From Phycisphaerae bacterium (GTDB lineage Bacteria; Planctomycetota; Phycisphaerae; UBA1845): a stretch of 64,000 nt of DNA. The notes beneath the pieces were generated by a model. The model saw nothing but the letters and a program-made list of their open reading frames with translations, searched no databases and was not told the origin of the DNA. The stretch spans positions 1 to 64,000 of the forward strand of contig JAJDDQ010000048.1 of the NCBI GenBank assembly GCA_029260215.1, in the 5' to 3' direction. Positions 1 to 64,000 of the stretch are shown here, one piece after another. The number at the start of each line of letters is the position of its first letter. The first letter of the stretch is position 1. Made by a program: the position numbers and the translations under genes.

Positions 1-82
1 GCAGCGGATGGCTGGACGGGATCATGTCGTCGAGATGGAACGTATGAAAAACTTCGCCCTGCTGATCGATTTTACCGCGCAT
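1..82 (-). CDS. Transposase, N-terminal fragment (cut by window edge)
   Basis: An ATG at 82-80 opens a frame reading MRGKIDQQGEVFHTFHLDD and then a P-x3-HPL motif, and it runs off the left edge. An AAGGAGG ribosome-binding site lies at 89-95, six bases upstream. The beginning MRGK...Q plus HPL at about residue 25 is the usual N-terminus of IS5/IS1182-like DDE transposases (DUF772-type). Only about 27 residues are visible, so the family is an inference and catalytic residues cannot be checked. It marks the boundary of an insertion sequence next to the polysaccharide genes. Confidence 0.7.
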   Translation of the reverse strand, partial: MRGKIDQQGEVFHTFHLDDMIPSSHPL

Positions 83-462
83 CGTGAATCCTCCTTGAGT
101 CAACACGATGCATTGTACGGATTGTTAAGTTTGGCGATATCTCAAAAGGGAGTTATTTAGCGACCTGCTAGCGTTCCGAAACAACTCTCAATTCAGTTCT
201 CAAGACGCGTTTCTTCGTGAAACGCTGCTTATCCGGGAATGTCCGTCTCCCGAATCGCGTGCCTGAACCCGATCTTCGCGCGCATCATCATCCATGCGCC
301 GTCGCTCGGTGATCGAGACATACCCAAATTGCAAATGCGTTTGGCGAAATTGGTCTTGGAAGCACCCGTGCCAAACCGCTCCGGCCCGTGGAACGTTATT
401 GGACCCCACTATAGCCGAAATCGGTTACACAAAGTCAAGTGAAAATCGAAAAAAAGTGGGGG
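83..462. other. Intergenic region beside the IS end, no gene
   Basis: No convincing gene is seen. A short inverted repeat is present: GACCCCACT at 402-410 and AGTGGGGGTC at 455-464. The second arm touches the wecB stop codon. It could be an old insertion-sequence end or a weak terminator for wecB. The terminal repeat of the transposase element at the left edge was not identified. Confidence 0.4.
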
Positions 463-1590
463 TCAGACGCCGACCGACGCGGATTCGGGGCGGATTGAAC
501 GAACGCCCCACTCGTGAATGATCTTGACGATCCGGTCTGCAGCCGATCCGTCCCAGAGTTCGGGACGCTGGGTAAGTGGCTTTTGGCCTACAACCTGGCG
601 GAATGCGGTGAGTATTTTTTCGGGGTCACTGCCGACTAATTGATTTGTGCCGTCGGTGAGTGTGACGGGTCTCTCTGTATTCTCACGCAATGTCAGACAC
701 GGCACGCCGAGAATGGTGGTCTCTTCCTGAATGCCGCCGGAGTCTGTCAGCACACAGGCAGCCTGACTGGTCAGATGGAGAAAATCGAGATAGCCGAGCG
801 GCTCAATGATGCGCAGATTCCGCATGGCTTCTATACGCCCGCCGAGCGGCCCTCGGGAAAGGTTGGAGCGCGTGCGCGGGTGCATGGGAAAGATCATGGG
901 CATGTCGCTTTGAATTTCCTCGAACGCATCGAGTATGCGCCCGAAGACAACGTCATCGTCAACGTTGGAAGGCCTGTGCAGCGTCACCGTCGTGTAGCCC
1001 TTCCGCGTCAACTTGAGCGTTTCAAGCACCAATGACTCAGCCGCTTTGGCTTTGAAGCGCAGCAAGGTGTCGATCATAACGTTGCCGACGAAATGGACGC
1101 GCTCGTCGGGCACGCCCTCGCGACGCAGGTTTTCCAGCCCGCTCTGTTCCGTCACGAACAGCAGATCGCTGAGCGTATCGGTCACCACGCGGTTGATCTC
1201 TTCGGGCATCGCCCTGTCGAACGATCGCAGACCGGCCTCCACGTGAATGACCGGCGTGCCCAGCTTCGTCGCGACGAGCGCACAGGCTACCGTGGAATTC
1301 ACATCGCCGACGACGAGGACAGCCTCCGGTTTCTGAACGAGCATCAGCTCTTCGAATCGCGTCATGATCTGCGCGGTCTGCACCGCATGGGAGCCGCTGC
1401 CAACACCCAAGTTGACGTCCGGAGTTGGGATTTCCAGCTCGTCAAAGAACCACTTGTTCATGCGTTCGTCGTAGTGCTGCCCGGTGTGGACCAGGAAAGG
1501 CTGGATCTCGTCGTGGTTGGCGTAGGCACGCATCAACGGCGCAATCTTCATGAAATTAGGACGCGCACCGCAAACATTGAAAATTTTCAA
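463..1590 (-). CDS. wecB: UDP-N-acetylglucosamine 2-epimerase (non-hydrolysing)
   Basis: About 375 residues, the usual size for WecB/MnaA. It interconverts UDP-GlcNAc and UDP-ManNAc in the cytoplasm, supplying an activated sugar for surface polysaccharide. I chose the TTG at 1590 because GGGGAG lies eight bases upstream and the protein then begins MKIFNVCGARPNFMK like its family; an upstream TTG at 1635 would add 15 residues. Active-site positions are present: R10, K15, D96 (VVGDVNST), E118 (HVEAGLRS), E131 and R134 (PEEINR), and a later TLHRPSN histidine. The WecG/TagA-type transferase at 14217 could use the ManNAc-type product. Gene symbol could equally be mnaA. Confidence 0.95.
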   Translation of the reverse strand: MKIFNVCGARPNFMKIAPLMRAYANHDEIQPFLVHTGQHYDERMNKWFFDELEIPTPDVNLGVGSGSHAVQTAQIMTRFEELMLVQKPEAVLVVGDVNSTVACALVATKLGTPVIHVEAGLRSFDRAMPEEINRVVTDTLSDLLFVTEQSGLENLRREGVPDERVHFVGNVMIDTLLRFKAKAAESLVLETLKLTRKGYTTVTLHRPSNVDDDVVFGRILDAFEEIQSDMPMIFPMHPRTRSNLSRGPLGGRIEAMRNLRIIEPLGYLDFLHLTSQAACVLTDSGGIQEETTILGVPCLTLRENTERPVTLTDGTNQLVGSDPEKILTAFRQVVGQKPLTQRPELWDGSAADRIVKIIHEWGVRSIRPESASVGV

Positions 1591-1896
1591 GAAATCGACT
1601 CCCCGGAATTCCACTGCTTCACCGACACGGGCCAACCCCCAACGCCACAGTCGGCCACTGCGCCCGATGACTGTGATTGCCTTTGGTCCGCCGAGTCATG
1701 TTATCGGAGCCAAAGTGCAAAATCCACCGGGAACCAAAGGAACGGGACCGAAAAACCTCAGCGGGTGAACGCCGCAACGTGCTTTGACGATGACACAATC
1801 GGGTCTTGGCAACCCTGCGATGAGTACCCGACAACCGGGAAGGAATCTGAATCGTACATTCCGTCGGGTATCCGCCAGCTTTGGAGAATGTCCGCC
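1591..1896. other. Divergent intergenic region between wecB and the protease gene
   Basis: About 300 bases separate the divergent wecB and S8 protease starts, so promoters for both are expected here. No clear -35/-10 pair, hairpin or small gene could be supported. A GGAG at 1883-1886 serves the protease start. Confidence 0.3.
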
Positions 1897-3882
1897 ATGC
1901 ATGTGCCGAAAGCAAACTGCCACCGATTCGCCCGTGGATCGATTCTGTTCACGACAGCGGTTATGGGCGGTTCGTGGCTGGCCGGCTGTGTACCTCCGCT
2001 GACGGATATGGGGGACGACGCTGACGATGCCGTCGTCGATGACAGCCTGGTCGATGATGGCTTCGTCGAGGACGACACCTTGCTCAGTCCTGCTTCATTC
2101 TTCGCGTTCGAGGAAGATGATGATCCCGAAATCGCGGTGCTGCCTTTCGTGGAGGACGAACTGCTGGCGCGCATCCTGCCCGGTGCCAAAGCCGAGGAAC
2201 TTGACGCGTCCTACGTCGAGATCGGCGTGACCGTGGTGGAAGAACTTCCGGAATTGGACACGGTGGCCTTGCGCGTTTCACGCGATCGATTCGAGGATGC
2301 AGCCGCAGCCCTCAGCGCCAACGCGCTCTTTGAGTCTGTACACAAGAGCTATTTGTACGACGCGGAAGCGTTGCCCGACGACGTTGATTTCGACCGGCAG
2401 GACCACTTCGTACCCATCGGGGTGGACTTGGCCTGGGAGGTCACGACCGGTTCGGAGGACATGATTATCGCGATTCTGGACACCGGCGTGGAGCCGGACC
2501 ATCCCGACCTCGAAGGGAAGCTGCTCGACGGCTGGAATTCTTACGACAAAAACGATGATTTCGACGATGTCCTGGGCCACGGAACCTCCGTCGCGGGGTC
2601 GGCTGCGGCGATGACCAACAACGACGACGGGGTGGCTGGGGTCTGCTGGGACAATCCGATCCTGCCGGTTCGTGTTTCGGACGACAAGGGACGGGCGGCG
2701 AGCAAGGACATCGCCTCCGGAATCGTCTGGGCCATTCGTCGCGGAGCCAAGGTGATCAACGTGAGCTTCGCGCCCCTCGGCTCTGATCGGACCGTCCTGG
2801 CAGCCACACAATACGCCCGCAACAACGGCGCACTCGTGTTTATCAGCACTGGTAACAACGGAAAATCCTATCGGGCACGCAAAACCGATCAGGCCATCTT
2901 CGTGGGTGCGGTTGACGATCCCGACAAGTTGGCTGCTTTTTCAAACACAGGCAATTTCGTCGATCTGGTAGCGCCCGGAGTCGGAATCTACACCACACGG
3001 CGAGGTAAAATTTACGGCCCGGTAAGCGGAACATCTTTCGCCAGCCCGATCACAGCCGGGGTGGCTGCCCTCGTTTGGTCGGTCAATCCCGATTTTCGCC
3101 CCGCCACCGTGCAAAACCTGCTGCTGGACACAGCCGACGACCTCGGCGCTCGTGGCCGGGACAAGAAATACGGGGTTGGCAGGGTGAATGCGGAGGCTGC
3201 GGTCTTGGCTGCTTTGGACATTGTCGAGGAACCGGACACGAAGTCGCCGAGCGTGGACATTCTGGACCCGGATGATCGCGACAAAGTCAGCCGGACGATC
3301 AACATTTCCGTGGCAGCCTTCGACGCCGATGAGCTGGCGGACGTGGTGTTGATGGTGGACGGGGCTGCGTTCGCGACGGACACATCGAAGCCGTTCAAGT
3401 TCGCCCTAAACACTAGAGACCTTACAAACGGTACACATACTCTGATTGCCCAGGCGACTGATTTATCGGGTAATTCCCAAAGATCTTCCCGAGTTCGCAT
3501 CGTCGTGTCGGGCAGCCGATCCTCGGGCGGCAACTCCGGTTCGGGCGGATCGAATTCGAGCGGCCCTTCATCGACGACAGAGCCAGCCTCTGCGGACACG
3601 GTTCCACCGAGTGCTTCATTCGTTTTTCCTGCTGACGGAACGCGGGTTTTTACGAGTGTGGGCGTGCAGGGGACGGTGTCGGACGATGTGGAGCTGGAGT
3701 CGGTTGAGTGGCTGGTGGACGGTGTTCGTCAGTCTGTCATGGACGTTTCCGGTAAGGCGGCGACGGTCAATCTCCTGTGGGATGCGAGCGCGACACCGTC
3801 GGGCAATCACGTTGTGACGCTGCGCGTTTTCGATCTGGCGGGCAATGAGGTTTCCTCCAGCCTGAGTTTGCTGAAAGAATAG
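1897..3882 (+). CDS. Subtilisin-like serine protease (S8), lipoprotein with Ig-like repeats
   Basis: About 661 residues from the ATG at 1897 (GGAG ten bases upstream; an ATG at 1888 is also in frame). The N-terminus is a lipoprotein signal ending in a WLAGC lipobox, so the mature protein is probably membrane-tethered outside the cytoplasm. A very acidic linker and a probable inhibitory propeptide follow. The S8 triad is complete: D195 in LDTG, H228 in GHGTSVAG, S380 in GTSFASP. Two Ig-like modules follow (about 450-545 and 570-655), separated by a Ser/Gly-rich linker; each has the pattern of a D-x2-P-P/S-x-S/A start and a final D-L-A/S-G-N strand. Role is extracellular proteolysis; the substrate is unknown. 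Confidence 0.92.
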   Translation: MHVPKANCHRFARGSILFTTAVMGGSWLAGCVPPLTDMGDDADDAVVDDSLVDDGFVEDDTLLSPASFFAFEEDDDPEIAVLPFVEDELLARILPGAKAEELDASYVEIGVTVVEELPELDTVALRVSRDRFEDAAAALSANALFESVHKSYLYDAEALPDDVDFDRQDHFVPIGVDLAWEVTTGSEDMIIAILDTGVEPDHPDLEGKLLDGWNSYDKNDDFDDVLGHGTSVAGSAAAMTNNDDGVAGVCWDNPILPVRVSDDKGRAASKDIASGIVWAIRRGAKVINVSFAPLGSDRTVLAATQYARNNGALVFISTGNNGKSYRARKTDQAIFVGAVDDPDKLAAFSNTGNFVDLVAPGVGIYTTRRGKIYGPVSGTSFASPITAGVAALVWSVNPDFRPATVQNLLLDTADDLGARGRDKKYGVGRVNAEAAVLAALDIVEEPDTKSPSVDILDPDDRDKVSRTINISVAAFDADELADVVLMVDGAAFATDTSKPFKFALNTRDLTNGTHTLIAQATDLSGNSQRSSRVRIVVSGSRSSGGNSGSGGSNSSGPSSTTEPASADTVPPSASFVFPADGTRVFTSVGVQGTVSDDVELESVEWLVDGVRQSVMDVSGKAATVNLLWDASATPSGNHVVTLRVFDLAGNEVSSSLSLLKE

Positions 3883-4283
3883 GCTTGGAGGTTGAGATTT
3901 ACCGGTGTAATTCCCGACTGTTTGTTGACTTTTCGGTTAATTCACTTATGCTTAGGTGGTTATACGAGGCGGCAGGCGTAGGAGTGTTTTGAATCCAGGG
4001 TGGACCGCAGTCGTTTCCGACATGGGGCGGCGGAGGTTGCTTGGTTAGCGGTCGCTTCGATCGGCAACTCTTTGCATTCGGTTTACCATGAGTCGGGCGG
4101 TTTGGGTTTCGCATTGGGGCATCGTGGCTTGGTCTTCGTCCGGCGGACGTCGCGGGTCGTGATCGTGGGTCGGTCCGGGGGCGGATCGAAGTGGTGCGTG
4201 GCTGTGGGGAACCTGCCTGACGTTCGTGGGTTCGGACACGTGTTCTTCCGTCTGGCAGCGTGACGACTTCGGGGAGTTCTGTC
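3883..4283. other. 400-base leader before the heparinase-like gene
   Basis: No recognisable gene. A promoter-like pair lies at 3925-3952 (own entry). An open frame at 4000-4263 overlaps the alternative GTG start at 4260 by four bases, but its product looks like nothing known and is Arg/Gly/Val-rich, so I do not call it. If the promoter is real the transcript has a leader of more than 300 bases. Confidence 0.35.
3925..3952 (+). promoter_or_regulatory. Sigma-70-type promoter candidate
   Basis: TTGACT at 3925-3930 and TATGCT at 3947-3952 are separated by 16 bases, a good match to the sigma-70 consensus. It faces the exopolysaccharide genes that begin at 4284. The predicted start near 3960 leaves a long untranslated leader. 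Confidence 0.45.
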
Positions 4284-6332
4284 TTGCAATCGCCGGGTTG
4301 GTATTTTCATCGACTGCGCTCCATGTCGTCGGCAGAGATTGCGTGGCGATTGCGCAACAAGCTCACAAGCTACAGCGACCGCCTGCTGTTTCGCTCGCGG
4401 TTAAGCGATCCGCCGATCGCGTCTTTTTGCGACTCAGCCCGCCCGCTGTTGAACCCGGCTGCACTGGGCGGACATATCCTGACCATCACCGACAAGACCG
4501 ACGTGCCGCAGTCGTGGAAGGAACGCGCCGTCGCGGAGGCGGACGCCGTCGCAGCCCATCGGCTCAGCTATTTTGACCTTGAAAACCAGCCTCTGGGCGA
4601 CCCGATCCGCTGGAACCACGAGTGGAAAACCGATCGCCCTACGCCCACGGGCTTTACGGATTCGATCGACTACCGCGACCACCGGCTTACCGGCGACTGC
4701 AAAATCGTATGGGAGCCGAATCGTCATCACCAACTGGTCACGCTCGGCTGCGCGTATCGACTCACGGGCGACGAACGATACGCCCGCGAGGTTGTGAAGC
4801 AACTCGAAAGCTGGATGGATCAATGCCCGTTCGGGACGGGTATGAACTGGCGAAGTCCGCTGGAGCTGGGCATCCGCATCATCAACTGGGTCTGGGCAAT
4901 CGAGCTGATTCGCCCTTCGGACGCATGCTCGTCCGCGTTCCTGGATCGACTCGCGCCGGTGGCTTGGCGCCATGTCTGGGACGTGGACCGCAAGTACTCG
5001 CGTTTTTCGTCGGCCAACAACCACCTCATTGGTGAGGCAGCGGGTGTGTACATCGGCTGCTGTTACTTCGCGGGGTTCAAGAACGCAGCCTCAATGCGTG
5101 CGCGGGCGCTGGATATCGTCGCACACGAAATTCTGGCGCAGACTCACACAGACGGCGGCACGCGCGAACAGGCGTTCGGCTACCATCTGTTCGTCCTTCA
5201 GTTCTTCACGCTGGTCGGGCTGACGGCACGTCATGTGGGAGACGAATTACCCGAGTCCTACTGGAAACGCCTTGAGTCAATGTATGAATTCGTGGCAGGG
5301 TTCTACGAGCCGGGTGCCAATCCGCCGAACTACGGCGACGCGGACGACGGGTACGTGCTGAACCTCGGCCAACGGTTGAACGATCAGACCGCGCTGCTCA
5401 AGGTCGGAAGCGTTCTGTTTCATCGGGACGATTTCCGCGCGTTGGCTGGCGGCGGCGGGGAACCGGGCTTGTGGCTCTTCGGGGCGGCTGAGGAATCAAC
5501 ACCGCCCGCGTGCGGAGATGCGTTGAAACCTCAAGCGTTCCCCGAGACCGGATATTTCAACCTTCAGACGGGTTCGATCGGGCAGGACGACACGATTTGC
5601 GTGTCGTTCGATTGCGGCGAACTCGGGTTTGGGGCGATCGCCGCGCATGGCCACGCCGACGCGCTGAGCGTAACGCTGCGTGTGGGCGGCAGCGACGTTT
5701 TGGTCGACCCCGGAACGTACGATTATTTCACGTATCCCGAATGGCGGGATTACTTCAAGGGCACCCGTGCGCACAACGCCATCATCGTGGACGACGTCGA
5801 TCAGTCCGAGCGACAAGGCTCGTTCATCTGGGGACGTCGGGCCAAGGCGCGTTGCACGGATTGGCAGCCGAGTTCATCTGGCGGGACGGTCACCGGTACG
5901 CACGACGGCTACCACCGGTTGAGCGATCCTGTTTCGCATCAGCGGACGGTCCGTCTTGACGGCGATTCGGGTTCACTTGAGATCGTGGATACCATCGAAT
6001 CCCGCGCGGAACACAAGATCGAACTCTGTTTCCATTTCGCCGAAGACTGCGACGTCACGCAGTGTGGAGCACATCGGGTCGAAGCGCGGCTGCCCACTGG
6101 GATTGTCGTTTTCGAATTCGACGCCGCCTGCACGTTACGGCTGGCACGCGGCGAGGAGAATCCCGTCGGCGGATGGGTCAGCCGGGGCTACCACCGCAAA
6201 GTGCCCACATGGATGGTGGTGGCTGAGCTGCGTTGTCGCGGTTCGCAAACGTTGCGAACGTCGGCCACGATCACGCATCGAACGAGCGAGCGTATGCTGC
6301 GCGAAACGAAAAATGAGGCAGTGTGTCACTAG
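4284..6332 (+). CDS. Heparinase II/III-family protein (alginate-lyase-like)
   Basis: About 682 residues from TTG 4284, chosen because GGGGAG lies seven bases upstream; GTG 4260 is an alternative without a clear ribosome-binding site. The N-terminal half is the helical toroid typical of the family (GWYFHRLRSMSSAEIAWRL start; NNHLIGEAAG near 245). The C-terminal half has the family signature HGHADAL (H455, H457), then LVDPGTYDY and FKGTRAHNAIIVDD. Such proteins are often found in Wzx/Wzy-type exopolysaccharide loci and cleave uronic-acid polymers by beta-elimination; the substrate here is unknown. No signal peptide is evident, which is unusual for a secreted lyase but common for members encoded inside polysaccharide clusters. 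Confidence 0.88.
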   Translation: MQSPGWYFHRLRSMSSAEIAWRLRNKLTSYSDRLLFRSRLSDPPIASFCDSARPLLNPAALGGHILTITDKTDVPQSWKERAVAEADAVAAHRLSYFDLENQPLGDPIRWNHEWKTDRPTPTGFTDSIDYRDHRLTGDCKIVWEPNRHHQLVTLGCAYRLTGDERYAREVVKQLESWMDQCPFGTGMNWRSPLELGIRIINWVWAIELIRPSDACSSAFLDRLAPVAWRHVWDVDRKYSRFSSANNHLIGEAAGVYIGCCYFAGFKNAASMRARALDIVAHEILAQTHTDGGTREQAFGYHLFVLQFFTLVGLTARHVGDELPESYWKRLESMYEFVAGFYEPGANPPNYGDADDGYVLNLGQRLNDQTALLKVGSVLFHRDDFRALAGGGGEPGLWLFGAAEESTPPACGDALKPQAFPETGYFNLQTGSIGQDDTICVSFDCGELGFGAIAAHGHADALSVTLRVGGSDVLVDPGTYDYFTYPEWRDYFKGTRAHNAIIVDDVDQSERQGSFIWGRRAKARCTDWQPSSSGGTVTGTHDGYHRLSDPVSHQRTVRLDGDSGSLEIVDTIESRAEHKIELCFHFAEDCDVTQCGAHRVEARLPTGIVVFEFDAACTLRLARGEENPVGGWVSRGYHRKVPTWMVVAELRCRGSQTLRTSATITHRTSERMLRETKNEAVCH

Positions 6333-6358
6333 TGTATTGTCACGACTCAATTGACGGA

Positions 6359-6442
6359 TGGGTGCCCCGCGGCTTTAGCCGTGGGGGAAGTCGAATCCAA
6401 GAACCATTCGACTTCCCCACCTCTGAAGAGGTGGGGCACCCA
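6359..6442. repeat. Double hairpin repeat, left copy
   Basis: Two arms (6359-6396 and 6406-6442) form a large inverted repeat sharing TGGGTGCCCC outside and GGGGAAGTCGAAT inside, and each arm can itself fold (GCGGCTTTAGCCGTG; CCTCTGAAGAGG). The segment 6415-6455 is repeated in inverted orientation at 7597-7637 with 38 of 41 bases identical, so the repeat brackets the nucleotidyltransferase-like gene. Confidence 0.85.
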
Positions 6443-6506
6443 CCCGTTGTTTCAGTTTTGACGAAGCACCAGGAGGACCATCGAATCGAGTGGCTGGGCG
6501 GAGAGC

Positions 6507-7583
6507 ATGACACCGCAAACTAAAATGCGAGACGCATACACGACAATCGGAACCAAGTGCGAGCAGTCTTCGTCGGTCGGCCACAACGGTCACCGGTTGG
6601 ACGCGACTGTGGCGGGCATTGTGCTTGCGGGCACGCAATCGTGGGGGCAGTGCCCGCTCGAGCGCATCCTGCCGCGCCCGCTCGCGCCCATTCTGAACAA
6701 GCCGATCGTTCGCTACGCACTGGATTGGCTTTGGGACGCGGGGGTCGGGCATGCAGCCATTTGCGGCTGCACGCACGCGTTGCGTCGCGGGATCATCCAC
6801 AAGGACGAATCGCCCTGCGTTCCGGACTGCATGGACGTCGAGTATTTCCACGACATCGCCCCGCGCGGGCCGGCTGGGTGCGTGCGCGATGCTGCTTTTT
6901 GCGGTACGCACGAATCTTACGTAGCCATCGAGGGGACGATTCTTCCACTGATCAACCTTCAAGACCTGATCGAGCGTCATCAGAGCACGGGGGCGGCCAT
7001 CACAGTGGTGGTGTCAACTGGCCGGCGTGCGGGCGCGCATGGCGTCGAGACACTGACACCGGTGGGGATCTATGTATTCAGTCGGCGAGCTTTGCAGCAC
7101 ATTCCGCCGGCAGGCTATCAGGATATCAAAGAGGCGTTGATTCCGCGACTGTACCAATGCGGGGACTCCGTCCTGACGTACCGCACTGATGTGCCAGTCC
7201 CGCGTGTCGGCGGCATTGATTCCTATCTAGCCGTCAACGAATGGGCATTGAACAACCTCGCGTCCGACGCGCGAATCGCCGGTTTCAAGCGTATGGGCGA
7301 AGCATGGGTTCATCCATCAGCCACAGTCCACGCATCGGCTGCTCTGCACGGGCCTGTACTGGTCGGGCCGGGAAGCACGGTCGGCAGGCAGGCGACGATA
7401 TTGGGACCGACCACGATCGGGCGAGGTTGCCGGATCGGCGAGCGCTCGGTGGTGTGCCGGTCCGCGTTATGGGACAATGCCGTGGTAAACATGGAATGCG
7501 TCCTGGATCGCTGCATCGTCACAACGGGGGCTGTCGTGCGTGGCGAAGCGCCCCACCGTTACGTGGTGGCGTATGCGAGCTAG
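6507..7583 (+). CDS. Sugar nucleotidyltransferase-like protein with left-handed beta-helix, degenerate signature
   Basis: About 358 residues. The first about 220 resemble NDP-sugar pyrophosphorylases (VAGIVLAG near 32, LPRPLAPILNKPIVRYALD near 52). The C-terminal about 90 residues are hexapeptide repeats of a left-handed beta-helix (VHPSATVHASAALHGPVLVG). The nucleotide-binding loop, normally GGxGTRL, reads AGTQSWGQCPLER, so the conserved Gly-x-Gly and Arg are gone. It may be inactive, or a regulatory or scaffold relative of GDP-mannose pyrophosphorylase. GGAGAG lies immediately upstream of the ATG; the ATG at 6525 is an alternative with better spacing. The gene is flanked by inverted copies of a palindromic repeat. 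Confidence 0.75.
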   Translation: MTPQTKMRDAYTTIGTKCEQSSSVGHNGHRLDATVAGIVLAGTQSWGQCPLERILPRPLAPILNKPIVRYALDWLWDAGVGHAAICGCTHALRRGIIHKDESPCVPDCMDVEYFHDIAPRGPAGCVRDAAFCGTHESYVAIEGTILPLINLQDLIERHQSTGAAITVVVSTGRRAGAHGVETLTPVGIYVFSRRALQHIPPAGYQDIKEALIPRLYQCGDSVLTYRTDVPVPRVGGIDSYLAVNEWALNNLASDARIAGFKRMGEAWVHPSATVHASAALHGPVLVGPGSTVGRQATILGPTTIGRGCRIGERSVVCRSALWDNAVVNMECVLDRCIVTTGAVVRGEAPHRYVVAYAS

Positions 7584-7596
7584 TGCTTTGACAAGC

Positions 7597-7641
7597 CTGA
7601 AACAACGGGTAGGCGCCCCACCTCTTCAGAGGCGGGGCACC
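7597..7641. repeat. Hairpin repeat, right copy (inverted relative to 6415-6455)
   Basis: Begins CTGAAACAACGGGT and continues into a near-palindrome at 7612-7641 (arms GGCGCCCCACCTCT and AGAGGCGGGGCACC). Bases 7597-7637 match the reverse complement of 6415-6455 at 38 of 41 positions. It could also act as a transcription attenuator between 6507-7583 and the kinase gene at 7781. Confidence 0.85.
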
Positions 7642-7780
7642 CAATCAGCGGATTGCTGCTTCAGAGCAGGGTCTCATGTGTTGCTCCTGGCGGAATCCGC
7701 GGCAAAATGACCGATCCGCGACAAGGTTTCACACCGGCCTGTCGATATGGACGACTGGTTAGGTTGCGAGCGAGATTATC

Positions 7781-10063
7781 ATGACGTCCGAATATACGAA
7801 CGATTTTCCCACACAGATGCCGGCAGACGCCATCGTCCCGATGTCGGGGGCGGGCTACGCGCCGGCACCGGTTCTATCGGATGCGGGGATGTTTCCGAGC
7901 GGTCCGTTGCCCGAGGCGCAAGCCGGCGGCGTTTCGTTCAAGAGCTACGTCGCGATGTTGCGTCGGTACCTGTGGATGTCGATCGCGATCTTTGTGCTGG
8001 TCGTGGGGACAGCCATTCCGCTGATCTGGTTTACGGTCGTGCCCCTTTATCGGGCGACGGCGGTGATTCATATCGCCCCGTTTGTGCAAACCGTATTGAC
8101 GGGCTACGAGGAAAATGGAATCGTTCCTCTTTATGCGTCGTTCCTGAACACGCAGGTGTCGGTCATCCGCAGCCCGACGGTGCTCAACCGCGTGCTCGAT
8201 TTGCCCCAGGTCAGTGCCACTGATTGGTACAACGAAAAAACCGAAAGCCTGTTCCGCAAGGATATCCCAGCGTTGACGCGCATGACCCGAGGTCTCTCTG
8301 TCCAGCCACGTCGTAACACGGAATTGATCGATGTATCGATCACAACCAAGTATCCGGCCGACGCAAAGACTATTGTCGACTCTGTGGTCGAGCAGTACAT
8401 GTACGTAGCCAAGTCCGCCGAAACAGTAGACGAGAAGAGTCGCATGCAGGTGTTGATCAGCAAAGCGGACTCTCTGAAAGCTGAAGTCGGTGACCTCCTT
8501 CTTCAGAAGAAGATCATCTCGCGTGCCATCGGGACCGATTCGCCGGAAGAGTATCGATCCCACATCACCACGCAAAGCAGCCGTCTCGAAGACGAACTGG
8601 AGCAGTTGCGCAGGCGACGCAAGATCAACGAAGCACGGCTGGCACGCCGGGAAACCACTGTCGTCAAGAACGACGACGGTGACGACGGCGAGCCTGCCGA
8701 ATCCGGAGAAGAAGAGTCGGACGTGGAGACGGTTCGTTTCGCAGACGACATTGAATGGCGACGTCTGCAACGCGAACTGGACACCGCGAAGCACCACCTG
8801 ACGTCTCTGGGCGAGCAGTACGGCCAACAGCATCCCAGCGTCAAACAGGCTGTCGCAGACATCGCGTTCGCGGACGATCAACTTGCCAAACGCGAAGCGG
8901 AGCTGAGCGAACCCGGTGCTCGGGCCATGCAGTCGATGATGCTGGCCAACGCCGAAATCGTACTCGAGAACGACCCGGAGTGGCTGCGCGAACAGATCGC
9001 GTTAAGCCACGTCGAGGAGGAAATCCTCGTGGACCGCATCAAAGCCAAGGACGAAGAGAAAGACCTTGTAAGCGAGCGGGCGCATGAACTCCTGACCAAT
9101 ACCAAGAAAATCGTGGAGCTTGAAACCGAAGCCCAGGACGTGCGAAATCGCCTGAATGTTCTGAAGATGGAGGCCAAAGCTCCGGGCCGGATTTCGATTA
9201 TGCAGAAGGCGATGTACCCGGCTGAGCCGTTTCGCGACCGGCGCGTGATGCTGTCGGCGATGGCGATTGCAGCTGCAATGGGCTTGGGCGTTGGGGCTGC
9301 CTTCCTGCGAGGCCTGCTCGACCCGTCGATTCGTCACATAGGCGATGTGGCGGGCATGATCGAGACGCCGTTCCTGGGTTACCTGCCGGCGTTGCGCTTC
9401 GAGTCGGACATTTGGGAAGACACACCGGACGATCTTCAGGAAAGCATGCGCATGATCCGCACGGCGCTGATCGACCGCTTGAACGGAACCGGCTCGACCG
9501 TGCTGATCACCAGTTGCGGCGCACAGGCCGGCAAGACCAGCGTGGCTATTCTGCTCGCACGCAGCTTTTCGCGCGTCGGCAAGAAAGTTCTACTCGTGGA
9601 CGCGGACCTGCGTCGGCCTGCGCTGGCAAAGAGGCTGAGCATCGAGGGGAAAGCCGGGCTGCCGGAGTTGCTAAACGGCTCTGCAAGTTCCAGCGATGCC
9701 ATCTCTCGGGACCGGTTCCCCGGCGTGGACATCCTTCCCACATTGGGTTCAGCCAACGAAGGCGACGCAGAACTGTTGGCCAACGGTGCGTTCGCGAAAT
9801 GTTTGCGTGCGTGGAAGAAAGATTACGACATCGTGCTGTTCGACAGCCCGCCGATCCTGCCGGTGGCCGACGCGCGCATTCTTGCGGGCCAACTCGACGG
9901 CGCTATACTGGCCATTCGTGTGTCGCACTGCCGCAAATCGGATGCTGCCGATGCAGTGGCGCTGCTTGACGGCGCAGGCTGCAGACCACTGGGCACGGTA
10001 TTCGTCGGTGCGGATCCGAAGCTGACCTACGCTTCGCGCTACGCATACGCCCTCGAAGCATGA
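7781..10063 (+). CDS. Polysaccharide co-polymerase / tyrosine autokinase (Wzc type)
   Basis: About 760 residues. A Wzz domain has a first membrane segment at about 64-86 and a second at about 487-508, enclosing a long periplasmic part with coiled-coil-like charged stretches (about 220-480). A cytoplasmic BY-kinase domain follows: Walker A GAQAGKTS with K585, Walker A' VLLVDADLRRP, Walker B IVLFDSPP. The C-terminus carries three tyrosines in TYASRYAYALEA, a short autophosphorylation cluster. Such proteins set chain length and drive export with a Wza-type channel, which is encoded at 11886. An acidic insert near 295-320 (ESGEEESDVE) is not typical. Starts about 200 bases after the previous gene. 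Confidence 0.93.
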   Translation: MTSEYTNDFPTQMPADAIVPMSGAGYAPAPVLSDAGMFPSGPLPEAQAGGVSFKSYVAMLRRYLWMSIAIFVLVVGTAIPLIWFTVVPLYRATAVIHIAPFVQTVLTGYEENGIVPLYASFLNTQVSVIRSPTVLNRVLDLPQVSATDWYNEKTESLFRKDIPALTRMTRGLSVQPRRNTELIDVSITTKYPADAKTIVDSVVEQYMYVAKSAETVDEKSRMQVLISKADSLKAEVGDLLLQKKIISRAIGTDSPEEYRSHITTQSSRLEDELEQLRRRRKINEARLARRETTVVKNDDGDDGEPAESGEEESDVETVRFADDIEWRRLQRELDTAKHHLTSLGEQYGQQHPSVKQAVADIAFADDQLAKREAELSEPGARAMQSMMLANAEIVLENDPEWLREQIALSHVEEEILVDRIKAKDEEKDLVSERAHELLTNTKKIVELETEAQDVRNRLNVLKMEAKAPGRISIMQKAMYPAEPFRDRRVMLSAMAIAAAMGLGVGAAFLRGLLDPSIRHIGDVAGMIETPFLGYLPALRFESDIWEDTPDDLQESMRMIRTALIDRLNGTGSTVLITSCGAQAGKTSVAILLARSFSRVGKKVLLVDADLRRPALAKRLSIEGKAGLPELLNGSASSSDAISRDRFPGVDILPTLGSANEGDAELLANGAFAKCLRAWKKDYDIVLFDSPPILPVADARILAGQLDGAILAIRVSHCRKSDAADAVALLDGAGCRPLGTVFVGADPKLTYASRYAYALEA

Positions 10064-10089
10064 CGCTCTGAATTGAGGGGAATTGAAAC

Positions 10090-11889
10090 ATGGCGCTCGT
10101 TTGCATCGTTCTCGACTCCCGGCCGAAATATCTCGCCGGAAGCCGGTCGCTCGAATCACTGCTCGGCATGCCCATCGGCTGCGGAACCATCTTGAGCGAA
10201 TTGTCCGACGCGGTGCGCGAAACCGGATGCACCGATTTTCGCATCCACGCCGATTTCGAACCGGACGAGGAATACAAACGGCACATCCTTCGGCACGCAC
10301 CGTCCGGCGCGAAGCTTGTCGACAGTGACGTGATGGCTTCGCTGGTCCATGAATACGAGCCGTCCGACCATGTGCTGATCATCGACCCGAGATACTGGCC
10401 GATCGGCGGCTTGGATCTCAAGACAGTCTTGCGCGAAACGATCGACACACGTTGGGCACTACACGGCGTTTCGATTGCGACCTCGCCGGAGGGCACTGAG
10501 GAATGTGTCCATTGCGACGACAACGGGCAGGTGACGCGCATCTTTCGCTACTACGAGCAGGTAACGTGTTCGCGCATCGACGCAATCTCTTACTCGCTGG
10601 TTCCGCTGGCCACTTCGTTGGACGGGATCCGATTCGACTCGCTGTCTGAGCTGCGAACAGCCCTGTCGGCCCACCACATCATAGGTCGGGATGTTCCGGT
10701 CCCGTACAACACCGTCGATCTGTCGGACGAAGCTGGCCTGTCAGCATTCAACGAGCAAGTTGTCGTTCAAGCGACCTCATCCGCCCCACAACCGCCCTTC
10801 ACACAGGTTCGCCCCGGCGTTCTGATGGGCCGGAATTGCCGGATACACCCGGGGGCCAAGCTCGTGGCACCCATTGTCATTCAGGATGAGGTCACCATCG
10901 AGGAGCAGGCTGTGGTGATCGGTCCGAGCGTTCTGGGCGCGGGCAGCACGGTGCGTCGGGGGGCAACGGTCGCACAATCGGTACTGGCAGCCGGCGCGTC
11001 GGTCAGCGCGGACACCGTCGTGCGACAGCGCATCGGCGTTGGAAAGTGCGTCGAGGAGAATTCATCAGCCAGCACCGGACCGGGAGTCGAACCTGTTCGT
11101 AAATATAAACCCGTACGTCAACAAACCGTGAAGCTCGGGGCGGATGCGGTCGTTCTTCGCGACGTCCGGCGCAAAAGATCAATTTATTCCGCGGTGAAGC
11201 TGGCCGCCGACGTTTCTGTGGCGGGCCTGTCGTTGATTCTGCTGGCACCGCTCTTCCTGATCACCGCGATCGCGATCAAACTTGATTCCCGAGGCCCTAT
11301 ATTTTTCGGCCACGGGAGGGAGGGCAAGGGCGGTAAACTATTTCGCTGCCTGAAGTTCCGAACGATGGTCCAGGACGCTCACCAGAAGCAACGGGCGCTC
11401 TATTCCGCGAATAACGTCGACGGACCTCAATTTAAGCTTGATAATGACCCCCGTGTGACGCGCGTCGGCGGGTGGTTGCGAGCCACGAACATTGATGAGC
11501 TGCCACAGCTTATCAACGTGTTCCTGGGACAAATGAGTATTGTAGGCCCTCGTCCTTCGCCGTTCCGCGAGAACCAGATTTGTGTTCCCTGGCGGCGCGC
11601 CCGGTTGTCCGTAAGGCCGGGTATTACAGGTCTATGGCAAATATGCCGAGATCAACGGACAGAGGGAGATTTCCATCAATGGATTACTTACGACATCATG
11701 TACGTTCGAAACCTGACGGTTTGGCTGGACGCGAAGATTCTGCTGGCGACCGTTCTGACGCTCGGCGGGATGTGGAACGTTCCGGCGTCCTGGCTGGTGC
11801 GCGATGCACATCGCGAAAACCTGAGCAAAGGACGCGTCAGGAGCGCAGCCGGCCACAAAAACGCCGCCGCCAAACCGGCGGCTGCGTGA
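10090..11889 (+). CDS. Fusion: nucleotidyltransferase-like domain + beta-helix + phosphoglycosyltransferase
   Basis: About 599 residues with GAGGGG upstream of the ATG. Residues 1-225 resemble a nucleotidyltransferase core whose nucleotide-binding loop is not recognisable. Residues about 235-325 are hexapeptide repeats ([20 protein letters not shown]). From about 365 to 560 lies a bacterial sugar transferase of the WcaJ/WbaP type: membrane re-entrant helix, [19 protein letters not shown], and the DELPQL motif with the catalytic D469-E470 dyad, then [10 protein letters not shown] and PGITGLWQI. The transferase attaches sugar-1-phosphate to undecaprenyl phosphate, starting repeat-unit synthesis. 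The N-terminal fusion may sense or supply substrate. The stop overlaps the next gene's GTG by four bases. Confidence 0.88.
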
Positions 11890-13043
11890 CCGCTCGCTGG
11901 GCGGCAGCCATGCTCACTGCCGTCGCGATGCTCCCGCTGACCGCCTGCAACGACCCACGCATTTCGTTCGACGAATTCCTCGCAATGCAAAACCCCGAAG
12001 TCGTGGAGTCGGCTGAGGCCTCTCACATGCCGGCTGGGGCGATGCATCCGATGGACCAGATGCTAACGCCCTATAAGATCGGTGCCGGCGACGTGCTGGA
12101 GGTGAGCCTGACCGGAATTGACGGCCCGACACTGACGAATGTGTTTCGCGTTCGCGTCGCACCGTCGGGCAACATCGACTTACCGCTCGCAGGCGAAATA
12201 CCTGTCATGGACATGGAGGATTTTCAGGCGGAGGACGCAATCAAGAACGCGTTTGTCCCCGGCATCGTCAAGCAAGCCACTGTGAATCTCACCGTCGCCG
12301 AATTCGAGCCGGTGTCGGTGCTGGTTTCCGGGGCCGTCGCCGCTCCGGGGATGGTGTCGCTGCGTCGCACGGAGCGTAACCTTCTGTACGCCGTGCTGGC
12401 GGCCAACGGTGTGTCGTCGTCGGCTTCGGGGAAGGTGACGCTCCACCGCGTGCGCAAGCCCGATGAGCCTGTGACGTACGACCTGACCGATCCTCGTCAG
12501 TTGCAGGACGCGTTGACTATCTCGCCGCTGCAAAACGGCGACATCGTCATGGTGGCAGCCGCCCCACCGAACACGATCTATATTGGCGGACTGGTCAATC
12601 GCCCTTCGCCGCAGCAGTATCCGCCGGGCGTGAACATGAACGTGCTTCAGGTGCTGGCCTCGGCGGGCGGGTTGCGTGAAGATGTCTACCCGAGCGAAGG
12701 AACGCTGATTCGCCGCATGCCCGACGGCGAGGACGTTCACGTGAAACTCAACCTCAAACGCATCAAGAATGGCCAGGACGAAAACTTTATTTTGGCGGCC
12801 GGCGACATTCTTTGGGTTCCGGAAACACCGGGCACCAAGGTGATCGATTTCTTCAACCGCAATCTGTTCCTCCGCGGCGGGGCTACGATTACCTATAACG
12901 CGAGCGGTACGGAGTTCCTGAATACCAACTCTCGCGCGGCGTTGCTGCGAAACAACAACCTCGAGGATCAGTTCAACCCCTTCGGTTTCCTGGATCGAGG
13001 GGCGACGCTCAACCAACTCGGCGCTGCCGGGCGGCGACGCTAA
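11886..13043 (+). CDS. Polysaccharide export outer-membrane lipoprotein (Wza-like, SLBB)
   Basis: About 385 residues from GTG 11886, which overlaps the previous stop as GTGA, suggesting translational coupling. The signal peptide ends in a LPLTAC lipobox. A poly-export domain (YKIGAGDVLEVSLTG at about 59-73) precedes SLBB-type repeats (VLVSGAVAAPGMVSL; YIGGLVNRPSPQQYPPG). Wza homologues form the outer-membrane channel through which capsule or exopolysaccharide leaves. The location right after the kinase and initiating transferase fits that job. The C-terminal region (about 330-385), rich in Asn and Leu, has no recognisable domain. Confidence 0.92.
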   Translation: MTARWAAAMLTAVAMLPLTACNDPRISFDEFLAMQNPEVVESAEASHMPAGAMHPMDQMLTPYKIGAGDVLEVSLTGIDGPTLTNVFRVRVAPSGNIDLPLAGEIPVMDMEDFQAEDAIKNAFVPGIVKQATVNLTVAEFEPVSVLVSGAVAAPGMVSLRRTERNLLYAVLAANGVSSSASGKVTLHRVRKPDEPVTYDLTDPRQLQDALTISPLQNGDIVMVAAAPPNTIYIGGLVNRPSPQQYPPGVNMNVLQVLASAGGLREDVYPSEGTLIRRMPDGEDVHVKLNLKRIKNGQDENFILAAGDILWVPETPGTKVIDFFNRNLFLRGGATITYNASGTEFLNTNSRAALLRNNNLEDQFNPFGFLDRGATLNQLGAAGRRR

Positions 13044-13056
13044 ACGGGGAAAAAGC

Positions 13057-14217
13057 GTGAATCAGACGGTCTCGGAGAGAAAAGTCTTGCAAGCAGACCT
13101 TCTGGAAACGGTCAAGAATCTGCGCGCCATGTCCGTTCGCGGCCTCGCACGCATGTACCTGCCCAACGAGCGCATGTTCTGCCACTGCATTCGCCGAGGA
13201 CCAATGGGCGACATTCCCGAAGGTATCAGCCGACGGTACACCGCCATCACGCTAATCGGCCTGGCGACGGAATGTACGGACGCTGCCCGGTCGGCTTGCG
13301 GTGACACCGCTCCCGGCGACGTTTGCGGGCGACTCCTCGAAGACATCGACCATGTCGAAAACATGGGTGACGTAGCCCTGACACTGTGGGCCGCCGTGCT
13401 TTGGGATCATGCGGACAAGCGCAAAGCCTTCGACAGGCTCCTGCAACTGGACCCGTCGCGCGGAGCGCATCCGACTGTGGAAATCGCATGGGCGTTGACC
13501 GCTCTTTCAGTCAAGAACGCCGCAGCCGGTGATCTCAATCTGGCGGGCAAAGTCTGCAAGCGCCTGCTGAGCGCGTTTCATCGGGAGACGGGCGTGTTTC
13601 CGCATTGGCCTAAAGACGCCCCGACTTCCGCACTACGCGGACACGTGTCCTGCTTCGCCGACATGGTCTACCCCGTGCAGGCACTGTCATGCTACGCACA
13701 GACTACCAGTGACTCCGCCGCAATCACCGCAGCCAAACAAGCCGGCGAGCACATGGTGCGTAACCAGGGGCCTGCTGGACAATGGTGGTGGCACTTCGAC
13801 GCCCGCAGCGGGCGCGTGGTCGAAGGCTTTCCGGTCTACACCGTGCATCAGGATTCGATGGCGCCGATGGCGCTCTTCGCGCTTCAGGATGCGGGCGGGC
13901 CGGACTCCTCCGCAGCTATAAATGAAGGCTTGCGCTGGCTGATCGCGTCGCCCGAGATCGACGGCCGCACGCTGATCGACAACGAAGCCGACCTGATCTG
14001 GCGCAAAGTCGCCCGTCACGAGCCGGGCAAGCTGACCCGGGGCGTTCAAGCCGTCGCCAGTCGCATCCACCCGTCGATGCGTGCGCCGGGCGTCAACATG
14101 CTGTTCAGGCCCGGGTTTGTTGATTACGAATGTCGCCCCTACCACCTCGGGTGGATTTTGCACGCCTTCACCCCCGAGCGGCTCGCAACCTGGGACGCCA
14201 AACGGACGACCGGCTGA
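13057..14217 (+). CDS. Conserved polysaccharide-locus protein, probable alpha/alpha toroid
   Basis: About 386 residues from GTG 13057, preceded by GGGGAAAAAGC. I do not recognise the exact family. Helix-rich repeats with aromatic motifs (FPHWPKD near 187, WWWHFDARSGRVVEGFPVY near 245, DSMAPMALFAL) resemble alpha/alpha-barrel proteins such as glycoside hydrolases or terpenoid-cyclase-like folds. A CHCIRR motif sits near residue 47. No signal peptide or membrane segment is seen, so it should be cytoplasmic. It lies between the export lipoprotein and the WecG/TagA transferase, and its stop overlaps the next ATG, so it is probably part of the assembly operon; function unknown. Confidence 0.75.
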   Translation: MNQTVSERKVLQADLLETVKNLRAMSVRGLARMYLPNERMFCHCIRRGPMGDIPEGISRRYTAITLIGLATECTDAARSACGDTAPGDVCGRLLEDIDHVENMGDVALTLWAAVLWDHADKRKAFDRLLQLDPSRGAHPTVEIAWALTALSVKNAAAGDLNLAGKVCKRLLSAFHRETGVFPHWPKDAPTSALRGHVSCFADMVYPVQALSCYAQTTSDSAAITAAKQAGEHMVRNQGPAGQWWWHFDARSGRVVEGFPVYTVHQDSMAPMALFALQDAGGPDSSAAINEGLRWLIASPEIDGRTLIDNEADLIWRKVARHEPGKLTRGVQAVASRIHPSMRAPGVNMLFRPGFVDYECRPYHLGWILHAFTPERLATWDAKRTTG

Positions 14218-14999
14218 TGCGGACATCCGATCGCCCTATTTACGAACTGTTCGGCATCCCCATCAACGCGCTCTCGATGGCAGACACGCTAAAAATGGTG
14301 GACGAAGCCGTCCGCGAGCGATCACGCCTGTTGATCGGCGTCGTGAACGCTGCCAAAGCAGTCAACGTGGGACGCAACGCCGAGCTTCGCGAGGCGATGT
14401 CACGGTGTGACATTACCCTGGCAGACGGCATCGCCGTGGTCTGGGGTTTGCGCGTGCTGGGTCAAAAACTCCCCGAACGCATTCCGGGCATCGACCTCAT
14501 GCAGGCTATGCTCGAAGAGGGCAACGAACGAAAATACCGGGTGTATCTGTTCGGGGCGAAGGAAGAAGTTTCGGACATCGTCGCCCAACGACTCGGCGAG
14601 CAATATCCAAACGTCGTCATCGCCGGGCGACGCAACGGCTACTACAAGCCCGAGGAAGAGCCAGCCATCGTCGATCAAATCCGCGAAGCCAACGCGGACA
14701 TTCTCTTTGTGGCTATGAGCCCGCCGAAAAAGGAAATCTTCCTCGCCCAATACTACGACCGACTCGGCGTACCGGTATGTCACGGCGTGGGCGGTGCGTT
14801 CGACGTCATAGCCGGCAAGACGAAACGGGCACCGGACATCTGGCAGAAGCTCGGCATGGAATGGCTGTACCGCGTCGTGCAGGAACCCCGGCGGATGTGG
14901 CGACGCTACCTCGTGACCAACACGCTGTTCTTGCTCCTGCTCCTCCGCGCGATGATCGCCCGACCCTTCAATCGCCGTACGCCGCAAGCACAGGGTTAA
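14217..14999 (+). CDS. WecG/TagA/CpsF family glycosyltransferase
   Basis: About 260 residues, starting at an ATG that overlaps the previous stop (TGATG). GT26 hallmarks are present: VVNAAKAVNVGRN near 41, then CDITLADGIAVVWGLRVLG, then YLFGAKEEV, and PPKKEIFLAQ with GVGGAFDVIAGKTKRAP. These enzymes add N-acetylmannosamine or its uronic acid to the lipid-linked GlcNAc acceptor, which agrees with wecB at the left end of the locus. The C-terminus has a basic amphipathic stretch and Leu-rich segment (FLLLLLRAMIARPF) that fits peripheral membrane attachment. It is the last gene of the plus-strand block. Confidence 0.93.
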   Translation: MRTSDRPIYELFGIPINALSMADTLKMVDEAVRERSRLLIGVVNAAKAVNVGRNAELREAMSRCDITLADGIAVVWGLRVLGQKLPERIPGIDLMQAMLEEGNERKYRVYLFGAKEEVSDIVAQRLGEQYPNVVIAGRRNGYYKPEEEPAIVDQIREANADILFVAMSPPKKEIFLAQYYDRLGVPVCHGVGGAFDVIAGKTKRAPDIWQKLGMEWLYRVVQEPRRMWRRYLVTNTLFLLLLLRAMIARPFNRRTPQAQG

Positions 15000-15012
15000 T
15001 CCGACCGCAGCG

Positions 15013-15065
15013 GTCCGCAAACTTCAGTTCGCGCGGACTTCCCAAGTACCACAATCGCAAACCGC
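15013..15065 (-). repeat. GAACTGAAGTTCGCGG-type intergenic repeat, copy 1
   Basis: Read on the minus strand it contains TCCGCGCGAACTGAAGTTTG followed by CGGACCGC, preceded by TTGCGATTGTGGTACTTGGG. It shares its layout with copies at 43613-43667 and 62433-62463. The core GCGAACTGAAGTTYGC is nearly palindromic. It sits between the WecG/TagA gene and the convergent VOC gene. Confidence 0.8.
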
Positions 15066-15132
15066 TACGCATGGGTCGAGAAGGCGCTAACGGTATCGAC
15101 ATCAGAGAATACCGAGCACACGAAACGACCCA

Positions 15133-15501
15133 CTACGTATTTTGCCCGATCTCAATCAGGTTGCCCTCGAAGTCGCGGATCACAAAATCACGCATCGCGT
15201 AGTCACGGTCTGCCATTTCGTTGACGACTTGGACGCCTTGCGCTCGGACAAATTCCCAGTAAGCGTTCACGTCCGCGACCAGCAGATGAAAACTCCCTTG
15301 CCCCGCCCGCTCCGGCTTTGATGGCGAAAAATGGACCTCGACCTCGTCGATCATCACGATCGCGTAAGCCGGTGAATTCGGATCACCCTGCTTCCACACG
15401 TCCGTAAAATCCAGCTTCGCCTTATAGAATTCGATCATCCCTAAAATATCTCGAACCCAGACGACCGGGGCAGCTCTCGTCACCTTGAATTGACCGTTCA
15501 T
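15133..15501 (-). CDS. VOC-family protein (glyoxalase / dioxygenase-like fold)
   Basis: About 122 residues from ATG 15501; a frame extending to 15606 is open, but the fold begins at APVVWVRDILGMIEFYKAKL. The pattern of beta-alpha-beta-beta-beta modules, YAIVMIDEVEVHFSPS in the middle and FVIRDFEGNLIEIGQ at the end, is typical of glyoxalase/bleomycin-resistance/dioxygenase proteins. The final ExG motif keeps one metal-ligand glutamate. The substrate cannot be told. It is a lone gene facing the polysaccharide operon end to end. Confidence 0.85.
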   Translation of the reverse strand: MNGQFKVTRAAPVVWVRDILGMIEFYKAKLDFTDVWKQGDPNSPAYAIVMIDEVEVHFSPSKPERAGQGSFHLLVADVNAYWEFVRAQGVQVVNEMADRDYAMRDFVIRDFEGNLIEIGQNT

Positions 15502-15863
15502 GGTTCGCGCATTCCGGATCACCAACGGTTCGCACTCACGCAAAATCTCCGGTAAGCGTACCGCGACGCCAGCGACGTCGCAACGATAAACACAATTGGC
15601 CGGCATGCGAGAAACTCATCAAAAATCATCGATTCCGAGCGGCCCTAGGGCGCGCGCGTTTTTCACGATTTTTGCGTGCGCCTCCAGCGTTACATTCAAG
15701 TAAGGAGGCCACTCAACCAGGCAGCACGATCGCCGGACAGCAATCGAACCCCGGAGGCGACACGATGACTCAATGCACACTGAACGAACCATTGAAAAAG
15801 CGTGTAACTCACGATAAGATCAAGAGTTACAGAACAGCCCCGACGGCCCGGAGGCGACAGACC
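15502..15863. promoter_or_regulatory. Leader of the sigma-factor gene with two equal ribosome-binding sites
   Basis: Two in-frame ATGs (15765 and 15864) are each preceded by the same CCCGGAGGCGACA string, with GGAGG at 15753-15757 and 15850-15854. The upper start would add 33 basic residues to the sigma factor. No clear promoter was found; a further AAGGAGG occurs at 15703-15709, followed by an ACT rather than a start. Confidence 0.5.
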
Positions 15864-16619
15864 ATGCACGAGGATACCCAACTTGGCGGAGGGGATTCGC
15901 GGTTCCCGCAAACTGCGCACACGGCTGTGCTGAACACGCGCAGCCAGGACGCCGGCGTGCGCGAGCGGGCTTTCGGGCGACTGGTGCAGGGCTACTGGAA
16001 ACCGATCTACAAACACCTGCGCATCAAATGGCGACTGTCGAACGAACAGGCTAAGGATTCTACACAGGCGTTCTTCGCGCACGTTTTGGAGAAAGGCGTC
16101 TTCGCGAAATACGAACCGGGCAAGGCTGCGTTCCGAACCTACGTCCGCATGTGCCTCGACGCGTTCGTGTCCAATGAGTTGAAGGCCGGGCGACGGCAGA
16201 AGCGCGGCGGTGGGCGGGCTGTGCTGTCGCTGGAATTCGACGCGGCAGAGGACGAGCTGATTCGCTACGGACCACAGCCCGCGACCGATCCGGCGGCGCT
16301 TTACGAAAAAGAATGGATTCGCACGATTTTCTCAGCCGCGGTGGAGCGCACGCAGGCGCGGATGACGACGGAGGACAAGACGGTCCACTTCGCACTGTTC
16401 GAGCGCTACGATTTGGCTGACGAGCAGACGCGCAAGAGCTTAACCTACGACCAATTGGCGAAAGATTTTGATCTGAGCACTTCGCAGGTGACGAACCATT
16501 TAGCGGCTGTCCGCCGCGTATTTCGCGCGTTTGTGCTCGAGGAGATTCGCGACATGACCGGCGGTGAGGCTGAGTTCGAGTCCGACGCGCGCCGGCTGCT
16601 GGGAGTGCGCGTGTCGTGA
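15864..16619 (+). CDS. ECF-like RNA polymerase sigma factor, kinase-linked type
   Basis: About 251 residues from ATG 15864. The sequence FPQTAHTAVL, then YWKPIYKHLR, then TQAFFAHVLEKGVFAKY and FRTYVRMCLDAFVSNE, then QKRGGG, matches the ECF-like group found in Planctomycetota and Acidobacteria next to Ser/Thr kinases. Region 4 is near 185-225 (LTYDQLAKDFDLSTSQVTNHLAAVRRVFR), a helix-turn-helix. In this group the neighbouring kinase is thought to control the sigma factor. The stop overlaps the kinase GTG by four bases, so the two are co-translated. An in-frame upstream start at 15765 with an identical ribosome-binding site could give a longer form. Confidence 0.88.
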   Translation: MHEDTQLGGGDSRFPQTAHTAVLNTRSQDAGVRERAFGRLVQGYWKPIYKHLRIKWRLSNEQAKDSTQAFFAHVLEKGVFAKYEPGKAAFRTYVRMCLDAFVSNELKAGRRQKRGGGRAVLSLEFDAAEDELIRYGPQPATDPAALYEKEWIRTIFSAAVERTQARMTTEDKTVHFALFERYDLADEQTRKSLTYDQLAKDFDLSTSQVTNHLAAVRRVFRAFVLEEIRDMTGGEAEFESDARRLLGVRVS

Positions 16620-17668
16620 AGTGGCTGGACGACACGACGCTCGAACACCTGCGCGAGGTCGCGGATTGGCCTGACTTTTCGGGGACGCGATACAAAGTTC
16701 TCGAAGCCATTGGTCAGGGCGGTATGGGCACGGTCTACCGCGCGGAGGATCGCGAGCTGAATCGGGAGGTGGCTATCAAAGTCGTGCGCGATCCCGAATT
16801 CGACGCCGACGTCGCCCAACGCATGCTCAACGAAGCCCGCATCGTCGCGCAACTTGAGCACCCTGGCATCGTGCCGGTTCATGACGTTGGCACACTTGAC
16901 GATCGACGCATCTATTATGTGATGAAGCTGGTGCGCGGGCGACGACTCGATGCGTTCGTCACGGACAACACAACGATCGGCGCACGTTTGCGCCTGTTCG
17001 AGCGCATCTGCGAAACGGTGGCATTCGCCCACGCACAGGGTGTGATCCATCGCGATTTGAAACCGCAAAACGTCATGGTGGGATCGTTCGGAGAAGTCCT
17101 TGTTCTGGATTGGGGCGTCGCACGATCCAGCGCACGCCAACCGATCGCATCGACACCGCACGAGACAAATAAGACGCGAACAGGCACGCCGATGAACGAG
17201 AATGAAACGCTTACACGGATGACCGCGATGGGCACGACCATCGGCACGCCGGCCTACATGCCACCGGAACAGGCGCTTGGCCACATTGATCGGATTGACG
17301 AACGCAGCGATGTGTACGCACTGGGCGCGATGCTCTACTTCCTGCTGACCGGACGCGCCCCGCACAGCCGCAAACACTTAGCCGACGCGGGCGACGACAT
17401 CCCCCCGCCGAGGAAAGTCAATCGGCGGGTGAGCAAACAGATCAATGCGGTGTGTATGAAGGCGATGCACGCCGACCCCGAGCACCGTTACGATTCCGCC
17501 GAGTCACTGCGAACAGACGTTGCCCGTTTTCTGGGCGGAGACGCCGTCAACGCCTACCGTGAAAGACCGATCGAGCGATTGGCACGCATCGTGTCAAAGA
17601 ACAAGGCGATCGTCGCGATGGTGGCTGCCTATTTGCTCATGCGCATTTTGCTGATAATTTTCTCGTGA
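16616..17668 (+). CDS. Serine/threonine protein kinase, membrane-anchored
   Basis: About 350 residues. Kinase motifs are complete: glycine loop GQGGMGTVY (33-41), VAIK with K55, HRDLKPQN with catalytic D147, DWG with D165 in place of DFG (common in planctomycete kinases), GTPAYMPPEQA activation segment end, and DVYALGAMLYFLLTGRAP. An insert of about 30 residues rich in Thr separates DWG and GTPAYMPP and may hold autophosphorylation sites. A single C-terminal membrane segment (about 328-349) tethers it, with no extracellular sensor domain beyond it, which is unusual. It overlaps the sigma gene, and the two probably form a signalling pair. Confidence 0.95.
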   Translation: MKWLDDTTLEHLREVADWPDFSGTRYKVLEAIGQGGMGTVYRAEDRELNREVAIKVVRDPEFDADVAQRMLNEARIVAQLEHPGIVPVHDVGTLDDRRIYYVMKLVRGRRLDAFVTDNTTIGARLRLFERICETVAFAHAQGVIHRDLKPQNVMVGSFGEVLVLDWGVARSSARQPIASTPHETNKTRTGTPMNENETLTRMTAMGTTIGTPAYMPPEQALGHIDRIDERSDVYALGAMLYFLLTGRAPHSRKHLADAGDDIPPPRKVNRRVSKQINAVCMKAMHADPEHRYDSAESLRTDVARFLGGDAVNAYRERPIERLARIVSKNKAIVAMVAAYLLMRILLIIFS

Positions 17669-17747
17669 CGGTAAAGGCCTCGTCGCGCATGTTGAATAAG
17701 AGGTTGCCCGCCGGGGAGTCCGGCGACATAGAGCAAGGTGATTGAAA

Positions 17748-18113
17748 ATGAGCAAAGTGATACTCGGATTGATTCTCGGCGGCGCGCTCGGCGTGCTGGA
17801 TGGATTGTCGTCGTTGCTGTCGGCGGGCGACGACCCCGCCGTGACAGAAGGCATCGTTGGAATTGTTATTGGTTCAACCTTCAAAGGGCTCGTCGGCGGC
17901 GTGATGACCGGATTCTTCGCCAAGAAGTACCAGTCACTGCCCGTCGGGATTCTATTCGGATTATGCGTCGCACTGTTCTTCGCATACCTGATCGCCGCGA
18001 TGCAGGGAAAGTATTACTTCGAGATCATGCTGCCCGGCGGAATCATGGGCGCGATCGTTGGGTTCGCGACGCAACAGTATGGCCTCAGTTCCAAACCCGC
18101 GTCGCAGGCGTAG
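17748..18113 (+). CDS. Small multi-pass membrane protein of unknown function
   Basis: About 121 residues, start at ATG 17748 with AAGG ten bases upstream. Three or four hydrophobic segments are seen (about 3-22, 36-58, 65-85 and 95-112), with glycine-zipper-like patterns (GLILGGALGVLDG; GIVIGSTFKGLVGG; GGIMGAIVGF). I do not recognise the family. It follows the kinase by about 80 bases in the same direction, and may be part of the sigma/kinase unit. Confidence 0.75.
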   Translation: MSKVILGLILGGALGVLDGLSSLLSAGDDPAVTEGIVGIVIGSTFKGLVGGVMTGFFAKKYQSLPVGILFGLCVALFFAYLIAAMQGKYYFEIMLPGGIMGAIVGFATQQYGLSSKPASQA

Positions 18114-18317
18114 CAAGTTCAAGTTGCGAAATGCGCGAAACGTCTCGCGACGCCGCGACTGCGTCATCCGGACCGGCGCAATCGTCGGGGGTTGCCCACG
18201 CGGGCGGCCCTTTCGTGCGTGGTGGGAACCCGTCATTTCATCGGCCTTGATCTTTAACAACGCATTTCGCGCGTGGCTGCTTTCGCGTGGCCGGTGCGGT
18301 TGGTACGATGCGACGCG

Positions 18318-19559
18318 ATGGGACTCATCGTGCAGAAATTCGGCGGAACGAGCGTGGCCGACGCGACCAAGATTCACCGCGCCGCCCGGCGGGCGATCAA
18401 AGCCAAGCTGGACGGTCATCGCGTTGTCATGGTGGTTTCCGCGATGGGGAAAACGACGGACAAACTCGTCGCGCTGGCCAACGAGGTGGCGGACAACCCG
18501 CCGAAACGCGAGTGGGACATGCTGCTCACCACCGGCGAACAGGTGTCGATCGCGCTGATGGCCATGGCGATCCACTCCGCCGGCCACGAAGCGATCAGTC
18601 TGACGGCTGCACAGCTTGGGCTGATGACGGACAGCGTACACGCCAAAGCCCGCATCCAGAGAATCGAACGCGAGCGGCTGGAGCGCGAGCTTGAACTCGG
18701 CAAAATCGTCATTGTGGCTGGGTTTCAGGGGATCGACAAAACGGGCGAAATCACGACGCTGGGACGCGGTGCGTCGGACACGACGGCGGCGGCGCTGGCG
18801 TCTGTGTTGAACGCGGACACGTGCGAGATCTATACGGACGTCGATGGCGTGTACACAGCCGATCCGCGACTGGTGCCGGATGCGCGGAAAATCAACCGCA
18901 TCAGTTACGACGAGATGCTCGAGATGGCCTCCTCGGGGGCCGGGGTCATGCACTCGCGGGCCATCGAGTTCGGCATGCGTTTCGGCGTTCCAATTCATGT
19001 GCGCAGCTCACTCACAGACGTGGAGGGTACGATGATAATGGCTGAAACGGAGGGTATGGAAGCCATCGCGATCCGCGCGGTGACGCTGCGGCAGGACTTG
19101 GCTGTCATCTTCGTCACGGGCATCCCCAACAAGCGCGGCATGACGTCGAAGCTGTTCGCGGAGATCGGTGCGCGCAACATCGTCGTGGACGACATCGTGC
19201 AGAATCTCTACGAATCGGGGCAGCGGGCCAACGTGGGTTTCGTGATCGAGTCCGCCGACGCACCCATCGCGCGCGAAGTGGCGGAACGGTTGGCGCGGGA
19301 GAATGATTTCGGCGGCGTTGAGATTTACGACGGCGTGTCCAAGGTCAGCGCGATCGGCGTGGGGATGCGTTCGCACTCCGGGGTGGCTGCCAAAATGTTT
19401 GAAACACTCACCGAAGCCGGCATCGACATTCACACGATTTCGACGAGCGAAATTGTGATCGGTTGCGTACTGCCGCGCAACGATGGCCCCCGCGCTCTAG
19501 CCGCCCTGCACGCCGCGTTCGACCTCGCCACCCCGCCCGAGGCGGGTCGCACGCAGTAG
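18318..19559 (+). CDS. lysC: Aspartate kinase
   Basis: About 413 residues, the usual size of monofunctional aspartokinase. It phosphorylates aspartate, the first step to lysine, threonine, methionine and diaminopimelate. The start KFGGTSVAD carries the ATP/aspartate-binding lysine; GRGASDTTAAALA and VDGVYTADPR mark the catalytic domain. Two ACT domains follow (about 260-330 and 340-405), with MTSKLFAEIGARNI and SGVAAKMFETLTEAGI, the allosteric site for end-product inhibition. ATG 18318 gives the canonical MGLIVQKFGG beginning. The gene stands alone. Confidence 0.96.
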   Translation: MGLIVQKFGGTSVADATKIHRAARRAIKAKLDGHRVVMVVSAMGKTTDKLVALANEVADNPPKREWDMLLTTGEQVSIALMAMAIHSAGHEAISLTAAQLGLMTDSVHAKARIQRIERERLERELELGKIVIVAGFQGIDKTGEITTLGRGASDTTAAALASVLNADTCEIYTDVDGVYTADPRLVPDARKINRISYDEMLEMASSGAGVMHSRAIEFGMRFGVPIHVRSSLTDVEGTMIMAETEGMEAIAIRAVTLRQDLAVIFVTGIPNKRGMTSKLFAEIGARNIVVDDIVQNLYESGQRANVGFVIESADAPIAREVAERLARENDFGGVEIYDGVSKVSAIGVGMRSHSGVAAKMFETLTEAGIDIHTISTSEIVIGCVLPRNDGPRALAALHAAFDLATPPEAGRTQ

Positions 19560-19612
19560 GCATACACGGCATCGCCTCTTCCTTTCCGCATTGCAAAGGA
19601 GGTGTTTGGACC

Positions 19613-19650
19613 GGGGACATAGGTAACACCTGTTCGGAGACATGGGTAAC
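19613..19650 (+). repeat. Tandem GGxGACATxGGTAAC repeats, relic IS-like end
   Basis: GGGGACATAGGTAAC at 19613-19627 and GGAGACATGGGTAAC at 19636-19650 repeat with a 23-base period. Paired GACAT-GGTAAC motifs of this kind are often seen at the ends of IS481/IS3-like elements, but no transposase is adjacent, so this would be a remnant. It lies just upstream of the GIY-YIG gene. Confidence 0.6.
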
Positions 19651-19682
19651 GCACTCTGTCGCTTGTATTGGGCTGACGGAAG

Positions 19683-19711
19683 TTGTTACAGTATCAATAG
19701 GATTCGATAAA
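19683..19711 (+). promoter_or_regulatory. Sigma-70-type promoter for the GIY-YIG gene
   Basis: TTGTTA at 19683-19688 and GATAAA at 19706-19711 with a 17-base spacer. The predicted start is near 19718, about 37 bases before the ATG at 19755. Confidence 0.5.
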
Positions 19712-19754
19712 CTGTGAAGCTGGTGGTGACCGCTTGAGGCCCAGTAACTGGGAA

Positions 19755-20489
19755 ATGTCGAAACATATGGACAAAGCTCATATCCTCTCCGAGATCAAAA
19801 GAACGGCGGATGAGAACGACGGCAAACCACTCGGGGCAGGCAGGTTCCAGAATGCGACTGGCATAAGAAAAAGCGATTGGGAGTCCAAGTATTGGGCTCG
19901 ATGGGGTGACGCACTGTCGGAGGCGGGATACGAGCCGAATCCGATACAATCCGCCTACGACGATGCGTATCTCTTGGAGATGCTGGTCTCCCTTATCCAA
20001 GAACTCGGTAGCTTCCCGACCGTACGGGAATTCAGAATCAAGGCTCATTCGGATGAAACCTTTCCGAGCTACAGCGTCTTTGCCCGCTTCGTCCCAGGCA
20101 AAGGCCGGAAGGCAGAGCTCGCCAGAAAGGTATTCAATTATGCTCAAAGGAAGGGCGGCTTGGCCGATGTTGTCGCCATCTGCCAACCCCTCTGCAAGGC
20201 TACCGATCCTATTGACGACCATTCCGAGCAATGGGGCTATGTCTACCTAATCAAGTCGGGTCGCAACTACAAGATCGGCAAAAGCAGCGACCCCGAAAGA
20301 CGGGCAGGTGAAGTGGAGCTTCTGCTTCCCGACAAGACCACCTTAGTACATAAGATCAAGACTGACGACCCTTCGGGCATCGAAGCCTACTGGCATAGGA
20401 GGTTCGCCCCAAAGCGGAAGCGGGGTGAATGGTTTAGCCTGGCCTCGGGTGATGTGGCAGCCTTCAAGCGGCGAAAGCAATTCATGTAA
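19755..20489 (+). CDS. GIY-YIG nuclease-family protein with homing-endonuclease-associated repeats
   Basis: About 244 residues from ATG 19755 (ATG 19767 and TTG 19734 are alternatives). Two N-terminal helix-turn-helix-like repeats of the homing-endonuclease-associated type are visible (about 5-58 and 70-125; ELGSFPTVREF). The C-terminal domain begins WGYVYLIKSGRNYKIGKSSD and has ERR and a later GIEAYWHRRF glutamate. That is the T5orf172/MUG113 branch of GIY-YIG. The family cuts DNA in selfish elements or acts in defence; here it is next to a relic IS-like end and has a more even base composition than neighbours, so it is probably acquired DNA. Confidence 0.88.
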   Translation: MSKHMDKAHILSEIKRTADENDGKPLGAGRFQNATGIRKSDWESKYWARWGDALSEAGYEPNPIQSAYDDAYLLEMLVSLIQELGSFPTVREFRIKAHSDETFPSYSVFARFVPGKGRKAELARKVFNYAQRKGGLADVVAICQPLCKATDPIDDHSEQWGYVYLIKSGRNYKIGKSSDPERRAGEVELLLPDKTTLVHKIKTDDPSGIEAYWHRRFAPKRKRGEWFSLASGDVAAFKRRKQFM

Positions 20490-20587
20490 ACGCAAACTGC
20501 CACGCCGCTTCTATGCCGCATACCGATACCCACTTTGCGGGGGGGGCGGCGGCGCAGGAAGAGCGGAAGAGAAAGAACCTCTCCCGG

Positions 20588-20608
20588 CCCCTCCTTTGCG
20601 AGGAGGGG
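20588..20608. terminator. GC-rich hairpin between convergent genes
   Basis: CCCCTCCT and AGGAGGGG pair perfectly around a TTGCG loop. It lies between the ends of the GIY-YIG gene and the minus-strand radical SAM gene, so it can stop transcription from both sides, though no T-run follows. The same short hairpin could also be a dispersed repeat. Confidence 0.45.
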
Positions 20609-20624
20609 AGGAAGATGGTTGCGG

Positions 20625-22016
20625 CTACCACTTGGACCAGAGCATTGCGGGGAGGGCTACGCGCATGGTCTTCATGCGACTCAGGAAGTTTTCGTAGGGG
20701 TGGCGGACGCACTTCATCGCCCATTGCGGCGACAGGTAGAACGTGCGGTAGGCACGCTTGGCCGCTGCGCGGATATCGCTGTTGCTGAAGTTGGGGTAGT
20801 CGGGCTCGCCGTTTTCGTTGAGCCAGCCATTGTCCACGCACTCTTTGTGAAACGGTGTGCCTTCGAGCACGTTGGCTAACTGGAACTGTGCGGTGTGGGG
20901 GTTCAAGCGCTTGGCCCAGCGGATGGTGCGCTCGGCGGACTCGAGTGATTCGCCCGGGAAACCAATGGCGAAGTCGCCGTGGATGCGCAGGCCGGCACGC
21001 TTCGCATTGCGCGTGAACTCCTCCATCACTTTGATGGAGACGCCCTTCCGGATTCTCTTGAGAATTTCCGGGTCGCCTGATTCGTAGCCGACGTGCAGGT
21101 TACGACAGTTAGCCTGCTTCATGAGTTTCATCGTGTCGTAGCTCAGGTTGCTGCGGGCGTAGCAGGACCATGAATTTTTCAGGTTTCGATGGATCATCTC
21201 GTTGCTCAGCTCAACGGCGCGATCGTCGGTGAGCATATCGTCCTGAATCATGACCGCGCGGACGTCGGGCAGGTCGCGCTCGATGAATTCGAATTCGTCG
21301 ACAAGGTTCTCCACGCTGCGCATGTTGTAGGTTCGCCCCGTGACGAATGTATGCACCCACAGGCAAAACGTACACTGTCCCCAATGGCAGCCTCGGCCGC
21401 TCATGATATCGATGAACGGGTGGTATTCGGAGATGGTCTTATAGTCGTAGATGTCGAGTTGCTTGCTGAAAAAGCGGCTGACGAACGGGATGTCGTCGAG
21501 CTGCTCGCTGGTGAGGTAGGGACGATTTTCGTTCTGAACGATGCGGTCGCCGTCGCGCCACAGCAGGTTTTTGATGGTGCGCGGATCGTGTCCGTCGGCC
21601 AACTCCATCAGGGGGAATTCCATCTCACTGGTGATGCCGTATTGCACCGCGTGAGCACAAGCGAACGTCTCCTCCGGACGGGCTGAGAAATAGGGACCGG
21701 CCAACACGGTGAGGCAGCCGAGTTTCTCGGTCAGTCGATCGGCGATTTCGACGTCGTTGAGGCGACTCTTTTGCCCGGAGTAGACGACGAGCATGTCCGG
21801 TCGAAACTCGCTGACAACGCGTTCGGTCGCGGCGTGGTCGAGGTAGGCAGACGGCGCGTCGACCAGCTTGACGGTGTGGCCACACTTTTCGAGCCAGGCA
21901 CCGGCGTATCCCAGCCAGACGGGATACCACTGCGTGGAAGAGAGCGATACGAAGTCGCAGCGGGCGTTGCGCATGTAGTCGGTGACATAGGGTGGTGATA
22001 GAAGAAGTATTCTCAT
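20625..22016 (-). CDS. B12-binding domain radical SAM protein
   Basis: About 463 residues. A cobalamin-binding-like Rossmann domain occupies 1-140 (RILLLSPPY, then VYSGQKSRL and VLAGPYFSARPEE). The radical SAM core begins at DIMSGRGCHWGQCTFC with C210, C215 and C218. The spacing is C-x4-C-x2-C, one residue longer than the usual CX3CX2C. GDFAIGFPGES near 355 and the HVGYESGDPEIL strand are typical of the fold. Such enzymes do methylation or other radical chemistry on unreactive carbon. It is the last gene of a minus-strand polysaccharide set, so the substrate may be a sugar, lipid carrier or peptide; this is inference. Confidence 0.88.
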   Translation of the reverse strand: MRILLLSPPYVTDYMRNARCDFVSLSSTQWYPVWLGYAGAWLEKCGHTVKLVDAPSAYLDHAATERVVSEFRPDMLVVYSGQKSRLNDVEIADRLTEKLGCLTVLAGPYFSARPEETFACAHAVQYGITSEMEFPLMELADGHDPRTIKNLLWRDGDRIVQNENRPYLTSEQLDDIPFVSRFFSKQLDIYDYKTISEYHPFIDIMSGRGCHWGQCTFCLWVHTFVTGRTYNMRSVENLVDEFEFIERDLPDVRAVMIQDDMLTDDRAVELSNEMIHRNLKNSWSCYARSNLSYDTMKLMKQANCRNLHVGYESGDPEILKRIRKGVSIKVMEEFTRNAKRAGLRIHGDFAIGFPGESLESAERTIRWAKRLNPHTAQFQLANVLEGTPFHKECVDNGWLNENGEPDYPNFSNSDIRAAAKRAYRTFYLSPQWAMKCVRHPYENFLSRMKTMRVALPAMLWSKW

Positions 22017-22053
22017 GGTGTCACCTTACGGCACTCCATTGCGTTGATGGTTT

Positions 22054-23292
22054 TCAGTGCGTCATTCCCGCGACGACGGTCGTCGGAGTCGGGACGCGGA
22101 CGGCAGCCGGCTCCGTGCGGCGGGCCGGCGATTCTCCGTTGATGCGTTTGTAATGGCTGTCCTGCCGAAAAAACGTGTAGGTCAAAGCGGCTGCGAATAC
22201 GATGGCCAATGGAAATACGAATGCGGTCGCGAAAGTCACGAGGCTGAAGCGCTCGTTGCCGGCGGGCAGATCGACGGACAGTGCCGCCCTTCTGGCCATC
22301 AGCAGCCCGACGAAAAGCGTCAGGATCGAAAGCCCGACGACATCGAATTGGCCGAAGTTGACGAGCGTCGCGCCGAAAACGATCCACGCACCAGCCAGCC
22401 ACGGCAGGAGCAGTTGTTGAGCGAGGACTGTGGAGAAGATCGGCTTCCAGCGAGCGCTCATATCGGGCAGACGGTGACAGACGCGCAGCATTTCGCGAAG
22501 CACCGCATTGGCTTTTCGGTATTTGTGAATGAAGAATTCGCGCAGTCCGGTCGGCGTGCGCAGCTCTTCCACGGTGGCGCGCGACGAGTAAGTCGTCCTG
22601 TGGCCAGCCATGTTGGCGAGGACCGCGGCGTAGACATCGTCGGCGATGACGTCGCCCGGGAAACGCTCGATCAGACCTCTGCGAAAGGCGTAGCAACAGG
22701 CTGCGACGATAGGCACGTGGGCGACTTTGCTTTCAAGCAGTCGTACGCGGTTTTGGGCGGCCCAGTAGCATTGATCGATGGGCAGGCCGCCGCTTGGGGT
22801 TGTGCAGGCCCCCACGAGCGCGACACGCGGATCGGCTTGGAATTCAGCTGCCACCCAAGTCAGCGTGTCCGTGGCGAGACGGGCGTCTGCATCGGTGATG
22901 ACAATGTACTCGCCGGCGAGCGTCGGCAGAATGTGGTTGAGCTGATTGATTTTTCCACCCTGCGGGCAGACCTCGACGCGGACGTGCGGGTGATCGGCGG
23001 ACAGTGTGCGGAGAATCTCGACGGTGCGGTCGGTAGACCCGCCGTCGGCAAGAACGATTTCCATACGATCGGCAGGATAGTCACACGAGAGGAGGTTGCG
23101 GAGCTTGTGGGCGATGATGTCGGATTCGTTGTAGCAGGGCACGATGATCGACAGCGTGGGGAATTCTGTGATGGCGCTGATGTCGGGCGTACGCCGATCG
23201 TCGCCGACGAACTTCAGCCACACAAAGTAGCCGCTCACCAGCCACAAGAGCATCATCGTAACGGTCATGAAGCCGATCAGGCTTATCCACAT
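22054..23292 (-). CDS. Membrane-bound family 2 glycosyltransferase (processive type)
   Basis: About 412 residues. An N-terminal membrane segment (about 5-27) precedes the GT-A domain: LSIIVPCYNESD, ADGGSTDRT, VITDADAR (DxD), then DVIADDVYAA (TED-like acid). The QxxRW-like position reads KYRKANAVLRE, so the full processivity motif is not certain. Three or four C-terminal membrane segments (about 275-375) follow. It resembles hyaluronan/cellulose-synthase-like transferases that build and extrude glycans. Located 37 bases upstream of the radical SAM gene, likely in the same transcript. Confidence 0.9.
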   Translation of the reverse strand: MWISLIGFMTVTMMLLWLVSGYFVWLKFVGDDRRTPDISAITEFPTLSIIVPCYNESDIIAHKLRNLLSCDYPADRMEIVLADGGSTDRTVEILRTLSADHPHVRVEVCPQGGKINQLNHILPTLAGEYIVITDADARLATDTLTWVAAEFQADPRVALVGACTTPSGGLPIDQCYWAAQNRVRLLESKVAHVPIVAACCYAFRRGLIERFPGDVIADDVYAAVLANMAGHRTTYSSRATVEELRTPTGLREFFIHKYRKANAVLREMLRVCHRLPDMSARWKPIFSTVLAQQLLLPWLAGAWIVFGATLVNFGQFDVVGLSILTLFVGLLMARRAALSVDLPAGNERFSLVTFATAFVFPLAIVFAAALTYTFFRQDSHYKRINGESPARRTEPAAVRVPTPTTVVAGMTH

Positions 23293-23412
23293 GCGAACCG
23301 ATCCCCGTTTGACTGCAAGACGGAAATGCCCATACCGGTGACGTTCATTCGGAACGGGCTTCCGGGGGTTTTATCGGCCAATGGGGGAGGCGTCTGAATT
23401 AAGCAAGCGTGG

Positions 23413-25341
23413 TCATCTCGGCGACGCGGCGTCGGCAAGGTGATTCGCATGACGCACGACGCGATAAACGCGCGAGGCGGGCGTGGTAGCGAGGGCTCGC
23501 GTTTCGGAATCGTCGAAGATCAATTCAAGCGGCAAACCGTCAGGCCAATCAGTCGGGAACGGCTCGCGGAGACAGACGTAATCGACATTGTTGGTTTCGA
23601 GAGTGTCGGCTGTGACGGTTTCGGTCCCAGTCAACGCTCGCCAGTGAAGCCTGCTGATGGGCTCGTTGGTCAGTTCCTCGCCGAGCAGCGCGTAAGTGAG
23701 AGGCTCTTCTCCGAGGTAGACGATTCGGGCACCGGGTTCGAGTTCATCAATCACGGGCGGAATCTGATAGAACCAGCTTCGCGAGTGGTTTTTGTCGCGT
23801 AATCGACTGAGCAGAGTGTGGGCCGGCTTGAGTGTGGCGGCGGCGGCGGTGGCGAACAGCGCGATACACAGCACTGCCACAGCCGTACGCCCGCGCGCCG
23901 CGAGCACGGGCTGCCACGCGGCGGACGATACCACGATCGCGATCATCACAAAGGGCAGGACGAATCGAATCATGTCCTCGAAGACGGTCAGCAGCAGGAC
24001 GACGCCAACCACACAGAACACCACAAGAATGCGTCGCCATTGATCCTGCGACAGGCTTGTCTTCCTGCGACATCGCCAGGCAGCCACGATCAAACCGATG
24101 GGCACGAACGCGGCGAATGCAGCACCAAGCCCGTTGTCCAGCCCGTACGGATAGCCTTGGCCTGATTTCGATTCGCGCCAGGGATAACCGCCCCACCGGA
24201 CGATTTTTCGGACGAAACTTTTCTCGGCGAACCAGGCGTCTTCACCGGCGATACTCACCGTGGGAAGAATTCCGCCGCCGTCGAAATCGAGGACCATCGG
24301 GTAAACCGGGTTCCCCGTTTCCACCGTAGCCCGCAGAAACCAGAAGCCGGAGCAGACCATCGCGCCAGCCATGAAAACACCCAGCCCGGCTGCGACCCGC
24401 GCTGGCGTGCGGTGTTTTGACCATTCATTGAGTATGAGCACAATCGCGATCAGGACCGTCAGCGGCAGGAAAGTCGTCTTGCTCCCCAGCGCAATTCCGG
24501 CGAACAGCCCGGACACGGCCAGCAGACTGAACGCGGCCCGCTGAGTGCCGCACCGTGACACCCAAATCAGCGCGAGCACGGCAGCCAGCCAATGCGCCGC
24601 GGCGAAGATATCCACATAGCCTGAGAAACTTTGAAACACCACGATCGGCAGGCAAAGCGTCGTGCAAAGGGCGAGCGTCGCCGCCTCACGACCGCCTCCC
24701 AAGCGTCGCGTCAGGCTCCACGCGACGGCAGCCAGAAGCAGGACGCTGGAAACGTGCGCGAAGGAGATCATCCGCTCGTCACCGGCGGACGCGAACAGAA
24801 ACGCGACAATGCTTCCATTCGACGGCCAACAGTAGCCGCTGTGATTCTCGACGAGATTCAGCCCACCCTCGCGCGCCCACTTGAACACCTGCGGAAGATG
24901 GTAATTCATCGCGTCGTACCCGCTGGGGTAGCGGAGGGCTGCGTCGATCGCGAAAACGACGTACACACCGGCCACAATCACGACGGGCCAAAGCCAAATA
25001 CGCGACCCGGTCGAATTCTCGGCCTGTTGGATCGGGATTGGAGCCGATCGAATCCCTTGTTTGGCGATGAGCCATCGGGCTGCGACCGTGATCGCGACAA
25101 ACGTGAGCGTCACCGCGCCAAGCGTCACAAAGGCAAAGCCGGAAAGCAAAGACACTGTCGCAAGCAGGTGGATGGACGCGATCAATCCCGACATGGGCAC
25201 AACGAACGCGAGTGCCCATCGGTCGGGTCGCTCACACACGCCGAGGGTGCGCATCCAATCGCTGCCCGCCCGCCACGCGACGGTCCAAGTGACAGCCACG
25301 ACGATCAGGAGTGCGACATCGACGGTACTCATCCGAATCAC
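23413..25341 (-). CDS. Polytopic membrane glycosyltransferase-like protein (GT39/PMT type)
   Basis: About 642 residues with about 11-13 hydrophobic segments. The periplasmic loop SGYDAMNYHLPQVFKWA near 150 matches the catalytic first loop of GT39/ArnT-like transferases, where the acidic residue is needed. A C-terminal soluble tail of about 130 residues holds EEPLTYALLGEELTNEP. Such proteins use polyprenyl-phosphate sugars on the periplasmic side. Its ATG overlaps the stop of a tiny upstream membrane peptide gene (ATGA). ATG 25332 is an alternative start. A polymerase role (Wzy) cannot be ruled out because no other Wzy candidate was recognised. Confidence 0.8.
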   Translation of the reverse strand: MIRMSTVDVALLIVVAVTWTVAWRAGSDWMRTLGVCERPDRWALAFVVPMSGLIASIHLLATVSLLSGFAFVTLGAVTLTFVAITVAARWLIAKQGIRSAPIPIQQAENSTGSRIWLWPVVIVAGVYVVFAIDAALRYPSGYDAMNYHLPQVFKWAREGGLNLVENHSGYCWPSNGSIVAFLFASAGDERMISFAHVSSVLLLAAVAWSLTRRLGGGREAATLALCTTLCLPIVVFQSFSGYVDIFAAAHWLAAVLALIWVSRCGTQRAAFSLLAVSGLFAGIALGSKTTFLPLTVLIAIVLILNEWSKHRTPARVAAGLGVFMAGAMVCSGFWFLRATVETGNPVYPMVLDFDGGGILPTVSIAGEDAWFAEKSFVRKIVRWGGYPWRESKSGQGYPYGLDNGLGAAFAAFVPIGLIVAAWRCRRKTSLSQDQWRRILVVFCVVGVVLLLTVFEDMIRFVLPFVMIAIVVSSAAWQPVLAARGRTAVAVLCIALFATAAAATLKPAHTLLSRLRDKNHSRSWFYQIPPVIDELEPGARIVYLGEEPLTYALLGEELTNEPISRLHWRALTGTETVTADTLETNNVDYVCLREPFPTDWPDGLPLELIFDDSETRALATTPASRVYRVVRHANHLADAASPR

Positions 25342-25445
25342 CCGCTCAATTTTCCGGCCAACCGGGACGCTTCAGCCAGAAACGCGCGCAGCGCATCCGA
25401 AAAAACCAGGTGGACAGCCAGGCTGACGACGGCCAGGAGAAGCAT
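25338..25445 (-). CDS. Small single-pass membrane peptide, coupled to the GT39-like gene
   Basis: A 35-residue peptide, start at ATG 25445 (GAGGT nine bases upstream) and stop overlapping the next ATG as ATGA. It begins MLLLAVVSLAVHLVF and continues with a short amphipathic basic tail. The four-base overlap and the hydrophobic profile support a real gene; a longer form would need a start upstream, with an ATG at 25556. No family is recognised. It may assist membrane insertion or activity of the following polytopic protein. Confidence 0.5.
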   Translation of the reverse strand: MLLLAVVSLAVHLVFSDALRAFLAEASRLAGKLSG

Positions 25446-25722
25446 CCACCGACCTCGCTCATCGCTGATGCCACGATCTCGCGTTGAATGATTCGACGGC
25501 GTGCGACCAGCCTCGGAATCTTTTCGACGCTCGGTGGATGTCACGACGGACGATTGCACGATTCGGCTCCCGGGTGGGTGCGCGTACCGACATTGGGGCG
25601 CACGCTCCGCTTACTTATCGGCCTATCGGGCGCGGCGTTTCAGTTTTGCATTCGTGAAAACGCGCCGATCCATGCGAAAAATGTGTCTGAGAAGGCGATT
25701 CGCCCAACCCATGCCGTGAATT

Positions 25723-26985
25723 TCAGCGTTTGCGGGCATCGCCCGAAGAAACGACTCCCGACTCCCTTTCCAGGATGCGGGCGGCAATCCCGGTCTTGGC
25801 CAGCATGTAATGGTCCCAATCGTGTTTGCGGACGACGGCCAACCGCTTCTCGCGCGCAGCGGCGGTGTTGTGGTGGATGGCCTGCTCAATGCACGCTTCG
25901 AATTCGTCGGTTGTGTCCGCCACCAGCAGCGCACCGTCATACAGCTCGACCGCGGGCAGATTCGTCGTCACGATCGGCTTGCCGGCGGCTAGGTACTCGC
26001 CGAACTTCAGCGGCGTGATCGAACGCGTGAATCCGTTCACAACGTAAGGTATAATGCCGACATCGAAAGCGTTCACGTACGACGGCAGTTGCGACACAGG
26101 CTTCATGCCGAGCCGATGCACATTCGGTAAATCGTTCAGCGGCTTCGGATCGTACCCGCCCAACACGCCGCCGATGAGCACGAAACTCCACGCAGGCCTG
26201 CGTCGGGCGATCTCAAGCAGCATGTCCACATCGAATCGACACGGATCGATCATCCCGTGAAAACCCACAATCGGGTGCGGGATCGATGCAATGTCCGCCG
26301 GCGGAACCACGTCCGGATTCATCGCCTGACCGTAATGCTCAATGTCCGCCGGCCAAGGGTACATCATAATGTCGCGACTCACGCGCTCGCGCGAGCGCAG
26401 CATGTGCGGATTCGCAACGATGACCGCGTCCGCACGACGACACATCCGCAAATCCATGTCCGAAACGTAGCGTCGCAACCGATCCCCGCGCGCGAACTCC
26501 GCCGCCTCCTCCGGACACTCGTACACGACACCCTTCGCCCCGACGCGATCGACGACATCGGCTGCGTTGAATTGAAAAACCCAGAGAAGCGGGCGCGTCA
26601 TGCCCATCCGGTGCATGGCTTTCAAAATCACCCGACGGTACATCACGTTCAGCCAGCCGCGAACCAGGCGACTGTGCGCCTGACACGGCAGGAACAGCGG
26701 CGGCGTGTGGTAGATCGTGAAGTTTTCGTTGAAACGCTCGAACGGCTGCCACGCGCCCAGCATCGCCGCCCGCGCGTTCGCGTCGTGTCGCAACCAGGTG
26801 AAGCTGTCCGGCGGCTCGATGAACAAGACACGATTACGCTGGGCCAACCGAAGCGTCGTCCCGTGAACCGGCGTAAAGTGAGCGTCCCAACGCTGATGCG
26901 ACAGAAAGACGATATCCTCGCCCACAAGTTCGGTCGGAGACGGCGGAAGGCGATCAATCCAACGCAATGTCTCCTCACGGTTCAC
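25723..26985 (-). CDS. Glycosyltransferase, GT-B fold (family 1/4-like)
   Basis: About 420 residues. The N-terminal half contains VFLSHQRWDAHF and VLFIEPPDS, the C-terminal half VGFHGMIDP, LIGGV, then RLGMKPVSQLPSYVNAFDVGIIPY and the donor-site segment PLKFGEYLAAGKPIV with its conserved glutamate. These features place it with the glycosyltransferases that move a sugar from a nucleotide donor to lipid-linked acceptors in the cytoplasm. The ATG overlaps the flippase stop by four bases, so it is the last gene of the Wzz-kinase-flippase operon. Donor and acceptor are unknown. Confidence 0.9.
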   Translation of the reverse strand: MNREETLRWIDRLPPSPTELVGEDIVFLSHQRWDAHFTPVHGTTLRLAQRNRVLFIEPPDSFTWLRHDANARAAMLGAWQPFERFNENFTIYHTPPLFLPCQAHSRLVRGWLNVMYRRVILKAMHRMGMTRPLLWVFQFNAADVVDRVGAKGVVYECPEEAAEFARGDRLRRYVSDMDLRMCRRADAVIVANPHMLRSRERVSRDIMMYPWPADIEHYGQAMNPDVVPPADIASIPHPIVGFHGMIDPCRFDVDMLLEIARRRPAWSFVLIGGVLGGYDPKPLNDLPNVHRLGMKPVSQLPSYVNAFDVGIIPYVVNGFTRSITPLKFGEYLAAGKPIVTTNLPAVELYDGALLVADTTDEFEACIEQAIHHNTAAAREKRLAVVRKHDWDHYMLAKTGIAARILERESGVVSSGDARKR

Positions 26986-28280
26986 GCTTCGCTCGCCTCC
27001 CCTCGACGCAGCTCGGCATACACGCCGATCGACAGAAGCGATCCCGCCAACAAACGCGACGCCAAAACCACCACCGCCGCCCCGGCTGGACCATAATGCG
27101 TGATGGCGAAGTAGTGACCGACGAGATTGAAGACAAGAAGAAACGCGTCCAGCCCGGTCAGCACGTGGGGTTTATTGCGGGCGAAAAAAAGAATGTGCAG
27201 CGGGTGCGTGACCATCGTGAACAGCACGCCGAAATACATGATCTTCAAAAAGCCGGCGGCCGTCACAAATTCAGAACCGAACGCAAGGCGAATGCTCGGC
27301 TCGATCAACCAATAGCACGGCACGAGCGGGATGACCACCAGCAGCGAGCACTTCAGCGACGCGCGCACCTGTTCACCCAGCGGCGCACTCCGTTCATGCT
27401 CGGAAAAACGCGGCAGAAACACCGTCATGATCGACGCGCCCAGCAAATCGCCCGTCTGCACCGCCAACGCGGCAGCTTGGTACAGTCCGACCGTCGCCTC
27501 ATCGACCAGCCGCGAGAGCATCAGAATGTCGAGGCGCGTGTAGAGAAGATACAGCACGCTCGACACCACCAGCCACCGGCCATAGCCGAGCGTCCGCGTC
27601 ATCGCCGCGCACGACCACACGGGCTTGCGTGCATAACTCGGTGCCAGCATCATACCGACCCCAGCCGCACCGAAAAATCCAATCGCCGTCGCGATCATCA
27701 CACTCGTCGGCGAAAAGCGAAATGCCAAAAATATGACGATCAACGCCAACAAACGAACCGCGTTGTTGGCCACCTGCACCGGTGCATAGCGTGAGAAACG
27801 CGACTCGGCCTGTATCGCAGCCGAAGCGTAACCCCAGAACGAAGCGCCGGCCGCTGCGACAAAGGCGAGAAATACCGGAGCGATCGGCGTGTCCGGAGAA
27901 AGGAAAAACCGGGTCAGCGGACTGGCAGTGAACGCGCCCAAAAGGACAAACGCCAAAGCCCCCAGCAGCTTCAGCGCCAGCGACGTGCCAAAAATTTCAG
28001 CCCGACCTCCGCAATCATCCGCCGCCGCCAAGCGCACAGCCGTTTGGTCCAGACCCTTGCCGGTGAACTGCCAGACCGTGAACAGCACGACCAGAGACAC
28101 CGCCACAACACCGTACGACTCCGGCCCAAGCACGCGCATCGCCCAGATGTTTGCACCCAGCCCGAGCATCATCGAGCCGGCGTTCCCGCCGAACACCACA
28201 ATGATCTTGCTCATCGTCGAAACGAGGGTTGGACGCACGTTGGGAGGATCGGGCTGATTGGCAGGCTGGGTCCGAATCAT
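26982..28280 (-). CDS. Lipid-linked oligosaccharide flippase (Wzx-like)
   Basis: About 432 residues with about 12 hydrophobic segments, the usual Wzx layout. It begins with a short Pro-rich tail and SKIIVVFGGNAGSMMLGLG. RLDILMLSRLVDEATVGLYQAAALA near 240-265 is the family's characteristic amphipathic segment. It would turn undecaprenyl-diphosphate repeat units to the periplasmic face. It overlaps the genes on both sides by four bases, in an operon with Wzz, a degenerate kinase and a glycosyltransferase. This supports a Wzx/Wzy-dependent pathway, though no Wzy was recognised in the window. Confidence 0.9.
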   Translation of the reverse strand: MIRTQPANQPDPPNVRPTLVSTMSKIIVVFGGNAGSMMLGLGANIWAMRVLGPESYGVVAVSLVVLFTVWQFTGKGLDQTAVRLAAADDCGGRAEIFGTSLALKLLGALAFVLLGAFTASPLTRFFLSPDTPIAPVFLAFVAAAGASFWGYASAAIQAESRFSRYAPVQVANNAVRLLALIVIFLAFRFSPTSVMIATAIGFFGAAGVGMMLAPSYARKPVWSCAAMTRTLGYGRWLVVSSVLYLLYTRLDILMLSRLVDEATVGLYQAAALAVQTGDLLGASIMTVFLPRFSEHERSAPLGEQVRASLKCSLLVVIPLVPCYWLIEPSIRLAFGSEFVTAAGFLKIMYFGVLFTMVTHPLHILFFARNKPHVLTGLDAFLLVFNLVGHYFAITHYGPAGAAVVVLASRLLAGSLLSIGVYAELRRGEASEA

Positions 28281-28957
28281 AGCCGCCGATAGATGTAAGA
28301 CGGGATGACGAACGAGCGCTGCGTCAGCACCACGCCGACGGAACGCGCGTCGGCTGCGTCCAACTTATCGACAGCGGCGGTCACCAGTTGGGAACGCGTC
28401 CCAGCCCAGCGCACCGCGAGAAGCACACCGTCTGCCCGCGAAGCAAAACCAGCCATCCCCGGCTCGGTTAGCAGAGGCGCGGTGTCGATGAACACCCACG
28501 CGAATTGCTTGCGAATTTCGTCGAGCAACGTGCCGACGCGCTCCGACTCAGACAGAGTCACCGCGCTCACCGGTGACGAACCACAGGACAACAAACGAAG
28601 CCCATTCTCGCCGACGGACTGAATCGCCGATTTAGGTTCGACATCGCCCGATATCACGTCACTCAAACCCGGAGATGCCTGCGCGCCAAACGGCTGATGC
28701 AGCGTCGCGTTTTCGGTGTCGCCGTCGATGAGCAACACGGCTCCGTCTGTCTCCCTTGCGGCGATTTCAGCCAGGTTGATCGCCAGAGACGATCGCCCCT
28801 CTTCGTGGCCGGCGCTGGCGATCGCGCACGCACGCCGACCCGGCTCATGCAATTCACCACACAATTGCTGAAAAACCTGCCGATAGGCTTGCGCCAAACC
28901 GTTGCGACCGGCGAAGTCGCGAATCAGACCTTTGTTGGGGATGCGGCGCTTGAGCAT
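28277..28957 (-). CDS. CpsD/BY-kinase-like ATPase with degenerate Walker A
   Basis: About 226 residues, the size of a stand-alone cytoplasmic BY-kinase. The fold is clear: AIASAGHEEGRSSLAINLA, VLLIDGDTENATLH, GLSDVISGD and WVFIDTAPLL. The phosphate-binding loop reads GHEEGRSS (50-57) where family members have GEGKST: the essential lysine is R55. The Walker A' DADLRRP is DGDTENA, with the arginines lost. The C-terminus has only two tyrosines (SYIYRRL). Kinase activity is therefore doubtful; it may be a regulatory partner of the Wzz protein encoded 12 bases upstream. Confidence 0.88.
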   Translation of the reverse strand: MLKRRIPNKGLIRDFAGRNGLAQAYRQVFQQLCGELHEPGRRACAIASAGHEEGRSSLAINLAEIAARETDGAVLLIDGDTENATLHQPFGAQASPGLSDVISGDVEPKSAIQSVGENGLRLLSCGSSPVSAVTLSESERVGTLLDEIRKQFAWVFIDTAPLLTEPGMAGFASRADGVLLAVRWAGTRSQLVTAAVDKLDAADARSVGVVLTQRSFVIPSYIYRRL

Positions 28958-28969
28958 AATCCGTTAAAC

Positions 28970-30466
28970 CTATCGCGAAACGTACGGAATGGAACCGAGC
29001 GTCGGCAGCCCGACCGCTCTAGCCACACCCTCGGGATTGCGAATCGTCCGATCCACGTATTCCAGAAACGCACTCAAACCAATCGCTACGGCGAGCGACG
29101 CGAGCAACGCCAATCCCCGATTCAGCCACTTGCGCGGCTTGACCGGATCGAAATTCGCTTCCGCCGGCTCGACAATGCGCACGCGCGTCTGCGTCGTGTA
29201 TTCCGCGATCGACGCGTCCTCGCGCTTGCGAATCAGGAACTTGTACACCTCGCCCCGGTGCTCCTGATCCCACACAAGCGTTTGATATCGCGTGTCGAGA
29301 TCGCTCAGGCGATTCAGCTCCGCCCGCGTCTCGTCGATCTCAGCCCGAAGCGAGTTCTTGAGCGTTTCCGTATCGGTATTCGGCGCATTCGGGGCGTTCG
29401 GAGCGGCTTGGGGATAATCCTTGCGCAGCTCGCGAATCACTTCGTCGATCGAAGCCCGTGCAGCCAGCACCTTGGGATGATCGGGCTGATAGGTCGTTTC
29501 CAGTTCCGCCAGTTCCGATATCTTGTCAATCAACGCATTGCGTTCGCGCGCGGACAATTCACGCACAGCCATCGCCTCACGCTGATACGCCTCCCACGTG
29601 GACAACTCCCGCACCGATTCCTTCTGAGAAAGATCCCAAAAAGTCAGTTCCAGCAGCGCTAACTTTTCCAGAGCAGCATCAACCTGCCCGTCGATATCCG
29701 CGATACCGTGCTTGTTCTTGAAAACCGCGACCGCGTCGCGCGCCGCCTCAAAAATAGGCCCCACCGCGTCGATTCGCTTTTCGATCGAGTCGTGAATGTT
29801 ACGCGCCTGACCGATTCGCGCTGCCAGTTCGTTCCTCGTGAAAACCTGCGTGATTTGGTTCGCGACGGCGGCGGCTAGCTCCGCGTCCCGATCGTGAACC
29901 GTGAGCAGCAGCACGTCCGTATTCGGCATGGGTTCCACCATGAGATTCGAACGCTGCCTGAGATGGTTGACCGCCAATTCGAATTTGCTCGGTTTTCGGG
30001 GCGGCTTGTACGTCCCACCCAATGTTTCGACCATGAGCCGCTTAACGCCCTGCTTCAGACCGCGAAGCGCGTCCATGACCCCGCGGGCCAGTCCATGAAT
30101 CCGATCGCGTAGTCCCTCAGACGGAACAGGTCTTTCGTCCAGCGCCAGTGCGCGAACCACTTCCTTCAAATTGGGATCGGAGGTGAGAATTTCGCTTTGA
30201 GTCTGTGTGATTTCCGACTTTTTGAAGACAATGTTTTCCCGCGAAAAGGGCACATCGAAGCCCGCCGGCCCTTCGATTAGCAGTTTCACCTGCGACTCGT
30301 AAATCGGGTACACAACGTAGTTGGCGAACTCGGTGACCAACAGCGAAAGCACGATGAGCGAGACGATCATCAACCGCCGGCGGTACCAGATATCGACGAT
30401 CTCGCGCAGGTCGATCTGCCGCCCGCCCTCGGGATTCAATCGTTCGCGTGAAGGTGCTTCGCTCAT
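28970..30466 (-). CDS. Chain-length determinant protein (Wzz family)
   Basis: About 498 residues from ATG 30466; a GTG at 30502 would add 12. A Wzz domain begins IDLREIVDIWYRRR, with the first membrane segment at about 33-53 and the second at about 455-475. Between them lies a long periplasmic coiled-coil (about 200-420), including a Pro/Asn-rich hinge of APN repeats near 360. The C-terminus ends PTLGSIPYVSR, with the linker that BY-kinases usually follow, but the kinase is a separate gene. It should set polysaccharide chain length. The pairing of a split Wzz/kinase here with a fused one at 7781 suggests two assembly systems. Confidence 0.9.
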   Translation of the reverse strand: MSEAPSRERLNPEGGRQIDLREIVDIWYRRRLMIVSLIVLSLLVTEFANYVVYPIYESQVKLLIEGPAGFDVPFSRENIVFKKSEITQTQSEILTSDPNLKEVVRALALDERPVPSEGLRDRIHGLARGVMDALRGLKQGVKRLMVETLGGTYKPPRKPSKFELAVNHLRQRSNLMVEPMPNTDVLLLTVHDRDAELAAAVANQITQVFTRNELAARIGQARNIHDSIEKRIDAVGPIFEAARDAVAVFKNKHGIADIDGQVDAALEKLALLELTFWDLSQKESVRELSTWEAYQREAMAVRELSARERNALIDKISELAELETTYQPDHPKVLAARASIDEVIRELRKDYPQAAPNAPNAPNTDTETLKNSLRAEIDETRAELNRLSDLDTRYQTLVWDQEHRGEVYKFLIRKREDASIAEYTTQTRVRIVEPAEANFDPVKPRKWLNRGLALLASLAVAIGLSAFLEYVDRTIRNPEGVARAVGLPTLGSIPYVSR

Positions 30467-30626
30467 GCCCGAATCGTTTCCCGAAAATGACCGCGACCAC
30501 ACCCAACGTGGTGAACAGGCTGAAAAAACTTCTGAAACACGCTCTATGTATCGCCGCGCCGACGACCCTCGCGTGACATTAGATGAGCTGCCGATTGGCT
30601 GTCAATGCGCCGGAGACGATCGCGCA

Positions 30627-31451
30627 CTACTCAAAACGCAGAAGATACAGGTCCTGCGTCGGATTGCCCCTTGCACCCTCCGGCACGAAGTCCACCACCC
30701 TGCAACCGCGCGAAAGATTTTCCCGGACGTAGGCTTCTGAGAAAAAGGTTGTGCAGATATTCTTGCCCGCCAGATGCGCACGCCGCACGACCAGCTCGCC
30801 GCCGTTGAATCTTCGCCGCTCGTCGTCCGATAACCCCGGCAGGTACGATTGGCCGTGGGTGGTCATCAGCAGATGCCCGCCCGGTTTGATGACGCGGCGT
30901 ATTTCGTCCATCCAGGCAAATTCCAAATCCTGCCCCCAGTGCGTGAACACGGACAAGGCATACGCGAAATCGAACTTGCTGTCGGGGTAGTCGAGCGGCG
31001 GCGACAGCTCGTTCATGCCGAATTTCGCAAAAGTCAGATTTTCGCGACACCACCCGATCAGCTTGCCGTTGTAGTCCGTGCCGCAGATTTCGACGTTCTT
31101 CAAGTCCGAAAAATGGCGAATCACGCGCCCGCACCCGCACCCGAAATCAAGCATCGCTTCAAATTTTCTGGGGTCGATTTTGTTCCGCCGGAGCGTATCG
31201 GTGATGGCGTCGTGGCCTCTCCTGCCCAGCGCCAGGAACCATTCTACATTATAGGTGCCCGCGACCAAGTAAATGAGTCTTGCCGGGGGGATTGGCCAAC
31301 CGTCGCCACTGCCTCCGTTGCGGCAGCGTCTGTTGCCCAAAATCGTCTTTGGCGAGAGCAGCGTGCCCAGACCCCGGGCCTCGTTAACCATCTCCAGCAT
31401 GCCGAGATCGGTCAAGGCTCCGATAATCCGTCTTTTCAGCGCGATGACCAC
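30627..31451 (-). CDS. Class I SAM-dependent methyltransferase
   Basis: About 274 residues from GTG 31451 (GGGGAA seven bases upstream). Motif I is MLDFGCGCGRVIRHF near 112; the acidic end of strand 2 is ICGTDYNGKLI; motif III/post-I is FDFAYALSVFTHW; IKPGGHLLMTTHG follows. A final region (VVDFVPEGARGNPTQDLYLL) is seen in methyltransferases of polysaccharide loci. It may methylate a sugar or terminal residue, which could limit chain length. It is 160 bases upstream of the Wzz gene in the same direction, so it may lead the operon. Confidence 0.92.
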   Translation of the reverse strand: MVIALKRRIIGALTDLGMLEMVNEARGLGTLLSPKTILGNRRCRNGGSGDGWPIPPARLIYLVAGTYNVEWFLALGRRGHDAITDTLRRNKIDPRKFEAMLDFGCGCGRVIRHFSDLKNVEICGTDYNGKLIGWCRENLTFAKFGMNELSPPLDYPDSKFDFAYALSVFTHWGQDLEFAWMDEIRRVIKPGGHLLMTTHGQSYLPGLSDDERRRFNGGELVVRRAHLAGKNICTTFFSEAYVRENLSRGCRVVDFVPEGARGNPTQDLYLLRFE

Positions 31452-31988
31452 GAATGTGTTCCCCGGTGCAATCTATCCACCCCAAACGTCGTCACAATCC
31501 ACCTCAGCCGCCAATTCCGGCCTCAATGAACCGGTTTCGCCGGATTGCCCCAGCGACTGTAGGGGGCGGCCTGTGGGTAGTCAACGTCCGATAAATGACT
31601 TGCTTGCCTATAATCCCGCGTGTTACGTGGTTTTCCGGAACCCATTGGCGACCGTAACTTATCGTTGAGTTTATCCGATCAAGATGTTTGCATTCATCCC
31701 CAAATTGGTACATAATGAATACTGTGCGTATTGTAAGGTAAAAGGAAGCTTTTCCTGCGATGCCACCGGACGGGGGGAACGCCGGGGCCGGTCGTTACTA
31801 CCCTTCCAGGGTACATCCCGTCGTCTTGGCATCGGAAGAATCGATCACAATGGGGACGCGTTTCCGCACTTGACGTGAAATGTAGGCCTCCGAATTGAGG
31901 CTGGATCGCGCTTGATCGCGCGGCCTATAGTAGTGTGGGGCGCGCGGATGAAATTGATTGGGACGCGTAGAATAGCCTGAGGGGTTGC
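31452..31988. other. Divergent 537-base intergenic region
   Basis: It separates the minus-strand methyltransferase operon from the plus-strand radical SAM gene, so it should hold both promoters. A CCTATAATCC (31607-31616) and a CTATAGT (31925-31931) are possible -10 boxes but lack good -35 partners. No hairpin of note or small gene can be supported. AT content is higher near 31590-31740 than in the flanking genes, which fits a regulatory region. Confidence 0.35.
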
Positions 31989-33647
31989 ATGAATAAGCTA
32001 AATCTGAGTCTCGAAACGTTGATTCTGCCACCGACGGGGAACGGGGCTGCGAGCACGCGACCGGACAAAGTCCGCGATCGCAGCGGCGGACACGCCAAAC
32101 GCGTTCTGCTGGTTTTCCCGCCGATGGTGTTTTCCAAATTTCAGTCGCGTCAGACCGCGCTTTTCCCGCTTGGCATTGGCTATGTTGCAGCCACGCTGCT
32201 GCAGGCCGGTTACGAGGTGGAAATGCTGGACTGTCCGTCCGAGGGCTACGACACACTGGTGGACATCGGTAAGGATCGGTATGTCTACGGCCTGACCGAG
32301 GACATTATCCGCAAGCGTATTGAATCGTTCCAACCGGACGTGGTGTGCATTAGCTGTTTGTTCTCGACGCTTGAGAATCGCATGATCCGTGTCGCGGACA
32401 TCGTCAAGTCGATTGACCCCGATATCGTGACCGTTTGCGGTGGTCCTCACGTGTCTGCATTTTACGAGCGTATCACCAGGAATCCAGCCGTCGACTTCTG
32501 CATCAACGGCGAAGGCGAATTCGTCACGCTGGAGCTTCTTGACGCCATCAACGGCAAGCGCAGTTTCTCCTCGGTACACGCGATCAGCTACAAGAGCGCA
32601 GGCAAGCTCATCGTTCAGCCGCGGACATCGTGGATCCAAGACCTCGATACCGTGCCCCACCCCGCTCGACAACTGGTCGATATGGACAAATACTTCACGA
32701 TCGGCAAGACGCAGGGGCTTCGCCTGGACGGCGCGCAGCATCCGCGCCTGGCCCAGTTGACGACCTCGCGCGGTTGCCCGTTCCAATGCACCTATTGCGC
32801 CAAGAACGTCACGTGGGGCAAGTCCTACCGTACGCGCAGTGCGGAAAACGTTATCGACGAAATTGAGCAGCTTGTCGGCACATTTGGTGCGAACCGGCTG
32901 GCGTTTCAGGACGACAATTTTACGGCGGACATGGGCAGAGCGGAGACGATCTTCGACACGATGATCGAGCGCAAGATTCCGGTTACGTGGGAGGCGCACA
33001 ACGGGTTGGGTGTGAACTTCCTCAGCCCGCCCCTGCTGGAAAAAATGCGGGCCAGCGGTTGCGAAAGTTTTACGATCGCCGTCGAAAGCGCCAACAGCCC
33101 GCGTTTGCGGAAGGTGCGCAAGCCTAACTACATCAAACTCGCACCGCCGATCGTGGACAAGGCTCGCGAACTCGGCATTGAAGTGCGTGGGTTCTTCATG
33201 ATCGGTTTCCCCGGCGAAACGCTGGATGAGGTTTGGCGCACGGTGGAGTACGCTCGCAGCCTGGACTTGGCGGTCACCGCGTTTGCCGTGGTCACGCCGC
33301 TGCCCGGAACGGTGCTGTACAACGAATGCGTCGATGCCGGCTTGATCGACGAGACCACCATCGACTACGAAGATTTCAGCTTTGGTGGGTTCGACCTCCA
33401 GCTTTCAGAAGTTCCGGTGGATCAGCTCAAGTGCGTGCGTAAGATCGAGTGGCTGAAGACCGTTTTTCTGGACCGCGAAGGCAATTTCAAGACGGACCTG
33501 CAGATGGACCCGCAGGACATGATCGAGGAGTTGGCCAACGGTATGAGTCTGTTCCCCGACAATGCGGAGTTGCAATCGCTGCATGCCAAGGCGCTTGCAC
33601 ACTTTGAAACCAAGGGATTGGCGGACGAGCTTCGGGCGGCGGTTTAG
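31989..33647 (+). CDS. B12-binding domain radical SAM protein
   Basis: About 552 residues; GAGGGG lies five bases before the ATG. A cobalamin-binding-like domain covers about 35-190 (RVLLVFPPMVF, LFPLGIGYVAATLLQAGYEV, VCGGPHVSAF). The radical SAM core has TSRGCPFQCTYC with C263, C267 and C270 in canonical CX3CX2C spacing, then TFGANRLAFQDDNFT and the later GFFMIGFPGET. A C-terminal extension of about 110 residues (ends DELRAAV) is helical. It resembles the B12 radical SAM methyltransferase/oxidoreductase superfamily. It begins the plus-strand half of the second polysaccharide region; the substrate is unknown. Confidence 0.9.
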   Translation: MNKLNLSLETLILPPTGNGAASTRPDKVRDRSGGHAKRVLLVFPPMVFSKFQSRQTALFPLGIGYVAATLLQAGYEVEMLDCPSEGYDTLVDIGKDRYVYGLTEDIIRKRIESFQPDVVCISCLFSTLENRMIRVADIVKSIDPDIVTVCGGPHVSAFYERITRNPAVDFCINGEGEFVTLELLDAINGKRSFSSVHAISYKSAGKLIVQPRTSWIQDLDTVPHPARQLVDMDKYFTIGKTQGLRLDGAQHPRLAQLTTSRGCPFQCTYCAKNVTWGKSYRTRSAENVIDEIEQLVGTFGANRLAFQDDNFTADMGRAETIFDTMIERKIPVTWEAHNGLGVNFLSPPLLEKMRASGCESFTIAVESANSPRLRKVRKPNYIKLAPPIVDKARELGIEVRGFFMIGFPGETLDEVWRTVEYARSLDLAVTAFAVVTPLPGTVLYNECVDAGLIDETTIDYEDFSFGGFDLQLSEVPVDQLKCVRKIEWLKTVFLDREGNFKTDLQMDPQDMIEELANGMSLFPDNAELQSLHAKALAHFETKGLADELRAAV

Positions 33648-33698
33648 TGTTGTGGTGCGCGGTTCAGGAATGTGGCGTACGCTACATGACTCATCTGA

Positions 33699-33715
33699 GT
33701 TGTACGCAATACAAC
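33699..33715. promoter_or_regulatory. Short perfect dyad, operator or hairpin candidate
   Basis: GTTGTA and TACAAC flank CGCAA. It lies between the radical SAM gene and the sugar-transferase gene, next to a GTGTCGCACGCGACAC repeat. Confidence 0.35.
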
Positions 33716-33748
33716 TTATTCGTGTCGCAACGCGACGTGACTTGATTC

Positions 33749-33777
33749 GTGTCGCACGCGACACGCCGAAGCGGGTG
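33749..33777 (+). repeat. GTGTCGCACGCGACAC-type repeat, copy 1
   Basis: Begins GTGTCGCACGCGACACGCCG and ends AAGCGGGTG. A partial relative, TTCGTGTCGCAACGCGACG, precedes it at 33719-33737. Full-length relatives in the same orientation are at 45689-45717 and 46313-46341. The core is a near-palindrome that can form a hairpin. Confidence 0.8.
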
Positions 33778-33899
33778 AGGGTGACTTGGTGCGCGATTAG
33801 CGTGGTTCACTCTTTGCCCGGTCGAACGCAATGAATTGATCCTCGCCGGTGCGAATTTGGGGGTATCCGGTGCGGTCTTAGCAGACCCGAGGGACAAGG

Positions 33900-34796
33900 A
33901 TGCGAAAGAGGGGAATCGATCGCGATGTGGATGGGCCGCTGCCTGCGGCGGTGTTGACGGCGGAAACTGCGGTCGACGCAGGTTCTCCGGATGCGCGCGC
34001 GCTTCGGCTGAATGATGAGATTCTTACGACTCATCTGAATGAGGTGTTTGCCAATCACTTCAGGAACCATCGTCGATGCCCATTCGGCGTGCGTGTCAGC
34101 CATCTGTTCAAACGTATATTCGACATTTGTTTTCTCCTGGCGGGCGCGGTCGTTGCGCTGCCTTTGATGGCGTGCGGTGCGGTGGCGACATTGATCGATA
34201 CCGGGCGTCCGATTTTTTACGTACAATCCCGCCGGGTGCGTTTCGGGCGTATCGCGCGGATTTACAAGATGCGCACGTTGCTGGTCGGCAGCGATCGCAA
34301 CCTCGATGCACTGATCAGCGTCAAGCATCACGGGAAGTTTCTGAACGTAGCCAAGGACAATACGCGCTACACGCGCATCGGGCGGTGGTTGGAGAGGCTG
34401 TGGATTGTCGAACTGCCGCAATTGCTCAACATCGCCCGCGGTGAGATGAGCGTGGTGGGCAATCGGCCTATCCCGGATTACGTCATCAACGCCCTCGGCC
34501 CGTCGGCGGAAGTCATCGAACGCTTCGCCAGCCCGCAGGGTTTGACTGGATACGTGCAGGCAATCGGCAGAGACGACGTGACGGATGAAGAGCGCATCCT
34601 GCTCGAATACCATTATTCCGACGTGTTTGAACGCGGCAATGTGTTTCTGGAAGACATGAAGATCGTGTTCTTGACCACGCTTGCCTACTTCGGCAAGACC
34701 ATCACGGTCGCACATTTTCTGGGTAACGACTACCGTACACGCTACCGCAACTTCTTCACCGAAGGTGAAGAACGGGAATCATCGCATGGGTGCTAA
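33900..34796 (+). CDS. Phosphoglycosyltransferase-like protein, catalytic Asp missing
   Basis: About 298 residues; AGGGACAAGG precedes the ATG. After about 70 unconserved residues there is the re-entrant membrane helix (about 79-101), GRPIFYVQSRRVRFGR and KMRTL, as in bacterial sugar transferases (WcaJ/PglC). The dyad that is normally Asp-Glu in DELPQL reads VELPQL: V170-E171. MSVVGNRP is retained, but PGITGLWQ is altered to QGLTGYVQA. In PglC the aspartate forms the covalent phospho-sugar intermediate, so this protein is probably inactive or mechanistically different. It overlaps the next radical SAM gene by 11 bases. The intact paralogue is the fusion protein encoded at 10090. Confidence 0.85.
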   Translation: MRKRGIDRDVDGPLPAAVLTAETAVDAGSPDARALRLNDEILTTHLNEVFANHFRNHRRCPFGVRVSHLFKRIFDICFLLAGAVVALPLMACGAVATLIDTGRPIFYVQSRRVRFGRIARIYKMRTLLVGSDRNLDALISVKHHGKFLNVAKDNTRYTRIGRWLERLWIVELPQLLNIARGEMSVVGNRPIPDYVINALGPSAEVIERFASPQGLTGYVQAIGRDDVTDEERILLEYHYSDVFERGNVFLEDMKIVFLTTLAYFGKTITVAHFLGNDYRTRYRNFFTEGEERESSHGC

Positions 34797-36024
34797 GGTC
34801 AACGGCATATTGAAAAAAAATGGCGTGGTGCGCAAGCTGAACCAGCTTCAGCACCAGGCCAAAGTCGCCCTCGGCGCGCGCACGCAAAGCACCGCGTTCA
34901 CGGGACCGCTCTATGTTCAGGTCGGCGTCGTGAATGCCTGCAACTATCGCTGCACATTCTGCTGGGATCAGCCATCGTTTGTTCCCAAGGACGCACCGTA
35001 CACCGACGAAATCTCCGAGGCGTATTACAAAGCCAATCCGCAGATCGACCGCAACAAGGCCCACATGGAATGGGACAAATTCACCGAGCTGGTGGACGAT
35101 CTGCACGGGATGGGCACGCGGAAGATCAAGTTCATCGGTCGCGGCGAATCGTTTCTGCACAAGCGTTTCATGGATATGGTCACGTATGCGAAAGAGCGGG
35201 ACTTTACCGTGTCCATCACCACGAACGGTTCGCTGGTCACCGATGCGGACGCACGGCGACTTGTGGAACTCGGCGTGGATGAACTTTACGTCAGCGTCAA
35301 TGCCGGTTCCACGAAGTCGTACTCGGAAATCCACGTCAACACCGCACCGGACATGTTTGAGCGTATCAAGCGCACACTGAAAATCGTCACGCAGGCCAAA
35401 CGCGACGCGGGCACGCAGATGCCGCAGATGAATCTCAGCTTCGTTATTCAAAACAACAATTATTTCGAACTCGAAGAGATGGTCGAGACGGCGCACGAGG
35501 TCGGCGCGCAGAAGGCGCACTTCATCGGTATCAGCACGTACGACGGAACAAAGTTTCTCGAGCTCGACGACGAACAGAAGGCTGACATGCCCAATCATCT
35601 CGAACGGGCGGTCGCGTTGGCTGAGAAACACGGTATTGAGACCAACGCTGATTTTTTTCTGTCGCGGGCCAGAATCTACAAGGGTACGCAGGATGTTTAC
35701 GACCAGGTGCCCTGCTACATTGGGTGGTTTTTCAGCATTATTCTGGCAGACGGCACGGTGAATCCTTGTTGCGAGTGCCTGCGTTGCATCGGCACGCTGA
35801 AGACGCATCGTTTTCGGGACATCTGGTTCGGCGAACAATACAAGAAGTTTCGCAAGGAAAATACGAATCTGCCGTTTGCCAAAGAGGAGATTCCCGGCTG
35901 TCGTTGCCACGATTGCGGCTTCAGTCTGCATAACCTGGCGATGCACCGTGTGCTGCACCCGATCGCGAGTCGCAAGATCAAAGACATCGCATACAGTTTT
36001 GAAGATCTTAAACAGTTCATTTAG
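34786..36024 (+). CDS. Radical SAM/SPASM-domain protein
   Basis: About 412 residues from ATG 34786, which overlaps the previous gene. CNYRCTFC (C52, C56, C59) binds the SAM iron-sulfur cluster. The middle has VSITTNGSLVTD and LYVSVNAGS. The C-terminal SPASM-like region supplies extra cysteines: a Cys of QVPCYIGWF, then NPCCECLRC, then PGCRCHDCG, enough for one or two auxiliary clusters. Family members modify peptides or carry out dehydrogenation and epimerisation of sugars or cyclitols. Its overlap with the divergent phosphoglycosyltransferase suggests a job on the lipid-linked glycan, but a peptide substrate is also possible; no precursor peptide was found nearby. Confidence 0.9.
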   Translation: MGAKVNGILKKNGVVRKLNQLQHQAKVALGARTQSTAFTGPLYVQVGVVNACNYRCTFCWDQPSFVPKDAPYTDEISEAYYKANPQIDRNKAHMEWDKFTELVDDLHGMGTRKIKFIGRGESFLHKRFMDMVTYAKERDFTVSITTNGSLVTDADARRLVELGVDELYVSVNAGSTKSYSEIHVNTAPDMFERIKRTLKIVTQAKRDAGTQMPQMNLSFVIQNNNYFELEEMVETAHEVGAQKAHFIGISTYDGTKFLELDDEQKADMPNHLERAVALAEKHGIETNADFFLSRARIYKGTQDVYDQVPCYIGWFFSIILADGTVNPCCECLRCIGTLKTHRFRDIWFGEQYKKFRKENTNLPFAKEEIPGCRCHDCGFSLHNLAMHRVLHPIASRKIKDIAYSFEDLKQFI

Positions 36025-36048
36025 AGCAGGGTTGTTCGGAATAGCTGT

Positions 36049-39000
36049 ATGACGTCGGAACGCAGGAGTGAGACCTCGATCGTGCTCAACCGAACCCTCG
36101 GCTTTGTTCCGTTCTTGCTGTTGGCTGTCTTGGCCTTGGGCGCACACACTGTGCGCGGCGGCGAACGTATAACGCTGGTGGGGCCTTGGACGCGCATCGT
36201 GCCGGGCGAGGAGCCCAAGGAGTTCGGCGCCCCGGCGTCTTTCGAGCCGGTCGGCGGGACCGTCACCTACGAACGACGATTCACGATTGATTTTGAGATT
36301 CCCGAGGCCGTCGTGCTGCTGCACTTCGACGGGATCGGCGGTTTGGGTGAATTCACGCTCAACGATGTCTATCTGGGGCAAAAAGAGGGTCTGACCCCTT
36401 TTTGGTTTGACGTGTCAGAATTCCTCAAACCGACCGGCCAGGATAATCTTCTGGTCGTGGAGATTGACGACAAACGCGGGCCGACGACCATCCCGTTCGA
36501 AGACGCTCCGTGGGTGGGTTATTCGGGCATTGTGCGTGACGTGCATTTGCAATTCGCCCACAAGTGTGCCGTTCTGCGCTCCCGTGTGCAGTACACGTTC
36601 GGAAACGATAATTACGGCGTCGTTCTGGGCGAGGTGAACGTTGATCTGGTCGGCAAGCCCGGAACGCGGGTCGATCTGTTCGGCGGCGTGCTCGATGGCG
36701 AGGTGGATAACTGGGTTTTTATCGATGATCTGGAGTCTGAATCGACGGTCACGATCGATGATACCGGGCGTGCTCGCGTTCAGTTGGACTTTGTGGTGGT
36801 CAACCCGGAGCTTTGGTCTCCCGACAATCCGAAGCTGTATTACCTTTGGGTCGGCGTGACGGTAAACGACCTCGTCGTTGACGAGTCGCTCGATCGCATC
36901 GGCTTCCGTGATATCCAGGTTCGGGACAACAATATTCTTCTGAACGGCGAACCGATCTTCCTTAAGGGTATTACGCGTCACGACATCTTCGGGGCTGCGG
37001 GCTTTACCGGCTCGCCCGAGGAGATGGAAGACGACATGCTCACGATGAAGCTCAAGGGCATCAATTACGTCCGCCTGATCCACTATCCGCATCACAAGAG
37101 GATTCTCGGGCTGGCTGACGAACTGGGGCTTATGGTTTCGTGCGAGATTCCGGCGTGGGCGAATTTTTTCGACCCGGATGTTCGCGAGCGTTTGTATTCG
37201 ATGTATGAGACGTTGATCGTGCGCGACATGAATCACCCAGCCGTCATTATGTGGCTTAGTGGTAACGCCCGCGCCCGCCCGATGCCCTATGCCAAAGAAG
37301 CGCAGGCGTTGGCCAAGCGTTTGGATCGCAACCGTCTCGCGTCCTACGTCATCGACAACGATGAGTACGATCCGGTGGCAGTCAATGACGACGTGGCCTT
37401 CATTGAAGAGGCGGGACTGGACGTTTATTTGAAGGTGACTTTTTGGCTTTACTACCTCGAATTCCTTCAGGATGCGTGGACGAATTTTCCGAAGGACATT
37501 CCGATTATCATCGCGGAGTTCGGTTTTGAAGGGAACGACGACGCGCCGATGATCATCACGGATGAGGGAGACGAGCTATTCGTCACAGAGCGTCAGCAGG
37601 TGTCAGCCATCGGCGAGATGCTTGAGGGCTGGCGACCGCACTTGCCGATGTATGCAAGGGACGAGCACATTTCCGGGATGACGCTTTACAACTGGCAGGA
37701 CCTTCAGTGGCCTGATGTGCAGCGTTTCCTGCCCAACCATGTTCCGAGCATCCATTTCGGGATGCGCTATGAGGATCGCACGCCAAAGGAGGCGCTTAGC
37801 ACGCTCGCCGATTTTTACCTCGGCCTGCCCGATGAATTTGTAGGATTGGAGGCTGAGGACGAGGCGGATGTTGAGGATTTGTTCGATGCGGCGCGGAACC
37901 TGTCCGACATCGTCAATCAGTTGAACCGCGACTCCGGCCCATCTGTCAGCGCGTCGGGAAACCGCATCTATTACGCCTCCGACGGTCCCGATTTTGTCAG
38001 CCTGCCCAAGCTTATGGTGACTGATCTCGTCGATGGGGAATGGGCTAAGGGACATTTGCTGGAAATTCCGCAGGAGGATGGTTTCTTCGCATTCCGCCGC
38101 GCACCCTGCATCTCTTACGACGAACGTACGCTCTACTTCACGCGGGCTATTCTCAGCGGGATTTTCGTCGCCCAAACACGCATCTGGGAAAGCCGGTTTG
38201 TGAACGGAAAATGGCAGGCGCCGGTGGATATGGGTGACGGCATTAATTTCGAAGACCCTATCGGCGTTTCGTCCGACCCGAGCATTTCCGCGGACGGCAA
38301 GATGCTCTACTTCAGTTCGGATCGGCCTGGCGGGCTTGGCGGAACGGACATCTGGGTTTCCGAGAACGTGGGCGGCGAATGGAAATTGCCCGACAATTTG
38401 GGGCCTAGCGTCAATACGCAACACAATGACGGTGAGCCTTCGATTTCCGCCGATGGGAACACGTTATACTTCACGTCCGGCCGGCCTGGTGGTACGGGAA
38501 GCTCGGACATTTGGGTTACGCATCGCGTTGACGGTGAATGGGCCGTCGCGAAAAACCTCGGGGCTAAGGTGAATTCGACGGGGTCCGATCGCGAGCCGGA
38601 GATTTCCAAGGACGGGAATTTTCTGTATTTCACCGGCATTCGCGACGGCGGTCAGGGGCTTAGCGATATCTGGTTTGCGTCCGTGCCCGGTGCCCCCCTG
38701 CCGTCGGACATTTCAAACGCTGTCGCAATCACCGTTACCAGCAACAATCCGGGCACGGTCGTTGTGGTCACGCCGGGCGATGTCGATCGTCTTTCCGACG
38801 GTGTGACGGACCCGATCATCGAAAGACGCTTTCGACCGGGCACACCGGTGACACTTAGCGTCCCGTCTACATTCAACGGCTTGGGGTTTGAACACTGGGT
38901 CGTCAACGGCGTGCAGATGGACGACCGTGTGACGGATTTGGCGATCGTGATTGATGAGCCGGTGTCGGCCAGAGCGGTCTTCGCAGTGCCGGAGAGTATC

Positions 39001-39438
39001 CGCATTCTCGGCGAGGATTCGTTGAGCTTCAGCGGTGCGACGGAATCGCAGGCCAACGCTCCCTACTTCGCCAGTGTGATTTTCAGCAATGGGGATTCGC
39101 GCACGGTGCGCAGCGGTGTCGCGTGGTCGGTCGACAATGACGAGGTGGCGTCCATCGATACGATTACCGGCGTGCTTCGGCCTCGGGCGATGAACGGGCA
39201 GGTGGAAATCATCGTCCGTGCTGCGGTTTCGATCGCCGGTTTCGAATTGCCGGAGGCGGCCAAGACCGTGCGCATCGCGGGTGAGGTTGTTGCGGACGGT
39301 CCGGCTGGTGGCGGACCGGCGCTGTGCGGCACGATTGGGATGGTGACGCTCTTCGCGGGATTTTTGGGCAGGATCGGCCTACTGGGGTTGGGCCGACGAG
39401 CATCGCGTCGGCGTTTGGGCGAGCGGCGGGTCAGTTGA
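36049..39438 (+). CDS. Secreted GH2-like protein fused to PD40 propeller repeats, acid/base residue missing
   Basis: About 1129 residues with a signal peptide near 13-37. A GH2 sugar-binding domain (about 45-190), Ig-like domain (195-285) and TIM barrel (290-600) follow. The nucleophile side IIIAEFGFEG has E490. The acid/base motif, normally GNE, reads IMWLSGNARA, so position 407 is Ala. From about 630 to 885 there are five PD40/TolB-like repeats (SISADGKMLYFSSDRPGG). Then come an InlB-repeat-like module (about 890-990) and a Big_2-like one (about 990-1085). The tail GGGPALCG, hydrophobic stretch, RRASRRR looks like a cell-surface sorting signal. It may bind or remodel glycan rather than hydrolyse it. 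It overlaps the convergent lipoprotein gene by eight bases. Confidence 0.88.
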   Translation: MTSERRSETSIVLNRTLGFVPFLLLAVLALGAHTVRGGERITLVGPWTRIVPGEEPKEFGAPASFEPVGGTVTYERRFTIDFEIPEAVVLLHFDGIGGLGEFTLNDVYLGQKEGLTPFWFDVSEFLKPTGQDNLLVVEIDDKRGPTTIPFEDAPWVGYSGIVRDVHLQFAHKCAVLRSRVQYTFGNDNYGVVLGEVNVDLVGKPGTRVDLFGGVLDGEVDNWVFIDDLESESTVTIDDTGRARVQLDFVVVNPELWSPDNPKLYYLWVGVTVNDLVVDESLDRIGFRDIQVRDNNILLNGEPIFLKGITRHDIFGAAGFTGSPEEMEDDMLTMKLKGINYVRLIHYPHHKRILGLADELGLMVSCEIPAWANFFDPDVRERLYSMYETLIVRDMNHPAVIMWLSGNARARPMPYAKEAQALAKRLDRNRLASYVIDNDEYDPVAVNDDVAFIEEAGLDVYLKVTFWLYYLEFLQDAWTNFPKDIPIIIAEFGFEGNDDAPMIITDEGDELFVTERQQVSAIGEMLEGWRPHLPMYARDEHISGMTLYNWQDLQWPDVQRFLPNHVPSIHFGMRYEDRTPKEALSTLADFYLGLPDEFVGLEAEDEADVEDLFDAARNLSDIVNQLNRDSGPSVSASGNRIYYASDGPDFVSLPKLMVTDLVDGEWAKGHLLEIPQEDGFFAFRRAPCISYDERTLYFTRAILSGIFVAQTRIWESRFVNGKWQAPVDMGDGINFEDPIGVSSDPSISADGKMLYFSSDRPGGLGGTDIWVSENVGGEWKLPDNLGPSVNTQHNDGEPSISADGNTLYFTSGRPGGTGSSDIWVTHRVDGEWAVAKNLGAKVNSTGSDREPEISKDGNFLYFTGIRDGGQGLSDIWFASVPGAPLPSDISNAVAITVTSNNPGTVVVVTPGDVDRLSDGVTDPIIERRFRPGTPVTLSVPSTFNGLGFEHWVVNGVQMDDRVTDLAIVIDEPVSARAVFAVPESIRILGEDSLSFSGATESQANAPYFASVIFSNGDSRTVRSGVAWSVDNDEVASIDTITGVLRPRAMNGQVEIIVRAAVSIAGFELPEAAKTVRIAGEVVADGPAGGGPALCGTIGMVTLFAGFLGRIGLLGLGRRASRRRLGERRVS

Positions 39439-40414
39439 CGCCGTCCGCCGGTGGTGGCAGCAGTGAAAGAAAACTGCTCGGCTGATTGAAGATGCCCTGG
39501 GCTACGAGGTAGTCACGCAGGTCGTCGAACATCAGCGCGGATTGGCTGTTCGATTCTTCGATTTCCAGCAGCACATTGTACTCATTTGCGATGGACGCCG
39601 ACGGCGACACACGCGCGAAAATGGCAGAGCCGCACGCGACGGCCAACGGTTCAAACGGCGGCGCGGGTGCGAGCGTGTCGCTGGGGCTGAGCAATTCGAC
39701 GGCGGGCGTCTCGTCGTCATCCAATTGGCCTAAGACAAATCGACTCATCGGACACAGCAGCAGGCCGCCGAATTCGTTCTCGTTTCCGCTGAGGGTCAGC
39801 GAGGATTGAAAAACGCGGGCGTCGGCGTCCTGCCAGCCAAAGTTGAAGGTGGCTGGCACGCCGGTCGGTGTGGAGAATTCAAAGAGCACGAATCCGCTTT
39901 GCTCGGAGGGCGGCCGTTGCGATGTTTCGCTCGAGCGGGTTCCTCTGTTGGCGATGCGGGCCCGGGTTGTGATCGGGCTGGCGGGATTTTCGACGGCGCG
40001 ATTGTCGATCTCGATCGCGATGATGGAACCACAATCGAATTCCACGCCGCGCACGAAGGGGGCTTCGTTGAAAGAGACCTCGACCGATTCACCCGCTCCG
40101 ACGGCGTCCGCGACAAGGGCGCCTACGGGGGTGAACTGTTCCAGATCGCAATCGATGACCAGAGCGTCCCAGCTGCGCGGAGCCACCGGCAGGATCCATG
40201 ACAAGGGCGTGCCGTCTGTAGTGTCCGCAGCCAGCAGCGCGTTTACGAGGAAATCGCTGCGATTGACCACGACGGCGGTGAATCGGCCTCCCTCGGCGTC
40301 GGGGGTTGGTGTCGGCAGATCGCAACCGGCTGCGGTGACGAGGCAGGATACGCTAGCGATCAGGTGTGCGGCGAGCGTCCGATAGGATGTTCGGAGTTTG
40401 GTCATACACTTCAT
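39431..40414 (-). CDS. Hypothetical lipoprotein
   Basis: About 327 residues from ATG 40414; ATG 40405 is also possible. The signal peptide ends in LVTAAGC, a lipobox, so the mature protein begins at a lipidated cysteine, followed by a Pro/Thr-rich linker. The rest shows beta-strand-like patterns and three or more cysteines (IDCDLE, VEFDCGS, LLLCPMS, VACGS) that could form disulfides. No family is recognised. Its 3' end overlaps the secreted GH2-like gene by eight bases, so antisense interplay is possible. Confidence 0.75.
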   Translation of the reverse strand: MKCMTKLRTSYRTLAAHLIASVSCLVTAAGCDLPTPTPDAEGGRFTAVVVNRSDFLVNALLAADTTDGTPLSWILPVAPRSWDALVIDCDLEQFTPVGALVADAVGAGESVEVSFNEAPFVRGVEFDCGSIIAIEIDNRAVENPASPITTRARIANRGTRSSETSQRPPSEQSGFVLFEFSTPTGVPATFNFGWQDADARVFQSSLTLSGNENEFGGLLLCPMSRFVLGQLDDDETPAVELLSPSDTLAPAPPFEPLAVACGSAIFARVSPSASIANEYNVLLEIEESNSQSALMFDDLRDYLVAQGIFNQPSSFLSLLPPPADGVN

Positions 40415-40429
40415 GCTAGGCGCGTGCCG

Positions 40430-41680
40430 ATGTCTCAACAAGGTAACGAAACAGCATGCGTATACGCCTACAATGCTGTATCATCGCGACCGAGATCGGA
40501 AATCGGGGGCGGGGCGAGCGAAAATCAACACGTGGCGAGCAACGGAACGCTGACAATCGGGCTGGACGGCGACACCCTTGGGCGGAAGCGCACGGGGGAT
40601 GAGAGCTATCTGGCGAGCCTTATGCGCGGGCTGGGACGGGTGGATTCCGCCAACGACTACACGGTTTACGTGCGGGATCGTGAGGCTGTGCTGCCCGCGT
40701 TTGCCGAGCTTGAGCGGTTTCGCTTTCGCAACGTGAGGCCTGCATCGATCTGGGTCCGATATCCGTTTTCATTTCCGATCGCGTTGCGACGCGACCCCGT
40801 CGACGTTTTACACGTTCAGTATTTCATTCCGCCGACGACACGCGGGCCTGTGGTGCTGACGGTGCATGACATTTCGTTCGCGGTGCATCCGGAGTTTTTT
40901 ACGCGGAAGGATCGCGTTTTTCTAGGCACGCTCGTGCCGTACGCCCTGCGGCGGGCGGACAGCGTCATCACGGACGCCGAATTCACCAAGGCTGAGATGG
41001 TGCGCGTGTACGATCTGGATCCGAACAAGATCGAGGTCATTCCGCTGGCGGCGGACCCGCAGTACAGGCCTATGGAACGCGAGGCGTGTCGAGCGCGAGT
41101 GGCGAAGCACTACAATGTAATGCAGCCGTTTTTTCTGTACGTCGGCACGCTTCAACCGCGCAAGAATGTGACGACGCTGATCAAGGCATACGCGCAGTTT
41201 CGGAGAGAATCCGGGCATGCGCACAAGCTCGTGATCGTGGGCAAGGCCAAGTACCTGTTCACGGAGATTTTTGAGGCTATTGATTCGAGCGGGTATGTGG
41301 ACGACATTGTCTTCACGGGATTCGTTCCGGACGACGACCTGCCGGTGCTTTACAACGCGGCGGATGCGTTCGTTTTTCCGAGTCTGTACGAAGGCTTCGG
41401 GCTGCCGCCGCTGGAAGCGATGGCCTGCGGGACGCCGGTGATCGCATCCAATGCGTCGTGCATTCCGGAAGTAACGGGTGAGGCTGCCCTGTTGGCGGAC
41501 CCGCGGGATGTGGATTCTTTCAGCGACGCGATGTCGCGTATCACGAATGAGCCTGAGCTGGCAGAGTCGTTGAGTGCGCGGGGGTTGGCGCGAGCGGCGA
41601 TGTATACCTGGGACGAGACGGCCCGACGGACGCTGGCGGTCTATCGTCGCGTGCATGGTGAGCGAAATGGACATGCATGA
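40430..41680 (+). CDS. Glycosyltransferase family 4 (GT-B)
   Basis: About 416 residues from ATG 40430; a GTG at 40532 would give a protein that starts right at the fold. The C-terminal donor domain is classic: FFLYVGTLQPRKN, LVIVGKAKYL, VFTGFVPDDDLPVLYNAADAFVFPSLYEGFGLPPLEAMACGTPVI with the EX7E glutamates. The N-terminal domain has LDGDTLGRKRTGDESYL and DVLHVQYFIPP. Homologues move mannose or similar sugars to lipid-linked glycans. It begins a three-gene plus-strand run with a GT2 and a nucleotidyltransferase. The stop overlaps the start of the next gene. Confidence 0.93.
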   Translation: MSQQGNETACVYAYNAVSSRPRSEIGGGASENQHVASNGTLTIGLDGDTLGRKRTGDESYLASLMRGLGRVDSANDYTVYVRDREAVLPAFAELERFRFRNVRPASIWVRYPFSFPIALRRDPVDVLHVQYFIPPTTRGPVVLTVHDISFAVHPEFFTRKDRVFLGTLVPYALRRADSVITDAEFTKAEMVRVYDLDPNKIEVIPLAADPQYRPMEREACRARVAKHYNVMQPFFLYVGTLQPRKNVTTLIKAYAQFRRESGHAHKLVIVGKAKYLFTEIFEAIDSSGYVDDIVFTGFVPDDDLPVLYNAADAFVFPSLYEGFGLPPLEAMACGTPVIASNASCIPEVTGEAALLADPRDVDSFSDAMSRITNEPELAESLSARGLARAAMYTWDETARRTLAVYRRVHGERNGHA

Positions 41681-42524
41681 TACAACCTCAACAGGCGAAC
41701 AAGACACAGGCGCTACGGCGGTGCATGCGGCCGTGGACGACGTGCGCATCGCGATCGTGAGCCACGGTCACTATCGCTTTCTCGACGCGTGCCTTTCTTC
41801 GATTTATGACAACGCCGATGGTTTGTCCGTCGGCGTCACGCTCATCGACAACGTCAACGATCCGCAGGTGGCGGAGTTGGTCAAGCGAGAATATCCCCAG
41901 GCTGACTTTTGGACGAACGACGAGCCGTTGGGCTTTGCGGAAAACAACAACGCGGTTTTCGCCAAGTGGCCTGCACGCTACTGCTTCCTGCTCAACCCGG
42001 ACACGGAAATCATCGGCGACGCGCTGGTGGACCTGGTCCGCCATATGGACGATCATCCGGAGTTAGGGGCGGCTGCTCCGAAGCTGATCTACCCCGACGG
42101 GCGCTTGCAGTTGTCGTGTCGCAAGTTTCCGTCGATCAGCAGTGTGCTCTTTCGGCGAACACCGTTGCGCGTGCTGTTCGGTCGCACGCGAACGGCGAGA
42201 GCGTACAGCATGTCGGATTGGGATCACGCATCCTGCCGATCGATCGACTGGATGTTCGGGGCGGGAATTTTCGCGCGGCGGGAGACGTGGCAGCAGGTGG
42301 GCGGGCTGGATACGGGCATGTTCCTGTTCTGCGAGGACATTGATTGGTGTCTGCGTTGTCATCAGGGCGGATGGGATATTCATTATGTGGCGCACGCGGT
42401 GATCAAACACGATTTCGATGAGGAGAAATACAACAAGTATTTCACCAAGGGGCGGTTCAAGCACTACAAGACAATGGTGCAGTTTTTCCTGAAATATCCA
42501 CGTTTCTGTTTGCGTTGGTCGTAG
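41667..42524 (+). CDS. Glycosyltransferase family 2 (rhamnosyltransferase-like)
   Basis: About 285 residues from ATG 41667 (GGTGAG upstream); ATG 41673 and 41655 are close alternatives. The GT-A domain shows IAIVSHGHYRFLDACLSSIY, then VTLIDNVND, FAENNNAVF, LLNPDTEII (DxD-like), and GGLDTGMFLFCEDIDWCLR with the catalytic acidic residues, then HVIKHDF-like HAVIKHDFDEEKY. This is the pattern of rhamnosyltransferases and other O-antigen type transferases. No membrane segments. It overlaps the preceding GT4 gene by 14 bases. Confidence 0.92.
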   Translation: MDMHDTTSTGEQDTGATAVHAAVDDVRIAIVSHGHYRFLDACLSSIYDNADGLSVGVTLIDNVNDPQVAELVKREYPQADFWTNDEPLGFAENNNAVFAKWPARYCFLLNPDTEIIGDALVDLVRHMDDHPELGAAAPKLIYPDGRLQLSCRKFPSISSVLFRRTPLRVLFGRTRTARAYSMSDWDHASCRSIDWMFGAGIFARRETWQQVGGLDTGMFLFCEDIDWCLRCHQGGWDIHYVAHAVIKHDFDEEKYNKYFTKGRFKHYKTMVQFFLKYPRFCLRWS

Positions 42525-42546
42525 CAGTTTCCGGGAGAAGGCAAGC

Positions 42547-43539
42547 ATGACTGGTTCGAATGAAAAGTATGAAGGTGTTATTCTGGCGGCGGGACGGGGC
42601 ACACGCATGGCTCCTTTTTCGGATCACTTTCCGAAGCCGCTGCTGCCGATTCTCAACAAGCCGTTGATACACCATCAGATCGAGTATCTTCGCGACCTGG
42701 GCGTTGAGAAGGTGTTTGTGGTCATTGGGCACCTCGGGCATGAGATCGCGCGGCAGCTTGGTGATGGTGGTGATTTCGGCGTGGAGATCGTGTACGTCGA
42801 GCAGCGCGATGCAGCTGGCATTGCCCATGCGGTGATGCAGTTGGAGCCGTTGATTCATCGCACCTTCGCGATGCTGCTGGGTGACATTTACTTTGACGTT
42901 GATCGCACCGTGAATCCGTTTGAATGTATTCGCGAATCCAAGGCGAATGGTATGCTGGCGGTCATGCGCGAACTTAATCCGGCGCGCATGCGCCGCAACT
43001 TCGCCGTGCATATGGATGAGGACAATTTCGTGCAGCGCGTTGTGGAAAAACCGCGTCATCCGCGCACGGAGTGGAAGGGCTGCGGCTTGTATGTGTTCGA
43101 CGTTTCGTTTTTTGACGCGGTTCGCCGAACACCGCGCACGGCTGGTCGAAATGAATACGAAATTACCGATGCCGTGCAAATCTTCCTGGACGACGGTGCC
43201 CGGGTCGTTGCCCGGGAAATGGTGACGGACGACATCAATCTTACCTTCCCCTACGACGTGTTGTTGGCCAATCTGCATGCGCTGCGGCAGGGTGGTGAGC
43301 ACAATGCGATTTCACCGAGCGCTACGGTGGCTGCTGATGCGAAGCTCGATCACTGCATCGTGGGCGAGGGCGCACGTATCGGGCCTGGCGTTTCCATGTC
43401 TCAAACCGTAGTGATGCCGGGAGCGATCGTAACGACGCGCGAGCCCGTGGATCGCAGTGTTTTTCTCGCAGATCGAATGCTCGACTGCCGTCACTGGGTG
43501 GATGGTTCGGGGGCGGCGATCGATCACGACGAAGGTTGA
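42547..43539 (+). CDS. Sugar-1-phosphate nucleotidyltransferase with short beta-helix
   Basis: About 330 residues; GGGAGAAGG lies upstream of the ATG. The signature GVILAAGRGTRMAPFSD is complete, with the conserved Gly-rich loop and Arg, followed by FPKPLLPILNKPLI with its catalytic lysine. LLGDIYFDVD carries the metal-binding Asp, and VVEKPRHP the EKP motif. About three hexapeptide repeats follow near 265-300 (SATVAADAKLDHCIVGEG). It probably makes a GDP- or dTDP-sugar donor for the neighbouring transferases. It is the only nucleotidyltransferase in the window with an intact signature. Confidence 0.92.
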   Translation: MTGSNEKYEGVILAAGRGTRMAPFSDHFPKPLLPILNKPLIHHQIEYLRDLGVEKVFVVIGHLGHEIARQLGDGGDFGVEIVYVEQRDAAGIAHAVMQLEPLIHRTFAMLLGDIYFDVDRTVNPFECIRESKANGMLAVMRELNPARMRRNFAVHMDEDNFVQRVVEKPRHPRTEWKGCGLYVFDVSFFDAVRRTPRTAGRNEYEITDAVQIFLDDGARVVAREMVTDDINLTFPYDVLLANLHALRQGGEHNAISPSATVAADAKLDHCIVGEGARIGPGVSMSQTVVMPGAIVTTREPVDRSVFLADRMLDCRHWVDGSGAAIDHDEG

Positions 43540-43880
43540 AGGCGATCGCTTCGCACGACCGAGTTGGTCTCGTTCAATGTCGTGTGCGCCAAGAAAATTC
43601 CACAGGCACATAGCGAGCCGCGGACTTCAGTTCGCGCGGTTCCCCGAATATTACCAGCGCAAGGCGGTGCAAAATCGTTGAATGCGTATTAATACTGTGT
43701 CACACCTGAATCGAAGGGTGAATTCGAACCGCGACAGTGAGTACGAGAATCGGCGTAATAGACGATTTTCACGGTCCACCGCCTCCTCACGGACGCGGCT
43801 CTGTTTGTCTTATGACATCGAACGATGGTTGCCAGAGTATTGGGTCACGCTCGGGGTTGCGGTTCTGATTGGGTGATTTG
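43540..43880. other. Intergenic region with a dispersed repeat
   Basis: No gene found. Bases 43613-43667 are a copy of the GAACTGAAGTTCGCGG-type repeat (own entry). The remaining bases show no convincing promoter or hairpin. It marks the end of the polysaccharide genes. Confidence 0.4.
43613..43667 (-). repeat. GAACTGAAGTTCGCGG-type intergenic repeat, copy 2
   Basis: On the minus strand it reads TTGCGCTGGTAATATTCGGG and then AACCGCGCGAACTGAAGTCC followed by GCGGCTCGC. The order of blocks matches copy 1 at 15013-15065 with about the same spacing; the core plus GCGGCTCGC matches copy 3 at 62433-62463. Confidence 0.8.
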
Positions 43881-44522
43881 ATGAGTAGACATCGTCGTCG
43901 AAAACTGCCGGTTGGTATTCGGGTGCCGGGGGTTTGGCGTCGGCGGCCTGGGATTGTCTTGGCTGTTGTTCTGGTAGTTTTGGCGATCGTTGCTGGGCGG
44001 TTTGTTGAACGGCCTCGGGCGGTGGAGGGTGGTGATTTTGAGCGTTTTCATGATGGCGTGTTCCGGGTGGTGAAGGTTGTGGACGGGGACACGATCGATA
44101 TCGATGCGCCGAGCGCGGGCCTGCGGACTACGCGGATTCGTCTGTGGGGTGTGGATACGCCGGAGGTGGCTGGGTCTCCGCGCGGAGCGATGCACTTTGG
44201 GGCGGAGGCGTCTGCGTTTGCGAAGTCGGCGGTGATGGGCAAGCGCGTGCAGTTGGAATTGCTGGAACACGAGACGCGCGACAAGTTCGGCCGGCTGCTG
44301 GCGTATGTGTTTGTGGAGGGCGAATCGATCTCGCTGAATGAGGGGCTCATTCGGACCGGTCATGGGTATGCCGATTCGCGGTTCGATCACCCGTGGCTGA
44401 CGCGGTTTATGGCGGCGGAGTCGGCAGCGATGGCGGAGGATGTTGGTCTTTGGCGGGATGTCGAAGTTGACGGTATGCCGGGATGGCGGCAGCGGGACTA
44501 TCGCGGCGGTCGCGGGCGTTGA
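43881..44522 (+). CDS. Thermonuclease-family protein (SNase-like), membrane-anchored
   Basis: About 213 residues. A basic N-terminus and a membrane segment (about 24-43) would anchor or export it. The nuclease domain has KVVDGDTIDI, TTRIRLWGVDTPEVAG (catalytic Arg and Glu), ETRDKFGRLLAYVFVEG (second Arg) and LNEGLIRTGHGYA. These are the calcium-dependent nuclease residues of the staphylococcal nuclease family. It would cut nucleic acid outside the cytoplasm. ATG 43881 was chosen over the TTG at 43869. A stand-alone gene. Confidence 0.93.
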   Translation: MSRHRRRKLPVGIRVPGVWRRRPGIVLAVVLVVLAIVAGRFVERPRAVEGGDFERFHDGVFRVVKVVDGDTIDIDAPSAGLRTTRIRLWGVDTPEVAGSPRGAMHFGAEASAFAKSAVMGKRVQLELLEHETRDKFGRLLAYVFVEGESISLNEGLIRTGHGYADSRFDHPWLTRFMAAESAAMAEDVGLWRDVEVDGMPGWRQRDYRGGRGR

Positions 44523-44595
44523 TCTTTCGGGGGCGGTGAGGTTGGAGTACCGTGGTGGTTTGGAAGTGTCACGTGGAATCAGAAGGAGAAAGCCG

Positions 44596-44967
44596 GTGGA
44601 TCAGGGATCACTCTATCAGCGTCTGGGCGGGTATGACGGTATTACAGCGTTTGCCAATGATCTGCTCCCGCGACTTCAGGCGGACTCTCAACTGGGCCGA
44701 TTCTGGCAGAACCGTGGGGACGACGGTCTGGCTCGGGAGAAGCAACTGCTTATCGACTTTCTGTGCACCAGTGCGGGCGGCTCGATGTATTACACGGGTC
44801 GGGATATGGAAACGACGCATAAGGGCATGAAGATCAGCGAGAGCGACTGGGGCATCTTTCTGGAACACGCGGGTGCCACATTTGTGACACTCGGAATCCC
44901 TGAGCAGGAATGTAACGATGTTGTTGACTTCGTCTTGCGCCTGAAGGCCGAAATTGTGGACGGGTAG
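44596..44967 (+). CDS. Group I truncated haemoglobin
   Basis: About 123 residues from GTG 44596 with AAGGAG seven bases upstream. LYQRLGGYDGITAFANDLL at the start and the proximal haem histidine H75 in TTHKGMKIS identify TrHbN. The B10 position, usually Tyr in an FY pair that contacts bound oxygen, reads Leu (NDLLPRL), so the distal pocket should behave differently. Function could be NO dioxygenation or O2 sensing; the redox partner is unknown. It precedes the TetR gene by about 80 bases. Confidence 0.92.
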   Translation: MDQGSLYQRLGGYDGITAFANDLLPRLQADSQLGRFWQNRGDDGLAREKQLLIDFLCTSAGGSMYYTGRDMETTHKGMKISESDWGIFLEHAGATFVTLGIPEQECNDVVDFVLRLKAEIVDG

Positions 44968-45009
44968 CCTGGGGCGGGTTCGGGCGTTCCGAAGTGTTTT
45001 TTGTTTTTT

Positions 45010-45039
45010 CTTGAATGTTTGTTCCAGAACTGCTATACT
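45010..45039 (+). promoter_or_regulatory. TetR-gene promoter overlapped by an operator-like dyad
   Basis: TTGAAT (45011-45016) and TATACT (45034-45039) are 17 bases apart. The dyad CTTGAATGTTTGTTCCAG (45010-45027; arms CTTGAA and TTCCAG) covers the -35 and part of the spacer, so a bound repressor would block polymerase. The predicted start coincides with the ATG at 45046, implying a leaderless transcript. A second dyad of the same form lies at 45646-45663. Confidence 0.6.
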
Positions 45040-45045
45040 TTGCTT

Positions 45046-45630
45046 ATGGGTCGTGGAAGGCCACGGGAATTTGATGAGAAGCTGGCGTTGGAGGCGGCGA
45101 TGAGCGTCTTTTGGCGGAAGGGCTTCGACGGTGCTTCCTGCGAGGAGTTGCAGGATGCGATGGGCATTAACTCCGGCAGCATGTACGCGGCGTTCGGGGA
45201 TAAGGGGAGTTTGTACGATCGGGCTTTCGACCTTTATTGCGACACGGTGTTCACGCGCGGGATGAAGATTTTGGATGGGCCTGGGACGCCACTGGAGAAT
45301 GTTCGGGCGTTGATTCTCTGTATGGGCGAGCATATGTCGTCCTCCGATTGCAAGGGTTGCTTCGTGAGCAACACGCTGATCGAGTTCGGCGGAGAGAACA
45401 AGGGTGTCGCGGTGCTGGCTCGCCGGGTTTTGAAGCGGCTTCAGGATGCGCTTGAGCGGAAACTGGTGGCGGCTCGGGATTCGGGTGAATTGTCTGCGTC
45501 CGTGGAGCCGGCGGAGATGGCGGCGTTTTTGGTGAATATGGCGCAGGGATTGAACGTGATGGCGCGGGCGGGTGTTGGAGAAGAAACGATCCAAGGGGTT
45601 GTGCGGACCACGCTGACCATGCTTCGGTAG
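45046..45630 (+). CDS. TetR/AcrR-family transcriptional regulator
   Basis: About 194 residues. The N-terminal HTH domain (about 7-55) reads GRPREFDEKLALEAAMSVF, then WRKGFDGASCEELQDAMGI and GSMYAAFGDKGSLY, typical of TetR proteins that act as repressors. The ligand domain (about 75-190) contains a CMGEH...SDCKGCF cysteine cluster, which might sense a reactive or electrophilic compound, by inference. No ribosome-binding site precedes the ATG, in line with a leaderless start. Dyads around the promoter and after the gene suggest autorepression and control of the following DinB-family gene. Confidence 0.92.
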   Translation: MGRGRPREFDEKLALEAAMSVFWRKGFDGASCEELQDAMGINSGSMYAAFGDKGSLYDRAFDLYCDTVFTRGMKILDGPGTPLENVRALILCMGEHMSSSDCKGCFVSNTLIEFGGENKGVAVLARRVLKRLQDALERKLVAARDSGELSASVEPAEMAAFLVNMAQGLNVMARAGVGEETIQGVVRTTLTMLR

Positions 45631-45645
45631 TTTTTTTGTGCTATT

Positions 45646-45663
45646 TTTGAATGATAATTCCAG
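45646..45663 (+). promoter_or_regulatory. Second operator-like dyad, before the DinB-family gene
   Basis: TTTGAATGATAATTCCAG has the same form as the dyad at 45010-45027: GAATG near the centre-left and TTCCAG on the right, 13 of 18 bases identical. It lies about 120 bases before the DinB-family start, so the TetR protein may control that gene too. Confidence 0.55.
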
Positions 45664-45688
45664 ATTGCACGTCTGAGGATTACGGGGC

Positions 45689-45717
45689 GTATCGCACGCG
45701 ACACGCCTAAGCGGGCG
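45689..45717 (+). repeat. GTGTCGCACGCGACAC-type repeat, copy 2
   Basis: Begins GTATCGCACGCGACACGCCT and ends AAGCGGGCG. It lies upstream of the DinB-family gene; copy 3 lies just after it. Confidence 0.8.
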
Positions 45718-45780
45718 CGTGAGCACCGCTGTTTTTTGGGTAATGATACACAGGACAGTTTTCAGGAACAGGAGAATGAA

Positions 45781-46281
45781 ATGACGACGATCGAGTTTAT
45801 TAAGATGGGTCTCGAAACGAGCAAGATGATGGCACTCAACCTGATTAACGACATGAAAGACGCGCCGCTGACGCAGCCGACTTCCAGAGGTGGGAACCAT
45901 CCGCTTTGGATTCTGGGGCATCTTGCGTACAGTGAGGCCAACATTGTGCATCATATTGTGGAGGGAAATGAAAACCCGCTGATTGCGTGGAAAGACCTTT
46001 TCGGGGGCGGAAGCCAGCCGGTGACTGATGGAGGCAAGTACCCGTCGATGGCGGAGTTGGGGGAGAAGTTCGAGGAAGTGCGTGCGCATACGCTCGAGAT
46101 CTTGAGCGGTCTGTCAGAGGGCGATCTGGATCAGCCGAGCAAAAATTGCCCGCCGGAGCGTGAGGGGTTTTTCGGCACGGTGGGTCGGTGTTTTCTTGTG
46201 GCGGGGCTGCATCCTGCGCTGCATTATGGTCAGGTGGCGGATGCGCGGCGCATGGCGGGTCGGGAGCCTTTGATTGCTTAG
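45781..46281 (+). CDS. DinB/YfiT-family metal-dependent protein
   Basis: About 166 residues from ATG 45781, with CAGGAG upstream. The four-helix fold of DinB-like enzymes is indicated by TSKMMALNLINDM, NHPLWILGHLAYSEA and HPALHYGQVADARR, the last two giving histidines for the metal triad. Family members include mycothiol- and bacillithiol-dependent transferases and thiol-linked detoxification enzymes. It probably detoxifies a compound sensed by the adjacent TetR protein (inference). Flanked on both sides by copies of the GTGTCGCACGCGACAC repeat. Confidence 0.9.
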   Translation: MTTIEFIKMGLETSKMMALNLINDMKDAPLTQPTSRGGNHPLWILGHLAYSEANIVHHIVEGNENPLIAWKDLFGGGSQPVTDGGKYPSMAELGEKFEEVRAHTLEILSGLSEGDLDQPSKNCPPEREGFFGTVGRCFLVAGLHPALHYGQVADARRMAGREPLIA

Positions 46282-46312
46282 GGGGATGGTGATTGGGAAC
46301 GGTTGAAGGATC

Positions 46313-46341
46313 GTGTCGCACGCCACACGGCTAAACGGGCG
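46313..46341 (+). repeat. GTGTCGCACGCGACAC-type repeat, copy 3
   Basis: Begins GTGTCGCACGCCACACGGCT and ends AAACGGGCG, with four differences from the other two copies. Located 31 bases after the DinB-family stop. Confidence 0.75.
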
Positions 46342-46349
46342 GGTTGGCT

Positions 46350-46400
46350 GTGAGGTGCACATCTAGCGATTTGGAGATGTGTCGCCGTGAGAAACCTCAC
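46350..46400 (+). ncRNA. Nested two-stem structure, possible structured RNA or terminator
   Basis: Outer arms GTGAGGT (46350-46356) and ACCTCAC (46394-46400) pair, and inner arms CACATCT (46358-46364) and AGATGTG (46375-46381) pair around AGCGATTTGG. There is no U-run afterwards. It may end the DinB-family transcript or be a small structured RNA; type is uncertain. Confidence 0.35.
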
Positions 46401-46426
46401 TTGATTGAGAGTGACGGACTCCTAAG

Positions 46427-46467
46427 AAAAGCGCCTTCGTTTCCATCTTGGGAACGAAGGCGCTTTT
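46427..46467 (-). terminator. Rho-independent terminator of the flagellin gene
   Basis: Arms at 46427-46444 and 46450-46467 (AAAAGCGCCTTCG... and ...CGAAGGCGCTTTT) form an 18-pair stem with one G-U pair and a five-base loop. On the minus strand it is followed by a T-rich TTTTCTT, and it starts 31 bases after the flagellin stop. It may also work for plus-strand transcripts. Confidence 0.9.
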
Positions 46468-46498
46468 GGGTTTTTGGGTGGCGAGCGAACTGACGCTC

Positions 46499-47965
46499 TT
46501 ATCCGCCTAGCAGGCTTAGGACGTTTTGCTGCTGGGCGTTTGCGATGGCGAGGATGCTTGTGCCGGCTTGCACGAGGATCTGCGATCGCGTGAGGTCTGT
46601 GGTTTCCTCGGCGAAGTCGGTATCGCGAATAACGGATTCCGACGACGTGAGGTTTTCGACAAGTACCTGCAACTGATTGATGTTCGGCTGCAACTTATTG
46701 CGCTCGAAGGCACCGAGTCGCCCGCGAAGGACGGACACCTGGGTGACAACCTCGTCCACAACGTCGGAAGCCTGGCTGAAGTTTCCGGAGGCGAGGGCTT
46801 TGCTCGCACCGGACTGGAGGTCAGCGAGGAATCCCACCAATCTGCTTCCGAGCTTGTTGGCCTGCATGCTCTGGATGCCGATGGTTTCCTGTTGATTGAT
46901 GTTGACTCGCGGTCCCAACTGATAGAGAGACCCGCCGCCTGTGATGGCGAATTCGGAGTTTCCCGTACCGAATGTCGAGTCCAATGTGACTTCGACATCG
47001 AGCAGGAACGACTTGAGCGCGAGTTTCAGGCCTCTACCGACTGTGGCGGCCCCGTTGATGGTCGCGACGGCATTGCGGCCTTCCACGCGTGTTCCACCGG
47101 GCGACACAGCTGATCCGGCTCGATCGACCAAGTCGAACGCGCCGCTGTTGTTGAGCAGGGAAACGCTGACAAAGGCTTCGGAGCCATACTGCGCGCTCCG
47201 CAACACGACACCCGAAGCGGTGGTGGGGTCGCCGGCTGTGGTGTACCCGTTGGCTGAGGCTGTCACGCCGGTGGACTCGGCCACGGTGTTTATCTGCTGC
47301 ACGATGTCGTTCGTCTCGGTATTGGCAGGAAAGGACAGGGTGATGATTCCGTCCGGCCCCTGCAAGTCGACGGACACGGTAGCGTTGCCTGTGGCGGAGG
47401 CTTGGAAGGCCAGCTCGGCCTGCAAGCCGGACTGCGACACATCGATGACGACGGGGATTGAGCTTCGTGTTCCGAAGTTTCCCTCCTGCACAAGCACATT
47501 TGCCAGTGACGCAGTGTCGACACCGCTGGTGAAGTATCCGAGGCTGCCATCAAGCAGTTTTCGCCCTGCGAATGTGGCGGTATTTGCTATGCGTGTGATC
47601 GAGTCGATGGCGGAGTCGATTTGAAGCTGGTTGGCATCTGTCTCGGCTGGTGAGAAGGCACCTGCGTTGGCAGCTTCGACGACAAGCCCCTGAATATCGG
47701 TCAGGAGCGCCGAGATTTCGTTCAGAGAAGCTTCGGTCGTCGAGATGACGTTGATGGCCCGCTCTGAGTTGTCGATGGCCTGTGAAACCGCTGAGATTTC
47801 GGAGCGCAAGCGCTCTGACACGATCAGTCCGGCGGGGTTGTCCGCACCGCGATTGATCTTCAGACCTGAGCTTAGCCGTTGAAGGGAAACCCCAAGACCT
47901 TTTTGGCTTCGTCCCAGCTGGAACCCTGCGGCTACGGCTGGTATATTTGAATTAATTCGTCCCAT
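46499..47965 (-). CDS. fliC: Flagellin
   Basis: About 488 residues. The conserved N-terminal D0/D1 helices (QRLSSGLKINRGADNPAGL, then ISTTEASLNEISALL) and the C-terminal ones (TRSQILVQAGTSILAIANAQ, then QNVLSLLGG) are both complete. Between about 170 and 370 is a variable surface domain with repeats of Ser/Thr/Val-rich strands. It is the filament subunit, exported through the flagellar type III system. A GGAGG lies upstream of the ATG, in a leader CAGGGAGGATTG that is a likely CsrA site. A strong terminator follows. The fliW and csrA genes upstream regulate its level. Confidence 0.96.
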   Translation of the reverse strand: MGRINSNIPAVAAGFQLGRSQKGLGVSLQRLSSGLKINRGADNPAGLIVSERLRSEISAVSQAIDNSERAINVISTTEASLNEISALLTDIQGLVVEAANAGAFSPAETDANQLQIDSAIDSITRIANTATFAGRKLLDGSLGYFTSGVDTASLANVLVQEGNFGTRSSIPVVIDVSQSGLQAELAFQASATGNATVSVDLQGPDGIITLSFPANTETNDIVQQINTVAESTGVTASANGYTTAGDPTTASGVVLRSAQYGSEAFVSVSLLNNSGAFDLVDRAGSAVSPGGTRVEGRNAVATINGAATVGRGLKLALKSFLLDVEVTLDSTFGTGNSEFAITGGGSLYQLGPRVNINQQETIGIQSMQANKLGSRLVGFLADLQSGASKALASGNFSQASDVVDEVVTQVSVLRGRLGAFERNKLQPNINQLQVLVENLTSSESVIRDTDFAEETTDLTRSQILVQAGTSILAIANAQQQNVLSLLGG

Positions 47966-48097
47966 TGCAATCCTCCCTGATTGTCTCGCCGCAATCGCGA
48001 ACGTGTTGCGTTTGCGTGCGAACCAAGTTCGGCGCCTTTTTCGGGGCGCTCACGGTCGGTCGCGATCCTTGCGACGACCGTTCGCCATCGTGCTCCG

Positions 48098-48349
48098 CTA
48101 TTTCTTTTTGTGCGGGGCGACTTCGGGCTTAACGTTGTCTTTCGGTTTGGTGAGGTCGTCGGGGTTCATTCCGGCGGCCGCCTGATTTTCGCGCTTGATT
48201 GCGTCGTACACTTCCTTTCTGTGTACGGGCACTCTGGTGGGCGCGGAAATTCCAATCCGAACCTTGTCTCCACGTATATCCACGACGGTGATTTGAATTT
48301 CATCACCGATCATGATTGTTTCATCTTTTTGTCGCGATAGCACCAACAT
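48098..48349 (-). CDS. csrA: Carbon storage regulator CsrA
   Basis: About 83 residues: MLVLSRQKDETIMIGDEI start, ITVVDIRGDKVRIGISAP core with the RNA-contact strands, then VPVHRKEVYDAI. The Lys/Pro-rich C-terminal extension after about residue 55 (DDLTKPKDNV and a KKK end) is longer than in the E. coli protein. CsrA binds GGA motifs in mRNA leaders and blocks flagellin translation; FliW, encoded just upstream, antagonises it. The position between fliW and fliC matches this circuit. Confidence 0.96.
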   Translation of the reverse strand: MLVLSRQKDETIMIGDEIQITVVDIRGDKVRIGISAPTRVPVHRKEVYDAIKRENQAAAGMNPDDLTKPKDNVKPEVAPHKKK

Positions 48350-48522
48350 CCGCGATTCCTTCCTTGGTTACGCCGATGCCGCTTGACCATCCTGCGTCGG
48401 ACAAACTCGCGTCGCGTGACCTCCAACGGTCTCGCACGCGCGGCATGCGTTGCAGCATTACACACGCCTGATTCCGACGCCCCAACTGTCAGGGTCCGTG
48501 CGGTTTGGGGGCGGCATTTCGA

Positions 48523-48535
48523 GCCACCCATTATA
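48523..48535 (-). promoter_or_regulatory. -10 element upstream of csrA
   Basis: TATAAT on the minus strand at 48535-48530 in CCTATAATGG. The -35 region about 17 bases upstream is only a weak match (TGGATC). It would give a csrA leader of about 170 bases that could be a regulatory target. Confidence 0.4.
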
Positions 48536-48566
48536 GGACACAAACCGACGGTTGATCCAGCGGCCG

Positions 48567-49016
48567 CTACCCGGTGCGGCTCATTTGGTGCTCTTTCGGC
48601 AGCCTCATCAGGGGATGCCGCGTTGAAAACCTCTTGTCGCTCAATACGAGCTGTTTCGCCTTGCGGTTTTCGACGTTGACGACGAGTGGGCCTTGCAGAT
48701 TTCCGGTCAGCAGGTCGTCGACCTTGTTGACGATGATGAAGATCTGCGCGGCGTTCGCGTCGGCGAGGTCGATGGGCATCAGCTCCTCGGTCTTGACGGG
48801 TGCGCGGTAGTCGGGCACGAAAAGCCGAGGGTCACAGACGACGAAAGCCAAGTCGGGCTTGTCGATGGCTTGCAGCCAGTAGAAACCGCTTTCCTCGCCT
48901 GTTTGCACGAGGGCGTAGGTGGAGGTATCGGGAAACCCGAGTATTCCACGCTCGAATGTGATGAGGCGCGTTTCGTCCACTTCCAGTTGACCGAAACGCG
49001 ACGTCTGAATGTTCAT
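48567..49016 (-). CDS. fliW: Flagellar assembly factor FliW
   Basis: About 149 residues. It has the FliW hallmarks GQLEVDETRLITFERGILGFPD near 9-30, FYWLQAIDKPDLAFVV near 45-60, and NLQGPLVVNVENRKAKQLVL near 106-125. FliW binds flagellin and CsrA by turns: when flagellin is used up by filament growth, free FliW releases CsrA from the flagellin message. The gene order fliW-csrA-fliC, all on the minus strand, agrees with this known partner-switch. About 340 bases separate it from flgL. Confidence 0.95.
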   Translation of the reverse strand: MNIQTSRFGQLEVDETRLITFERGILGFPDTSTYALVQTGEESGFYWLQAIDKPDLAFVVCDPRLFVPDYRAPVKTEELMPIDLADANAAQIFIIVNKVDDLLTGNLQGPLVVNVENRKAKQLVLSDKRFSTRHPLMRLPKEHQMSRTG

Positions 49017-49361
49017 CGCGACACTCCTGTGGTCACTTCCTCATTGGCCGTCGAAAACGCGCGTCGCCGAACACTCGGCGACCTGACCGCGACACGCAAT
49101 GTGTACGCGTTTCGAACCGCGGGGACGGCGTCCATGCCGCCTTTGCTCCCGCATCCCGAGTCTCCACCCGGGCGGCTTGCTGCTCTCGGTCGGACGGACC
49201 ATGCATCCGGCCGGAGCGCTTCGGCTTCCCCTTGCTGTTGATTCTGTCAGAGCCATTCCGGCAAGTTCGCGGTCACACAGCGATGCGTATTGACCGGTCC
49301 GTTGCGATGAATGCCATGATCGAATAAAGCGTTCGTTCAAATCCTTTTTCGATTGAATGCA
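49017..49361. other. Region between flgL and fliW
   Basis: No gene is supported. An open frame at 49041-49340 on the minus strand is Arg/Ser-rich, with no family likeness. A promoter for fliW (minus strand) is expected here but no clear pair was found. The strand directly before flgL-side is AT-rich (49315-49350). Confidence 0.3.
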
Positions 49362-51302
49362 TCACGCCAGGAAATCCAGCAGTGATATATTCAACAACTG
49401 TGAACCCGAGAGCAGATTGGCTTGCAGCGCGGTTTGTGCCTGCTGAAACCTTGTCACGGCCTCGGTGTAATCCAAATCTTCGATTTCCGAGAGAAACGTC
49501 TGCGTGGTGACGACGGCGTTCTCGGTTTGTTCGATGCGGTCCTGAAAAGCCCTGGCTCGGGCACCGACCACACCGTGTATGCGGCTGGTCTCTCCGTTGA
49601 ATTCGACCAGCCTCTGGGTAATTTCTGTGAGTGCGCGTTCGTCATCTGCGCTGAGCGCGTTTTCGAGATCGATGAGCGCGGTAAGCAGGCCTTCCGCGCG
49701 GACCGCGCCGACGTCGTCTCCGACCAGAGCTACCTCGGGTTCGGTGACGGTTTTATCCAATCCAAGGTCTTCGACCGCGAACGCGTCGATGCTCGCTCGC
49801 GTGACCGAGAACCCTCCGTCGCCGCCGCTGCCGTCGGTTAGTGCTATTCCACTGGTGGCTTCGTCCAAGCCAGCTACCACGCTGATGCCGGCTTCGCTTG
49901 CGGTGTCGTTGATGAGTTTTATGACATCGCCGAGCGTTTCGGCGCCGTCGAGGTTTACGTCGAAGCTCGATCCGTCACGTGCGTTGATGGTCAGGTCGGG
50001 CTGTCCGGCGAGTACCTCGACGCCTCGACCGAAGTTGAGTGTTTCGAGGCGCGAGGATTCGTCGAGGGTGCGCAGGCCTAGCTGGCTGGCTGCTTTACCG
50101 CCGTCTTCACCGATGGTGAGCTTTGCGCCTGAGACCTGGCTGATGATTTCGATGCCGTCACCGTCGGGGGTGATGCTTGCGGTGACGAAGATGCCGGCGG
50201 AATTGATGCGGTTGGTGATGTCCTGCACGGTGACTGCGCCGGTGAGATCGACTGAGGTAACGTTCAATCCGTTTGCGATGCGCAGTGCGCCGTCGAGTTC
50301 GAGACCTTGGCCGCCGTTGAGACTGGACAAGAGCGTCCCGGGTGCGAGGCGGGGTTTGAGGCTCGTGCTCGGGGCGGCGGCGAGGGCGTTGGCGTTGCCA
50401 TCGTCGATGAGTCCCAAATCGGAAGCGGTTTTGCCACCGGCGACGTCGGTGACCTGCACGCTGCCGGCGTTCACGACAAGCGAACCCCCGTTGATTTCGA
50501 CGGTTGCGTTGATTCCGGCGGCGGTGGCGGCAGCGTTGAAGATATCGACGACGTCGCCGACAGTATCCGCGATGGAGAGGTCGACGCGGGCACTTGTGTT
50601 GTCGTTGTTGACGAGCAGGATGGTGCCTTTGCGCACGCCTTGGCTGTTGGTGCCGTTCAAGTCTTCCAGTCTTGTTTCGCGCGTCAGCGCGGGTTCGAGC
50701 GAGGCCTTGCTGCGAATGGCGGTGGACAGTGCTCCGAACAGCAGGTTTCCGGGTAGATTTGTAGGTTCTTCCTCGAAGCGGCTTACGCGGGACAGAGCGT
50801 CGCCGGTGTCTCCGAGGTATGCGACTCCGCCGAGCGCCGACACGAAGGGCGCGTTTTGCGTGTCTCGGCCTGCGAAGATGTATCGGCCGTTGACCTGGCG
50901 ATTTCCGACGGTGGTGAGCCTTTCGCGAATGGACTTGATGAGTGCTGCGTTGGCTTCGCGTTCGGAGCCGTCTGCCTGGGAGCCGATGCTCTGGCTTGCG
51001 ATGGCTTCTGCCTGGTTTATGAGGTCGTTGATTTCGGACATGGCGTCGTCGGTCGCGCTCATCATCAGGTCGGCATGACGGAGGTTGCCGAGGATTTGGT
51101 CCTGTCGGGTCAGGTTCTGCTTGAGCTTTAGCGATTGCGCTGCGGCGACGGGGTCGTCGCTGGGCGTGTTCAGCCTGCGGCCTGTGGCGAGCCTGTTCTG
51201 CTGCTGGTAGAGATCGACGGTGTTGCGTCGAAGCGTGTCGAGCATGTTCATGGTTCGCAGGTTTTGCGAAACGCGCGTGATGTTGATGGATGTCACTGCC
51301 AT
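49362..51302 (-). CDS. flgL: Flagellar hook-associated protein 3, elongated
   Basis: About 646 residues, roughly twice the usual 300-400. The N-terminal helix (RVSQNLRTMNMLDTLRRN, then NRLATGRRLNTPSDDPVAA) and C-terminal helix (FQQAQTALQANLLSGSQLLNISLLDFLA) are typical FlgL. The extra central domain (about 180-560) contains several flagellin hook IN-type motifs, such as VRKGTILLVNNDN, DVVDIFNAAA and ITNRINSAGIFVTAS. FlgL is the junction subunit between hook and filament. It follows flgK by two bases. The large insert may give a surface decoration. Confidence 0.93.
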   Translation of the reverse strand: MAVTSINITRVSQNLRTMNMLDTLRRNTVDLYQQQNRLATGRRLNTPSDDPVAAAQSLKLKQNLTRQDQILGNLRHADLMMSATDDAMSEINDLINQAEAIASQSIGSQADGSEREANAALIKSIRERLTTVGNRQVNGRYIFAGRDTQNAPFVSALGGVAYLGDTGDALSRVSRFEEEPTNLPGNLLFGALSTAIRSKASLEPALTRETRLEDLNGTNSQGVRKGTILLVNNDNTSARVDLSIADTVGDVVDIFNAAATAAGINATVEINGGSLVVNAGSVQVTDVAGGKTASDLGLIDDGNANALAAAPSTSLKPRLAPGTLLSSLNGGQGLELDGALRIANGLNVTSVDLTGAVTVQDITNRINSAGIFVTASITPDGDGIEIISQVSGAKLTIGEDGGKAASQLGLRTLDESSRLETLNFGRGVEVLAGQPDLTINARDGSSFDVNLDGAETLGDVIKLINDTASEAGISVVAGLDEATSGIALTDGSGGDGGFSVTRASIDAFAVEDLGLDKTVTEPEVALVGDDVGAVRAEGLLTALIDLENALSADDERALTEITQRLVEFNGETSRIHGVVGARARAFQDRIEQTENAVVTTQTFLSEIEDLDYTEAVTRFQQAQTALQANLLSGSQLLNISLLDFLA

Positions 51303-51304
51303 GA

Positions 51305-53032
51305 TTAGTTCACCAGGGAAATCATCTCCGAGGTCAGGCGATCCACGACGCTGACGAAACGGGCTGCGCCTTGGAATGCGCGCTCATACTTGAGTAACTC
51401 GATGGCTTCTTCATCGAGACTGACGCCGCTGATGTTCTCCTTTTCCGCTTGCAACGAGCCGAGCACGGTCGCGGCTGCCTGAACACCCGCTCGGGAGCGG
51501 GCTGCGCTGACGGCTACGCCGCCTGCGGTTTGGATGTAGGAATCGAGGATGGACGCTCCGCCCAGAAGATCGCTCCCTTTTTCACCGATGAGGGCGAGTC
51601 GCCCTGCGTTGGTGCCGTCGCCGGTGAGGTTCACGGAGGCGGCGGCTAACATGCGCGAGTCGTTGAAGACGGTGTCGTCAACAGTGATGCTGGCTGCGTC
51701 TGAGCCGGCGAAGAACGTGTTGATGCCCAAAGCCGCCAACAGGTTGGAGGAGTCGGGGCGAGCGCTTTGGCCGTCGTTTCCGAAGGTGAAGTCGAGATTC
51801 TGCTCGGCGGTGAGCGCGAGCTGGTTGCCGTCGGTGATGGTTGCGGAGACGCCGACGACGTTGGCGTTGATATCCGCAACGAGCGATTCGAGGGATGTGT
51901 CCACACCTTCGCCGTCGAGATCGACTTCGATCTGGAAGCTGTTGACCACACCGGTGTTCGCGTCTCGAACTGAGATGTAGAAGCTGCCGTTGGCGGGCGG
52001 GAAGGGGATGCCCGCGTCGGTGGAATTCAAGGCTGCGGACGTGTCATTGACACCGATTCGGGACACGAGACTGGAGAAGCCTTTGGTGCCTTGGCCGTCG
52101 GCGTGGATGCGGTTCACTTCAAAGATGACGGCGGCTGCGAGGCCGTCGATTTCGGTGATTCGGCCAAACGCCTGCTCATCTCTGGCTTCGATGAGGCCTG
52201 CGAGGCGACCACCGCCAAGCGGTACCTGTGCGTTGGTGTCGGCGAAGGCGACATTGTCGCGGCGGAACTCACCGTCGAGTTTTCGCACGACGGTCAAGCC
52301 TCTTGAGAATCGCCCCTGGACCAAACTTTCGTTTCCGATGTAGACATTGTACGTCCCGTTTTCCTGCACGCGGACGGTGACTTCGACCCATTCGGACAGA
52401 TCGCGCACGAGCGCGTCGCGCTGATCGCGGAGCGCGCTGGCGGGTGCGCCAGAGGCTTCGGCCGTAACGATTTCGGTGTTGAGCTGTGCGATGCCTTCGG
52501 CTACACGGTTGGCGGAGACGACGATGGCGTTGATGTCGTCGTTGAGGTTTCCGCCCAACTCCGTCAGTCGCGCTCGCGTTTCGCGCAGTGTGCCAGCCAG
52601 TGTGGCTGCACTGTTGACTGCGAGGTCTCGGACTGCATTGTCTGCGGGCGAATTCTGCAATTCATTCATATTGTTGAAGAAGGCGTTCAGGTTTTCCTGT
52701 ATGGGCAGGCCGATGACGGGATCGAAAATCGTTTCGACCTGAGCGAGTGCGCCGCGCTGGGCGGTGAGCGACTCATTTTGCCCGATTGCGACGCGAATGC
52801 GGTTTTCGAGGGCTTCGTCCATATTGCGTTTCAGGGACGAGAGCGCCACGCCGGCACCGGGTTGCATGCCTTCGGGCAGTGCTGCGCCGTTGATGGCACT
52901 GAGGCCTGGCGTTTGGCGCACGTAGTCTGCGTTGCCGGCGTTAGAGATGTTGGTGCCGACGACTTGCAGCGCGTTCTGGTAGGTCATCAGAGCGCTGCGA
53001 CCTATCTGTAATGCTGAATTAACCAATCCCAT
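51305..53032 (-). CDS. flgK: Flagellar hook-associated protein 1
   Basis: About 575 residues. N-terminal D0 motif: ALMTYQNALQVVGTNISNAGNADYVRQ; D1 follows with LNAFFNNMNELQNSPAD. The C-terminal end has VSLDEEAIELLKYERAFQGAARFVSVVDRL. It caps the hook and joins it with FlgL and the filament. It follows flgN by six bases and precedes flgL by two, as in the usual operon. Confidence 0.96.
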   Translation of the reverse strand: MGLVNSALQIGRSALMTYQNALQVVGTNISNAGNADYVRQTPGLSAINGAALPEGMQPGAGVALSSLKRNMDEALENRIRVAIGQNESLTAQRGALAQVETIFDPVIGLPIQENLNAFFNNMNELQNSPADNAVRDLAVNSAATLAGTLRETRARLTELGGNLNDDINAIVVSANRVAEGIAQLNTEIVTAEASGAPASALRDQRDALVRDLSEWVEVTVRVQENGTYNVYIGNESLVQGRFSRGLTVVRKLDGEFRRDNVAFADTNAQVPLGGGRLAGLIEARDEQAFGRITEIDGLAAAVIFEVNRIHADGQGTKGFSSLVSRIGVNDTSAALNSTDAGIPFPPANGSFYISVRDANTGVVNSFQIEVDLDGEGVDTSLESLVADINANVVGVSATITDGNQLALTAEQNLDFTFGNDGQSARPDSSNLLAALGINTFFAGSDAASITVDDTVFNDSRMLAAASVNLTGDGTNAGRLALIGEKGSDLLGGASILDSYIQTAGGVAVSAARSRAGVQAAATVLGSLQAEKENISGVSLDEEAIELLKYERAFQGAARFVSVVDRLTSEMISLVN

Positions 53033-53038
53033 GATTGC

Positions 53039-53572
53039 TTACCCGATGGCTTCAAAGAGTTCGAGACGCCCGGCAGATTCGGTTGCCCCGGTATTGGTGT
53101 AGACGCCGGCAGGTTCGTTTCCTGCGATGGCTGCGTTGAACACTTCGGTCAGGTGGTGCAGCGTTTGCTTGGAGATGCCGCCGACAAGATCATTGATCCT
53201 GCGTACGCCTTCGATCGAGGTACACAGTTTGCTTGAGACTTCCTGCAACCGTGCGCGGTTGGGTTCCGCCAATCGATCGGCCAGCGCACGTGCGGAGAGC
53301 GTTCGGGCGACGGGGGCGCTCATGCCGAACCCGCGTCCGACCTCTTCCATGAGTCGGCGTCTGAGACCTTCCTGCTCGGCGATTCGGCCTATGATGCTTG
53401 TTTCCTTCTTGTTGCATTCGCGCATGTGGTCGATCTTGGCGGCGCGCATTGCATCGAGCTTGGCTGACATGGCTTCGCCCAACTCGTCGTGCAGCGTGCC
53501 AAGCCGCGTCATGAGTCTGAGCAGCGCGGTGATGCGATTTTGTGTATCTTTGACTGGATCACGGCGGCTCAT
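53039..53572 (-). CDS. flgN: FlgN-like flagellar export chaperone
   Basis: About 177 residues, helical with a coiled-coil character, and a position just before flgK. The pattern RLMTRLGTLHDELGEAMSAKL near 18-40 and EQEGLRRRLMEEVG near 66 resembles FlgN, the chaperone that delivers FlgK and FlgL to the export gate. The sequence identity to named members cannot be tested here, so the call rests on gene order and fold. It overlaps the rod-binding protein gene by four bases. Confidence 0.75.
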   Translation of the reverse strand: MSRRDPVKDTQNRITALLRLMTRLGTLHDELGEAMSAKLDAMRAAKIDHMRECNKKETSIIGRIAEQEGLRRRLMEEVGRGFGMSAPVARTLSARALADRLAEPNRARLQEVSSKLCTSIEGVRRINDLVGGISKQTLHHLTEVFNAAIAGNEPAGVYTNTGATESAGRLELFEAIG

Positions 53573-53868
53573 ACTGATTGCCTCCGTCTGGCTGCTTCGA
53601 TGAGGCGGTCGTAAAGCGCTTCACTGACCGGGAACTGGGGCGACGCGCTGGATCGTTCGATGAGGGCGTTGTCGAGCTGAGCCTGGAACACCTGCTCACC
53701 GCGACCGCCGTGCCCAACTTCACCCTGGAGGACGCTGCTTCGCTGCGTACGCATCATCGGCTCGAGAAAAACGGAGCCGACCACGCCGTTGACGACTTCG
53801 CGCAGATCGCGCGCGACTTTGTCGATCGGCGGTCGTGTGCTGGTTGTGGCTGTCGGTGCGTCGATCAT
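53569..53868 (-). CDS. Rod-binding protein (FlgJ N-terminal type)
   Basis: About 99 residues containing the rod-binding signature DLREVVNGVVGSVFLEPMMRTQRSS. In enterobacteria FlgJ is about 310 residues with a C-terminal muramidase; here that domain is absent, so another lytic enzyme must open the cell wall. The short form is common outside gamma-proteobacteria. It follows flgI by three bases and overlaps flgN by four. Confidence 0.8.
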   Translation of the reverse strand: MIDAPTATTSTRPPIDKVARDLREVVNGVVGSVFLEPMMRTQRSSVLQGEVGHGGRGEQVFQAQLDNALIERSSASPQFPVSEALYDRLIEAARRRQSV

Positions 53869-53871
53869 GAG

Positions 53872-54996
53872 TTAGTCCCTGAAGATCAGTTTCGCGTGGA
53901 GTTTTCCGGCGCGTTGCAGTTGTGTCAGGATGGCGATGCGATCGTCGACCGGCACTTTGAGCTGGTTGAGTGACTGCAAAAGATCGGACATGCTGGAACG
54001 GTCGCCTGCGCCGGAGGCTACACCGACGAACTGGTTTGATTCGACGCTGGGTTCGTCGGGGTCCGGGGCGGGCGAGCGCACGGTGACGGTCATGCCCTTG
54101 TGCGACACGATGGCTGGCGACACGCGGGCGTCGCCGCTGATGACGATCGTTCCGGTCTTGCGGTTGATGGATACGCGCGCTTCGGCTGCGGGCATGAGCG
54201 TGCTTAGCTCTTCGATGTCGCGAATCCACGCGGCGGGGTCTGCGCGCTGAAACTTCGGCACCCAGACGACGACGTTTCTCGGGTCGGCAGCGACGGCGAC
54301 GCGTTCAACGTCGGCGGTCAGACTCAGTTCCGCGTTGATTGCTTCGGCGATGGCGACGGACATCCCCCACCCGGCGTGGGCTTCATCCACGACGAGCGTG
54401 ATGTAGATTTCGTCTTCCTGAATCCAGTCGTTGGCGAACGGCACTTCACTGCCGGTGGCGGTATAGCCGAGCAAGACGTCTTCATTGACCAGAGCGCCAA
54501 AGCGAATGACGCCGGTGGTCGGCGATGTCGCGGAGACTTCCAGGGCACCCTGGGCGAATGCAAACACACCGTCGATTGTCGGATCCCGAAATACCAACGG
54601 CGCGATCAACAAGCGTCCGCCGGCGAGGCTCTTGGCGCTGCCGATCGCGCTGACGTGGATGTCAATGCGATCGCCTTCGCGGGCACCGGTCTCGGGAATG
54701 ACCGCATCGAGCAGTACGAGGGCGACGTTGGACGTATCCCTCAATTCCTCAATGCCGTTGATGGGCACGCCGAGACCGCCCAAGCCTTGAATGAGCGCCC
54801 GCATGGTAGGTTCGTATTGGTCGCCGTCGCCTGTGCCGTTGAGTCCGACAACCAAGCCTGTACCTACCAAATGGTTGATTGTGTAACCCTTGAGGGTCGT
54901 CACGTCGGTAACGCGCACCGCAACCTCCGCATCGGCGGGTCCGGCGACGAACAGGGTCACAAGGGCGACTGAGATTTTGTACATGCGATTTTTCAA
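53872..54996 (-). CDS. flgI: Flagellar P-ring protein
   Basis: About 374 residues with a signal peptide ending at GPADAEVAV. The family blocks are all present: LVGTGLVVGLNGTGDGD, NVALVLLDAVIP, GDRIDIHVSAIGSAKSL, GGRLLIAPLV, and the C-terminal TGTIVISGDARVSPAIVSHKGM. It assembles in the peptidoglycan layer around the rod. The GTV of the final domain and the terminal LKVPVDDRIAILTQL are as in homologues. It lies 15 bases after flgH. Confidence 0.96.
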   Translation of the reverse strand: MKNRMYKISVALVTLFVAGPADAEVAVRVTDVTTLKGYTINHLVGTGLVVGLNGTGDGDQYEPTMRALIQGLGGLGVPINGIEELRDTSNVALVLLDAVIPETGAREGDRIDIHVSAIGSAKSLAGGRLLIAPLVFRDPTIDGVFAFAQGALEVSATSPTTGVIRFGALVNEDVLLGYTATGSEVPFANDWIQEDEIYITLVVDEAHAGWGMSVAIAEAINAELSLTADVERVAVAADPRNVVVWVPKFQRADPAAWIRDIEELSTLMPAAEARVSINRKTGTIVISGDARVSPAIVSHKGMTVTVRSPAPDPDEPSVESNQFVGVASGAGDRSSMSDLLQSLNQLKVPVDDRIAILTQLQRAGKLHAKLIFRD

Positions 54997-55011
54997 CGAA
55001 TCTCGCTCCGC

Positions 55012-55725
55012 CTAGAAAGGTTTCAGGTAGTCCAGGATGCGCGGGATCCACCCGCGACGGGTGCCATCACGGACAGCACCTTCGTTTTGCACGTCGAGAA
55101 CTTTGTCAGACAACTGGGTGCTTAGAACTGTGTTGTCCGGTGTAACGTCTTCATTGCGCACAACGCCGGTAAGCGTGACAATGGTCACCTCGTCGTCGAA
55201 TGTCAGTTTGCCCTTAGCTTGTACGACGAGGTTCCCATTGGGCTTTATATCGATGATTTCCCCGGTGACGCGGGCTGTGAATCGATCAATGCGATCCTTC
55301 GTGGCTTCGTTGCTCATCTCGGAATCGACGCTGAAATCGAGGTCGGGCATTCCCGCAGAGAACGTCGCAGGCACGAGCTTCTGCTGATCGAACTTGAACG
55401 CCTTCATGATCTGCGAACGAATGGCGAATTCCTTTTGGGATTCCAGACCGGAGTCCGCTTTGAATCTGCGTTGCTCGCGAATGATGATCGTCACGAGATC
55501 GTGAACGCGGTATTTGCGCGGCGGCTTCACACGGACAGCCGTCAGCGAATGCTTTTCCAGCGTCGGATTGCCCTTGATCGTTTTTTCGGTTCTAGGGTCG
55601 TCTTCAGCCTTGATTCCGGCAGGCTTCGTAATCGCGCGACGTTTGCCGATCGATGACGTCTGTGCTGCCGCCGACGATGCGAGGATGAACCCGGCCAGAA
55701 TGACTGTGCAGCGTCTAGTGTTCAT
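55012..55725 (-). CDS. flgH: Flagellar L-ring protein, without a lipobox
   Basis: About 237 residues. Core motifs are present: KYRVHDLVTIIIRE, the TARVTGEIIDIKPNGNLVVQAKG strand pair, TLTGVVRNEDVTPDNTV, and WIPRILDYLKPF at the end. It forms the L-ring in the outer membrane. The N-terminus is a type I signal peptide (LAGFILASSAAAQ), with no cysteine at the cleavage site; most FlgH proteins are lipoproteins, so attachment may differ. It starts within the end of flgA (11-base overlap). Confidence 0.94.
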   Translation of the reverse strand: MNTRRCTVILAGFILASSAAAQTSSIGKRRAITKPAGIKAEDDPRTEKTIKGNPTLEKHSLTAVRVKPPRKYRVHDLVTIIIREQRRFKADSGLESQKEFAIRSQIMKAFKFDQQKLVPATFSAGMPDLDFSVDSEMSNEATKDRIDRFTARVTGEIIDIKPNGNLVVQAKGKLTFDDEVTIVTLTGVVRNEDVTPDNTVLSTQLSDKVLDVQNEGAVRDGTRRGWIPRILDYLKPF

Positions 55726-56794
55726 TCATATTCCCCATTGCCAGTTGCCTGGAATTTTCGTGTTCGATACCGATCGTTACGGCGTGGTCGCCGGTGACGA
55801 CGGCGTTGACACGATTCTGCCTCCGTTCACCGAGGCCTACTTCGATCGTGTCGCCCATGCCGCCTGTACCGGCCGCTTTTCCCGTGGAACGAACGCGGAT
55901 GCCGCCGCTGACGGAGTACACATCTATGAGTTGTCCGCGATTGACGAGCGGCACTTTTTCGAGATCGTTGAGACGCACGGGGTCGCCGGCTGCGATGAAA
56001 CGCTTGGCCCGCTGTCCGACGGCGTCTTTGGGTGTATCGACACCGAAAGACCTTGCGTTTTCGTATGAGCGTTGTGCCAACTCGACGTCATCGGGTCGGA
56101 TCGTAGCATGGAGATTGATCGCGCGACGGGCTACGACTACGTTTCTGGTCATCGTGGCGTGTATGATGAGTTCCATGATGCGACGCTCGCCCTTTTTTGA
56201 AGTGATCGCGACATCAACCGGAATGCTCCGCCCAAGCCACCGATCACCGCGAAAACGCACGTCGAATGTAAACTCCGGCCCACTGAGACTCAGACTGCCT
56301 TTCGGCGTGCGTCCGAACTCCAACTGAACGTTCCCGCCGCGCGCTTTCGCCCGACGTTCGAAGGCACGGCGGACAGCCGCTTGCAATGTGTTGGTCCGCT
56401 GTGTGTGCTTGTGAGGCTGTCCTGTGAAGGACATCGGGACTGCGGCTGTTCGCGGGCGGGTGATTTCGATCTGATTCGCGCCGAGTATGATCGTGGTCGC
56501 GAGATTGACGCCGGCTTTGCGAAGGGCTGCCTGCACATCACGCGAGGTGAGCACGCTTGCGCCGCCGGGTTGCGGCGACGGCGCGACCACCGCCTCACGC
56601 ATGTGTTCGACATTGGCTGCGTCGGAGAAACGGCACACGTCGGTCAGCATGACATTGTTTCCGTAGACGACCGCCGTCGGCCAGATGCGAATAGTCTCGG
56701 AGCGCGCGGGCAAGGTTATGGCCGCCAAGAGCAGCGTCACGAATACTTGCACGCGTCGCGTGTGTTTGAATGTTGAGCAATCCTTGCCAGTCAT
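55715..56794 (-). CDS. flgA: Flagellar P-ring formation chaperone
   Basis: About 359 residues. The signal peptide is near 16-34. The SAF domain occupies about 210-280: TRNVVVARRAINLHATIRPDD, then RFIAAGDPVRLNDLEK and VNRGQLIDVYSVSGGI. FlgA is a periplasmic chaperone needed to assemble FlgI into the ring. This protein is longer than the E. coli form (about 220), with an extra N-terminal part about 30-200 that includes an RRAFERRAKARGG stretch. Located between flgG and flgH. Confidence 0.92.
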   Translation of the reverse strand: MTGKDCSTFKHTRRVQVFVTLLLAAITLPARSETIRIWPTAVVYGNNVMLTDVCRFSDAANVEHMREAVVAPSPQPGGASVLTSRDVQAALRKAGVNLATTIILGANQIEITRPRTAAVPMSFTGQPHKHTQRTNTLQAAVRRAFERRAKARGGNVQLEFGRTPKGSLSLSGPEFTFDVRFRGDRWLGRSIPVDVAITSKKGERRIMELIIHATMTRNVVVARRAINLHATIRPDDVELAQRSYENARSFGVDTPKDAVGQRAKRFIAAGDPVRLNDLEKVPLVNRGQLIDVYSVSGGIRVRSTGKAAGTGGMGDTIEVGLGERRQNRVNAVVTGDHAVTIGIEHENSRQLAMGNMNEH

Positions 56795-56840
56795 GTCAGC
56801 CTCCTGCCTGCTTCTGCGTCCTATGCGGCTTCAGTGCCGG

Positions 56841-57650
56841 TTAGAATCTCCTCAAGTTGGCCACTGTTTGCAGTGCTTCGTCGGCGGCCTGGATGGTTTG
56901 ACTGTTCAGCTCGAATGATCTTTGCGTCAGAATTAACTGCACCAGTTCCCGTACGGGATCGACGTTGCTCATTTCAAGCTGATTCTGACGGGTCGTGCCA
57001 AGTCCGTCCGTCTGCGGTACGCCGGTCAACGGTGGGCCTGAAGCGTCCGTTTCGAGCAACAGGTTCTGCCCGATCTGCTTCAAGCCCTCAGGGTTGACGA
57101 ACCTGGCCAGTTGGAGCTGGCCGATGATGTTCAGCGTCGGCTGTCCCTGTTGCAGGACACTCACTTCGCCGTTGTTGCCAATACTGATGGCGGTCGCGTC
57201 GGGCGGGATGGTGATTTGCGGCGTTACGATTGCACCATCGGTATTGCCCAATACGAGATTGCCTTGTGCGTTTTGCGAGAAATTTCCCGCACGGGTGTAG
57301 GCGAACACCTGAGCACCATCGCGAATGGTTTGGATTTGGAAAAACCCTTCGCCTTCGATGCTCACGTCGAGTTCGTTGTTCGTGCGGTCGATCGAACCTT
57401 GCCCGAAATCCTGCTGCGTCCCACTGACTCGTACCCCAAGGCCCACCTGGATGCCGTGCGGGATCGGTTCGTTCTCTGCGTTGCGAATGCCGGGTTCCCG
57501 TTTGACCTGATACAGCAGATCCTCGAAATTCACGCGCGAACGCTTGAACCCGACGGTGTTCACGTTGGCGAGGTTGTTGGCCAAGACATCGAGCTTCATG
57601 TCCTGTGCCCGCATCCCCGTTGCGGCTGCGTGTAACGCGGTAACTGCCAT
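56841..57650 (-). CDS. flgG: Flagellar distal rod protein
   Basis: About 269 residues, starting with HAAATGMRAQDMKLDVLANNLANVNTVGFKRSR, a canonical FlgG N-terminus. The C-terminal part has LEMSNVDPVRELVQLILTQRSFELNSQTIQAADEALQ. Both D0 helices are complete and the length equals the usual FlgG. It forms the distal rod joining hook and inner rod. AGGAGG precedes the ATG by 12 bases, and flgF ends 16 bases upstream. Confidence 0.96.
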   Translation of the reverse strand: MAVTALHAAATGMRAQDMKLDVLANNLANVNTVGFKRSRVNFEDLLYQVKREPGIRNAENEPIPHGIQVGLGVRVSGTQQDFGQGSIDRTNNELDVSIEGEGFFQIQTIRDGAQVFAYTRAGNFSQNAQGNLVLGNTDGAIVTPQITIPPDATAISIGNNGEVSVLQQGQPTLNIIGQLQLARFVNPEGLKQIGQNLLLETDASGPPLTGVPQTDGLGTTRQNQLEMSNVDPVRELVQLILTQRSFELNSQTIQAADEALQTVANLRRF

Positions 57651-57666
57651 ATAGTCCTATCGCCTC

Positions 57667-58434
57667 CTAACCGATTCGACCGACCGTGGTCACAGCCTGG
57701 CCGATCGTTTGATCCTGCAATGAAATCAGGTTTGCGTTCAACTCGTACGCCCGTGAAATTTCAATCATCGCAGCCAACCCCATGATCGGGTCAGCCGTGG
57801 AGCGTTCGGTGTATCCGCTGAGCACCTGACTTTTTGAGTTGGTCGGTGGTTGGCCATGGTTGCGGTACAAGCCCGTGCCTTCCTTGGTGAGTTGCCCGGT
57901 ACCGGCGAAATTTACCAGGCTCAATCGTCCGACGAGGTTCTCTCCCTGACGAATAATGCCATCCGGAGAGATATCGAGTTCTCCCTGCGCCCGTGGATCA
58001 ACCACGATGGGCTGGTTGTCGGGGCCTAGAACCTTGAGTCGTCCCTCGCCTGCGACCATGACGATTTCACCGTCACGATTCAGTGTCATGCGTCCGTCAC
58101 GGGTGTAGCGGGCTTCGCCTCCGTCCTGGACCACGAGAAAACCCGGGCCTTTGATGGCCACGTCGAGGTTTGAATCCGTGCGTTCCAACCCGCCCTGATC
58201 GAACGTGTGAATGGTCGGCTTGACCCATGATCCGCCGGTCATGTTATCGAGGATGCCGTTGGCGAAGCGATTTTGCCCCGCGGCTGCCCGAGTCTCGACC
58301 ATGCGTTCCTGAATGACGGCGAGGTCGCGTTTGAAGCCGACCGTATCCGTGTTGGCCAAGTTGTTGGCTGCGATGGATTGCCGGTATTCGTTCACCTGCA
58401 AACCGGCAGCTGATAGCCAAAGTCCATAACTCAT
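57667..58434 (-). CDS. flgF: Flagellar proximal rod-type protein (FlgF-like)
   Basis: About 255 residues. The N-terminus YRQSIAANNLANTDTVGFKRDL and the C-terminal MIEISRAYELNANLISLQDQT are the D0 helices of the FlgE/F/G family. Gene order (before flgG) and the GPGFLVVQ strand support FlgF rather than a second FlgG, but the family paralogues are close. The ATG overlaps the stop of a 62-codon gene by four bases (ATGA). Confidence 0.88.
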   Translation of the reverse strand: MSYGLWLSAAGLQVNEYRQSIAANNLANTDTVGFKRDLAVIQERMVETRAAAGQNRFANGILDNMTGGSWVKPTIHTFDQGGLERTDSNLDVAIKGPGFLVVQDGGEARYTRDGRMTLNRDGEIVMVAGEGRLKVLGPDNQPIVVDPRAQGELDISPDGIIRQGENLVGRLSLVNFAGTGQLTKEGTGLYRNHGQPPTNSKSQVLSGYTERSTADPIMGLAAMIEISRAYELNANLISLQDQTIGQAVTTVGRIG

Positions 58435-58619
58435 GTGCGCTTGGCCTCCTCCGCAATGTCGCGTGCCGGTTCGTCAGATTCGACGCGATGGGCGACCGGG
58501 ACGATGGCCCAAGCGAAGGACTCGTCGGCTGCGACGCGAACGCGGCGACCGAGTTCGGCCCAATCGCATCCTTCGGGGATGCTCGGCGTGCTCAACACGT
58601 TGCGTTCCAATCGCGACAT
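58431..58619 (-). CDS. Small protein of unknown function at the head of the flagellar operon
   Basis: A 62-residue soluble protein. GGAGAG lies seven bases upstream of the ATG and its stop overlaps the flgF start as ATGA, so it is probably translated and coupled to flgF. The sequence (WAELGRRVRVAADESFAWAIVP near 19-41) does not match a family I know. A likely sigma-54 promoter lies just upstream. It may be an export or assembly regulator, by position only. Confidence 0.6.
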   Translation of the reverse strand: MSRLERNVLSTPSIPEGCDWAELGRRVRVAADESFAWAIVPVAHRVESDEPARDIAEEAKRT

Positions 58620-58675
58620 TTCGATCTCTCCAAACCGCCCGACGGCGGGACAATGTCTTCCAACGCTCAGTCCTT

Positions 58676-58691
58676 AACAGGAGGCGTGCCA
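58676..58691 (-). promoter_or_regulatory. Sigma-54-type promoter candidate for the flagellar operon
   Basis: The minus strand at 58691-58676 reads TGGCACGCCTCCTGTT. The -24 part TGGCACG is a perfect match. The -12 part reads CTGT at the position of TTGC, so the conserved C is replaced by T. The predicted start (about 58664) is 45 bases before the ATG of the 62-codon gene. Sigma-54 control of rod and hook genes is common. Confidence 0.4.
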
Positions 58692-58832
58692 CGGATGAAC
58701 CGACCACAACAAAACCGCGCGTAAGTCGCTTTTTTTCAAATGCTTACGAAATAAACGAGCATCAGCACAGTGTGCCGGAATGACGCGCGAAACGCGCAAG
58801 GAATGCATGCATGAGGCAGAATCTGCGGTGGG

Positions 58833-60200
58833 TCACACGCCGTCGCGGCGAATGAGCGAGAGAAAAAATTGGCCTCGCTGCTCGTAGTTTTCGAACGCGT
58901 CGTAGCTTTGGAATCCGGGCGAGAACAGGACGACATCGCCGGGCTGCGCTTGCTTTCGGGCGAGGTGCGTGGCCGACGCTACGTTCTCCGAGTGGTGGAC
59001 CACGACAGAGGCCGGCGCTTGTTCGCGTAGAGACGCAAAAAGACGCGGGCCGACGGCTCCGAAGCATATGATCGATCGTGTGTATTCCGAGATGATTTCA
59101 CAAATGGACTTGAACTCTCCGCCGCTGTCCTTGCCGCCGAAGAGCAGGATCGTCGGTCGGGTCATGGATCGGATGGCGGTGACGGTTCCAGCGAGCGTTG
59201 TAGCCTTGGAATCGTTGTAGTAAATGACGCCGTCGTGAACGCCGACGTGTTGCAGACGATGGGGCAGGCCGTCGAACGATTTGAGTGCGGCGATGGCTTT
59301 GTTATTGTCCACACCGAGCGAACGCGTCGCAGCCAGCGCGAATCGGGCGTTTTGTTGATTGTGCTCGCCCGGCAGGCGCAGGTCGATGTCCCGCGCAACT
59401 TCCGGTGTTATGAGATAAACGCCAGCGGACTCAGCCGCTCGACGCACAGCCTCGGCGACTACGCGGTCGGGGCTGTCGAATACGCAAGTTGATCCGGGTA
59501 TGACACGGCGAATCAGATTCAATTTGCAATCCAGGTATTGCTCGAAAGTCGGATGCCTGTCCAGATGGTTCGGCTTGCAGTTCAGAAAAACGCCGATGTG
59601 TACGAACGGTTCGACGTTGCAAGCGTCTTCCAGTTGAAAACTCGAAAGCTCGAGCACGATGTTGTCGCGCTCGGACATGTCGTTCAACTCCGGCAACAGG
59701 CTTTTTCCGATGTTCCCGCCGAGAAAGCATCGACTTTCATTAGCCGCCGATCGCAGGATCGCGTGGATCATGGCAGCCGTCGTGCTCTTGCCAGCCGTCC
59801 CGGTAACGCCGACGATACGCGCGGGGCAGCGTGAAACGAAAAGGTTGATCTCCGTCGTCCAGGGAATGCCGCGTCGCACGGCTGCCTGGAAAAACGCGGA
59901 CCGACGCTTGTCAACGGCTGGACTGACCACGAGAAGGTCGGTGTCGTTCAGGTTCACTTCATCGTGTCGGCCCAATTGATATCGAACCTGCAGATCGGCG
60001 AGCGACACGACCGATTCGGTCAGCCGATCGGCTGCGGCGGTATCGGTCACAAGCACGTCCGCGCCGCGCGTGGCCAACCAGCGCGTCACACCGACGCCAC
60101 CACCGAAGCGGCCCAGGCCCATGACGATCACACGCCGGTCGGCGAAATCGTCACCGCGCAACCACGCCGGCCACTTCTTTGACGAAATCCCGACATGCAT
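58833..60200 (-). CDS. murD: UDP-N-acetylmuramoylalanine--D-glutamate ligase
   Basis: About 455 residues from ATG 60200; an upstream open frame is not needed. It adds D-glutamate to UDP-MurNAc-L-Ala in peptidoglycan synthesis. The nucleotide-binding start VIVMGLGRFGGG, the ATP loop GVTGTAGKSTTAA, LELSSFQLE, NHLDRHPTFEQY and YYNDSKATT are diagnostic. MurD genes usually lie in the dcw cluster with murE, mraY and murG; here it is alone with pyrF, whose end it overlaps by 50 bases. Confidence 0.95.
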   Translation of the reverse strand: MHVGISSKKWPAWLRGDDFADRRVIVMGLGRFGGGVGVTRWLATRGADVLVTDTAAADRLTESVVSLADLQVRYQLGRHDEVNLNDTDLLVVSPAVDKRRSAFFQAAVRRGIPWTTEINLFVSRCPARIVGVTGTAGKSTTAAMIHAILRSAANESRCFLGGNIGKSLLPELNDMSERDNIVLELSSFQLEDACNVEPFVHIGVFLNCKPNHLDRHPTFEQYLDCKLNLIRRVIPGSTCVFDSPDRVVAEAVRRAAESAGVYLITPEVARDIDLRLPGEHNQQNARFALAATRSLGVDNNKAIAALKSFDGLPHRLQHVGVHDGVIYYNDSKATTLAGTVTAIRSMTRPTILLFGGKDSGGEFKSICEIISEYTRSIICFGAVGPRLFASLREQAPASVVVHHSENVASATHLARKQAQPGDVVLFSPGFQSYDAFENYEQRGQFFLSLIRRDGV

Positions 60201-61095
60201 GTTCAACACACGCCTCCCAGTCGTCGCCGTGTTCCGTTGCGTAACGCTCGTTCTCGTACGCGAGGATAACGCTTCGCGAAGCCGCCACAATCGCCCCGCC
60301 GCCTTCGGAGGTGAAACACGATCGCACGTCCTCTCCGCCGCGTCCCTGCGCTCCGAAACCTGGCACGAGAAAAATCGTACGCGGCATTAATGTGCGCAAA
60401 CGCTCCACGGGTGAATGATCGTGCGGCGCGACGACGGCGCCGACCAAACTGTACCCGCGCGATCCGACTCTGCCCTCCGCCGTCGCCCAGCCATCAACCA
60501 GCTTGGCTATGTGCTCGACAACTTTGGTGCCTTCTGGCAGCTTCAAACCTTGCACCTGACAGCTCGATTCGTTACTCGTCTGCACCAGCACGAACAGGCC
60601 GCGACCGTGCTGAGCGGCGACTTCGACAAAGGGGATAACGCCATCGGCACCTAGGTAGGGATTGATCGTAATTGCGTCAGGGATCATGGCTGAGTCAATG
60701 CCCATCGCGGTAGGGTCGCCAAGATGGGCGGCCGCGTAACGACCGGCCGTGTGACCGATATCTCCCCGCTTTACATCGCCGATGACGATCAAACCCAGTC
60801 GATGCGCTTCGGCCACCAGATCGTAATAGGCCCGCACGCCCGCCCAGTAGTAGGTTTCGAAAAATGCGATGTTGATTTTCACAGCCGGCACGAGGGGCGC
60901 GACAACGCGAAGCAGCCGAACCCCATAGCGTCGGACCGCGTCTGCGATTTTTTCGCAATCACCAATGTCGCGACCACCGGCCTCTCGAATGATGCTCTGG
61001 GGTAAACGCTCGAACAGTGGATCGACGCCGACGCACACGGCGGCCCCTTTCGATTCGATGGCTTCGATCAGGCGATCCGCAAAATGCGATGGCAA
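60151..61095 (-). CDS. pyrF: Orotidine 5'-phosphate decarboxylase (type 2)
   Basis: About 314 residues, longer than the E. coli type (245), as expected of the type 2 subfamily. VCVGVDPLFERLP at the start, IGDVKRGDIGHTAGRYA with the catalytic D-K-D triad, PYLGADGVIPF and FLVPGFGAQG are all present. It makes UMP in the final step of pyrimidine synthesis. Its last 50 bases are shared with the start of murD, which may link their expression. Confidence 0.95.
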   Translation of the reverse strand: MPSHFADRLIEAIESKGAAVCVGVDPLFERLPQSIIREAGGRDIGDCEKIADAVRRYGVRLLRVVAPLVPAVKINIAFFETYYWAGVRAYYDLVAEAHRLGLIVIGDVKRGDIGHTAGRYAAAHLGDPTAMGIDSAMIPDAITINPYLGADGVIPFVEVAAQHGRGLFVLVQTSNESSCQVQGLKLPEGTKVVEHIAKLVDGWATAEGRVGSRGYSLVGAVVAPHDHSPVERLRTLMPRTIFLVPGFGAQGRGGEDVRSCFTSEGGGAIVAASRSVILAYENERYATEHGDDWEACVEHACRDFVKEVAGVVAR

Positions 61096-61178
61096 GGCGG
61101 TGTCCTCCTCAGCGAGTCAAACTTGCTTGCGACCACTGTACGGTTCCCGGCGTCGGGTGGCAACGAGCAAGCAATTGC

Positions 61179-61208
61179 TTGACACGCGCTGCCCGCGTTC
61201 GCGACAAT
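61179..61208 (+). promoter_or_regulatory. Sigma-70-type promoter of rsgA
   Basis: TTGACA at 61179-61184 is a consensus -35, followed after 18 bases by GACAAT at 61203-61208. The predicted start is about 61215, six bases before the ATG at 61221, so the transcript would be almost leaderless. Confidence 0.65.
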
Positions 61209-61220
61209 GGTATCCAATAT

Positions 61221-62378
61221 ATGGCGAAGAAGAAAAAAAAGAGCGGCCGCGGGCAAAAGGTGCGCGTGGAGTTTCGACGCAATCGGGCGCCGCAAGCTCG
61301 AAAGAAGGATTGGACCGAACTCGCGGGCAACTCGACGCGCGCGGAAGAATTCGACCCGGACAGTTCCGAGCGTGTCGTGGCGAAGGGTGGGTTGTCGCGG
61401 AAGCGGACGATCGTGATCGACGATGACGGCGAGCGTGCCCAGGCGAAAGAGACCCGGCCCGGTGTGGTCGTGCGTATGTTCGGCCTCATCGCCCATGTCG
61501 ACGACGGTCAGAATGTTTGGCCTTGCACTGTGCGAAGAGTCTTGCGAACACTACGCATCAACGAGCGATCTGCGGTGACGGTGGGCGATCGCGTGCGTTT
61601 CTCGATTACCGAAGAGCGCAAAGGCATCGAGCAGGCGGGCGTTGTTGAGCATGTCGAGCCGCGTACCAGCGAACTCAAACGCAGCGCCGGTCGGCGTGAA
61701 CATGCGGTGGCTGCCAACATCGACAATGTCGTGATCGTCAGCTCGGCTGACATGCCCAAACCGAGGCCTAATCTCGTCGACCGGTACATCGTCTCCGCCC
61801 TGCACGGGCGTATGAAACCTATTATTTGTATGAACAAAATCGACCTGGCTGACGCGGATGAGGTTGACGCCTTTCTGAAAATCTACCGCGACATAGGTCA
61901 CGAGACGTTGGCGGTTTCTGCCGAGTCAGGCCGGGGGATCGAGCAGCTTCGCGCGTTGCTGGCGAACCATTCGACGGTATTCGCCGGGCAAAGTGGTGTC
62001 GGCAAAAGCTCGCTGCTCAACGCGGTTCAGCCAGGCCTGAAGCTGAAAGTGGGAGCGGTCAGCGAAGATTCGACCAAAGGCCGACACACGACGTCGCTGG
62101 CCAGCCTGTTGAAGCTGGACGGTGGCGGATACGTTGTGGACACGCCCGGCGTGCGTTCATTCGACTTGAGTTGCGTGCCGCGCGAGTTGCTGGAAAGTTA
62201 CTTCGTAGATTTCGCAAAGCTCGTTCCTGATTGCAAGTACCCCGATTGCACGCACATCCATGAGAGTGAATGTGCGGTGAAGTCCGCCGTTGAAGCCGGT
62301 GAACTCTCCATCGCGCGCTACGAGAGCTATGTTCGGTTGTTCACCGATCCCGAATTTCGCGGGAATGCCACGTTTTGA
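61221..62378 (+). CDS. rsgA: Ribosome small-subunit-dependent GTPase A
   Basis: About 385 residues. A Lys/Arg-rich N-terminus (AKKKKKSGRG; about 75 residues before the OB fold) precedes the circularly permuted GTPase: G4 MNKID first, then G1 GQSGVGKSSLLN, G2/G3 TTSLASLL and DTPGVRSF. The zinc site is KYPDCTHIHESEC. RsgA helps mature the 30S subunit. The ATG at 61221 was chosen because it starts the basic tail and follows the promoter. No Shine-Dalgarno sequence is visible. Confidence 0.95.
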   Translation: MAKKKKKSGRGQKVRVEFRRNRAPQARKKDWTELAGNSTRAEEFDPDSSERVVAKGGLSRKRTIVIDDDGERAQAKETRPGVVVRMFGLIAHVDDGQNVWPCTVRRVLRTLRINERSAVTVGDRVRFSITEERKGIEQAGVVEHVEPRTSELKRSAGRREHAVAANIDNVVIVSSADMPKPRPNLVDRYIVSALHGRMKPIICMNKIDLADADEVDAFLKIYRDIGHETLAVSAESGRGIEQLRALLANHSTVFAGQSGVGKSSLLNAVQPGLKLKVGAVSEDSTKGRHTTSLASLLKLDGGGYVVDTPGVRSFDLSCVPRELLESYFVDFAKLVPDCKYPDCTHIHESECAVKSAVEAGELSIARYESYVRLFTDPEFRGNATF

Positions 62379-62432
62379 TGGTGTAGCGGGTTCGCCGAGT
62401 CCGTCGCACCTGAAGGTCATTTCACCTCAATG

Positions 62433-62463
62433 ATCCGCGCGAACTGAAGTTCGCGGCTCGCCC
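62433..62463 (+). repeat. GAACTGAAGTTCGCGG-type intergenic repeat, copy 3
   Basis: ATCCGCGCGAACTGAAGTTC then GCGGCTCGCCC. It is in the opposite orientation to copies 1 and 2 and lacks their TTGCG-TGGTA block. It follows rsgA and precedes the convergent small-protein gene. Confidence 0.75.
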
Positions 62464-62512
62464 TAAATCGAGCATTGACACACGTATTCGCAACGTTGCT
62501 GCGAACCGGCCG

Positions 62513-62851
62513 CTACGGCCTGCGTCCTCGGCCACGTCCCCGACTGCGGCCTTTGGGCGCTGCCGCTTTGCCGCCGAAGTGCTTGCCCATGTCTTCGCCG
62601 TGGACCGGTACGATCGCTTTCCTGTTCAAGTCGTATCGATACACGATCATCTTGTTCATGGCAGTATTGAACACGTAGAGCAGTTCCTCCCGCTCCCACA
62701 AAACACCGGTCAAGAGCACATAATCGCCACCCCGATCGCCCATGCCGGATGCATAGGTCGGCGCGGGATTGACCTGCGACAGAAACAGTCCGACGAAAAG
62801 AATGACAGCCGTCGTACTGAGAACACCAATAGTCAAGTCTTTTGAATCCAT
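62513..62851 (-). CDS. Small membrane-anchored protein with RG-rich tail
   Basis: About 112 residues. An N-terminal membrane segment or signal (about 6-26; LTIGVLSTTAVILFVGLFL) is followed by a strand-rich middle (GGDYVLLTGVLW, LLYVFNTAMNKMIVYRYDL). The C-terminus carries an RG-rich repeat (RGRGRGRR), possibly for nucleic acid or polyanion binding. The middle resembles the next gene, encoded upstream at 62867. No family is recognised. Confidence 0.75.
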   Translation of the reverse strand: MDSKDLTIGVLSTTAVILFVGLFLSQVNPAPTYASGMGDRGGDYVLLTGVLWEREELLYVFNTAMNKMIVYRYDLNRKAIVPVHGEDMGKHFGGKAAAPKGRSRGRGRGRRP

Positions 62852-62866
62852 GTCATCCCCTCCGCT

Positions 62867-63151
62867 TTAGCGTGTGAAGTCGTCCGAAAGATCTCGACTG
62901 CCCGCGAAGTCCACTTTGCCCGATTGATCGCGGTTGGGCGCGAAGCAGTGCAACGTGCGCCGACCCAGCTCGAGCACGTAGAGCACGTCGTAGTTCACGT
63001 CGGCTTGACACGTGACCGCCACAAAGTTGGCCGACGCTCCGACCGCTTGCGCTTTGGCAGCCGGCGGGGAATAGTTACCCAGGATCATGGCGGCCAGCAG
63101 GGACAGATTTAGGCCGACCAAGCCAGTAATAATGCTGCGTTTCGTAACCAT
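62867..63151 (-). CDS. Small secreted or anchored protein, paralogue of the downstream gene
   Basis: About 94 residues with an N-terminal hydrophobic segment (about 7-25). NFVAVTCQADVNYDVLYVLEL parallels DYVLLTGV...LLYVFNT of the protein encoded at 62513: a V-x-V/L-T strand, then LYV, then an R/K-x-L/M-x-C/V-aromatic strand. The shared pattern suggests duplication. It is 15 bases upstream of 62513-62851, so the two are likely co-transcribed. Confidence 0.75.
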   Translation of the reverse strand: MVTKRSIITGLVGLNLSLLAAMILGNYSPPAAKAQAVGASANFVAVTCQADVNYDVLYVLELGRRTLHCFAPNRDQSGKVDFAGSRDLSDDFTR

Positions 63152-63203
63152 AATATCTACCTCCGCGCGCCGTCAAAATGACGCGATGGACCTCTTCGGA
63201 ACC

Positions 63204-63410
63204 CTAATCCTGATGCGAACGCTTCGGATTCTTGATACCGATGGCGACGATGGCACCCGTGGCCAGCACAATGGCGATCCACTGCTTGATCGGTTTCTCT
63301 TCCTCGCGGATCGCGGTCGTCGATTGGCCTATCGACGCGGGAGCGAACGTCATGACCAAGCCCGCGACTACCACCGCAATCCGCATTGTCATCCTTCGGT
63401 GATTCTTCAT
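63204..63410 (-). CDS. Small membrane protein of unknown function
   Basis: About 68 residues from ATG 63410; ATG 63419 overlaps the presumed -10 box and is unlikely. It has a signal peptide (MRIAVVVAGLVMTFAPASIG) and a second hydrophobic segment (KQWIAIVLATGAIVAIGIK) with a basic end. No family match was made. It lies about 50 bases upstream of the 63151 gene, in the same direction, so the three small genes may form a set. Confidence 0.65.
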   Translation of the reverse strand: MKNHRRMTMRIAVVVAGLVMTFAPASIGQSTTAIREEEKPIKQWIAIVLATGAIVAIGIKNPKRSHQD

Positions 63411-63417
63411 GCGTATC

Positions 63418-63423
63418 ATTATA
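63418..63423 (-). promoter_or_regulatory. -10 element of the small membrane-protein gene
   Basis: A perfect TATAAT on the minus strand (63423-63418) lies seven bases before the ATG at 63410. The -35 is weak (TTTTAC at the right distance). The predicted start falls on the ATG, again a leaderless transcript. Confidence 0.5.
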
Positions 63424-63454
63424 CGCTCCGAAGCCTGCCGGTAAAATCAATTGA

Positions 63455-63970
63455 TCAGACGCTTTTGGACAAAATCACCGGCTTGGCCAATCGCCGAAAC
63501 GTCTCGGCGGGCACAGTAACGGTACGCCATTTGGCTGACCGCGGGCGGGCGTGGGCTGCATAATCCTCGGCTGACATGTAGAGAAACGCGTAATGTTCGC
63601 CCCGGAAAGGGTGCGTATGGGGCGTCGGCTGGCGGTCCACCGGGCCCAGCAGGTGGTAAGCGAACACGACGACCGCTATGAAGCCGTCGCCGAAGACGTT
63701 CTGCCACTGTTTGAGGCCTTCGAGATCGTCCTGAGTAAGCCAATTCTCCCAATATCGCCGATTTCCGCCCGTATCGTAGGGAAATTTTCGACCCTTGATG
63801 TCCGCCAGCCAGGTTACCCCGCTCTCCACAGACACGAGAAAATCGAACGATTTCACGCGTGCGCCGGAAAAAATGGCCTTCTTTTGTTCGTCAACGGGGA
63901 TGTACGCGATACCTTGGGATCGCAGAAAATCCTCGAACGCAGCTTCGTAATGAATATGGCGACGGGTCAT
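63455..63970 (-). CDS. HYExAFE-family protein (PD-(D/E)XK nuclease-like)
   Basis: About 171 residues. The motif HYEAAFEDFL at 7-16 names the HYExAFE family, which is common in Planctomycetota. The middle has SFDFLVSV and then WLADIKGRKFP, an Asp followed by D-x-K, as in PD-(D/E)XK nuclease-like folds. A role on DNA or RNA is possible but not shown. No ribosome-binding site is seen at the ATG, which lies about 30 bases from the window edge. The end of the protein may act with a further gene not shown. Confidence 0.85.
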   Translation of the reverse strand: MTRRHIHYEAAFEDFLRSQGIAYIPVDEQKKAIFSGARVKSFDFLVSVESGVTWLADIKGRKFPYDTGGNRRYWENWLTQDDLEGLKQWQNVFGDGFIAVVVFAYHLLGPVDRQPTPHTHPFRGEHYAFLYMSAEDYAAHARPRSAKWRTVTVPAETFRRLAKPVILSKSV

Positions 63971-64000
63971 GCCAACAGTTGGGTCGGCGCGTTCAGCAAC

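Follow-up and report, generated by a model that had tools for sequence, protein, structure and literature searches.

Two separately travelling radical SAM modules among the glycan-assembly genes of a planctomycete, with a putative role in sugar tailoring

The three radical SAM (rSAM) genes found among the glycan genes of a Planctomycetota genome, whose relatives carry Phycisphaerae MAG labels, form two modules that travel separately. In the window, by which we mean the whole stretch of 64,000 nucleotides analysed, module A occupies positions 20625-25341 on the minus strand and comprises the genes for a GT-C-like protein, a family 2 glycosyltransferase (GT2) and rSAM1. Module B (31989-39438, plus strand) comprises those for rSAM2, a polyprenyl-phosphate sugar-1-phosphate transferase (PGT), rSAM3 and a GH2-PD40 fusion, with a divergent methyltransferase gene alongside. 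Our preferred reading, to which we give a probability of about 55%, is that these are two adjacent glycan-tailoring modules, with A remodelling a lipid-linked sugar and B modifying the first sugar or sugars at glycan initiation.

A preliminary description had placed three rSAM ORFs in this region; their coordinates proved correct and each product exceeds the cut-off of PF04055 (Radical_SAM) by a wide margin. Its treatment of the three as a single set had to be abandoned, as one module of three rSAMs is ruled out by presence patterns in 114 genomes: rSAM1 occurs without rSAM2 and rSAM3 in G051, G065 and G082, and the latter two without rSAM1 in G054 and G039, all of these being draft genomes in which absences are not absolute. 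The genome holds 28 rSAM matches in 4.97 Mb and, by our own arithmetic on these 28, a genome of this kind has about a 10% chance of holding three of them in some stretch of 15.4 kb; clustering alone is not significant and was dropped as evidence. The grouping exceeds chance because the neighbourhoods are conserved in relatives. The proposed association with glycan assembly was borne out by a GT2-rSAM1 pairing in two phyla and by the recurrence of module B in four further genomes. Linkage to glycan genes is conserved for rSAM1 and rSAM3, so that these two do not move independently of polysaccharide genes, but rSAM2 does so in part, having a paralogue (62-66% identical) in varied contexts in three genomes.

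The genes next to module A, all on the minus strand, encode a group 1 glycosyltransferase (GT4, 25723..26985; PF13692, 41 bits), a Wzx-type flippase (26982..28280; PF13440 / PF01943), an EPS-type tyrosine autokinase (28277..28957; TIGR03018, 88 bits, below cut-off) and a Wzz chain-length determinant (28970..30502; PF02706, 37 bits; TIGR03017 / TIGR03007). Beyond module B, on the plus strand, are two further glycosyltransferases, GT4b (40364..41680; PF00534, 137 bits) and GT2b (41574..42524; PF13641, 33 bits), which also occur near module B in G039 (60% and 50%, respectively, in locus L050), and a sugar nucleotidyltransferase (42547..43539; PF00483, 112 bits).

Judged by its sequence, rSAM1 (20625..22016, minus strand; PF04055, 62 bits) is HpnJ-like over its whole length and yet is not HpnJ. 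It matches TIGR03471 (HpnJ) at full length with 310 bits, the cut-off being 577.6, and its cluster motif CHWGQCTFC (Cys 210, 215 and 218) has the spacing CX4CX2C. This spacing is shared by 11 of 11 members of the rSAM1 clade, while the other HpnJ-like proteins examined have CX3CX2C. The clade, composed of Planctomycetota sequences and one from an acidobacterium, is monophyletic (support 100/100) and lies outside the HpnJ clade, of which it is a possible sister at only 84/67. That rSAM1 is not HpnJ follows from its score below the family cut-off, its position outside the HpnJ clade and the lack of a squalene-hopene cyclase above cut-off in most carriers tested. The family is small and apparently undescribed.

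The partner of rSAM1 is a membrane GT2 (22054..23292, minus strand; PF00535, 86 bits) with DxDA and ADD motifs, belonging to a subfamily in which the alignment shows HKxRKxNA where QxxRW is expected. Orthologous, full-length GT2s (34-62%) accompany rSAM1 in the window, in G083, G082, G159, G168, G281 and G371, and in the acidobacterium; G051 has a GT2 fragment with rSAM1 at a contig end, and in G084 the orthologue is on another small contig than rSAM1. The orthologous GT2 was not found in one rSAM1 locus, L034 of G065. Among 114 genomes of the order, a GT2 of at least 55% occurs only in the rSAM1 carriers G000, G082, G083 and G084, a co-occurrence with a chance of about 2e-6 by our own arithmetic, which ignores kinship. 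The pairing is thus well supported across two phyla, and since rSAM1 is almost always near GT2, it probably reshapes a sugar after its attachment to a membrane lipid. The best profile of GT2 is PgaC/IcaA, matched in the N-terminal part only, so that it might be a polymer builder. Few subscription papers were covered by our literature search, which found no description of the rSAM1-GT2 gene pair.

Upstream of GT2 lies mem642 (23413..25341, minus strand), a multi-TM protein without family match and probably a transferase of the GT-C type, PMT_2 proteins being located at the equivalent place in relatives' loci. No direct similarity between mem642 and these PMT_2 proteins was detected; an orthologue (45%) adjoins GT2-rSAM1 in G083. 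PMT_2-type GT-C proteins occur in most multi-gene rSAM1 loci of relatives, NAD epimerases in several, and class I methyltransferases in nine out of nine, the window's own being 9 kb from rSAM1. These loci hold one to six rSAMs each (up to five besides rSAM1). In locus L091, an rSAM gene at 8844-10460 lies on the opposite strand to the ORF called there (-).

Module B opens with rSAM2 (31989..33647, plus strand; PF04055, 74 bits), from which a class I methyltransferase gene diverges (30627..31451, minus strand; PF08241, 50 bits). B12 binding had been proposed for both rSAM1 and rSAM2; it holds for rSAM2 (PF02310, 74 bits), but rSAM1 reaches only 26.6 bits against a Pfam cut-off of 32.1. Between rSAM2 and rSAM3 sits the PGT (Bac_transf; 33900..34796, plus strand; PF02397, 116 bits), which was missing from the preliminary description and overlaps rSAM3 by 11 bp; in G054 and G039 it is fused to a methyltransferase domain. 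rSAM3 (34786..36024, plus strand; PF04055, 65 bits) is a radical SAM/SPASM protein (PF13186, 37.7 bits; cut-off 21.5) with conserved auxiliary cysteines and a poor structure model (pLDDT 54). The last gene (36049..39438, plus strand) encodes a secreted fusion of a GH2 domain and a PD40 propeller (PF02836, PF07676), with orthologues of 52-72% in relatives' module B. Profile placement of the three enzymes is firm for Radical_SAM and, in rSAM3, for SPASM; the HpnJ, AprD4 and Sden_1168 family cut-offs are missed. Orthologues of rSAM2 and of rSAM3 share one set of genomes (G054, G083, G084 and G039), with PGT, GH2-PD40 and mostly the methyltransferase alongside; the latter is kept next to rSAM2 in G083, G084 and G054. 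Among 114 genomes of the order, rSAM3 orthologues (60-78%) are found only in those four, and a sample of 392 genomes of the phylum yielded no further one. Module B is limited to the window's order, and it probably acts at glycan initiation.

For the substrate, the step order and the reactions of the two modules, we infer the following scheme. In module A, the membrane GT2 would load a lipid acceptor with a sugar, which may be an amino sugar, and the [4Fe-4S] cluster of rSAM1, held by CX4CX2C, would form a 5'-deoxyadenosyl radical that abstracts hydrogen from the lipid-linked sugar. The sugar would be remodelled by ring contraction (as with HpnJ), dehydration or deoxygenation (as with AprD4) or C-methylation (as with GenD1), and the GT-C-like mem642 may then pass it to a glycan outside the membrane, in the manner of ArnC/ArnT. 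On this scheme, the PGT of module B would start a polyprenyl-linked glycan, rSAM3 (SPASM) and rSAM2 (B12) would modify its first sugar or sugars, and GH2-PD40 would process the product outside. Methylation, dehydration and epimerisation by the window's rSAMs are all possible.

Alternatively, the product of rSAM1 and GT2 might be a glycolipid of the membrane, either a deoxysugar lipid or one that resembles a cyclitol ether without being a hopanoid, the neighbouring polysaccharide genes being incidental. The substrate of HpnI/HpnJ is a membrane lipid (PMC12583986), the acidobacterium and G159 each have a fatty-acid desaturase homologue close to rSAM1 (51% to each other), and Wzz/Wzx were not seen by similarity in other rSAM1 loci. 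The recurrence of PMT_2-type GT-C transferases and NDP-sugar genes in rSAM1 loci and the multi-TM, GT-C-like protein adjoining the window and G083 copies argue against this reading, which we regard as possible but doubtful. It is extremely unlikely that rSAM1 is a drifted HpnJ of the hopanoid pathway, making BHT cyclitol ether. No hopene cyclase above cut-off was found in G000, G051, G065, G082, G083, G084, G159, G168 or the acidobacterium, where the best of the weak matches has 64 bits, and in the window genome squalene-hopene cyclase matches stay below 30 bits, which largely refutes a hopanoid pathway there. The cluster motif and sub-threshold score point the same way, GT2 is not HpnI (36 bits versus 310) and no deacetylase was seen adjoining rSAM1. 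What speaks for a drifted HpnJ is the full-length TIGR03471 match, the possible sister position in the tree, and a squalene-hopene cyclase above cut-off in G281 and G371, two related genomes and the only such carriers among those tested.

Peptides are the substrates of many SPASM and B12 rSAM families, and the best profiles of rSAM3 are maturases (TIGR04317, 117 bits), so that rSAM2 and rSAM3 could be RiPP maturases present in a glycan locus by happenstance. Family cut-offs are not reached, adjacency to the PGT is conserved, and among the small ORFs of those module gaps that were examined, none is conserved beyond the nearest relatives, consistent with the earlier statement that no precursor peptide was present; peptide maturation is an unlikely role. 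We judge it very unlikely that rSAM2 is a phosphinate P-methyltransferase of the Sden_1168 family, which would decorate the glycan with methyl-phosphorus groups: NF038361 is its best profile and covers most of the protein, but the score (267 bits) is half of the curated cut-off of 575. PEP-mutase-family matches (strong PF13714) with readable sequence carry the KRCGH of methylisocitrate lyase and adjoin citrate-synthase/PrpD-like genes; therefore, no phosphonate source was seen in these genomes.

Radical SAM sugar chemistry has so far been associated mainly with antibiotics and hopanoids. Under the two-module reading, a conserved enzyme pair of uncultured planctomycetes appears to extend it to the assembly of surface glycans, which would point to unknown sugar structures. 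More tentatively, the CX4CX2C rSAM1 and the HKxRKxNA GT2 may define a new pathway of lipid-linked sugar remodelling that is present in both planctomycetes and an acidobacterium. Up to six rSAMs would there rebuild carrier-lipid sugars, and the resulting surface glycans would contain sugars that are carbocyclic or have an otherwise altered carbon skeleton, of a kind so far unseen in polysaccharides. The combination of both genes would serve as a genetic marker for finding such pathways, and the rSAM1 clade would warn that HpnJ-like genes alone are not markers of hopanoids.

The closest characterised relatives of rSAM1, namely HpnJ, AprD4 and GenD1, act on sugars of glycoconjugates. The HpnJ/HpnI system of bacteriohopanetetrol cyclitol ether synthesis resembles module A in the full-length match of its rSAM and in the pairing with a membrane GT2, and the substrate of HpnJ is a sugar that a lipid already carries (PMC12583986). 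It differs in its CX3CX2C motif and separate clade; rSAM1 scores 310 bits against the family cut-off of 577.6, and on its side there are a different GT2 subfamily, no hopene cyclase above cut-off and no HpnK-like neighbour seen. In a fold search, the rSAM1 model, which has low certainty at the cluster loop (residues 211-229), came nearest to AprD4 and MgmA. AprD4, the radical SAM diol dehydratase that acts with the reductase AprD3 in apramycin synthesis, gave the best TM-score (0.71, E 5.7e-21), but this fold is common to other B12-type rSAMs. The structure of AprD4 was solved with paromamine, an aminosugar substrate (PMC5461906). NAD(P)-dependent SDRs near several rSAM1 copies recall AprD3; unlike in that system, no SDR was found in the window beside rSAM1, which shows about 19% identity to AprD4 and scores 58 bits against the NF033070 cut-off of 500. 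The gentamicin C-4'' C-methyltransferase GenD1, which C-methylates an aminoglycoside on its aminosugar, has a reported Cx4Cx2C motif (PMC4340712) that is present in rSAM1, but it is a 77-kDa, cobalamin-dependent enzyme, whereas rSAM1 has 463 aa and a weak B12 domain match. For rSAM2, the closest profile is that of the Sden_1168 family of B12 radical SAM P-methyltransferases, from which it differs by its score below cut-off and the lack of a PEP mutase among the genes found. Module A would resemble ArnC-ArnT lipid-linked sugar transfer in its logic of a GT2, a modifying enzyme and a GT-C transferase, to which it would add radical SAM remodelling.

The three radical SAM genes that the preliminary description had placed among glycan genes are all real, at the coordinates it gave: rSAM1 (20625-22016, minus strand), the B12-binding rSAM2 (31989-33647, plus strand) and the SPASM protein rSAM3 (34786-36024, plus strand). 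Missing from its gene list was a bacterial sugar transferase, the polyprenyl-phosphate sugar-1-phosphate transferase PGT (33900-34796; PF02397, 116 bits), which lies between rSAM2 and rSAM3 and whose end overlaps the rSAM3 start by 11 bp; a secreted GH2-PD40 protein comes after rSAM3. A minus-strand run encodes, in order, a methyltransferase, Wzz, a tyrosine kinase, Wzx, a GT4, the multi-TM protein mem642, a GT2 and rSAM1, which is adjoined by a MUG113/T5orf172 homing-endonuclease-like protein (19734-20489). A second exopolysaccharide operon (7781-14999) comprises a Wzc-like kinase, a PGT with hexapeptide repeats, Wza and WecG, and flagellin and FliW genes (46499-49016) are found downstream of the glycan genes.

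Because the source genome (88 contigs, 4.97 Mb) has 28 radical SAM matches, three within 15 kb anywhere in it would be an event of about 10% by our arithmetic, and the evidence comes instead from relatives: MAGs whose records label them Phycisphaerae or Planctomycetota, and a single one labelled Acidobacteriota. Across the order (114 genomes), five genomes besides this one carry orthologues of rSAM1 (71-79%): G051, G065, G082, G083 and G084. Those of rSAM2, with matching context, and of rSAM3 are in G054, G083, G084 and G039. As these four carriers are shared, rSAM2 and rSAM3 travel together, while rSAM1 travels apart: G051, G065 and G082 carry it but neither of the other two, and G054 and G039 lack it (mostly draft genomes, in which single absences are not absolute). 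The region therefore holds two separable modules, A (mem642, GT2 and rSAM1; 20625-25341) and B (rSAM2 to GH2-PD40; 31989-39438).

rSAM1 matches the HpnJ family (TIGR03471) over its full length with 310 bits, below the cut-off of 577.6, and belongs to a distinct clade with its own motif: CX4CX2C in 11 of 11 members versus CX3CX2C in the other HpnJ-like proteins examined, with a support of 100/100. The motif columns were kept in the tree, and the clade branch is so long (0.83 changes per column) that one inserted column is insufficient to explain it. In a fold search with the rSAM1 model (pLDDT 82, low at residues 13-28 and 211-229), the nearest structure was MgmA by E-value and AprD4 by TM-score (0.71). 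Searching 392 genomes of the phylum with TIGR03471 added clade members in G159 (70%), G281 and G371 (53%) and G168 (48%). Two genomes, G201 and G295, have above-cut-off HpnJ proteins, yet squalene-hopene cyclase was found in neither; in this phylum, passing the cut-off may not be a reliable sign of a hopanoid pathway, or else the two genomes are incomplete.

The link between rSAM1 and GT2 is conserved across two phyla. The order mem642-GT2-rSAM1 is identical in G083; in G082 it is B12-radical SAM, GT2, PMT_2, methyltransferase, SPASM radical SAM and rSAM1, and the G051 locus combines five radical SAMs with a GT2, a methyltransferase and a PMT_2 protein, and has a partner-GT2 fragment at the contig end. 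A GT2 orthologue and a methyltransferase of class I are part of all four loci from the TIGR03471 search; G159, G281 and G168, the three that were scanned, also have a PMT_2 protein. In G159, six radical SAM ORFs surround and include the rSAM1 orthologue within 10.6 kb (L091, 3990-14632; from contig C102), accompanied by GT2, methyltransferase, epimerase and desaturase. In the acidobacterium, the only clade carrier among 297 acidobacteria, rSAM1 (46%) adjoins GT2 (44%), with NAD epimerase and methyltransferase genes coming next; the epimerase and desaturase of this locus are 48% and 51% identical to the G159 copies. Further radical SAMs occur in 8/10 CX4CX2C loci versus 1/7 loci of other HpnJ-like proteins (Fisher ~0.013 by our arithmetic, which ignores kinship). 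Within the order, GT2 at ≥55% is restricted to rSAM1 carriers. Seven aligned orthologues keep DxDA and ADD, with HKxRKxNA replacing the expected QxxRW, and GT2 is probably a non-processive transferase adding one sugar onto lipid. A DUF362/ferredoxin protein in the G168 locus (L089, 5360-6538) is a possible electron donor for radical SAMs.

Module B is preserved from rSAM2 to GH2-PD40 in G083 and G084. It is also kept in G054 and G039, but divided between contigs or in a changed order, and these two genomes share a PGT-methyltransferase domain fusion and an additional B12 radical SAM. The methyltransferase adjoins rSAM2 in G083, G084 and G054, followed in G054 by Wzz and kinase. No further rSAM3 orthologues were found in the 392 phylum genomes. 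The best profile for rSAM2 was P-methyltransferase, at less than half of the cut-off, and a search for PEP mutase found none. Paralogues of rSAM2 (62-66%) occur in other contexts in the window genome, G083 and G054; the copy on contig C75 of the window genome (L051, near 9837-11435; 64-66%) has carbonic anhydrase and BtrH_N-domain genes as neighbours. The G039 fusion (L050, 2536-4701) matches Fer4 weakly and could be another electron donor for radical SAMs. At its C-terminus the GH2-PD40 protein (36049-39438) has a Cys, a hydrophobic stretch and a basic tail, possibly a sorting signal; its counterparts in G083, G084 and G054 end similarly.

A hopanoid, as expected from the role of HpnJ in hopanoid cyclitol ether synthesis, was considered as rSAM1 substrate and is ruled out in the window genome and most carriers, since no hopene cyclase scored above cut-off there. 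We infer that rSAM1 acts on a lipid-linked sugar, as we do the order in which the enzymes act; the product may be either a polysaccharide or a glycolipid. A sugar substrate is the theme common to AprD4, which with a reductase partner deoxygenates an aminosugar (PMC5461906), HpnJ, which turns glucosamine bound to a lipid into a cyclitol ether (PMC12583986), and GenD1, which C-methylates an aminosugar and whose reported cluster motif, CX4CX2C, is that of rSAM1 (PMC4340712).
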